Source: a virus. Taken from it: a DNA stretch of 32,104 bases. Positions 1 through 32,104 of the stretch are shown here, one piece after another (position 1 is the stretch's first letter; each line of letters begins with the position of its first letter). Position numbers and translations under genes: made by a program. Where the stretch lies: the IMG/VR virus record IMGVR_UViG_3300025420_000015, positions 1-32,104 of that record, one strand, 5' to 3'. Under the pieces are notes generated by a model, which was not told where the DNA came from, ran no database searches, and saw only the letters and a program-made list of their open reading frames with translations.

Positions 1-127
1 TACTGTCGATCTTATATCTGATGCTGTAGCTTTTGCGTTATCATCATCCATACCAAAAGCACTTAATATAGAATCAATGGATGGAATACAATCACCCAAA
101 CGTTTAAAACCTTCTTTATAATTTCCT
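1..127 (-). repeat. Direct repeat copy A (127 bp, period 246 bp)
   Basis: Bases 1-127 are identical to 247-373. The offset of 246 bp equals 82 codons, so the repeat is in frame and encodes YKEGFKRLGDCIPS... through ...DDDNAKATASDIRST twice in the tape-measure-like protein. Identity stops abruptly at 127/128, and the copy may continue left of the window. Confidence 0.95.
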
Positions 128-1503
128 TGTTTGAATTGTTCTATAGAATTTATCAAAGATCCGATAAAAGGAATGTTACTAAGATTTTCCTTCATCCAAT
201 CATACATCATTGAAATACCATCCGTGACAAAATTAAATCCACTATCTACTGTCGATCTTATATCTGATGCTGTAGCTTTTGCGTTATCATCATCCATACC
301 AAAAGCACTTAATATAGAATCAATGGATGGAATACAATCACCCAAACGTTTAAAACCTTCTTTATAATTTCCTCCAGAAAAAAGACCAATAGCATCAACT
401 AACGGACCAATAACTGGAAGGTCTTTTACTTTTTCTCCTATCCATTTACCAAAATCTTTAAGATACCCCATTATGATCAACCCCTTTCCTTTTCCACCGC
501 CAGAAGGAGTTCCACCAGCTTTTACATCTAAAAACATATTGAGTGCGTCTATCGCATACGAAAGCACTGTTCCTAATCCTGGAACAGCCAAATTAACACT
601 ATTTGCTAATGCTGATAGCAAATCCAATATACCACCAACAATATCACCTTGCTTAAATCTAGAAATCGCAAATCCCATACTGATTATCCCACCAAGAACA
701 GGAACCCCTTTAATACTTTTTGCTAAAAATCCTGCTACTTTACCGAAAATAGTTTTCAAAACCCCCTTTCCTGCTGATTTTTCCAACACAACAGCACCTT
801 CCTTCGCAACACCACCACCAAAAAGACCCTTTAATCCACTAAATGCTTTACCAAAAATTCCCTTTACGGATTTACCAATAGCACCAAAAATTTTAGCAGG
901 AAACTTCATAAAAGATTTGATATTCTTTAAAAATGTAGTTGCTGCCTTTTCCATCAATTTCAAACCACCTTGTATCCCAACTCGACTAACAAGTTTCAAC
1001 AATCCTTTAAACGGACCATCGGTTTCTAATCCCTTAACCAACGCAAAAATACCACCAGCAAGCAACGCAAGACCACCCAAAAATGCCATACCCCCCCCTC
1101 CACCTTTATCCGGTTCTTTATCCGGTTCTTTATCAGGAATTTTTTTACTAACAAAAGAAGGCAACACATCCTTCAATTCATGTAATCCTTCCTGTGTAAA
1201 TCCTCCAATTGTAACAACCTTTGGCTTATCATCAGTATCTGTAATAGTCTTAGTTTCTTTATTTACATTATTCGCAGTTTTACCAATTCCAATATCACTA
1301 AATAACTTACTTAAGGTATTTTTATCTTCTATATTATTATTTTTTGTAGAATTTGTTGTTGGAGTATTGTCTTTAATTTTAAGCGCAGCAACCTTACTTT
1401 CAATAGTTTTTGAAAGTTTATCCACAAATGTCTTACCAATCCCTTCAAAAAAAGAGTTTGGTAAAATTTTTGTAATGTCTATTGGTTGTGCTGCTGTTGC
1501 CAT
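1..1503 (-). CDS. Tail tape-measure-like structural protein, 3' end beyond window
   Basis: Starts at ATG 1503 and reads open for 501 codons to the window edge, so the C-terminus is missing. The N-terminus (about 1-125) is polar and ends in a DKEP repeat and five glycines. From about 130 on it is a run of hydrophobic, Gly/Ala/Lys-rich amphipathic stretches such as GGLALLAGGIFALVKGL. Related units recur (KGVPVLGGII, KDLPVIGPLV, SNIPFIGSLI), each followed by a Gly-Asn/Asp turn. This composition and the last place in a tail operon (sheath, tube, baseplate, then this) fit a tape-measure or tail-core protein, but I recognise no diagnostic motif. The visible 3' part contains a 127-bp perfect direct repeat with an 82-codon period. 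A TAAATA element lies at 1523-1528. A baseplate or fibre-associated role is the alternative. Confidence 0.6.
   Translation of the reverse strand, partial: MATAAQPIDITKILPNSFFEGIGKTFVDKLSKTIESKVAALKIKDNTPTTNSTKNNNIEDKNTLSKLFSDIGIGKTANNVNKETKTITDTDDKPKVVTIGGFTQEGLHELKDVLPSFVSKKIPDKEPDKEPDKGGGGGMAFLGGLALLAGGIFALVKGLETDGPFKGLLKLVSRVGIQGGLKLMEKAATTFLKNIKSFMKFPAKIFGAIGKSVKGIFGKAFSGLKGLFGGGVAKEGAVVLEKSAGKGVLKTIFGKVAGFLAKSIKGVPVLGGIISMGFAISRFKQGDIVGGILDLLSALANSVNLAVPGLGTVLSYAIDALNMFLDVKAGGTPSGGGKGKGLIIMGYLKDFGKWIGEKVKDLPVIGPLVDAIGLFSGGNYKEGFKRLGDCIPSIDSILSAFGMDDDNAKATASDIRSTVDSGFNFVTDGISMMYDWMKENLSNIPFIGSLINSIEQFKQGNYKEGFKRLGDCIPSIDSILSAFGMDDDNAKATASDIRSTV
247..373 (-). repeat. Direct repeat copy B (127 bp)
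   Basis: Second copy of the 127-bp repeat, identical base for base to 1-127. The DNA between the copies (128-246) does not match the DNA following copy B (374-492), except for weak protein-level similarity (IPFIGSLIN versus LPVIGPLVD). Only part of the 82-residue module has been homogenised or recently duplicated. Confidence 0.95.
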
Positions 1504-1530
1504 AATAAATAGGTATTACTATTATTTATT

Positions 1531-2007
1531 ATGGATTTAATGAAATATAACAAAATTAGAACATTCTTAATAAATATTAAAAATATGAACAATTTTGATG
1601 AATTATATCTAGAAATCTTAAATAAAATATCGTCACCAAAAATAATCACTACATATAAGGGCTTTGAAGGGAAAATCGACCCAACACAATACAATTCAAA
1701 AGAAAATATTATATATGTTAAACCTTCTTATAACCAGAAAAGTGATCCAGAAGGATGGATGGTTCATGAATATTCTCATGCGGATTCAAACGCAAAAGGA
1801 ATTAAAGATGATAATAAACAATATCCCACAAACAATATTGAAATTTTGGCGTATACAAAACAATTCAAATGGTTAAAAGAAACGGGAAAATGTAGAAAAT
1901 TCAAAGATTTGAAAGATGTTAAAAAATTCCCCACATTAGCACAAAAATTCACAAGATATGATGGAGAATACGAACCAATACTAAAGAAATGTTGGGATAA
2001 TGCATAA
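1531..2007 (+). CDS. Small HExxH zinc-metalloprotease-like protein
   Basis: The only plus-strand gene outside the insertion sequence; 158 residues from ATG 1531. Residues 79-83 read HEYSH, a match to the HExxH zinc-binding motif, within GWMVHEYSHAD. A possible third ligand is E104 in NNIEILAYTKQF, 21 residues after the second histidine, an arrangement typical of small gluzincin-type folds. The sequence ends in a Lys/Phe-rich stretch with KKCWDNA at the C-terminus. I see no signal peptide. Other possible starts are ATG 1540 and ATG 1585, the latter preceded by an A-rich stretch. It is divergent from the tape-measure-like gene and convergent with the gene at 2053-2508, sharing a hairpin terminator with it. 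Peptidase activity is inferred from the motif only, and the substrate is unknown. Confidence 0.65.
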   Translation: MDLMKYNKIRTFLINIKNMNNFDELYLEILNKISSPKIITTYKGFEGKIDPTQYNSKENIIYVKPSYNQKSDPEGWMVHEYSHADSNAKGIKDDNKQYPTNNIEILAYTKQFKWLKETGKCRKFKDLKDVKKFPTLAQKFTRYDGEYEPILKKCWDNA

Positions 2008-2009
2008 AC

Positions 2010-2046
2010 GAACAATGCCAATAATATTTGATTATTGGCATTGTTC
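2010..2046. terminator. Bidirectional hairpin terminator
   Basis: Perfect 16-bp inverted repeat (2010-2025 with 2031-2046) around a 5-base loop. It lies exactly between the convergent stop codons at 2007 (plus) and 2053 (minus), with A/T-rich sequence on both sides, so it can serve both strands. Confidence 0.85.
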
Positions 2047-2052
2047 AAATTT

Positions 2053-2508
2053 CTATTTTATAAGAAACCTTAAAGTTCTTATGTTTTCATCATAAGTATA
2101 ATTTATATAATCAGGATGAATGCGACGTAATCCATCAGCAATATAATAAACATATAATCCCTTACTATCTTTATCGGATTTTATAAAACTACTCATTTCT
2201 TCTTCCGTATTAAAATGTTTACTCATAACTTCATGAATTTTACCACCATAACTTACGATTGGACTTATAATATAACCCGATATGAAATCTTTATATTCTG
2301 ATATATCATATCTTATGTTGAAGAATTCAGTTTTGTGTGACGAATTTATTTTTACCCATTCGTCATAATCGTAAATGATTCCGGCATCTGGAATTCCTTC
2401 TCCTTGTTCAAACTTCAATTCTCCCATTTCTTTTCCTAGTTCATAAATCACTGGAACTATATTTTCTGTCATATTATTTGTTGTTGTCATATTATTTGTT
2501 GTTGTCAT
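2053..2508 (-). CDS. Hypothetical protein with a duplicated translation start
   Basis: A 151-residue acidic protein that I do not recognise. It opens with MTTTNN twice and then MTEN, because an 18-bp unit containing the start codon is tandemly duplicated. ATGs at 2508, 2490 and 2472 are all in frame. The body is a mixed alpha/beta-looking domain with many aromatic residues (YDYDEWVKI, GLYVYYIADGLRRIHPDYINYTYDENIRTLRFLIK). There are no cysteines, membrane segments or nucleotide-binding motifs. TATAAATA (2516-2523) lies 7 bases upstream of the first ATG. It sits between a baseplate-hub paralogue and the tape-measure-like gene, so a virion or tail-assembly role is possible from position alone. 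Confidence 0.6.
   Translation of the reverse strand: MTTTNNMTTTNNMTENIVPVIYELGKEMGELKFEQGEGIPDAGIIYDYDEWVKINSSHKTEFFNIRYDISEYKDFISGYIISPIVSYGGKIHEVMSKHFNTEEEMSSFIKSDKDSKGLYVYYIADGLRRIHPDYINYTYDENIRTLRFLIK
2473..2508 (-). repeat. Tandem 18-bp repeat carrying the start codon
   Basis: Two perfect copies (2491-2508 and 2473-2490) of a unit reading ATGACAACAACAAATAAT on the minus strand, followed by a third ATGACA. Each copy ends in AATAAT directly before the next ATG, so each copy supplies its own A-rich leader and start codon. Confidence 0.9.
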
Positions 2509-2590
2509 ATTTTAATATTTATAATTTCTATATTTTCTGGAATTTGTTTCATATGTTTGTATTTTATCATATTTCCATAGTTTGTCAACT

Positions 2591-3445
2591 TTAATCATTG
2601 AAAAAAGAAGCATCCATCGGAAGTTCCCTTTTCAATTGCGCCACAACATCATTACCTTCCACATCCTTTTTAACAACTTCCACACTTATACTTGTCAATT
2701 TTTCAGTAAGTGTCTTAAAATTTTCCATATATTTCAGAATCTTATTAATTATCGTCGTTGGAAATTTTGACACTATTGAAATTCTAGTTTTAAAATCTAA
2801 TGTATCAAAATCAATTATCTGACCATCCGTAACCGATAAAGTCTTAATATATTTAGTAACTTCATTTATAAAAGCATTACCTACCAATTCCCTTAAATCT
2901 TCTGATGTCTTAAGTTCAGATTTCGCAAGCTTTCCAACCTCATTCTCTAACTTATTTTCTGTTTTAATATTAGGAACGCCACAGACTATCTTATATGGAG
3001 GAACATCATCAATAATCAGTGTCTCAATCGCTCCCAAACCCTCTACAAAGCGTTCTAATACATCCGACAGGTCAACCACACCATCCTCTACAATCAACCC
3101 ATTTTCTTCAATTTCTTCCTTAGTATATTTAAAATTATAATCTTTAGATATACTGTTTATTCGTAATGTAACAAAATAAATAATCTTATCTAATGCTGTT
3201 AAATCATCAACTTTAAATGTTTCAGTAGTTATCACATTTTCCTTCATTATTTCATTAAAAGTAAGATTGAAAATAGATGTCTGTAATGGAGAATCAACTA
3301 AACTTTTATACAACCGCTTTAATTGATCTGTGTTTAAAATTTTTGAAGGGATATTAACACCCAAAGAAGGAGCAAAAAATTCAAATGTGATTGTATCGTT
3401 AATTGTATCTAACGAACTTAAAATATTCTTAACATCTTGATTCAT
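2591..3445 (-). CDS. Baseplate-hub protein, T4 gp26/gp51-like, paralogue 2
   Basis: A 284-residue soluble protein from ATG 3445, preceded by TAAATA at 3454-3459. It resembles the T4-type baseplate hub family in overall build: an N-terminal beta-rich stretch (TITFEFFAPSLGVNIPSKILN), a helical middle containing LDKIIYFVTLRINSIS, and a C-terminal helix pair (ISIVSKFPTTIINKILKYM) ending in LPMDASFF. The adjacent protein at 3472-4413 has the same succession (FFILLFNLRSISLG, FSKLPVIVTTKLLK, IPIDVNVY), so the two look like diverged tandem duplicates. This one ends right after the LPMDASFF-type motif, while the other continues about 70 residues further. Family assignment is by pattern and by position after the tail tube genes. 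Confidence 0.55.
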   Translation of the reverse strand: MNQDVKNILSSLDTINDTITFEFFAPSLGVNIPSKILNTDQLKRLYKSLVDSPLQTSIFNLTFNEIMKENVITTETFKVDDLTALDKIIYFVTLRINSISKDYNFKYTKEEIEENGLIVEDGVVDLSDVLERFVEGLGAIETLIIDDVPPYKIVCGVPNIKTENKLENEVGKLAKSELKTSEDLRELVGNAFINEVTKYIKTLSVTDGQIIDFDTLDFKTRISIVSKFPTTIINKILKYMENFKTLTEKLTSISVEVVKKDVEGNDVVAQLKRELPMDASFFND

Positions 3446-3471
3446 AATTATTATATTTAATAGCCATATTG

Positions 3472-4413
3472 TTATAAATCAACATAAGAATCGTCATTTA
3501 TCGCAGTTTGTTCTCCTATATTTGAAGATTCTTGATTTGAATTTTCTTTCTGTATTGACATTTCCAACCGTTTTACAAATATTTGAAATTCTCCTGGTGT
3601 GCAATTTTCTACATATTCCGCAGACATATTAACATTCTTCGATAAATTATATATGTTATCATATAGAGATAATAAATCATCCAAAAATAAAATCTTGACC
3701 AAAAATGAAAGATTATATACATTAACGTCTATTGGAATATTATACGTATCTGATATCATTTTATTGTTTAATATATCTAAAATATTAACACTCTTAATAT
3801 TTAATATTTGTTGTTGTGTAGTTTTTAACAATTTGGTCGTTACTATTACTGGCAACTTACTAAATATTGCGCTTCTTTCTTCTATTGAAAGGTTTTTATT
3901 TATTTCTAAGTTTAAAGTTTTGAATTTGGAACTTTTAATAAACTTTATAAAGATTATACCATCCAACCCAATGTCTGTCAAATTTAAATACGATAAAAGT
4001 TCGAAAATCGTTGGAAGTCGCAATTCAATTTCAAAATCTCCTGCTTGTATATACTTTGTTTGTATAAATGATTTCTTCACATCCTCAAACTTAGATATTA
4101 TTTTATTGATATCTAATGTAATTTTAGTTGGCATATCATTTTGAGTAAGCGTTAAATTTAAAACATTACCCAAACTAATACTACGTAAATTGAATAATAA
4201 TATAAAAAAGTCTATAAAATCCAATTCATCTAAATCTTGTGCTGAAAGTTCTACACGTTCTTGTAATATATTCCTAAGATTTAAAAATATAATCTTTGGA
4301 TTTGGAACATCACCAAATAAACTTTTCAGTATTATTTTATAGTCCTTCACAAGAAGTTCTGAATATTGAATTTCTTTACCAAAAATATCAACAGTATTTA
4401 AAAATTTTGACAT
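3472..4413 (-). CDS. Baseplate-hub protein, T4 gp26/gp51-like, paralogue 1
   Basis: A 313-residue protein from ATG 4413. The start is preceded by a TAAATT variant of the upstream element at 4425-4430. It has a long helical and beta core rich in Leu/Ile/Lys, with no transmembrane pattern: DELDFIDFFILLFNLRSISLGNVLNLTL, then a central GDFEIELRLPTIFELLSYL, then FSKLPVIVTTKLLKTTQQQI and IPIDVNVYNLSFLVKILFLDDL. These blocks fit T4-like baseplate hub or hub-chaperone proteins and are shared in order with the downstream gene. The Ser/Asn/Glu-rich C-terminal tail (QKENSNQESSNIGEQ) is probably disordered. Only 6 bp separate it from the upstream tail gene, so it is likely co-transcribed and possibly translationally coupled. 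Confidence 0.55.
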   Translation of the reverse strand: MSKFLNTVDIFGKEIQYSELLVKDYKIILKSLFGDVPNPKIIFLNLRNILQERVELSAQDLDELDFIDFFILLFNLRSISLGNVLNLTLTQNDMPTKITLDINKIISKFEDVKKSFIQTKYIQAGDFEIELRLPTIFELLSYLNLTDIGLDGIIFIKFIKSSKFKTLNLEINKNLSIEERSAIFSKLPVIVTTKLLKTTQQQILNIKSVNILDILNNKMISDTYNIPIDVNVYNLSFLVKILFLDDLLSLYDNIYNLSKNVNMSAEYVENCTPGEFQIFVKRLEMSIQKENSNQESSNIGEQTAINDDSYVDL

Positions 4414-4419
4414 TTACTA

Positions 4420-5229
4420 TTACAAATTTATCCCTGCGTTTATCGATAATCCATTTCTTGTCGTTAATCCCACATTTATAGAGTTTTCATAACTTGCGGA
4501 TTCACTAGGAAAAAATGGAGGATTCCCATCAAATTTACCGTTTGCAATAATATCAGCACTGGAATCTATGTTGTAATAATTATATGCAAATGTAGAGATT
4601 CTAATATGTGGTGCGGATGCTGCTGTGTAATTTTGTTCTTCTCCAGATATACTTACTGGACATACACCATAAAAACTATATTTTTGTCGAATATGTGGTG
4701 CAATTCCAAGAGAGGTCACACCTAATTTATAAACATATATATTAGTTCTATAATCCAAATCACTACCTTTAGGATATGCAATCATACCTAAATGTGAAGT
4801 CACTATCGTCCAAGGTCGCAACACATTTTCCGTAAAACTAACATTATTATCAACAAATGTTATTCTTAACGTATCAAAATCCTGTCTACCACCACCTACG
4901 GTAGTTCGTATCAATCCTCCATACTGTGTCCCAACTGGATTTGGAGTAAACCCATCACTTGGTAATGTAACTGCTTGCGCAAACATACACCCTTTGTTAA
5001 ATTGAAATACGGGCATTGTTGCAGTTTTTAATGCATTCTGTATATTCCACCCCTGTCCTCCAAATTTCGGTTCGTATTTCGCAACATTACCAATTACACT
5101 AGGAAATTCATCAAAATATATAATCCATTGTGCTCCTTTTGGTAACGCGCCAGCAGGTTTCGACAATACTTGACTGAAAAAGTATCCTATTTGTTCGGAA
5201 TTTTGACTGTAATATGCGGATTCTGCCAT
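4420..5229 (-). CDS. Tail tube or tube-initiator-like structural protein
   Basis: A 269-residue protein beginning at ATG 5229. It is Gly/Tyr/Asn-rich and beta-rich, without cysteine clusters or enzymatic motifs. The middle contains LRPWTIVTSHLGMIAYPKGSDLDYRTNIYVYKLG and a later YSFYGVCPVSISGEEQNYT, an arrangement typical of tube-fold proteins of contractile tails (gp19, gp48, gp54 in T4). It directly follows the gp19-like tube gene with a 32-bp gap and precedes the hub paralogues, so a baseplate tube-initiator role is the best guess. I cannot tell gp48 from gp54 by reading. The upstream sequence has AATAAGTAG in place of the TAAATA motif seen before most neighbours. Confidence 0.5.
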   Translation of the reverse strand: MAESAYYSQNSEQIGYFFSQVLSKPAGALPKGAQWIIYFDEFPSVIGNVAKYEPKFGGQGWNIQNALKTATMPVFQFNKGCMFAQAVTLPSDGFTPNPVGTQYGGLIRTTVGGGRQDFDTLRITFVDNNVSFTENVLRPWTIVTSHLGMIAYPKGSDLDYRTNIYVYKLGVTSLGIAPHIRQKYSFYGVCPVSISGEEQNYTAASAPHIRISTFAYNYYNIDSSADIIANGKFDGNPPFFPSESASYENSINVGLTTRNGLSINAGINL

Positions 5230-5261
5230 AATAATATAACTACTTATTATGGAATTTTAAA

Positions 5262-5789
5262 TTACTGTAATTTATACGCTCTCCAATAATGATATGCAAG
5301 AGTCGCAGGAATAGTAACAACAGTTCCCGCATCTTTAATGTCATAATTTGCTGTTGCAATATTTGTCACATAAGCACCATATAATCTATAACTACGTATT
5401 GCTTGGTTTTGTTTGTTCATTAAACGTAAATCAATAAGAGATTCTGGCCCCGCAATATTATAATTTCCAGTGCTTGTCGCATCATCAAAAGTCGCAATTT
5501 GATTTGCCTCTAATGCACTACGTATATCATATTTCGCATCACATCTAAAAGTAACTTGATATCCCGCAGACCCTGGATATTTTGCAGTCCCTGGAACATT
5601 AAAATCCAATCCCATGAAAGGAACTGCAACATTATTAATTGCTCTATCTGGCAATACTGCGCTCTCAACATACACAAAATCATCCTCATTCAAAATTACA
5701 GTACCTAATTGATAAAGTCTAAATTGAAATTGACGAGCGAAATCTCTTTCTTGCGAAACCCTATAGAAATCTGAAATATTTTGTGACAT
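5262..5789 (-). CDS. 19: Tail tube protein, T4 gp19 family
   Basis: A 175-residue protein from ATG 5789. It matches gp19-type tube subunits in size and pattern: an N-terminal DFYRVSQERDFARQFQFRLYQLG, a central VLPDRAINNVAVPFMGLDFNVPGTAKYPGSAGYQVTFRCD (loop plus beta strands that stack rings), and a C-terminal strand region ending YHYWRAYKLQ. The protein polymerises inside the sheath to form the channel for DNA ejection. In T4 the tube gene directly follows the sheath gene; here a homing endonuclease gene (5831-7951) separates them. TAAATA lies at 5797-5802, 7 bases before the ATG. Confidence 0.85.
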   Translation of the reverse strand: MSQNISDFYRVSQERDFARQFQFRLYQLGTVILNEDDFVYVESAVLPDRAINNVAVPFMGLDFNVPGTAKYPGSAGYQVTFRCDAKYDIRSALEANQIATFDDATSTGNYNIAGPESLIDLRLMNKQNQAIRSYRLYGAYVTNIATANYDIKDAGTVVTIPATLAYHYWRAYKLQ

Positions 5790-5796
5790 ATACTAT

Positions 5797-5802
5797 TATT
5801 TA
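5797..5802 (-). promoter_or_regulatory. TAAATA element before tail tube gene
   Basis: GATAAATAATAGTATATG on the minus strand, with 7 bases between TAAATA and the start codon. It is one of about a dozen equally placed copies in the window and resembles the T4 late promoter core TATAAATA. Confidence 0.45.
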
Positions 5803-5830
5803 TCATAGAAGTATTATTTTCTTTGACTTT

Positions 5831-7951
5831 TTATAAATTTTTATTACTGGTATTAGAATTCCACTCAAAAACATAATTACCACAATCATAAATCTTTAAA
5901 TATCCCGCATTTTTCATGTTTTCCTCCGCTGTTTTATTTGGATCGAAATTACTCCCCAATCTTTTTGCCAACATATGCTTCTGAAACCCTACTCTATGTA
6001 ACAACCTATCTCTTATTCTTGATGTAAAATACCAAAAATTAGGTGGAGAAATTCTAAGTAAATCGAATCCCAATTTATTATAAAGCCCCCCATTACTATA
6101 TCGCCTGTTCGCATAACTTATTATTTTTTGTGGATTATATGATCTTATAAAATATGAAAACAATTTAGACGCACCACCAACAACACAAGTATTCTGTTTG
6201 CAGCAATATCTCATCAATTCTAAAGTTGGTTTTGATCCAGTAATTTTTCTACTACCAAATGTCATAACTGATATTAATTCATCAGTTTTCTTATCAAACA
6301 GCCCTATTTTATATTTTGAATTATCCTTCCCTTGTATATGATGCTCTATTAAAAACATATTCTTTGTATTATTATCAATATCTTTCACATAACAATTCCT
6401 AGCGAATATTTTATTTTTATATATTCCTAATTTACTAAGTATTATAGATTTCACCAATTCTTTTGAAGTGTTCCATTCATTTTCAAATATGTGAATAAGT
6501 TGTATCCCCAATTTTTCGCACATTTTAGTTTTATTTATATGATATTTATTTTCTTTGTGTTCGCTACTATGCCAATATAATCCATCAAATTCTATTGCCA
6601 CCCATTTTTCTGGAATGTATATATCAAGTTCTAATGGTGGTATTATTCTTTTACTGCTCGTTATGATATCAAATGTTGTAAATGATTTTAACATATCACT
6701 TATTTCAATTTCTGGTTTGGATATTGATATTTTACTACATCTTGGACATCTAACATCAAATGCAACCTCTCTGGTATACACAAATTCACAAATACTGCAT
6801 TTAAAATCTATCTCTCCAGTAGATATATAATGAGATTTATCAGTTAACATTTTTTCCGTTCTATTCTGCATTCTATCTTCCCAAATATCAAAACTCTTAT
6901 CTCGAATAGATATTATTGCATTTTTTCGATTTCTTTCTACATTTACCTTTGCTGAACAATTTACAGAACAACATTCAGAATATCCTTTATCAAATGTATT
7001 AAATCTGACAATTTTATCATTACAATAACTACATATCGGGATACTATCAAGATTATTGTGTAGTAAATATATCCGTTCATTAAATTTTATATTTTTTCTT
7101 TGTATGTTTCTTGTATGATATATGATACTCTTATACAATCGTAAATCTAAATTGAATATACTTGTATAAAATGAGTGTGATGTAACTTTATCAACCCATC
7201 CTTTTATACCTTTTATTGTATCTTCCTTAGATAGAAATTCACAACTTTCTGATAATTTAGCTGCTTTATTTTTTTTATGCTCTATTTGAATGCAATTAAA
7301 ATTTTTACATTTCCCATAGCCTTTTTGTATGGATAAAAATGGTAATATTTCATTACAATTTTCACACTTACACTTTTTTGTATTATGTATCATCAAATAT
7401 ATACCTTCACTAAAATCTTCAGAATATTTTTTAATTACAAAATTATACCACTTTGGATGTTTATATATAAAATGCACCTTTAAATCGTTTAATGATCTAT
7501 TAGAAATATACGATAGAATATCTTTTTCAACTACAGTAGAAATATCCGTTTTTAAAGCATCATCGATTAACCCCCTTTGAATATCTGAAGAACATATATT
7601 TAATCCCTTTCTAGTATTCCCTCTTCTAATTAACATTTCAGTGTCTTTATGTGTGCATTTCTTCGAGCAATATTTATTGTATTCCCATTTTCTATTTACA
7701 CCAAATATTGGAATAACATTACCGCACGATTTACACAACGGAAGGGTTTTCATATCACATACATAATGATACAACAATTGTGATTTATTAATAATATCTA
7801 AATTATTATACTTCCCAAAATTTATAATATCATTCTCTAATGTTATATATTTTTTATATAACTCTTTTAAAAAAAATTGTTTATGTATTTTTCTATACTC
7901 GATAACTTGTTGTTTATCTAAAACCTCATATAATTCAGTTTTCATATACAT
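5831..7951 (-). CDS. Free-standing homing endonuclease, EDxHD (Vsr-like) type, with zinc ribbons
   Basis: A 706-residue protein inserted between the sheath and tube genes. It has four zinc-ribbon-like modules: C73/C76 with C95/C99, C196/C199 with C215/C220, C307/C310 with C328/C332, and C385/C388 with C402/C405. A very-short-patch-repair-like nuclease domain follows at about 412-500, with acidic residues in KPEIEISDM and LELDIYIP and the block VAIEFDGLYWHSSEH, characteristic of EDxHD homing enzymes. A further domain of about 200 residues (505-700: MFLIEHHIQGKDN, LMRYCCKQNTCVVGGASKL, YNKLGFDLLRISPPNFWYF) is not needed for nuclease activity. It looks like a GNAT-type fold to me, at low confidence. 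No TAAATA element precedes the ATG, unlike the neighbouring tail genes, consistent with late insertion. Likely function: cutting intruder-free alleles at or near the sheath/tube junction. Confidence 0.85.
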   Translation of the reverse strand: MYMKTELYEVLDKQQVIEYRKIHKQFFLKELYKKYITLENDIINFGKYNNLDIINKSQLLYHYVCDMKTLPLCKSCGNVIPIFGVNRKWEYNKYCSKKCTHKDTEMLIRRGNTRKGLNICSSDIQRGLIDDALKTDISTVVEKDILSYISNRSLNDLKVHFIYKHPKWYNFVIKKYSEDFSEGIYLMIHNTKKCKCENCNEILPFLSIQKGYGKCKNFNCIQIEHKKNKAAKLSESCEFLSKEDTIKGIKGWVDKVTSHSFYTSIFNLDLRLYKSIIYHTRNIQRKNIKFNERIYLLHNNLDSIPICSYCNDKIVRFNTFDKGYSECCSVNCSAKVNVERNRKNAIISIRDKSFDIWEDRMQNRTEKMLTDKSHYISTGEIDFKCSICEFVYTREVAFDVRCPRCSKISISKPEIEISDMLKSFTTFDIITSSKRIIPPLELDIYIPEKWVAIEFDGLYWHSSEHKENKYHINKTKMCEKLGIQLIHIFENEWNTSKELVKSIILSKLGIYKNKIFARNCYVKDIDNNTKNMFLIEHHIQGKDNSKYKIGLFDKKTDELISVMTFGSRKITGSKPTLELMRYCCKQNTCVVGGASKLFSYFIRSYNPQKIISYANRRYSNGGLYNKLGFDLLRISPPNFWYFTSRIRDRLLHRVGFQKHMLAKRLGSNFDPNKTAEENMKNAGYLKIYDCGNYVFEWNSNTSNKNL

Positions 7952-7982
7952 ATAATTATCACATTTTTACATTATAACAACA

Positions 7983-8017
7983 AAAACGCTACTAATAAAA
8001 AATATTAGTAGCGTTTT
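7983..8017 (-). terminator. Hairpin terminator after tail sheath gene
   Basis: Perfect 15-bp inverted repeat (7983-7997 with 8003-8017) around a five-base loop, 23 bp after the sheath stop codon and before the endonuclease gene. On the minus strand the stem is followed by GTTGTTATAATG, which is only moderately U-rich. It probably shields the endonuclease from sheath transcription. Confidence 0.75.
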
Positions 8018-8040
8018 GATATTTTATCTAATTTCTGATA

Positions 8041-10158
8041 TTACCCAACCAATTCTTGGAAGTTTTGGCTGGTTCTAGTAGCCACGAAATTTATTAGGAT
8101 AAATTCTGCTGCCCTAACTGGCTTTAAATATATATCCACATGCAATTCATTTGCATCGATAGAATCCGGGGTGTTGTTCCTAGAGTCGCAAACCACCAAA
8201 TAATCGTATACCCCTTGAGTGTTCTTTGCGTTTTCAAATATTGGTGTTAATGCATTTACAACTCTGGTTCTAGTGAAATCTGTGTTTGGTTCAAACACAA
8301 AGTATTTCATTATATCCTGTGTGGATTTTTCAAGAGATAGGAACAATCTACGAACATTTACACGATCAAAAGCGGATGGTTTCTTTTGAAGGGTTTTTTG
8401 TCCGTATACCACATATCCATCATTAGGGAAGAACACCACTGGATTAATAGAAATAGTATATAAGAAATCTCTTTGTTTCTGGTTAGGATTGAAAGCGATA
8501 TCTGTAATACCTTTAACTATTCCTCTAGTAAGACCAGCAGGAGCAATCCAAGGGTATGTTGCTTTATCAGAATTTGCGTATATATTAGCAGCAAATCCAG
8601 AGAAAGGACACCAGAATTGTTTATCAGAATTTGCATCATACACTTTAACCCAATTTCCGTAGGTAGCAGCATAATTACTATTCGTTCCACCAAATAAGGT
8701 TTTCAATGGAGTATAAACATTTTGAGAAAAGGTATTTCCAGGAATTGAAACTATCTTTGTATCACTACCATTAATAAAGATTTGGCGTAATGGATCAACA
8801 ATAATCATACAATCCTTTCTGGTTTCGCTAGTGAAAGCATCATATAATCCATAAACTGAAGACCAAGATTGATAACATGGTGCGAAAGCAGAAGATAATT
8901 GAGTGATGTCAACATACACAGAATCATCATATATTCCACTTACTGCATTTGCTGCTATTGTAGTAAGACCCGCATCAACAACGATATCTAATGGATAAAT
9001 TTCAGGATTATCCACTAAAGAAAGAGCGCGATCAACTTTACTAGCAACATTTCCAATATCGTTATAGTTTACATTAGAAACTACTGGAGTATAAACACCT
9101 TCTGCAAACAATGCTTTAGCGGAACCATCAACACTAACAGAGGATAATGGATTGTTTGTGCTTAAGCTTGTCCAAGAAGTGTGTTTAGATATTGCAGGAT
9201 TCACAAGCAATGTCAAATTTGAAGAACTATTATTAACAATATCCGACAAGTAGAAAGAGCGAGGAATACCACCTTGGGATGTTGATGTTTTCTTATTCGC
9301 ATCCAAAGAACCGATACGACTTTCAACTAATGATATTGACAACATTTGTGGATCATATATGGATTGACGAACTTTAAATAAATTCAAAATCAAACTGTCT
9401 TGATAATATGAATCACCGAAATCGAATAATGGAGTAGTTTCAATTATTTCAGATACAGAATTGTTACTTCCTCCGATATTAGAACCAGAAAGATTAAACG
9501 CCAACTTAGATGTTGGTAATGTATACCAATTTGTTAATGTATCGCCAGTATTCACTAAACTATACATACTAGTCACAGCAGTAAATGAAGTATCAGGTCC
9601 TAAGTCTGTATTATCTTTCAGAGAAATGTAATATCCCTCGAAAATATCGTTAATCGTTGTTTGGCTATCGTTGATTATGATAATACCCGCGTTTGCATTA
9701 ACAGTATCCCATGATGCTGCTGTTGTTGAGCTTGAAATGCTACTCCATGCAAAATTATTCTGTGCTAATTGATTATATTCAGCATTGCTTAAAGTATATT
9801 GAGATGGGTTTCCTATTGTAAATCCCCCTGTTGAAGATGCGACAGGATAGAATAATGCACTATAGCTATCAGAAAATCCTAATCCAGCAGCGGAACCATA
9901 GGGTAAACGTGTGGTTAATAAATTTCCTGCGGATTGCACGACTTGTTTTGCAGATTGATAAAAATATCTTTCTGCTGCATTTGTAGGAAGACCGAAAATC
10001 TGTTCAAATTCCGAAATAGTGGAAATAGAAACAACTTCGTCCGTAGGTCCTTGGGAAGCAAACCCCATAACATATACATTAGTTCCTACCACTGTTTGAG
10101 TAGTATCGGATAAGTCAATTTCTGTGATTTGAACACCTGGTGAATTAATAGTTCTCAT
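8041..10158 (-). CDS. 18: Tail sheath protein, T4 gp18 family
   Basis: A 705-residue protein beginning MRTINSPGVQITEIDLSD. This is the classic contractile sheath N-terminus, where SPGVQITEID begins the linker strand connecting neighbouring subunits. Next come VVGTNVYVMGFASQGPTDEV and EFEQIFGLPTNAAERYFYQSAKQVV. The conserved C-terminal contraction domain contains KQRDFLYTISINPVVFFPNDGYVVYGQKTL, RVNVRRLFLSLEKSTQDIMKYFVFEPN and VDIYLKPVRAAEFILINF. The length is slightly above T4 gp18 (659). Sheath subunits surround the tube and contract to drive it into the host envelope. TAAATA is at 10170-10175, and TATAAATA also overlaps the start codon itself. A terminator follows the gene. Confidence 0.95.
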   Translation of the reverse strand: MRTINSPGVQITEIDLSDTTQTVVGTNVYVMGFASQGPTDEVVSISTISEFEQIFGLPTNAAERYFYQSAKQVVQSAGNLLTTRLPYGSAAGLGFSDSYSALFYPVASSTGGFTIGNPSQYTLSNAEYNQLAQNNFAWSSISSSTTAASWDTVNANAGIIIINDSQTTINDIFEGYYISLKDNTDLGPDTSFTAVTSMYSLVNTGDTLTNWYTLPTSKLAFNLSGSNIGGSNNSVSEIIETTPLFDFGDSYYQDSLILNLFKVRQSIYDPQMLSISLVESRIGSLDANKKTSTSQGGIPRSFYLSDIVNNSSSNLTLLVNPAISKHTSWTSLSTNNPLSSVSVDGSAKALFAEGVYTPVVSNVNYNDIGNVASKVDRALSLVDNPEIYPLDIVVDAGLTTIAANAVSGIYDDSVYVDITQLSSAFAPCYQSWSSVYGLYDAFTSETRKDCMIIVDPLRQIFINGSDTKIVSIPGNTFSQNVYTPLKTLFGGTNSNYAATYGNWVKVYDANSDKQFWCPFSGFAANIYANSDKATYPWIAPAGLTRGIVKGITDIAFNPNQKQRDFLYTISINPVVFFPNDGYVVYGQKTLQKKPSAFDRVNVRRLFLSLEKSTQDIMKYFVFEPNTDFTRTRVVNALTPIFENAKNTQGVYDYLVVCDSRNNTPDSIDANELHVDIYLKPVRAAEFILINFVATRTSQNFQELVG

Positions 10159-10169
10159 ATTTATATTAT

Positions 10170-10175
10170 TATTTA
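10170..10175 (-). promoter_or_regulatory. TAAATA element before tail sheath gene
   Basis: CATAAATAATAATATAAATATG on the minus strand. One copy lies 11 bases before the ATG and a second TATAAATA runs into the start codon. It is a candidate late promoter or translation-initiation element. Confidence 0.45.
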
Positions 10176-10200
10176 TGCTTTTTCAACTATTTTTATGAGG

Positions 10201-10779
10201 CTATAACAGAGAAGGTGTCAATAAATTAAAGTTGACCCTACTAAATTGGAAGGTAACAGTAGATTCTATCCAGTCATTAGTTCTATTATCATACGTAATT
10301 CCACCTAATCCAGTAATAAAAGCATTTACATATACCCAAGATGCAATTTTTTGATTATATTCATCTAACGCATAAACAGAAAAAGAAGTTTGATATTCGG
10401 GTGTCATACTAGTTTTTGATGTTGTAGGACTTCCACCATAAATACTTCCATCCGCAGTATTCAAAACATTCAACCATTGCCATAACACATAATAGTTCAC
10501 AAATTTATTGTCTACCACAAAATTTATTGTAATTGGTTCATAATTTGGGCGAGTGTAGCTACTAATATTTGATACCTGCCCACCAAAAGGTAAAGCAATA
10601 GAAGGAACTGCAATCGTTGGAACTACTGTACCATACACACTAAAATTTAAAGTATCTAATCCATTCGGAATAGACAAATTAGGCGTATTCTTCATAACAA
10701 TAGGTAAATCCAATACAAGTAAAAATTTGTCTTTACTTGCCCTATTAAGCACCGATTGTTCAGTTGGATTTACGTTCAT
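10201..10779 (-). CDS. Tail tube-like protein (gp19 fold), upstream of sheath
   Basis: A 192-residue protein from ATG 10779. It shows the tube-fold pattern: ASKDKFLLVLDLP (first strand), IAVPSIALPFGGQVSNISSYTRPNYEPITINFVVDNKFVNYYVLWQWLNVL (loop, strand, helix), SFSVYALDEYNQKIASWVYVNAFITGLGGITYD and a final ESTVTFQFSRVNF strand. It has no obvious sequence identity with the gp19-like protein at 5262, so it is either a second tube protein or a tail-completion/tube-cap protein using the same fold. It lies 15 bp after the terminase stop and 42 bp before the sheath start. TAAATA is at 10786-10791. Confidence 0.65.
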   Translation of the reverse strand: MNVNPTEQSVLNRASKDKFLLVLDLPIVMKNTPNLSIPNGLDTLNFSVYGTVVPTIAVPSIALPFGGQVSNISSYTRPNYEPITINFVVDNKFVNYYVLWQWLNVLNTADGSIYGGSPTTSKTSMTPEYQTSFSVYALDEYNQKIASWVYVNAFITGLGGITYDNRTNDWIESTVTFQFSRVNFNLLTPSLL

Positions 10780-10785
10780 TTGTAT

Positions 10786-10791
10786 TATTTA
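10786..10791 (-). promoter_or_regulatory. TAAATA element before tube-like gene
   Basis: GTTAAATAATACAAATG on the minus strand, 6 bases before the start codon. The copy overlaps the stop region of the terminase C-half gene. Confidence 0.4.
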
Positions 10792-10794
10792 ACT

Positions 10795-13068
10795 TTATGG
10801 TTGATATATAGTAAACCCAAGTTCCATTAATCCATCAATATCCAAATCATCCGTATGTAAATCATTACCACCCATTATTGGTTGATATTTTTGTGGGGTA
10901 TTTGGTTTAGGATAATTTGATGGAACTATTATTTCTCCTGTCGTGAGGTCTTTTAATGAATATAACGTATCATCAGTATATTCCATATCAGTTCTCGATA
11001 CTTTCAATGGTTTATTCTGATCATCAAATTCATCTACAGTAAAGTATTGTTGGCATACATCAGTTTCTAATACAAATAATGCCCAAACTAATGCCATAAC
11101 AAAATCATCTCTGTGTTTATCCGTCTTTTTGCGATACGTTCCATTCGGATATTTCACGAAGGTTTCAAATTCTGATATTGTATCATCATCATTTATTTTA
11201 ACCGCATGTAAGAAATTAATCCAATACCTCAAATTACTAACAGCATTAAAACGTAAATTATTGTGACTAAAAATTCCCAAATGTCTTGTATTTTTTCTTC
11301 CATCAGTGCTAGAAGTTTTGCTATAACTTACAATTTTATCATAATAATGGGTGTGAACTAATGCATCCAATATCTGCGCACCACAATTATTTCTTTCTAT
11401 CAATAAAGGCGGATTTCCCCAAGATGCTGCCAAATTCACCAATCTATTCGCAAAATGATATGGTTCTAACACATTTGTTCCATATACCGCAACTTGTTTA
11501 ATTTCTGTCAAATCCGTAATATCTAAAACTTGAGCGGTTGATGCAGCCCTTCCAATACCTTCCCCAACATCAACACCAATAACATATATCCTATCTTTAT
11601 CAGGCATCTCATACACTTTATATGTAGAATCTGATGATGCCCATAAAGTAGGTTTCTTATTGGTTTTAAACTCCTCTATAACCTCCGCACCCACTGCACC
11701 ATCCGAAGAGTCTAAGAATTTATTTCCAAATTCCTGCTCAAATGCTGCTTCTGACCCCAAAGCTGAAATCATACCCGCTTTCCATTTTTCATTTCTACCA
11801 GGAACATCCCACCAATCAATCCTTTCAGTCTTCCAATCATTCTTCCCCTTTTCTGCATCACTATAAATTTCGTAAAATTTATTAAAAACCCCATTTGGCG
11901 TGCTCACCATGAAAATTTTAGTTTTTTTACCGGATGATACTGTAGGAATTACAGACTTCCAAAATTCCTCCATCAAATGTGTATTATGACTTAATACATC
12001 ATTCGTATAATATTTATTTCCTTTTTTAACATCAACTAAATCATAAACAAAATCTTCACTGTCTTTTGTTATATATTCTACTTTTGTTACTCCTGTTTTA
12101 GTTTTTATATATTTATTTACTGCGTTTTTTGCAAATATTTTCCTTCCTGATTTAGAAATAAAACAATGATTAGGAGATACTACTATACTATTACCACCTT
12201 CAAAACACACCTTTATTAATTTGCGGCGGGAATACTCAGCAACACCACTGAAATCCGACCAACCATTATGCGTTAATACCTCCCATTCTTCATTTTCTTC
12301 GTATCTAATTAAATCTGCGTTCATCTGCACAGAAGTTTTGAAAAACAAATCAGCAATTTCTACAATTTTTGTTTCGCCCGTTATTTTATTTCTCAAATCA
12401 ACTTTAGTATTTCTATTGACACAATCAATAAATGCTGCTTCATCGATCACCAAAATACTTGCTGTATCCCCGCGAGCAGCAGTAGATGTAGTAGTTGATA
12501 TACCAATACTACTACCGTTCGCAAAAACACAACCAGTTTTTCCCCATTCCTTAATACCAGGTTTTAAATAGTTGGGTAATAATTCATATGCAAGTCGTAT
12601 CTTTTTAAAAATATTAATTGCAGTGTTTTCTTTATTTGCGACAATCATTACTCGTTGATCATCCAAAAAACATGTATTCCATAATGCATATACCGTAGTA
12701 AGTGTTGTATTATGACTTAGAATACCATTAGAAAAATATGTATGTTTATCGGATTTTAAAGAAACGTCATACATGTTTTCTGGTGGTAACTCTAATTTTT
12801 CCACACTTCTTACAATCTCAACACCAGTTTCTGTAATAATTTTATCTCCAACTTCTAAATCATAAACATATATTTCTTCTCCATTTTCGCCAATTACTAT
12901 ATGCTCATCCGCACATTCTAAAAAATAATTATCCGTCTCTAATTTCCAAACATCATAAGGAATCGTCTTATGAACGGCTTCTATATCTTCCCATCCACTA
13001 TCCGTCCAAATTTCGTAATTATCTACACTACGAGTATCTATAATCTTTTCATCACTAATATCAATCAT
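10795..13068 (-). CDS. 17: Large terminase C-terminal half (gp17) with intein C fragment and a second internal intein
   Basis: A 757-residue precursor. Residues 1-120 are the C-terminal half of a split intein, ending YFSNGILSHN; T121 begins the C-extein TTLTTVYALW, which completes Walker A (SRQVGK/TT) when joined to the protein at 14385-14822. ATPase sequence continues to the Walker B region VIDEAAFID (207-215). It is then interrupted by a 147-residue mini-intein (C216-N362) and resumes with THLMEEFWKSVIPT and the coupling motif MVSTPNG. The RNase H-like nuclease follows: IGVDVGEG (first acidic residue), LLIERNNCG, and KHRDDFVMALVWALF. Summing the exteins gives 114+95+395 = 604 residues, close to T4 gp17 (610). 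Function: ATP-driven headful packaging motor and genome-cutting nuclease at the portal. It needs one trans and one cis splicing event to be active. Confidence 0.93.
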   Translation of the reverse strand: MIDISDEKIIDTRSVDNYEIWTDSGWEDIEAVHKTIPYDVWKLETDNYFLECADEHIVIGENGEEIYVYDLEVGDKIITETGVEIVRSVEKLELPPENMYDVSLKSDKHTYFSNGILSHNTTLTTVYALWNTCFLDDQRVMIVANKENTAINIFKKIRLAYELLPNYLKPGIKEWGKTGCVFANGSSIGISTTTSTAARGDTASILVIDEAAFIDCVNRNTKVDLRNKITGETKIVEIADLFFKTSVQMNADLIRYEENEEWEVLTHNGWSDFSGVAEYSRRKLIKVCFEGGNSIVVSPNHCFISKSGRKIFAKNAVNKYIKTKTGVTKVEYITKDSEDFVYDLVDVKKGNKYYTNDVLSHNTHLMEEFWKSVIPTVSSGKKTKIFMVSTPNGVFNKFYEIYSDAEKGKNDWKTERIDWWDVPGRNEKWKAGMISALGSEAAFEQEFGNKFLDSSDGAVGAEVIEEFKTNKKPTLWASSDSTYKVYEMPDKDRIYVIGVDVGEGIGRAASTAQVLDITDLTEIKQVAVYGTNVLEPYHFANRLVNLAASWGNPPLLIERNNCGAQILDALVHTHYYDKIVSYSKTSSTDGRKNTRHLGIFSHNNLRFNAVSNLRYWINFLHAVKINDDDTISEFETFVKYPNGTYRKKTDKHRDDFVMALVWALFVLETDVCQQYFTVDEFDDQNKPLKVSRTDMEYTDDTLYSLKDLTTGEIIVPSNYPKPNTPQKYQPIMGGNDLHTDDLDIDGLMELGFTIYQP
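11983..12423 (-). other. Mini-intein in terminase Walker B region
   Basis: 147 residues (C216-N362 of the C-half precursor), starting CVNRNTKVDL and ending YYTNDVLSHN before Thr. Block A (TKVDLRNKITGETKIVEI), a block-B-like SPNHCFI and the terminal F/G blocks (DFVYDLVDVKKGNKYYTNDVLSHN) are visible. No LAGLIDADG or other endonuclease domain is present. The segment LTHNGWSDFSGVAEYSRRKLIKVCFE parallels WTDSGWEDIEAVHKTIPYDVWKLE in the split intein, so the two share ancestry. Confidence 0.9.
12709..13068 (-). other. Split intein C fragment (IntC) of terminase
   Basis: 120 residues from the start Met to N120, with terminal SHN then Thr as the +1 nucleophile. It contains the histidine block (ECADEHIVIG), LEVGDKIITE, and a block F/G region (MYDVSLKSDKHTYFSNGILSHN). 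It is unusually long for an IntC, because the break lies near the intein's N-terminus, as in atypical split inteins such as AceL-TerL. Confidence 0.9.
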
Positions 13069-13079
13069 TATAATTTTAT

Positions 13080-14357
13080 TTAATCATTATGAATAAAATC
13101 TAAACAATCTTGTAATATCTTTTGCTTGTCTTTATAATACTCCAATTCTTTAACATTAAAAACTTTACATTTTAATGTTTTTACTATTTCATCTTCCCGC
13201 ATTTGATCATTTTCTACTCTATAATTAACTTGTTTATTTGCAATACTATGCCAATACGCACCATTAAATTCTATGACTTTGTTTACATCTTTAATATAAA
13301 AATCTAATGATCTACTAGTTTTATGTGTCTTTACTTTATATTCGTGATTCTTTCCGTCCGTTGATATATTACCGTCATATATAGTCGCAAAATAAATTTC
13401 TTTGTATTCGGATTTTATATTATCGTATATATTCCAAAATAACTCTTGTGATACCTTGGAATAATTTTGTTTTGGAAATGATGTCAACCATTTTTCTGTT
13501 ATCCCCTTTCGAATTTCTATTGCTTTGGTTTTGTTGCATCCACTTCGCTTCATAATAGCATCTATAGAATTTGTAGTCTGTCGTTCTCTTAACTTCTGTA
13601 TGGCTTCTTCTTCAGTAAACCCCATCTTAGTCCAATATCCCTTTTGTGTAGAATTACATTGCGTGTCTTGTATGGTTTTACTAATCGCTTCACCACAGTC
13701 ACTTCTGTTATTATATTTGTTATGATAATTCACACCACAACTAGTATTATAACAAAATTTATTATATCCCTCCCAAATACTATTAAATTTCATTAAATTG
13801 CCACACCATAAACATTTTCCCAATTCATTAGTTTTTTGTATATGTTTATGATAATATGATTCTTCTGAATCATGAACGTCTTTAATATGTTTCGATAAAT
13901 CTTCTTTTCTATAATATGAAATTCCACATTCTTTACATACAATATTAAAATTTTCTGGTAAAAGCTTTCCACTTTTTATTTTTTTCTGTTGATTACTATG
14001 AGTAATACAACACGCTCCAACTGCAATCATACTAAATGGTATTAAATTTTTACATGAAACCAAACAGCATTTAGTTTTCGATAATACATATTTATTATAA
14101 ATTTCTTCTTTGTTGTGTGTCGTCTTGTTAAGAGATACTGATATATCCTTCCATCCTTCAAAATAAGAATTCAATTCTTCAACAAAAATATAAGAATGTA
14201 ATAATTCTTTGGTTTTGTTTATATCTCTGTTATTTTGTTTATACAATTTTCTAACTAACGACCCCGCAAATAATCCATAGGTTTTATGTTGAAATTCCGT
14301 TAATTTTAATCCAGTTACTTTACAAATATAGGTTTTGTCCATACCTATATTTATCAT
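13080..14357 (-). CDS. Homing endonuclease, EDxHD type, between the two terminase halves
   Basis: 425 residues from ATG 14357. ATG 14342 (MDKTYICKVTG) is also likely, because a TAAATA element (14348-14353) sits 5 bases before it. The N-terminal half has Cys/His clusters, including a zinc-finger-like block with CKECGISYYRKEDLSKHIKDVHD (C2H2 spacing) and CLWCGN...CYNTSC. The C-terminal nuclease domain (about 295-420) has SQELFWNIYDNI, SRSLDFYIKDVNKVIEFNGAYWHS and a late KVFNVKELEYY. This is the Vsr-like/EDxHD signature also seen at 5831-7951. It occupies the whole gap between the terminase halves, 27 bp after one and 11 bp before the other. Its position at the intein break suggests that it propagates the split-intein allele. 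Confidence 0.88.
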   Translation of the reverse strand: MINIGMDKTYICKVTGLKLTEFQHKTYGLFAGSLVRKLYKQNNRDINKTKELLHSYIFVEELNSYFEGWKDISVSLNKTTHNKEEIYNKYVLSKTKCCLVSCKNLIPFSMIAVGACCITHSNQQKKIKSGKLLPENFNIVCKECGISYYRKEDLSKHIKDVHDSEESYYHKHIQKTNELGKCLWCGNLMKFNSIWEGYNKFCYNTSCGVNYHNKYNNRSDCGEAISKTIQDTQCNSTQKGYWTKMGFTEEEAIQKLRERQTTNSIDAIMKRSGCNKTKAIEIRKGITEKWLTSFPKQNYSKVSQELFWNIYDNIKSEYKEIYFATIYDGNISTDGKNHEYKVKTHKTSRSLDFYIKDVNKVIEFNGAYWHSIANKQVNYRVENDQMREDEIVKTLKCKVFNVKELEYYKDKQKILQDCLDFIHND

Positions 14358-14384
14358 AAATTAAGTAAATGTCCAACTTGAAAT

Positions 14385-14822
14385 TCATCCAACACGTTTA
14401 TAAAAATTTTCTATCGTAACCTCTTCAGTTTCAAGTGTTTGTTTATTCCGAATAGTTAACATAACACCACATTTAAGGCATTTACCTACTTGTCTTGATG
14501 CTAAGACCGTAACGAACCGGTTCTTCGCTAGGCTTTTTAATACTCTTTTTTGAGCAGGGTAGAGTTCTATTTTTTCTTTACCTCTGTCGATATTTACGAT
14601 ATAGAAATGTTTTTCAGCGAAGTGTGTGATATCTTCCTTACATTTTTTCATTTCCTTTACCATTGCAGGAGTGAACGCAAATTGTGCATTCTCTCTTGGT
14701 AATTTTTTATCTCCTCTATAGTATTGTCTATCACCTATAGGGTTTTCGTTAATTACATCATCTTCAATCTCTTTAACATCCTCTAGATAAGAATCTTCTG
14801 GACATGTGTTATCATCACTCAT
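14385..14822 (-). CDS. 17: Large terminase N-terminal half (gp17) fused to intein N fragment
   Basis: 145 residues. The first 114 are terminase: an acidic N-terminus, then FTPAMVKEMKKCKEDITHFAEKHFYIVNIDRGKEKIELYPAQKRVLKSL, the adenine-binding Q-motif region of T4-type large terminases, then FVTVLASRQVGK, the first part of Walker A. At C115 terminase sequence stops and an intein begins, running 31 residues to the stop after IENFYKRVG. Trans-splicing with the product of 10795-13068 would give SRQVGKTTLTT, an intact Walker A. This half alone cannot bind ATP. TAAATA is at 14831-14836. It is separated from its partner by a homing endonuclease gene. Confidence 0.92.
   Translation of the reverse strand: MSDDNTCPEDSYLEDVKEIEDDVINENPIGDRQYYRGDKKLPRENAQFAFTPAMVKEMKKCKEDITHFAEKHFYIVNIDRGKEKIELYPAQKRVLKSLAKNRFVTVLASRQVGKCLKCGVMLTIRNKQTLETEEVTIENFYKRVG
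14388..14480 (-). other. Split intein N fragment (IntN) of terminase
   Basis: 31 residues, C115-G145, beginning CLKCGVMLTI and ending IENFYKRVG at the stop codon. It holds the block A Cys nucleophile and little else. The short length and the IE-x-x-YKR ending recall the IntN of the AceL-TerL split intein (about 25 residues), which interrupts the same protein. Confidence 0.88.
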
Positions 14823-14830
14823 ATTAGTTT

Positions 14831-14836
14831 TATTTA
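14831..14836 (-). promoter_or_regulatory. TAAATA element before terminase N-half gene
   Basis: GTTAAATAAAACTAATATG on the minus strand, 8 bases before the ATG. The flanking TTAGTTAAATAAAACTAA also forms a short dyad. Confidence 0.4.
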
Positions 14837-14843
14837 ACTAATA

Positions 14844-15248
14844 TTAGATATCTTCTTCTAGATTTCCACCTTCTCCCATACCGCCTTGTTCTGGATTAAA
14901 GATATTAAACATTGTGCAGCGCAAGTTTTCTAGTAATGCATCTCTATCTTGAGCGTTCGCAGCATGCATCATAAAAACCTTATCACCGTGTAGATCATAT
15001 CCGATAGTCATATATGCTTTTAAGTATTCTGTGGTGATGTTATTTAATTGTGCGATATCGTCACTTCTATCTTTTTCTATTGAGACTTTATCATAGAATT
15101 GGATAAAAGCTTGTTTGATTAAGCTTTGCACATCAGCATCTACGGTAGGGGGAACATTTTCAGGAACTATTTTTTTAGTTTCTGTTTTTTTACGACTAAT
15201 CTTTTTTTTCCCTGTCATTTTATTTTTATTTGGGTCATTAGCAGACAT
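14844..15248 (-). CDS. Hypothetical protein, positional candidate for small terminase
   Basis: 134 residues from ATG 15248. The N-terminus is highly basic (MTGKKKISRKKTETKK), the middle (about 40-115) looks helical (DVQSLIKQAFIQFYDKV, NNITTEYLKAYMTIGYDL), and the tail is Gly-rich and acidic (EQGGMGEGGNLEEDI). It lies directly upstream of the large terminase gene, where T4 encodes its small subunit gp16 (164 residues, a coiled-coil ring protein). The size and the charged ends would allow that role, but I see no recognisable gp16 motif, so the assignment is positional only. TAAATA lies at 15261-15266, 12 bases before the ATG. Confidence 0.6.
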   Translation of the reverse strand: MSANDPNKNKMTGKKKISRKKTETKKIVPENVPPTVDADVQSLIKQAFIQFYDKVSIEKDRSDDIAQLNNITTEYLKAYMTIGYDLHGDKVFMMHAANAQDRDALLENLRCTMFNIFNPEQGGMGEGGNLEEDI

Positions 15249-15259
15249 AGCATCTACTA

Positions 15260-15601
15260 CTATTTATTCGTAATTGTATTTTTAGTATACTCCGCAGCTT
15301 TATTATTAATGCCATATTTTACCAGATGTTCCACTAAAATTTCAAACGACAATGTTTTAATTTTTAGTCGGGTTGGTAGATATTGGCCTCCGTCTGACAA
15401 TTCCAAATATGATTCATTATCTCCGAAATTTGGATCACCGGAGAAGCAAGTACAAAAAATAGAACTTACTTTAGGATCGATAACAATAGTCCAAGACCGT
15501 GCATCCGCTTTACTATAATCATCAAATAATTTATATGCGTAATATCCGCTATCTCTGAGTCTTTTTAAGAAGTATCCTAATGTAGTTAATTTATTAGCCA
15601 T
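15260..15601 (-). CDS. Hypothetical protein between clamp and terminase genes
   Basis: 113 residues from ATG 15601, with a TAAATT variant element 13 bases upstream. The N-terminus is helical (TLGYFLKRLRDSGYYAYKLFDDYS). A compact beta-rich centre follows (ARSWTIVIDPKVSSIFCTCFSGD) and then a charged helical C-terminus (FEILVEHLVKYGINNKAAEYTKN). There are no enzymatic motifs or membrane segments. It ends 11 bp before the next gene. I do not recognise the family. Its position between the clamp and packaging genes may reflect a late-gene switch or packaging role, which is inference only. Confidence 0.6.
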   Translation of the reverse strand: MANKLTTLGYFLKRLRDSGYYAYKLFDDYSKADARSWTIVIDPKVSSIFCTCFSGDPNFGDNESYLELSDGGQYLPTRLKIKTLSFEILVEHLVKYGINNKAAEYTKNTITNK

Positions 15602-15629
15602 AATGTTATATTAATTTATCAAATTCTGA

Positions 15630-16373
15630 TTATTTTACAAGTGCGGATATTATAAATTTCACAAGAATATTATCTTCTTGAATTTCGAACACTGTAATTT
15701 TCAAAGAGTTATTAAATTTGACATTAATTTTACTAGTTTTAATTCCACTGATTAAACGTAAGTGTTCTAGATTTAATGGAACAGCGGGTTCAATAGATTC
15801 ACCAGTATATTCTTCGTTAATCAGATATGTAATATTATTTGAATTTGGGGTTTCTCTATCGTTCAATTCCCCATACACAGAACCATTTTTAGTATACAAA
15901 TAAAATTTATTAGAATCTGTGACTATTGATGCTGCCTTCATTATTTCATTAAACTTTCCAACAGTAAGTTCAAATTCGGTATCAAATTGCAACTTATTTA
16001 TTTTTGTTACGTTCAACGGGCATTTTGGTATATATCCATCTTCTGATAGGTGATATACGAAATTAAAACTTTTGTTATCATTATAAGTGATATTATTATT
16101 TTTTACAGTTAAAGAAATGTCACCAACTTTTTCTATACAACCCAACAGTCTAATAAATTTGTCAATATCCAACAGATTCAGTTTTAATGGTGTTTCTATA
16201 TCTATAGCAGTATTTAATTTTGCATATACAATGAAACTTCCATCTTGTGAAGTGCATATTGTATTAATATCGTCCTTTTCTACATTAAGGACGATATTAC
16301 TTGCAACCTTACTAATTGGAGATAAAAACTTCTGAACTAATGTTCCTTTATCTATAGATATTACGGTATCCAT
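15630..16373 (-). CDS. 45: DNA polymerase sliding clamp, T4 gp45 family
   Basis: 247 residues (T4 gp45 is 228). The pattern is that of two beta-clamp domains: VISIDKGTLVQKFLSPISKVASNIVLNVEKDDINTICTSQDGSFIVYAKLN in domain 1 and FELTVGKFNEIMKAASIVTDSNKFYLYTKNGSVYGELNDRE in domain 2, with the closing strand ITVFEIQEDNILVKFIISALVK. A trimeric ring tethers the polymerase to DNA and, in T4, also activates late transcription. The ATG overlaps the stop codon of the upstream gene (TAATG), so translation is probably coupled. No clamp-loader genes (gp44/gp62) are in this window. Confidence 0.85.
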   Translation of the reverse strand: MDTVISIDKGTLVQKFLSPISKVASNIVLNVEKDDINTICTSQDGSFIVYAKLNTAIDIETPLKLNLLDIDKFIRLLGCIEKVGDISLTVKNNNITYNDNKSFNFVYHLSEDGYIPKCPLNVTKINKLQFDTEFELTVGKFNEIMKAASIVTDSNKFYLYTKNGSVYGELNDRETPNSNNITYLINEEYTGESIEPAVPLNLEHLRLISGIKTSKINVKFNNSLKITVFEIQEDNILVKFIISALVK

Positions 16374-16798
16374 TATTTTGAATTTGTGACATATTTGATA
16401 TATCTATCAACACTAATACTGATTCTATCAATAGCTTTTGCAAAAATTACGCTCGCATCCGCAAATTTTATTAAAGTTTTTGGATCAATACTACTAAAAG
16501 CAACTGGAGATGGAGAAGGTCTTTGTGTTGGTTGAGGTTGTGGTGCGGATGGATTTCCGTTACTCATTGGGGGTGGCATTGGATATCTTTCCATAGCCTC
16601 CTTATTTAATTGCGCTACTATATTATCCCTATTATTTCTTTCTTGTTGTATTGCACTAGTCAAGAAATTTCTAGGATCGATTTTCTTTGCAGGGCCTGCG
16701 GAACTTTGTTGGAGAGTATCTTTATCAACTTGTCCTAAATTTGCCCCCACAAGTCCAGCCATCATTGCTGCTGCCATTTCATCTTCGGATATTGCCAT
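16373..16798 (-). CDS. Hypothetical Ala- and Pro-rich protein between gp32 and clamp
   Basis: 141 residues. The N-terminus is Ala/Met-rich (DEMAAAMMAGLVGANLG), a polar middle has ERNNRDNIVAQLNKEAMERYPMPPP, then comes a disordered Pro/Ser/Gln linker (NPSAPQPQPTQRPSPSP), and the C-terminus is a short predicted helix (LIKFADASVIFAKAIDRISISVDRYIKYV). I do not recognise it. Two small helical modules joined by a flexible linker suggest an adaptor between proteins, perhaps within the replisome, given gp32 on one side and the overlapping clamp gene on the other. No TAAATA element is present; the start lies just after the gp32 terminator hairpin. Confidence 0.6.
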   Translation of the reverse strand: MAISEDEMAAAMMAGLVGANLGQVDKDTLQQSSAGPAKKIDPRNFLTSAIQQERNNRDNIVAQLNKEAMERYPMPPPMSNGNPSAPQPQPTQRPSPSPVAFSSIDPKTLIKFADASVIFAKAIDRISISVDRYIKYVTNSK

Positions 16799-16815
16799 AT
16801 TATTTTGGGTTAAAA

Positions 16816-16843
16816 GGGTTAGGGATTTTAATGTCCCTAACCC
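16816..16843 (-). terminator. Hairpin terminator after gp32 gene
   Basis: 10-bp GC-rich inverted repeat (16816-16825 with 16834-16843; TCCCTAACCC arms), loop of 8, 9 bp after the gp32 stop codon. On the minus strand the stem is followed by TTTTAA. It probably limits read-through from strongly expressed gp32 into the next genes. Confidence 0.75.
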
Positions 16844-16852
16844 TATTTTTTA

Positions 16853-17734
16853 TTAATCTAAGTCTGCAAGTAATGCCTTCAACTTAGCATCAGTGTCTTC
16901 GTCCGTTTCGCTAGTCACCGGATTATTGGATTCAACTTCTCTCTTTTCTGGTCTAGAACTAGAGGCATTCGTTGGTTCATCATCTTCCTCAACTTCTTCC
17001 TTTGCATCCGCATCCTTGATGCATAGGAAGTGAACATCCAACATTCTTTGTAATTCTGCTGCCTTCTTTGGTTTCATGAAGGAAGTAAGATCAAAAACGC
17101 TATTATGGATTTCATCCAACTTTTCTTCAGTTATTCCGTCTAACGTAGATGGTGCCAAAAATTTAGAAGATACATAAGTCGTGGAAACAGCACTTGCGTT
17201 CTTCTTATCAGTTTTCGATTCACATTTAATTCTTAATGTGCATCCATCCAAGACATCAAATATCTTCGCGCCGAACTCTTCTGCGTCATCACCCTTGAGC
17301 GCACTTTCAATGATTTTATTCAATTCGCTACCATATCGAATGACCTTAACCTTTCCGTTATTTTCAGGGGTAACTGGATCGTTGATAACATACGCATTTA
17401 CCATCCAGTTATCTTTTCTGGAAATTAAACGGTTTGCCTTTTTTTGTTCTTCAGTTCCATTATTATAGATATTGAAGATATAATTGTCTATAGGGCAAGA
17501 TTCGCCATAAGTCTTAGGACAAAGAGCAGAAACAAATTGCCCTGTAGATACACTCTTCCAACTGTGGTGAAAGTAATGATATGTAGATTGTTTTGGGTCA
17601 GTTACTGTAGGAACTAGACGAACTAGGTATGTATTTCCTGCTGCGAACTTCATTACGTCTTTAAATAAAGATTCGGATTTTGGGTTATATGAGTTTTTAA
17701 TCTCATCGAACATTGATTTTGCGTTGTATTTCAT
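16853..17734 (-). CDS. 32: Single-stranded DNA-binding protein, T4 gp32 family
   Basis: 293 residues (T4 gp32 is 301). The N-terminal basic segment FDEIKNSYNPKSESLFKDVMKF leads into the OB-fold core, with NTYLVRLVPTVTDPKQSTYHYFHHSWKS, the zinc-binding region (ALCPKTYGESCPIDNYIF) and aromatic DNA-contact residues. A Ser/Glu-rich linker then ends in the acidic tail DEDTDAKLKALLADLD, the protein-interaction domain for the polymerase, UvsX/UvsY-type factors and the helicase loader. It coats single-stranded DNA at the fork and in recombination. It has its own sigma-70-like promoter (17759-17786) and a terminator, so it can be expressed independently of its neighbours. Confidence 0.92.
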   Translation of the reverse strand: MKYNAKSMFDEIKNSYNPKSESLFKDVMKFAAGNTYLVRLVPTVTDPKQSTYHYFHHSWKSVSTGQFVSALCPKTYGESCPIDNYIFNIYNNGTEEQKKANRLISRKDNWMVNAYVINDPVTPENNGKVKVIRYGSELNKIIESALKGDDAEEFGAKIFDVLDGCTLRIKCESKTDKKNASAVSTTYVSSKFLAPSTLDGITEEKLDEIHNSVFDLTSFMKPKKAAELQRMLDVHFLCIKDADAKEEVEEDDEPTNASSSRPEKREVESNNPVTSETDEDTDAKLKALLADLD

Positions 17735-17758
17735 AATTTTTATATTTGATTTATTTGT

Positions 17759-17786
17759 ATTATATATTAGTTTTTTGTGTTTTCAA
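17759..17786 (-). promoter_or_regulatory. Sigma-70-like promoter of gp32 gene
   Basis: On the minus strand, -35 TTGAAA (17781-17786), 16-bp spacer, -10 TATAAT (17759-17764). The -10 ends 24 bp before the gp32 ATG, leaving room for a leader of about 17-18 bases. TAAATC, a near match to the late-type element, lies within this leader. Confidence 0.65.
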
Positions 17787-18437
17787 CTATTTCTTCAAAG
17801 TATTTTTAATAAACGCACTTATTTTCTTAATTGCTAGTTTGAGAAAGGGTTTAAGTGGTGAATTTAAATATTTGATTTTTTTGTCGAAAAAGTCTGTATA
17901 TGTAGCTCCAAAAAACAGGAATTGTTCATCCTCTGGTATCTCGCTAATGTATTCAAGCAAGTTTGGAAACTCCATTAAAGTGTATATGTTAATTTTATTT
18001 AATTTTAAGTGATACATCCAATCAGGGTGCATACCTTGTGTTTTGTTATTAATATATTTATCTAAAGATATTTTATTTTCTATGCAATATTTGGTTATAA
18101 ATCCTAAAGATTTTTTAACATCAGATATATGTTGTTCAGGTGCCAACTTTTCTAATTCATTTTTATATAATGAATAACTTTTTATTGCTCTTAACGAGGA
18201 GAAATATTGTAGGTCGAAATATTCTACATCAGGGTATAATTTATAAGGAGCAATAAAATATAAATTCATATCAATTTCAGGATACTTACCAAAGAGTATT
18301 GCAATTCTCTTTATATATGGGTATCGTTCATCATCTTCAAATCCAGTAAAGTCTTTCTTTAATTTGAAAGATTTTTTTCTTAAAGATCGGGATACTGCTA
18401 GATGTTTGTTATAAATTGTTTTTTCTATCTCGGTCAT
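17787..18437 (-). CDS. Possible helicase loader (gp59-like), low certainty
   Basis: 216 residues from ATG 18437, one of the few starts with a Shine-Dalgarno-like AAGGG. It overlaps the upstream gene by 29 bp. The protein is all-helical looking and basic: RYPYIKRIAILFGKYPEID, FDLQYFSSLRAIKSYSLYKNELEKL, HPDWMYHLKLNKINIYTLMEFPNLLEYI, and a Lys-rich C-terminus (LAIKKISAFIKNTLKK). T4 gp59, which loads the gp41 helicase, is 217 residues, mostly helical and basic, and is encoded next to gene 32, as here. The arrangement 'YxxKLLxxxIISFETxxxL' near its C-terminus resembles YHLKLNKINIYTLMEF. I take this as suggestive, not proof. Confidence 0.55.
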   Translation of the reverse strand: MTEIEKTIYNKHLAVSRSLRKKSFKLKKDFTGFEDDERYPYIKRIAILFGKYPEIDMNLYFIAPYKLYPDVEYFDLQYFSSLRAIKSYSLYKNELEKLAPEQHISDVKKSLGFITKYCIENKISLDKYINNKTQGMHPDWMYHLKLNKINIYTLMEFPNLLEYISEIPEDEQFLFFGATYTDFFDKKIKYLNSPLKPFLKLAIKKISAFIKNTLKK

Positions 18438-18744
18438 TTTTTCCCTTTGATTTCTCGAAAATTCTTTTTGTGTTTTTGGATTTTACTAATACTGGATATA
18501 TTTCCATAATTTGCAAAAGCGCATGTCTTACAGTTTCTGCTCCAGTTATTTCCATAAATATATCACGTAATTTAGAATTTTCAAGGATCGACATGAATAA
18601 AACGGATGCATTGATCCTTTTATTATTAACTATTGACAAATACGCACCAAATTTTAATACATTTATTACAAATTCTTTATTACATATATTATCTAATGGG
18701 TCGTTGCCGCTTATAATGTTGTCTAATATTTTGTCGTTTAACAT
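18409..18744 (-). CDS. Hypothetical helical protein in replication block
   Basis: 111 residues when started at ATG 18744 (MLNDKILDN). A further in-frame ATG at 18771 exists, but a TATAAT box (18760-18765) lies between the two, so the downstream start is preferred. The sequence is helical (FVINVLKFGAYLSIVNN, NASVLFMSILENSKLRDIFMEI, VRHALLQIMEIYPVLVK) with a basic tail (RIFEKSKGKNDRDRKNNL). No known motif is visible. The position between the DHH phosphoesterase and the gp59-like candidate, with a 29-bp overlap into the latter, points to joint expression and perhaps a joint role in replication. Confidence 0.6.
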   Translation of the reverse strand: MLNDKILDNIISGNDPLDNICNKEFVINVLKFGAYLSIVNNKRINASVLFMSILENSKLRDIFMEITGAETVRHALLQIMEIYPVLVKSKNTKRIFEKSKGKNDRDRKNNL

Positions 18745-18759
18745 ATAATTACAAAAATA

Positions 18760-18765
18760 ATTATA
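18760..18765 (-). promoter_or_regulatory. Possible -10 box (TATAAT)
   Basis: TATAAT on the minus strand, 15 bp upstream of ATG 18744. The best -35 (TTTGCA or TTGCAA) sits at a short spacing of 14-15 bp, so this is a weak call. It matters mainly because it favours the 18744 start. Confidence 0.3.
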
Positions 18766-18791
18766 CAACATTTAAACAATTGCAAATATTA

Positions 18792-19676
18792 TTATATCGG
18801 TTTTAATGTTTTTGTAAAGGATACGAACGCTTCACTCATACGACCACCACTTGCCGCAGGATGTCCACCACCATCTAACAATTTTTCCGCTAACTTAGAT
18901 AAATCCACTGGACATGAATCTTTTTTACGAACACACACTTTATCATAATCCAATACTACAATAAATACAATATCAACATCATACTTCTCTAAAAGATAGT
19001 CACTCATCTCTTGTATATATTCCTTACCTATTACAGAAATTACTTTGTAATCAACACCCTTTATTGTCAATTTTCCTCTATATACCGTTCTATCTTCATT
19101 TAAATATGCATCTCTATCTTTCTTATAAAAATCTATAATATTCTTTTGGAATTTATCAAAATTTTTAAAACCTTGACGAAAGTTTACAATGAATGAATCT
19201 ACTTTATTATTAGTGTTATGAAAGACAATATTTAAATCATTGGATAATGGAGTTTTCTTAGTATGTGCATCAAAATCATCCGCTAACCCAATCAATAATT
19301 TTTGATCGTTAGTAAAATTGGTGTTCTTCCCTAATGTATCTTTTAGCAACTTAGAGCATGAAGTATATTCTTTAATGATGTTTGTTGCACTCTTATATTC
19401 GTAATTATGTGATTGGCGATGATCGATAATAACAACATTAGGAAAATCTATCATATCTCCGATTTCTGAAGTGTCCAAATCCAAAAAGAACACCTTTTTA
19501 TAATCCGTTAGTTGATTTCCCTTCAGCCAGATTTTAACATTTTCAAATAATGAATATGGAGTTGTAGTTTCTATTTTGGGTAGTTTCCCTAAAATCCAAC
19601 TAAGTGTAAGATATGAAGAGATTCCATCTAAATCTCTATGGGTAAAAACTATAATGTTTGAATCTATATTGTCCAT
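18792..19676 (-). CDS. DHH-family phosphoesterase (nanoRNase/RecJ-like)
   Basis: 294 residues. The N-terminal DHH domain has FTHRDLDGISSYL (metal-binding motif near residue 12), VFFLDLDTSEIG, and the signature IIDHRQSHN, where the third residue of 'DHH' is Arg. LIGLADDFDAH supplies the last acidic motif. The C-terminal DHHA1 substrate-binding domain ends with GGGHPAASGGRM. Members of the superfamily degrade short oligonucleotides, pAp or cyclic dinucleotides, or act as 5'-3' exonucleases. The single-domain size fits a nanoRNase-like enzyme better than full RecJ. It is encoded 8 bp after the gp41 helicase stop, so it probably serves nucleotide salvage or primer/DNA processing during replication. 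An anti-signalling role (cyclic dinucleotide breakdown) cannot be excluded. TAAATA is at 19686-19691. Confidence 0.8.
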   Translation of the reverse strand: MDNIDSNIIVFTHRDLDGISSYLTLSWILGKLPKIETTTPYSLFENVKIWLKGNQLTDYKKVFFLDLDTSEIGDMIDFPNVVIIDHRQSHNYEYKSATNIIKEYTSCSKLLKDTLGKNTNFTNDQKLLIGLADDFDAHTKKTPLSNDLNIVFHNTNNKVDSFIVNFRQGFKNFDKFQKNIIDFYKKDRDAYLNEDRTVYRGKLTIKGVDYKVISVIGKEYIQEMSDYLLEKYDVDIVFIVVLDYDKVCVRKKDSCPVDLSKLAEKLLDGGGHPAASGGRMSEAFVSFTKTLKPI

Positions 19677-19684
19677 AATTTATA

Positions 19685-21079
19685 TTATTTATTTTCTTTG
19701 CTATCCGCTATTTTATCTAATAACGAAGATATGTCGTTATTGTCTTTATCATCGTCTTCTTCTGTTGGTTCATCTTCCACAAACATATCTTCATTAGTTT
19801 CCGATAATGATAAAGTTTGATAATCAATATTAAATCTCCATCCTCCAGTATTTCTACCAAATCGATTTTTTATCATATTCATATTGATAGAACTCACATC
19901 AACCTCATCTTTGGGTTTCCATATATTACACATCACATCACATGTTGCTGCTAATGCTATGCTTTCAGAAACCCCTTCCATTCCAGGATTATCTTTATTA
20001 AATGAATCTCGTTTTAATTGACTTGCGGAAACAACAGGAATATTAAACTTAAACGCCATTGCTCTAAGATGTTCCGCAATTTCCTTAATTTCCGAATATG
20101 TATTTAAATTCTTACCTATTGGTTTTAGTAGATTTATATAATCGATAACCACAACATCAGGTTTAAACCCTTTATGTTTTAATTTTTTAATATATGCTTC
20201 TAAATGTCTGACAGTAACGGATTTTGGTGCGTATTCTTTAATGACTAATTTATTTCCGTCTAATCTATCTCCGATATTGATAATTTTCTCTTTAAGTTTA
20301 TCTGTATACTGCACCAATTCATTGTGTGGTATTTTAGATAATTGAGCACTAATCCGTTTGCTATACATAAACTCAGACATTTCACAAGATATCAATAATA
20401 CATTTCTACCTTTCAGTGTCATGTTTGTCGCTATATTTCCTAAAACAATACTCTTACCAACATTAACTTGTCCTAAGAAACATACCAAAGTTTTCGGAAA
20501 TAAACCACCTTCAATTTTATCATCCAGACTTTTCCATCCTGTAGGCATTGGATTATATATAGCTTTCAAATCCTGAATATGAGCATCAATATTTTCAAAA
20601 TACCAATGTCCTAAATCTTCATTCAAAGATATTGCATATATTTTTTCAAATTCTTGAAGTGAATCACCAATCTCTCGCTTTCCTTTGGTGTAGTTTTCAG
20701 CCATATCCTCAAGAGTTTTATGTAATCCTCTTTCCTTTAGAAATTTTTCAGTATTTTCATAAAGTTCTTCCTTATTGAATTTGTCACCCAATATGTTTTT
20801 ATTTCGAGTTAATACATCCCGCAATGCCAATTTATCTTCATCAGAAATCAATTTAGCCTTAATTTCTGCATACGTTGGACACACACCACGATCATTAAAA
20901 AATTCTACAATCTTATTAAAAATTAATCGTATTTGTTTATCCACGAAATATGCTGGATTCGCATGATCAACAATAGCTGCTAGATATTGCTCATCATTAA
21001 TACAATTAACAAGAATGATATTTTCGTAATACTCTAAATCTAGTTTTTTTTCTTCTAATATTTCTTTTTTTTCGTTCAC
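19685..21079 (-). CDS. 41: Replicative DNA helicase, DnaB/T4 gp41 family
   Basis: 464 residues from a GTG start at 21079; no ATG is suitably placed. The N-terminal helical DnaB-type domain includes CINDEQYLAAIVDHANPAYFVDKQIRLIFNKI. The RecA-like motor has GWKSLDDKIEGGLFPKTL, Walker A GQVNVGKS (203-210), LLISCEMSEFMYSKRI (motif 1a), VVVIDYINLL (Walker B) and IPVVSASQLKRDSF (the sensor/DNA-loop region). The tail is acidic. The size equals that of T4 gp41 (475). It unwinds the fork as a hexamer and recruits primase. It has its own extended -10 promoter just upstream, and the DHH gene follows with 8 bp between. Confidence 0.92.
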   Translation of the reverse strand: MNEKKEILEEKKLDLEYYENIILVNCINDEQYLAAIVDHANPAYFVDKQIRLIFNKIVEFFNDRGVCPTYAEIKAKLISDEDKLALRDVLTRNKNILGDKFNKEELYENTEKFLKERGLHKTLEDMAENYTKGKREIGDSLQEFEKIYAISLNEDLGHWYFENIDAHIQDLKAIYNPMPTGWKSLDDKIEGGLFPKTLVCFLGQVNVGKSIVLGNIATNMTLKGRNVLLISCEMSEFMYSKRISAQLSKIPHNELVQYTDKLKEKIINIGDRLDGNKLVIKEYAPKSVTVRHLEAYIKKLKHKGFKPDVVVIDYINLLKPIGKNLNTYSEIKEIAEHLRAMAFKFNIPVVSASQLKRDSFNKDNPGMEGVSESIALAATCDVMCNIWKPKDEVDVSSINMNMIKNRFGRNTGGWRFNIDYQTLSLSETNEDMFVEDEPTEEDDDKDNNDISSLLDKIADSKENK

Positions 21080-21093
21080 AATATAATTCCTAT

Positions 21094-21102
21094 ATTATAC
21101 CA
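21094..21102 (-). promoter_or_regulatory. Extended -10 promoter of helicase gene
   Basis: TGGTATAAT on the minus strand: a perfect -10 TATAAT (21094-21099) with the TGn extension. It lies 14 bp before the GTG start and directly after the uvsX stop. There is no clear -35, as expected for extended -10 promoters. Confidence 0.5.
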
Positions 21103-21121
21103 CATCACTTTAAGAAATCTA

Positions 21122-22306
21122 TTATTCTTCGCTAGATTCATCATCTTCATCAATATCATCTACATCTTCTGCAAGTTTAGCCATTTCCTTGTCGATAATA
21201 GCTGAAGGTGTTTCTGCTTCTCCACCATACTTGAGTTTTTCTTGGAGCACCTTTTCCAATTCTGGCATGATCATCTCCCAAATTTCAGCATTCTTTTCGA
21301 TGTTTTTTCTAAATCCTATAGACTTATCACCAAACTTATATGATCTACCTTCTTTTTGTATTAATCCAAATGCTTCAGCCATATCAAACAATCCAGCATA
21401 AGGATCTAATCCAGTTTGAAAGTTTAAATACAATTCAGTTTTTAAATATGATGGAATGAAACGGTTCTTAGTTGTTAATGCACCCAAAGTAACACCAGAA
21501 ACATTATGTGATATTTCTACTGCGGCTTCATCAGGATTTTCTGAAGATTTTTCTTGCTTTGTGCTTAATTGGACTAACACCGAAGCGAGATATGTTGGTG
21601 CCTTTCCTCCACTCGTAGTTTTAACCAAAGAAGGATACATGTCACCAGGATTATCATAAATATGATTACTGAACAAAATTGGAACTCTAGCTTTCGCAGA
21701 TTTATATGTCAAAGCTCGCATCATACTCCGAATACTCTTACTTCTTGTACCCATGTCTGCGGCACTTTTACCTTCTTGTGCATCTTTAATTTCTTTAGCG
21801 GATGATAAATTACCTAAAGAATCGATAGATATGATAAATTTATTTTTCTCTTTGTTTGATGGGTCTTCTGAATTGGATTTAATAACATTATCCAAAAACA
21901 TACAAATTTGGTTTCTACAGTCTTCAATAGCTTCTACTGGATAATATTTAACTTTCTTTGGATTTCCGCCTACAGACTTTATGTTGTCTTTATCAACTGC
22001 AACTTCAGAGTCCCAAATAACTCCAATATAACCTTCTTTTTGTGCATTAGCAATTACTTTATTAATAATCAAAGTTTTACCAGACATACTCGGACCTGAA
22101 AATCCTGTAATACGACTTTTTGGAATACCGCCATATAGTGATCCTGATATAATTGCGTTTAATGCATAACAACCAGTGGAAATATAACCATCAGGTGTTG
22201 ATAATGTGGAATCTGATAATATTTCTGCATCAGGATTTAATTTATCCACTGATCCAAAAATTCCACTAAATCCTTTCAATTCATTTTTTTCTTTTTTAAT
22301 AGCCAT
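21122..22306 (-). CDS. uvsX: Recombinase UvsX (RecA family)
   Basis: 394 residues (T4 UvsX 391). LSTPDGYISTGCYALNAIISGSLYGGIPKSRITGFSGPSMSGKT carries Walker A (GPSMSGKT, 71-78). VIWDSEVAVD is the aspartate/glutamate region after strand 2, and FIISIDSLGNLSSAKE is Walker B. The DNA-binding loops lie in ADMGTRSKSIRSMMRALTY and FSNHIYDNPGDMYPSLVKTTSGGKAPTYLASVLVQL. The C-terminal tail is acidic (EDVDDIDEDDESSEE). It forms the presynaptic filament for strand exchange and recombination-dependent replication, working with gp32, gp41 and gp46/47, several of which are encoded nearby. TATAAATA (22311-22318) stands 4 bp before the ATG. Confidence 0.93.
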   Translation of the reverse strand: MAIKKEKNELKGFSGIFGSVDKLNPDAEILSDSTLSTPDGYISTGCYALNAIISGSLYGGIPKSRITGFSGPSMSGKTLIINKVIANAQKEGYIGVIWDSEVAVDKDNIKSVGGNPKKVKYYPVEAIEDCRNQICMFLDNVIKSNSEDPSNKEKNKFIISIDSLGNLSSAKEIKDAQEGKSAADMGTRSKSIRSMMRALTYKSAKARVPILFSNHIYDNPGDMYPSLVKTTSGGKAPTYLASVLVQLSTKQEKSSENPDEAAVEISHNVSGVTLGALTTKNRFIPSYLKTELYLNFQTGLDPYAGLFDMAEAFGLIQKEGRSYKFGDKSIGFRKNIEKNAEIWEMIMPELEKVLQEKLKYGGEAETPSAIIDKEMAKLAEDVDDIDEDDESSEE

Positions 22307-22310
22307 AATG

Positions 22311-22318
22311 TATTTATA
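22311..22318 (-). promoter_or_regulatory. TATAAATA element before uvsX
   Basis: Exact TATAAATA on the minus strand, ending 4 bp before the uvsX ATG. This is too close for a normal leader if it acts as a T4-type late promoter. Confidence 0.45.
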
Positions 22319-22334
22319 TGTTGATGCGAAAGCT

Positions 22335-22370
22335 AATGGTAGTGGATGGCATCAAACATCCACTACCATT
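22335..22370 (-). terminator. Hairpin between small gene and uvsX
   Basis: Perfect 14-bp inverted repeat (22335-22348 with 22357-22370), loop of 8, 15 bp after the stop of the upstream gene. On the minus strand it is followed by AGCTTTCGC, not a U-tract, so it may terminate weakly or act as an RNA-stabilising hairpin. Confidence 0.6.
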
Positions 22371-22384
22371 TTTAATATTTCCTA

Positions 22385-22759
22385 TTACTTCACATCATCG
22401 AACAACTTAATAGTAGGCGGTTCGTTACTTGCTTGTGGGATAATGATTGGTGATGGATTAAAAATCTGTGCATACTGTGCAGGAAGTTTAAAGTCATAAA
22501 CAATATCTTCGCTTTCTGTGATATTGTTCCGCTTATACTTCCAAACAGTTCCAGAATCTTTGTCAGCCAAAAACTCACGGAAAAACAATGGCAATATTTG
22601 CAATTGTATCTGTCCAGTTTGAGGATTTGGGACAATATGAATCAACGCAGGATTCTTAATTGCCAATACTTCGTTATTTGATTGTTCTGCAACCGCTTCG
22701 CCAATAATAGTTCTGCCGATTGTGTCAAGGAATGTAGTTAATTTAATAGTTTCGCTCAT
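22385..22759 (-). CDS. Conserved-looking small protein between DNA polymerase and uvsX
   Basis: 124 residues from ATG 22759. It is beta-rich: KLTTFLDTIGRTIIGEAVAEQSNNEVLAIKNPALIHIVPNPQTGQIQLQILPLFFREFLADKDSGTVWKYKRNNI, then a proline-rich C-terminus (QIFNPSPIIIPQAS). The alternation of short strands, with KNPALIHIV and QLQILPLFF, reminds me of a small Sm-like barrel. I recall a protein of this kind at the same locus in marine T4-like phages, but I cannot name it with confidence. The location between gp43 and uvsX argues for a replication or recombination accessory role. A hairpin follows the gene. Confidence 0.6.
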   Translation of the reverse strand: MSETIKLTTFLDTIGRTIIGEAVAEQSNNEVLAIKNPALIHIVPNPQTGQIQLQILPLFFREFLADKDSGTVWKYKRNNITESEDIVYDFKLPAQYAQIFNPSPIIIPQASNEPPTIKLFDDVK

Positions 22760-22766
22760 AATATTT

Positions 22767-22796
22767 CAAATATAATTTATGTATAGTATTTCCAAA
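22767..22796 (-). promoter_or_regulatory. Possible Bacteroidota-type promoter
   Basis: TATATTTG (22767-22774), 18 bp, then TTTG (22793-22796) upstream on the minus strand. This matches the TTTG / TAnnTTTG pattern known from Bacteroidota housekeeping promoters. It lies 7 bp before the ATG. A single match in AT-rich DNA is weak evidence. Confidence 0.25.
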
Positions 22797-22804
22797 ATCA
22801 AGGG

Positions 22805-25800
22805 TTAATCAGAAAATAAATCAAATAAGTTTGTAGTAGTTTGATTGCACACATCAGGCATCATCCAATTCACTCCATCATATAATCTTTCTATTGCTGG
22901 TAATATCTGTTTTTCAAACATCTTTTCTTTATCTACAACTAGTTTTGTAAATTCTTTAGGGTATTCACTAGGATAAGCAATGGCATCTAAACCATATACA
23001 TTCTTCTTGAGATATACCCATTTAACCTTTTGATTTGAATTTATTCTCTCGTATTTATCTTCGATTTTTAATAATTTCAAGAGTAAATTATATGCAATTG
23101 CTGCTTTTACATGCACTGGTGTTCCTGATTCGAATTTTGTCAGTGTTGAAGTCTTCGCATATTTTTCATAATTGTTTACTGAAATACGAAACGCCATATC
23201 ATCCAAACTTAATTGTTTAAAATCATCATACACCTTTATATACACTTCATTTGTAGACTTTAATGTTTTCAAAGATAATAAAGTATTCATTATCCGTTTG
23301 ATAAATTCTTTAACTTCCTTAGATATTGTAGATTTCGCAACTTCAACTCCAACATATTTAAATTCATCAGTTTTCTTACCTTCTTTATCATTGATGTGTA
23401 ATATATAACGTTTTTTCATCAAAAATACTCCTGCATCCGCAATAACTTCTCTTTTAAATACGAATCTTGGATCAGTAGTATGCAATTCTCGTTTTGCCCA
23501 CACATTAATCTCATCGTTTAATACATTGTCAATCTCATCAATAACAATAGCCGCATCTTTTGCGATATCACCATTATCTTCTAATAGTTTATAATTTTTA
23601 ATATCTAGTATTGGTGCAACAGTCAAGTAAATTGAATTATGGACTAATATATCATTTGCAAAATATGTTTGTTCCACTGGATTTTCTGTATCCATTTCAA
23701 AATCGTATACATATTCATCATCGAAAACATCAAGCTGTTCTACTTTAAATTTATCTGTAATTATAGTTTTAAGTATGCTCGTTATATTATCTGATATATA
23801 CAATATTTTATCACTTTCTGCAATTTCTTTAGGTGATATTCTTGTTAGTTTATCATTCCTAACAACTACCATATCATGATCTTCCGTTATGACCACACTT
23901 TTACCGTCTACCGTAATCTTATATCGTTTCTTGGTTACTTTATGCCGAATTATGTGTTTAATTTTACCATAAACTGGTATATTATTTTTATATGTTAAAA
24001 TTTCTATACCATTAGTATGTTTCATTTCATGTCCAGATGATGTTTTTAGAATGATATTATCATTATTCTCCCAAAGTTTTTCTATTGTATCCTCACCATT
24101 CTTGTGTCGAATTATACTATCAAAAGCTACTGAGTCCGTATCACCGTACACCACAATACTTTTACCTGTCACTCCGTATTTTTCCTTTGCGTGGCGATCT
24201 ACAATATTTGCAGCCTCTTGTCCAACTGCTCTACCCGTTGCGGTGACTGATCTTGCAGCATCAATATCCGCAAAAATACAGTAATTATTCGCAAACGCCC
24301 CATATAAAGAATTAAGAAAAATCTTTACAGTATATTGCAAAGTGTCAAGATAAATAAGTTCATATTCATCTTCGTCGGTTTTCATTTTTTTCTTATCTAT
24401 TTTTTTATATTTTGCTTTTGCATCTACTCGTTTTGTATAAAGATCGTCAACTAATTTTGGAATGATGCCTTTATTTTTTTGTGAATATATTACATTAGCA
24501 TTTGATATACACATCTGTTCACTTATCAAAAACTTTTTCAATTTTGATATAGAGAGTGTATAAGATTTTCCTGTTACCAATACCAATTCCGCAACATCAT
24601 CAGGATTATTAAAATCAGGATTGTTTATAAGTTTTCCCACTTTTGTCTCTGGTGATATGTTTAATGTAATAATGGTGTTTGGGTATAGACTATTAGCATC
24701 GAAGCTTACAATGGCTTCCTGGAGTCCTGTAATAGGCTCTCTGACGAATCCACCAGGAAGTTCACCATTAAGATTAGGAGGGAATGTCGGAATGGTTAAT
24801 CCTTCCTTTTTAGCTTGAATTGCAATAGCACCAACAACCAATGTTACTTTACCCAAAGCACTTTCAAAGTTCGAACAACCTTGGTATGAAAGCAATCTTG
24901 CGATTTGAATATATTTTAATTTCTCCTCAAGTTTAACAAGCAATGCAACATCTTGAATATTATACTCAACAAAATTTTTCCAATCTGTGTCTGCTAATGT
25001 CGAAAGATTTGTGGCATTTATTTCCAATTTCCCTTCGTTCAATTCTACTTCTCCAATATAATTTAATTTATACGATTCTCGTTTATCTCTTGCGAAGGTT
25101 TTATATAATAACATATAGTCCAATATACTCACGCCTTGGATATGCCATTTTATAAATTGTTGTCCAAAGTCATTTGTTGCATTAGATGAATATAGTTTTC
25201 TGAATGGTGAAAGTCTTTTTGCTGCTGCTTCACCCATAACATTAGTAATACGATTGATTATATATGGAACGTCAAAACCATCACAATTATGGGTTTTTAT
25301 ACCATTACACACAAAATAATGAGTGGACGTTTCAATATCTGCCATTTCTGTGGGGGTTTCGGTTTTATATATTTTTCTTATTTTTACTAAAATATTATCT
25401 TCCTTGATAAAGTATTTAATTTTATCACTAGAATTATTACATTTTTCAAAAAAACATACCCCTCCATCAATTTTTCTATTTGGGTGTATAATATCAAGAC
25501 CACGTAGAAAACTTTCATTTTCTAATATAAAAGGTATCCTATTTAATGTTTTAGTTTTTGTAGATATTACATTATTCCACAATAATAATTGTTGTAAATT
25601 TGATAAGTTTTCTTCTATGCTATTACAGACGCCTAACGTTTTTTGGATATTAGAAAAACATCCATCGCCATCAACCAAACCTGAATAAAAACTTTTAAAT
25701 TGTTCATAAGATAGCATCGATATTGGGGTTATTGATATTTTTTTCTTGTTGTTTATATCGTAAATAAAAGGCAATAATATCCCAATTTTATTATTAACCG

Positions 25801-27367
25801 TCAAAGATTTATAATAACAACCATCCTTTACCTTTTGTGGTTTAGATAATTTTAATTGTTTATTGAATATTTTATTATATTTGTCAGTATAATATTCTGT
25901 GACTTCTTTATAAACACTACTATATGTATTCGAAAATTCTTTAAAATCTATACATCCATCAGTAAAAGTAAACCCGATAAATTTTAAAATATCATTATCT
26001 ATAATCTCGTCTATATCAACATCAAATCCCCCCCCATTAGTTGGGCAAAATTTTATTACAGATTCACCAGAAATATATTCTAAAATCATATCATCAGGAA
26101 TATATTTTTGTAGATTTTTATAATTCCAACCTTTACGTCTCCAAAATTTGTTGCTGTGCCAATACTCTGGTTTTATTATTTCTTTAACTGGAGTATTCTT
26201 TAAATAATTTCTAATTTTTTCAGACTTTATGATAAAATCGAAATATTCATAGTTTTTTATATTTTCAAAATTTTCTATTATATATTTTTTATACGTTAAA
26301 TTTTGGTTGTTGTTTATTCTTTTATTAAGGACTATATAACAATCATCATTTAAATCTATATTTTTTAGTTTTGTGTCTTCTATTGTCCGATATAAAGAAT
26401 TTTGGTTTTTATACAATTCCCTTCCTTTTTTACAAATCGGAAAAATATGCTCATTTGAGCAAAATATAGTATTGCCAAATTCTGTCTCTATACAATATTC
26501 ATCTTTGTTTCCTGTATCCTTAAAATCAACAACTTTGTTACTATCTCCATTAGCATCAAAAAGTTTGCTCCCCTTCTTTACATCACCAAATTTTATGATC
26601 TTATCAGTATTCCAAATATATTGATTCTTAGAAATACAATTCCAACCGACGAGAATATCCGGGTGATCTCTTTTCCAATGTTTAATAAATCCGTCTAACA
26701 ATTCAAATTCTGAATCACACTTATGATAATAGACATTGGATTTTGTGGGTGTATAATCTTTAACCCCCCAAGTATGATATTCATTAGATATTGAATCATA
26801 AACAGTAATCAACAATACTGGAAATTTTGCATCAGAAGGATTTGGAAATTCTTGGGTTTGATAACAAGAACTCATGATTCTCGACCATTCCTTGGTTTCC
26901 TCGTCCATTACAGTATACGAATCTTTGTCTAGTGTTAATAAATCTCCAACACATACAGTAGATATTTCTCCATCATTCCTTTTTACTTCGACTTTATGTT
27001 GGTCACTAAAACGGTTACACTTAGTTTCTATGTCTATATAGAAAACCTTTAATGCAAACTTACTAAAATCCTTATCATCAATCTTATCGTAATATTCATC
27101 AATTAGATATTGTTGTTCAACTGGAAGGTTATTAAATATCCGTTCGTTTGGATTAAATTTAACATACTCTTTTCTCTCATAAGAATTTTTAAAATTTTTA
27201 CGAAACAATGGTGTTTTAAAAATTGATAGACCGTCTTTAGCATCTTCCCTTTCAACATATAGATAAGGTTTATAGGGTATTTCTGTATCTATTCTATCTC
27301 CATCTGGTGTCCAAGTTCTGAGATACACCAATCCCTCTTTACTGTCGTAATAACAATTTCTATACAT
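22805..27367 (-). CDS. 43: Family B DNA polymerase (T4 gp43-like) with two inteins
   Basis: 1520-residue precursor. Exo I is YIDIET (110-115). A 57-residue unexplained insertion (about 116-172) follows, then EFPNPSDAKFPVLLITVYD. Exo II reads ILVGWN/CDGFDVPYIINR, interrupted by a 451-residue LAGLIDADG intein (C244-N694). Exo III is EYNIQDVALL (Y802, D806). Polymerase motif A is VSFDANSLYPN (D890), motif B is KIFLNSLYGAFAN (about 1015-1027), and motif C is YGDTD/SIYLTV, interrupted by a 166-residue mini-intein (S1079-N1244). The mature protein would be 903 residues, close to T4 gp43 (898). Both exonuclease and polymerase active sites depend on splicing. A sigma-70-like promoter is at 27375-27402. 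Confidence 0.95.
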   Translation of the reverse strand: MYRNCYYDSKEGLVYLRTWTPDGDRIDTEIPYKPYLYVEREDAKDGLSIFKTPLFRKNFKNSYERKEYVKFNPNERIFNNLPVEQQYLIDEYYDKIDDKDFSKFALKVFYIDIETKCNRFSDQHKVEVKRNDGEISTVCVGDLLTLDKDSYTVMDEETKEWSRIMSSCYQTQEFPNPSDAKFPVLLITVYDSISNEYHTWGVKDYTPTKSNVYYHKCDSEFELLDGFIKHWKRDHPDILVGWNCISKNQYIWNTDKIIKFGDVKKGSKLFDANGDSNKVVDFKDTGNKDEYCIETEFGNTIFCSNEHIFPICKKGRELYKNQNSLYRTIEDTKLKNIDLNDDCYIVLNKRINNNQNLTYKKYIIENFENIKNYEYFDFIIKSEKIRNYLKNTPVKEIIKPEYWHSNKFWRRKGWNYKNLQKYIPDDMILEYISGESVIKFCPTNGGGFDVDIDEIIDNDILKFIGFTFTDGCIDFKEFSNTYSSVYKEVTEYYTDKYNKIFNKQLKLSKPQKVKDGCYYKSLTVNNKIGILLPFIYDINNKKKISITPISMLSYEQFKSFYSGLVDGDGCFSNIQKTLGVCNSIEENLSNLQQLLLWNNVISTKTKTLNRIPFILENESFLRGLDIIHPNRKIDGGVCFFEKCNNSSDKIKYFIKEDNILVKIRKIYKTETPTEMADIETSTHYFVCNGIKTHNCDGFDVPYIINRITNVMGEAAAKRLSPFRKLYSSNATNDFGQQFIKWHIQGVSILDYMLLYKTFARDKRESYKLNYIGEVELNEGKLEINATNLSTLADTDWKNFVEYNIQDVALLVKLEEKLKYIQIARLLSYQGCSNFESALGKVTLVVGAIAIQAKKEGLTIPTFPPNLNGELPGGFVREPITGLQEAIVSFDANSLYPNTIITLNISPETKVGKLINNPDFNNPDDVAELVLVTGKSYTLSISKLKKFLISEQMCISNANVIYSQKNKGIIPKLVDDLYTKRVDAKAKYKKIDKKKMKTDEDEYELIYLDTLQYTVKIFLNSLYGAFANNYCIFADIDAARSVTATGRAVGQEAANIVDRHAKEKYGVTGKSIVVYGDTDSVAFDSIIRHKNGEDTIEKLWENNDNIILKTSSGHEMKHTNGIEILTYKNNIPVYGKIKHIIRHKVTKKRYKITVDGKSVVITEDHDMVVVRNDKLTRISPKEIAESDKILYISDNITSILKTIITDKFKVEQLDVFDDEYVYDFEMDTENPVEQTYFANDILVHNSIYLTVAPILDIKNYKLLEDNGDIAKDAAIVIDEIDNVLNDEINVWAKRELHTTDPRFVFKREVIADAGVFLMKKRYILHINDKEGKKTDEFKYVGVEVAKSTISKEVKEFIKRIMNTLLSLKTLKSTNEVYIKVYDDFKQLSLDDMAFRISVNNYEKYAKTSTLTKFESGTPVHVKAAIAYNLLLKLLKIEDKYERINSNQKVKWVYLKKNVYGLDAIAYPSEYPKEFTKLVVDKEKMFEKQILPAIERLYDGVNWMMPDVCNQTTTNLFDLFSD
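23636..24133 (-). other. Mini-intein in polymerase motif C (YGDTD/S)
   Basis: 166 residues, S1079-N1244, beginning SVAFDSIIRHKNGEDTIEKL and ending TYFANDILVHN before Ser. Ser is both the N-terminal nucleophile and the +1 residue. The histidine block reads VVITEDHDMVVV. There is no endonuclease domain. The insertion point is the same as in the 'pol-c' inteins of archaeal family B polymerases. Confidence 0.92.
25286..26638 (-). other. LAGLIDADG intein in polymerase Exo II
   Basis: 451 residues, C244-N694, beginning CISKNQYIWN and ending HYFVCNGIKTHN before Cys. Block B is FCSNEHIFPI. The inserted homing endonuclease has two LAGLIDADG-type motifs, LKFIGFTFTDGCID (461-474) and FYSGLVDGDGCFS (560-572). 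Acidic residues are kept in both (D470; D566/D568), so it may be an active endonuclease. Confidence 0.93.
26852..27022 (-). other. Intein-like insertion remnant after polymerase Exo I
   Basis: About 57 residues (116-172) separate DIET from the normal continuation EFPNPSDAKFP. The insert includes KVEVKRNDGEISTVCVGDLLTLD, which looks like the second half of an intein block A, preceded by a Cys (C117) 8 residues before it. No histidine block or terminal HN follows. It may be a decayed intein that was shortened in frame. Confidence 0.45.
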
Positions 27368-27374
27368 TTCTCAA

Positions 27375-27402
27375 ATTATAATCCCCTTCCGCAAAAAATC
27401 AA
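27375..27402 (-). promoter_or_regulatory. Sigma-70-like promoter of DNA polymerase gene
   Basis: On the minus strand, -35 TTGATT (27397-27402), 16-bp spacer, -10 TATAAT (27375-27380), 7 bp before the ATG. The spacing is the same as in the gp32 promoter. The transcript would be nearly leaderless, or would start from upstream read-through. Confidence 0.55.
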
Positions 27403-27410
27403 ACTACTTC

Positions 27411-28664
27411 TTATGCGTTATATGGAATCTCTGATAAAAACTTTCTATCAGGCGATCCATAAGGAGTAAAGTATGCTTCGTAATGTTTTTGGAGATTTTC
27501 TGGAGATTCTAGCCAATATTTATCTGCTATTGCTCTGTGTTTTTTCACCAAGTCTGCATATCTCGTTTGATCTTTTAGTGCGTATTTTACTTGGTCTATA
27601 AACTCATCTCCCGTATCATATTTTAAAATCGCATCAGAATACGTACACATATTCGGACAAATTACAGGAATACCAAGAGCACCACCTTCAATTAATTTTA
27701 TGTTGCTTTTTGCAAAATTAAAGTTATTTTTTTGTAAAGCAGCAAAGCAAAGTTGTGTTCCAGAATTTGCCATTGCTTCCGGGAAATTAGGCAGGTCAAC
27801 CCAAGGACTATGAATAATCTCACCACTATCTATAAATGGTTTCAATGGTAATGGATAAGAGCCATAGAACTGCCAAGTATATTCTTTTCTAGTTTTAATT
27901 ACTGCTTGAACAATTGCCTCGAAATCATCCTTTTGGTTTACACGATTAACAACATCAACATGAGTTCCTGATGCGAATATAGAAATTACAGGTTTCTTTT
28001 TATTCTTTTCAAATTTCTTTACCATGTCCCCCAAATTGTAATACCTATCAAACCACCATTTCAACAAGTAATTAGGAATAACGGTAACGTTTTTGTTGTT
28101 CGTTTTACTCTTGAAATAATCTGCCATGAAGTCACATGTCACAGTAATTTCCTCGCATAATTCGAGGATATCAACAATACTACCACGAATAGAAGGATCA
28201 ACAAAAGCATCTCTATTTCTATTATACATTGGGATATCCTCATGGAATACTATATCATCAATCTCGTAAATAAGTTTGAATCCATATTTCTGTGAATAAG
28301 ATTTCAACATTTTTACAAACTCTTTTTGTATTGGAGTAGCTTGTCTTTGAAGTTTTACGGCTTTAACTCCAGTATAAAATCTTTCATCAAGAATCATTGT
28401 AGTAGATTCCATAATTACTGCTTTGTTGTATAGGTTCAACATTAAATTTGGAGCCATACAACGATACCAACTACAACCACCATAATCCGCCATATAATTT
28501 ACTGCTCTTGGTAATCCTTGTCCTGGAATATCCATAGAGGGTGGTTGTGGTGCGGATTTCGTAGTTATTATATGATTTATGTGTGATGTTGAAGGAATAT
28601 ACGGAAGTCCTATTGGAGCACCTAACATATTATGCAATCCAGTATCTACGGTAGAATGAGTCAT
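27411..28664 (-). CDS. Glycosyltransferase, GT-B fold
   Basis: 417 residues from ATG 28664, with TATAAATA (28674-28681) upstream. The N-terminal domain has YMADYGGCSWYRCMAPNLMLN and FKLIYEIDDIVFHEDIPMYN, the 'IDD' block common in phage glycosyltransferases. The linker is VTVIPNYLLKWWFDRYY. The C-terminal nucleotide-sugar domain has KPVISIFASGTHVDVVN, the WQFYGSYP strand and the donor-binding block NIKLIEGGALGIPVICPNMCTYSDAI. It has no membrane segment or signal peptide, so it acts in the cytoplasm. It lies between a thymidylate-synthase-family remnant and the polymerase, where T4-like phages keep DNA-modification genes. It could glucosylate hydroxymethylated bases, or instead modify a virion protein or host glycan. 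Confidence 0.8.
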   Translation of the reverse strand: MTHSTVDTGLHNMLGAPIGLPYIPSTSHINHIITTKSAPQPPSMDIPGQGLPRAVNYMADYGGCSWYRCMAPNLMLNLYNKAVIMESTTMILDERFYTGVKAVKLQRQATPIQKEFVKMLKSYSQKYGFKLIYEIDDIVFHEDIPMYNRNRDAFVDPSIRGSIVDILELCEEITVTCDFMADYFKSKTNNKNVTVIPNYLLKWWFDRYYNLGDMVKKFEKNKKKPVISIFASGTHVDVVNRVNQKDDFEAIVQAVIKTRKEYTWQFYGSYPLPLKPFIDSGEIIHSPWVDLPNFPEAMANSGTQLCFAALQKNNFNFAKSNIKLIEGGALGIPVICPNMCTYSDAILKYDTGDEFIDQVKYALKDQTRYADLVKKHRAIADKYWLESPENLQKHYEAYFTPYGSPDRKFLSEIPYNA

Positions 28665-28690
28665 ATTATGTTTTATTTATAATTCTAAAT

Positions 28691-28893
28691 CTAAATTGCA
28701 ACCTGATATTTTATATGATTTGAACTTTTATACCCCTTTAAAATGGTATCAGTATATTCCCAATCAAAAATAGATGTAAACTTAGGAGTTTCTATTGTTG
28801 GTAAATCATATGTATCTTGAGTTAACTGCAATTTAACACCTTCGATATGCGATCTATAAATATGTGCATCCATTAGGAATCCAATCAATTTAC
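28691..28893 (-). pseudogene. thyA: C-terminal fragment of thymidylate-synthase-family gene
   Basis: About 67 codons reading LIGFLMDAHIYRSHIEGVKLQL, then LPTIETPKFTSIFDWEYTDTILKGYKSSNHIKYQVAI and stop. This is the end of a ThyA-family protein: DAHIY is the nucleotide-binding HxY block, and GY...IK..VAI is the conserved C-terminus. The catalytic Cys region, the folate site and most of the protein are absent. Similarity runs up to the left boundary of the insertion sequence at 28893/28894. The first in-frame ATG is at 28873 (60 residues), but such a product could not be an enzyme. In T4-like phages the same family includes dCMP hydroxymethylase (gp42), which the surviving tail does not exclude. 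Confidence 0.85.
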
Positions 28894-28911
28894 ATTAGGG
28901 AGGTAAGAAAG

Positions 28912-28934
28912 CCCACTGATCTTTAGTCAGTGGG
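28912..28934. repeat. Left-end hairpin of the IS element
   Basis: 8-bp perfect stem (CCCACTGA with TCAGTGGG) around loop TCTTTAG. It has the same loop as the right-end hairpin and is the expected recognition site for the Y1 transposase on single-stranded DNA. Confidence 0.85.
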
Positions 28935-28939
28935 ATGAA

Positions 28940-29335
28940 TTACCCCTGATTTTCTATATAAGATTTAATAGTTTCAGGATTTGAATTACCTATTGAACAT
29001 ACAAAATATCCATCAGCCCATAATATTTCTTTCTTCCAATAGTATTTCTTAAGAATATCAGAATATAATCTCCACATTTTATTTGTAGTTTCTTGTTTTA
29101 AATGCCTTACTATTTGTGATATAGACAATGAAGGTTCATATGTAATCATAAAATGTATATGATCTTTGTCTGTTTCATGTTGTATAATATGATATTTGGA
29201 TTCTATTGTATTCAATATATTCTTTAATCCAATATCTAAAGTATTAATATTAAAACATTTCCTTCTATATTTCGTAAAAAAAATTAAATGACATAATAAT
29301 AACGATTTGCTTCGATTTTTTGTACAATATTGCAT
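28940..29335 (-). CDS. tnpA: IS200/IS605 transposase TnpA (Y1 HUH)
   Basis: 131 residues from ATG 29335. An upstream ATG at 29365 would overlap tnpB and adds a hydrophobic stretch alien to the family, while MQYCTKNRSKSLLLCHLIFFTKYRRK aligns with the usual TnpA N-terminus. The HUH motif is H59-I60-H61 (DHIHFMI), and the catalytic tyrosine is Y126 in ETIKSYIENQG. The length is typical of the family (130-155). As a dimer it excises and inserts single-stranded DNA at the hairpin ends, which suits a phage with much single-stranded replication intermediate. It appears intact. Confidence 0.93.
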   Translation of the reverse strand: MQYCTKNRSKSLLLCHLIFFTKYRRKCFNINTLDIGLKNILNTIESKYHIIQHETDKDHIHFMITYEPSLSISQIVRHLKQETTNKMWRLYSDILKKYYWKKEILWADGYFVCSIGNSNPETIKSYIENQG

Positions 29336-29349
29336 AAATATAATTATAC

Positions 29350-30609
29350 ATGATAGTGAAAGCATATAAGTTTAGACTTTATCCTACAGAAGAACAAAAG
29401 GTTCTTCTATCCAAACATTTTGGATGCGTAAGATTAACTTATAATTGGGCTTTAGATTATAAAACAAAACACTATAAAGAAACTAAAGAAAATATACATT
29501 GGAAGTTCCTTTCTTCATCTAAAGATTTTTTTAATTATAAAAATGAAAATTCCTTCATAAAAGAAGTTAATAGCCAGTCTATAATATCCGCTATCGGAAA
29601 TCTGGATAATGCGTATAAGAACTTCTTTGAAGGTAGAGCGGAATTTCCTAAACATAAAGAGAAACATAATAAACAATCCTTTCAAGTTCCTCAACATGGT
29701 AAAATTGACATCAAAAAGGGACTACTTTTAATACCAAAATTCAAAGGCGGTATTAAATGCATCTTCCATAGAGAAATTCCAAATGGAAAACACGGAACTT
29801 ATACGGTTAGTAAAAATAGAGCAGGAGAATATCATGTATCAGTCATGATACATACTGATATTAAACCAAAAGATAAATTACCAATGAAAAATGCTATTGG
29901 TTTAGATTTTGGATTAAAAACTTTTATTACTACATCCAAAGGAGAATCTATAAAATCTCCTTTGTTCTTTAAGAAATCAAAAAGAAAACTAAGAATCAAA
30001 CAAAGACAACTTTCAAAAACAAAAAAACATGGTAAAAATAGAAACAAAAAAAGAATAAAAGTAGCTAGACTATATAACAAAATAACAAACCAAAGACAGG
30101 ACTTCTTACATAAACTAAGTCACAAATTAATCAGTGATAATCAAATTGATACTATTTGTATTGAGGACTTAAACATAGAAGCAATGAAAAAACTTTGGGG
30201 TAACAAGATCAGTGATCTATCATGGTATACTTTCACAACAATGTTAGCTTATAAAGCAGACTTGTATGGTAAAAATATCATTAAAATAGGTAGATTTGAT
30301 CCTAGTAGTAAATTATGTTCTAAATGTGGACACATATACAGAAATCTTTCTTTAAAAGAAAGAACTTGGACATGTTCAAGTTGTCATACCACTCATAATA
30401 GAGACATTAATGCTGCTATAAATATAAGAGATTTTGGTATGAATAAATACCAACTAAGTAGGGAACCTACTGATGTAATGCCTTTGGAGAAGAAAGCTCT
30501 GGCTAGAAGAAATCGAAAGAAATCTTCTAGTGAAACTGGATTCGATGAATTAGGAAAAAAGAAGTTCTTTTTAGAACCGAAGCCCATCCGATCTTTAGTC
30601 GGTGGGTAG
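29350..30609 (+). CDS. tnpB: RNA-guided nuclease TnpB of the IS element
   Basis: 419 residues, full length. The N-terminus is typical (MIVKAYKFRLYPTEEQKVLL, then FGCVRLTYNWAL). RuvC-like active site: D186 in IGLDFGLKTF, E272 in ICIEDLNIEAM and D352 in HNRDINAAINI. The zinc ribbon is C323/C326 with C342/C345 (CSKCGH, CSSCH). All catalytic residues are present, so it is probably active. The family uses a right-end (omega) RNA to cut DNA next to the element's target motif, which restores the element after excision. The stop codon overlaps the foot of the right-end hairpin. Confidence 0.94.
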   Translation: MIVKAYKFRLYPTEEQKVLLSKHFGCVRLTYNWALDYKTKHYKETKENIHWKFLSSSKDFFNYKNENSFIKEVNSQSIISAIGNLDNAYKNFFEGRAEFPKHKEKHNKQSFQVPQHGKIDIKKGLLLIPKFKGGIKCIFHREIPNGKHGTYTVSKNRAGEYHVSVMIHTDIKPKDKLPMKNAIGLDFGLKTFITTSKGESIKSPLFFKKSKRKLRIKQRQLSKTKKHGKNRNKKRIKVARLYNKITNQRQDFLHKLSHKLISDNQIDTICIEDLNIEAMKKLWGNKISDLSWYTFTTMLAYKADLYGKNIIKIGRFDPSSKLCSKCGHIYRNLSLKERTWTCSSCHTTHNRDINAAINIRDFGMNKYQLSREPTDVMPLEKKALARRNRKKSSSETGFDELGKKKFFLEPKPIRSLVGG

Positions 30610-30634
30610 TTCACATCATTCACTTCTATTGTTT
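30450..30634 (+). ncRNA. Predicted omega RNA with guide (approximate limits)
   Basis: By analogy with other IS200/IS605 elements, the guide RNA scaffold comes from the 3' end of tnpB plus the right-end hairpin, and the guide is the DNA right after the element. Here that would be about 30615-30634, which is the 5' end of the broken thyA-like gene. The 5' limit is a guess; only the right boundary follows from the sequence. Confidence 0.4.
30583..30606. repeat. Right-end hairpin of the IS element
   Basis: Stem CCCA(T)CCGA with TCGGTGGG, loop TCTTTAG. One unpaired T bulges from the stem, as in IS608 ends; the left hairpin lacks this bulge. It overlaps the last codons of tnpB. Confidence 0.85.
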
Positions 30635-30638
30635 TCAT
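30615..30638 (-). pseudogene. thyA: N-terminal scrap of thymidylate-synthase-family gene
   Basis: ATG 30638 followed by codons for MKTIEVND up to the right edge of the insertion sequence; element DNA then continues by chance as VNYPPT. A start resembling MKxIEVxxVN is, from memory, usual in phage-type ThyA proteins. It lies upstream of, and on the same strand as, the C-terminal ThyA fragment. Eight codons are too few for certainty. If correct, the middle of the gene was deleted. Confidence 0.45.
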
Positions 30639-30641
30639 ATT

Positions 30642-32104
30642 TTATATTTCTTTTACTATATTCGAGAATCCATTACGTTTTTCTATACAAATTACATTAT
30701 CTACTTTTCCTGATACTGCTTGTCCTCTGTGTGTTATTATATAAGATGATTCTTCATAATCATCAACTCTATCTCGTAAAACATCCAATACTAATTCTAT
30801 ACCCTTTGAATCTAATGAAGAATCAATCAATTCATCATAAAAGGTATGAGAGAACATAACATCACCTTGCAATCTTCTTATATCCAAAAATGCAAACAAA
30901 CAAGCAAGATCAATTCTTTTCCTTTCTCCTGCTGAAAAACTATAATATGACTTCTTTTCTTTACGTTCGTCTATCATTTGTTCCTCAAAAAATTCATCAA
31001 ACACACAAAAACATGGAGCTTCGAATTTTTGTAAATAATATTGTAGTCTCTGATTTAATATAGATAGTATTCTTTTTACTATATAACTTTTCACTCCATC
31101 TTCTGATACTACGAATTTAACACAATCAAGAATTGCTAGTTTTTTATCTATCTCTATCAATTCTTCTTTTTGTTGTGCTAGAGTTTCTTCACTATCTATA
31201 ACGGTTTGCTCTAATATAGAATTTGTTTCTTTATCTATTTTTAATTTATCTGATTGATAATTCTTTATAGATTCTTCGTTATACTCTATTCTTGATTGTG
31301 TTTTTTCATTTGCATTACGAAGTTCTCTAATTCCATCTCGTTTTACTTTTATTGCATCAAGTTCCTTTTTAACGGATAATTTCTTTTCGTTTATAGGAAC
31401 AAAACGCAATTCTTCTTCACTTTCAGATTTTCTTAATGTTGACAACTTATCATACAATTCAGCTTTACACTTTTCCCTATGTTCATTATCTTCTTCTGCA
31501 TAAGGGCGTTTACAAGTTGGACATCCAGCACCAACCTTTTCTATATCTCTAATCTGTCCATTTATTACCTTTATGTTTGCTTGTATTTCCGCAATTCCTT
31601 TTGATATTTCGAAGTATTTATCTACTAGTCGAATTGATGCTGCATTAAAGGCATCTTCTTTAGACTTCAATGTTTCCTCTATATTTTCAGGAATTTCTTT
31701 GAATGTTAATTTCAAATCTTTAATATTGGAAGTTGACATTGAAATTTTATCATCAAGATCAGATAACCGCTTTTGTTTATTACTTTCGAATAACTCCAAT
31801 TGTTGTTTATTGAGATTATAAGATTTCTCCAATACTTCCTTTTTTGTAAATATCAATTCGTAACTTCTTCTTAGCTCATTATATTCATCTCTAGCTTTTA
31901 ATAACATTACAGAAAACACTTCGAGGTTAAGTATATTTTCGATAAACTTTCTCTTCTCTACTTTTTCTTGTGCCATGAAAGGTTTAGTGTCGTTTATCGT
32001 CATGATTACTGAATTTTGAAAAACTTTACCTGTAGAGTTAAGAAGTTTTTGTATATATTCTGTAGTTTTAGCTATAGTAGATTTCGTTGCATCAATACTA
32101 TATT
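30642..32104 (-). CDS. 46: Recombination ATPase subunit gp46 (SbcC/Rad50 family), 5' end beyond window
   Basis: The reading frame is open through the right edge, giving at least 487 residues; the N-terminal Walker A part lies outside. TINDTKPFMAQEKVEKRKFIENILNLEVFS is the stretch following the ATPase lobe. A long coiled coil is broken by the zinc hook GCPTCKRPY near its middle. The C-terminal lobe has VVSEDGVKSYIVKRILSILNQRLQYYL, the ABC signature YYSFSAGERKRIDLACLFAF, Walker B VMFSHTFYDELIDSSLDSKG and the H-loop IITHRG. With gp47 it forms the nuclease complex that resects double-strand ends for UvsX-driven recombination and host DNA breakdown. It ends 4 bp before the scrap of thyA. Confidence 0.9.
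   Translation of the reverse strand, partial: YSIDATKSTIAKTTEYIQKLLNSTGKVFQNSVIMTINDTKPFMAQEKVEKRKFIENILNLEVFSVMLLKARDEYNELRRSYELIFTKKEVLEKSYNLNKQQLELFESNKQKRLSDLDDKISMSTSNIKDLKLTFKEIPENIEETLKSKEDAFNAASIRLVDKYFEISKGIAEIQANIKVINGQIRDIEKVGAGCPTCKRPYAEEDNEHREKCKAELYDKLSTLRKSESEEELRFVPINEKKLSVKKELDAIKVKRDGIRELRNANEKTQSRIEYNEESIKNYQSDKLKIDKETNSILEQTVIDSEETLAQQKEELIEIDKKLAILDCVKFVVSEDGVKSYIVKRILSILNQRLQYYLQKFEAPCFCVFDEFFEEQMIDERKEKKSYYSFSAGERKRIDLACLFAFLDIRRLQGDVMFSHTFYDELIDSSLDSKGIELVLDVLRDRVDDYEESSYIITHRGQAVSGKVDNVICIEKRNGFSNIVKEI

What the first reader, a model, noticed from the sequence alone, without database searches (positions are those of the whole stretch)
10795..14822. Large terminase split inside Walker A by an atypical split intein, with a homing endonuclease gene in the gap
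N-extein ends VLASRQVGK; C-extein begins TTLTTVYALW. Joined they give SRQVGKTT, a Walker A motif that neither gene encodes alone. The N gene ends in a 31-residue IntN starting with Cys. The C gene starts with a 120-residue IntC ending SHN before Thr. The intervening gene encodes an EDxHD endonuclease. This matches the 'fractured gene' arrangement and the short-IntN class (AceL-TerL). The phage has no packaging ATPase without trans-splicing, and very short IntN fragments are rare.
Basis: partly seen in the sequence, partly recalled or inferred. Interest (0 to 1): 0.85.

Follow-up and report, generated by a model that had tools for sequence, protein, structure and literature searches.

The report
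Phage packaging motor split by intein
This phage makes its DNA-packaging motor as two separate proteins that almost certainly have to stitch themselves together with a split intein, with a homing-nuclease gene lying between them; the arrangement is real but turns out to be common in related environmental phages, so it is a good example of a known kind of thing and not a one-off.

Summary
Confirmed. On the minus strand the T4-type large terminase (TerL) is broken between the Walker A lysine and threonine: a 145-aa gene (114-aa N-extein ending SRQVGK, 31-aa IntN), a 425-aa endonuclease gene, and a 757-aa gene starting with a 120-aa IntC ending SHN|TT. IntN and IntC match complementary parts of contiguous inteins found at the same site in relatives. 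The modelled IntC is an intein fold (best PDB match VidaL). The endonuclease resembles I-Bth0305I (EDxHD type). No other TerL exists in the matching 128-kb contig.

Not rare: up to 504 IMG/VR loci encode relatives. Of the best 80, most are split with IntN of about 31-60 aa. The TerL K|T site is a documented intein site. Hence a new member of a known kind.

More surprising are the relatives: Vibrio phage VmeM-32 has its halves 79 kb apart; Salicola phage SCTP-2 encodes TerL in three distant genes; about six diverged lineages carry the endonuclease out of frame inside a contiguous intein whose own frame stays stop-free (0 stops against 15-21 expected).

The parts
14385..14822 (-). TerL-N gene, 145 aa (N-extein + IntN)
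   Evidence: ORF; T4 gp17 5.5e-12; phrog_5989 terminase 1.7e-17
14481..14822 (-). N-extein, 114 aa, ends SRQVGK (Walker A up to Lys)
   Evidence: aligned to gp17 SRQLGK
14388..14480 (-). IntN, 31 aa, begins Cys1
   Evidence: 37.8 bits against IntN profile versus 11.1 for best of 2000 shuffles
13080..14357 (-). homing endonuclease gene, 425 aa; zinc-finger-like N part, EDxHD/Vsr-like nuclease C part
   Evidence: profile hit to 3r3p I-Bth0305I 4.5e-4; Foldseek rank 1 3r3p, prob 1.00 but E 0.078; relatives lie between TerL halves
10795..13068 (-). TerL-C gene, 757 aa (IntC + C-extein + second intein + rest of TerL)
   Evidence: gp17 8.8e-32; Terminase_6N 9.6e-8
12709..13068 (-). IntC, 120 aa, ends SHN, followed by Thr+1
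   Evidence: 131 bits to contiguous-intein profile positions 44-159; AF2 pLDDT 90.6; VidaL TM 0.78, rmsd 1.3
12424..12708 (-). C-extein part 1, 95 aa, TTLTT...VIDEAAFID (rest of Walker A to Walker B)
   Evidence: gp17 alignment
11983..12423 (-). second, contiguous mini-intein, 147 aa, CVNRNT...VLSHN, +1 Thr, just after Walker B
   Evidence: CatC 6dsl 1.3e-6, gp41-1 4.2e-5; Pfam Intein_splicing 3.5e-5, below that model's cut-off
10798..11982 (-). C-extein part 2, 395 aa: end of ATPase and nuclease domain
   Evidence: gp17 alignment

Best explanation
The phage's only large terminase is made as two polypeptides. IntN (31 aa) on the first binds IntC (120 aa) on the second and completes a class 1 intein. 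Cys1 attacks the Lys-Cys bond, the acyl group passes to Thr+1, Asn120 cyclises, and the exteins are joined as SRQVGK-TT, restoring Walker A. A second, contiguous intein after Walker B excises itself in cis. The result is a 604-aa T4-type TerL. The endonuclease gene between the halves is a separately translated homing endonuclease that would cut intein-less terL alleles at the Walker A codons, so that repair copies in the whole IntN-HEG-IntC block. Shown here: anatomy, homology, intact catalytic residues, fold of IntC, recurrence, absence of another TerL in the contig. Inferred: fragment association, splicing, DNA cleavage and homing.
For: Both halves are complementary parts of one gp17-like TerL. 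IntN and IntC align to positions 1-30 and 44-159 of a profile of contiguous inteins at the same site; artificially joined they score 139.8 bits over the whole model. Cys1, block B His56, His119-Asn120 and Thr+1 are present; His56 is invariant and His119/Asn120 nearly so in 40 relatives. IntC is predicted as an intein fold, VidaL top hit. The N/HEG/C order recurs in diverged phages, including a 462-kb uncultured phage with a 37-39% identical HEG, and dozens of IMG/VR contigs. Serratia phage Kevin and Salmonella phage Maynard have a contiguous intein at the same site. Only the two halves are found in the 128-kb contig. HEG: I-Bth0305I-like, key residues kept.
Against: No splicing, expression or cleavage data. 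The 128-kb contig's completeness is unknown, so an intact terL elsewhere is not fully excluded. The window IntN has Gly-Val where most relatives have Asp-Thr or Asn-Thr, so activity could be reduced. The intact fold could not be modelled because joined halves may not be submitted. HEG model quality is modest (pLDDT 72; Foldseek E 0.078).
Confidence: 0.9

Rival explanations
1. Genes in pieces without ligation: the two chains associate and work as a two-chain TerL, and the intein parts only hold them together or are decayed (as reported for a split ribonucleotide reductase with a homing endonuclease, cited in PMC10448857).
For: No splicing data; the block A Asp-Thr is missing in IntN.
Against: Walker A would be cut between Lys and Thr with about 150 intein residues at the active site; all splice-junction residues are kept here and across relatives.
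Confidence: 0.05
2. RNA-level joining: a group I intron with an endonuclease ORF, and the extra codons are intronic.
For: Spliced terL transcripts are known in Vibrio phage ICP1 (PMC10448857).
Against: No Rfam intron in 10600-15300 at E<1; the single sub-threshold hit is to an unrelated family. The extra codons encode conserved intein parts on both sides.
Confidence: 0.01
3. The pair is inactive or cleavage-only, the contig is a defective or mixed assembly, and another phage supplies TerL.
For: Metagenomic origin; no host or plaque.
Against: Identical locus in three other IMG/VR records; all three ORFs open; same design in cultured phages Atu_ph07, SCTP-2 and VmeM-32.
Confidence: 0.04

Closest known systems
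[quoted passage not shown] 2009, cited in PMC7090010 and PMC11766414; the paper itself is not held)
   Same: Two host-gene halves each with part of a split intein; independent endonuclease gene of Vsr/EDxHD type between them (features of the 2009 family recalled from memory).
   Different: Host gene TerL at Walker A; very short IntN; a second, contiguous intein in the same protein.
VidaL split intein (PDB 6vgv)
   Same: Best sequence (4e-4) and fold match (TM 0.78, rmsd 1.3) for IntC; both have C-A-x-x-H at block B.
   Different: VidaL IntN is 16 aa, split after beta-strand 2 (PMC13014065); here 31 aa and judged to be split after the first helix.
AceL-TerL / GOS-TerL / Cat atypical split inteins
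   Same: TerL host; short IntN (25-37 aa); split after the first helix (PMC13014065, PMC11766414).
   Different: Cat-type inteins appear to sit at Walker B DE|C with +1 Cys (inferred); here Walker A K|T with +1 Thr. The window's second, contiguous intein is the CatC-like one (1.3e-6).
Contiguous TerL P-loop inteins (mycobacteriophage TerL1-a, PMC5050341; Salmonella phage Maynard; Serratia phage Kevin)
   Same: Insertion between invariant Lys and Thr; Kevin-type inteins are homologous to this IntC.
   Different: Those are contiguous mini-inteins (about 159 aa in Maynard and Kevin); this one is split with an independent HEG.
I-Bth0305I (PDB 3r3p), EDxHD homing endonuclease
   Same: Best homing-endonuclease match by profile and top match by fold for the nuclease part.
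   Different: Here with a long zinc-finger-like N part and associated with a split intein.

Membership tests
Naturally split class 1 intein | Catalytic residues: Cys1, block B His, His-Asn at the end, C/S/T at +1 | tested here: met
   Cys1, His56, His119-Asn120, Thr+1. Block B Thr replaced by an invariant Ala, as in VidaL
Naturally split class 1 intein | Two fragments are complementary parts of one HINT domain | tested here: met
   Positions 1-30 and 44-159 of the contiguous profile; IntC intein fold
Naturally split class 1 intein | Trans-splicing activity | not testable with these tools
   needs co-expression or in vitro assay
Fractured gene (Dassa 2009) | Host-gene halves flank a separate endonuclease gene | tested here: met
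Fractured gene (Dassa 2009) | No intact copy of the host gene | tested here: inconclusive
   Only the two halves in the 128-kb contig; contig completeness unknown
AceL-TerL / GOS-TerL / Cat | Insertion at TerL Walker B DE|C with Cys+1 (site inferred from the CatC match) | tested here: not met
   Insertion is SRQVGK|TT with Thr+1; the Walker B split intein of phage phiS matches CatC at 1.3e-13
AceL-TerL / GOS-TerL / Cat | Short IntN split after the first helix (S2) | tested here: met
   31 aa, includes the TIENFYKRV segment judged to be the helix; IntN alignment; S2 definition from PMC13014065
VidaL-type | Sequence and fold proximity; C-A-x-x-H at block B | tested here: met
VidaL-type | 16-aa IntN split after beta 2 (S1) | tested here: not met
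   IntN is 31 aa; VidaL values from PMC13014065
EDxHD / I-Bth0305I-like homing endonuclease | Vsr-like nuclease fold with conserved E, D, H | tested here: met
   3r3p by profile (4.5e-4) and fold (prob 1.00, E 0.078); E339, D352, E363, H370 invariant in 21 relatives
EDxHD / I-Bth0305I-like homing endonuclease | Cleavage of intein-less terL and homing | not testable with these tools
   needs cleavage assay and phage cross
Group I intron | Intron RNA structure in the gap | tested here: not met
   No Rfam intron match

The most novel reading that the evidence does not exclude
The window element belongs to a large family of TerL P-loop inteins that changes gene architecture repeatedly: fractured with an endonuclease gene between the halves (as here), split without it, halves dispersed tens of kilobases apart, TerL in three genes, re-joined contiguous, and a dual-coding state in which a complete endonuclease gene is overprinted in an alternative frame of a contiguous intein whose own frame is kept stop-free. 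The last state would be a new way of nesting a homing endonuclease in an intein, and would place the endonuclease at the short-IntN split site, not at the usual endonuclease insertion site.
Probability: 0.55. Interest if true: 0.75.

Novelty: new member of a known kind. Interest (0 to 1): 0.45.

Why it matters
If the halves splice, an essential viral motor depends on two protein-splicing reactions, one at each nucleotide-binding motif, before any genome can be packaged. The family offers dozens of native IntN/IntC pairs with a short IntN (about 31-60 aa), mostly followed by Thr or Ser, useful as protein-labelling tools. It also offers a natural series (split with HEG, split without, dispersed, three-piece, contiguous, overprinted) for testing how split inteins arise, persist and re-join.

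Tried and rejected
Group I intron: no Rfam support. AceL-TerL allele: insertion site and +1 residue differ. Fold prediction of the joined intein: not attempted, since only unaltered window or locus proteins may be submitted; IntC alone and the HEG were modelled. MIJ3: its PolB split-intein nuclease was thought to be the HEG match, but the hit lies in MIJ3_00050 beside recA, so that link was dropped. Dassa 2009 and the GOS-TerL paper are not in the library, so their site lists could not be checked. The IntN-only score against the small contiguous profile is weak (5.7 bits); a profile of split IntN fragments settled it. The first contiguous/split classifier picked the wrong N part for L041 because of an extra TerL-like ORF. 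Only one query per viral scan, so family counts are samples and not a census.

Full report
WHAT IS THERE. On the minus strand, in order: TerL-N (14822-14385), an endonuclease gene (14357-13080) and TerL-C (13068-10795). TerL-N is a 114-aa N-extein ending SRQVGK plus a 31-aa IntN. TerL-C is a 120-aa IntC ending SHN, a 95-aa extein through Walker B, a second contiguous 147-aa intein, and 395 aa of extein. Removal of all intein parts gives 604 aa.

HOMOLOGY. Both halves match T4 gp17 in the PDB and PHROG terminases; TerL-C also matches Pfam Terminase_6N. IntC matches VidaL (4e-4) and other inteins. Intein 2 matches CatC (1.3e-6) and gp41-1.

ONE INTEIN IN TWO PIECES. A profile built from contiguous inteins at the same TerL region (Kevin, CP21 and IMG/VR loci) is matched at positions 44-159 by IntC (131 bits) and at 1-30 by IntN. 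Joined, they span the whole model at 139.8 bits. IntN alone is weak there (5.7 bits). Against 31 other IntN fragments the N gene scores 37.8 bits; the best of 2000 Cys1-keeping shuffles scores 11.1. The only other significant hit in the window is in the TerL-C frame, taken to be the start of intein 2. AlphaFold2 models IntC well (pLDDT 90.6), and Foldseek returns inteins with VidaL first (TM 0.78, rmsd 1.3).

SPLIT POSITION. Known natural short-IntN inteins split after strand 2 (VidaL) or after helix 1 (AceL, GOS) (PMC13014065). The window IntN contains the TIENFYKRV segment, which I take to be helix 1, so the position is the AceL-type one although the intein itself is closer to VidaL. This is a judgement from the alignment, not from a model of the joined intein.

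ENDONUCLEASE. The aligned family hits the I-Bth0305I catalytic domain by profile (4.5e-4). The model's top fold match is the same domain, with Vsr further down (E 0.078, so supportive only). E339, D352, E363 and H370 are invariant in 21 relatives. The N-terminal part is zinc-finger-like.

GENOME CONTEXT. The same locus is found at 100% identity in a 128-kb contig and two smaller ones. In the 128-kb contig a terminase profile finds only the two halves. Of 12 other large contigs searched, 11 showed a TerL match, and one of these (L042's) also showed an extra TerL-like fragment.

HOW COMMON. A scan with IntC plus the start of the C-extein found 504 related loci; the best 80 were kept. Where the N half lies in the locus, 69 were split (42 with a HEG in the gap) and 11 contiguous, redundancy included. 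After removing identical sequences and adding a HEG-based scan: 75 split, 15 contiguous (biased towards HEG carriers). Split and contiguous forms are interspersed on the tree (10 parsimony changes, many weak nodes), so joining or splitting probably happened repeatedly. In annotated phages, 347 records hold an IntC relative, many of them Ackermannviridae. Salmonella phage Maynard is annotated with an intein at this point, and the Lys/Thr P-loop site is described for mycobacteriophage TerL (PMC5050341). Neither the site nor a short IntN is therefore new.

STRIKING RELATIVES. Vibrio phage VmeM-32 (cultured): C half at 1102-3216 (+) with IntC and a second intein, N half with IntN at 79947-80624 (-). 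Its description (PMC6483233) does not mention an intein. Salicola phage SCTP-2: TerL in three genes at 429.4, 256.4 and 216-218 kb, two split inteins and one contiguous. Agrobacterium phage Atu_ph07: split, halves adjacent, no HEG. LR756500 (462 kb): same N-HEG-C order with a homologous HEG.

OVERPRINTED ENDONUCLEASE. In L072, L111, L136, L137-L142, L160 and L168 the TerL-intein frame runs unbroken from N-extein to C-extein, while a HEG of about 276-293 matched residues occupies another frame inside it. The TerL frame has 0 stops over the HEG against 15-21 expected after synonymous codon shuffling (0 of 5000 or 2000 shuffles). Non-overprinted relatives have up to about 70 stops in the alternative frames there. 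This was not sought and deserves its own study.

VERDICT. A real and very probably functional split-intein terminase of the fractured-gene kind. Splicing and homing are inferred. It is one of many.

Noticed in passing
L072:4762-6978, L111:4780-7650, also L136, L137-L142, L160, L168: Complete EDxHD endonuclease gene overprinted in an alternative frame inside a contiguous TerL intein; the TerL frame is stop-free against 15-21 expected stops.
   Followed up: partly
MF360958.1 (SCTP-2) 429356-429748(-), 256428-257321(+), 215993-218077(-): Large terminase encoded in three distant genes, apparently needing two trans-splicing steps plus one cis-splicing.
   Followed up: partly
KU160494.1 (VmeM-32) 1102-3216(+) and 79947-80624(-): TerL halves about 79 kb apart in a cultured phage, with a second intein in the C half.
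   Followed up: partly
window 11983-12423: Second, contiguous CatC-like intein in the same TerL, just after Walker B.
   Followed up: yes
window 22805-27367: DNA polymerase B with two apparent inteins: one LAGLIDADG-bearing (GWN|CISKNQ...GIKTHN|CDGF) and one at YGDTD|S.
   Followed up: no
window 28940-30609: IS200/IS605-type element with Y1 transposase and TnpB-like gene inside a phage contig.
   Followed up: no
window 5831-7951: 706-aa homing endonuclease (phrog_3339, 6e-116) next to the tail sheath and tail tube genes.
   Followed up: no
L033, L074, L079, L052 (TAG), L032 (TGA): TerL, intein and HEG frames interrupted by one recurring stop codon, suggesting phages with a reassigned stop.
   Followed up: no
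L013:6530-7345, L042:5293-5985, VmeM32_00108 (L012:2701-3171): Extra, degenerate TerL ATPase-like ORFs with an uninterrupted Walker A region beside split terminases.
   Followed up: no
L006 (Krischvirus phiS) 2009-5120: Coliphage TerL split at Walker B by a CatC-like split intein, with a nuclease-like extension fused behind IntN in the N gene.
   Followed up: partly
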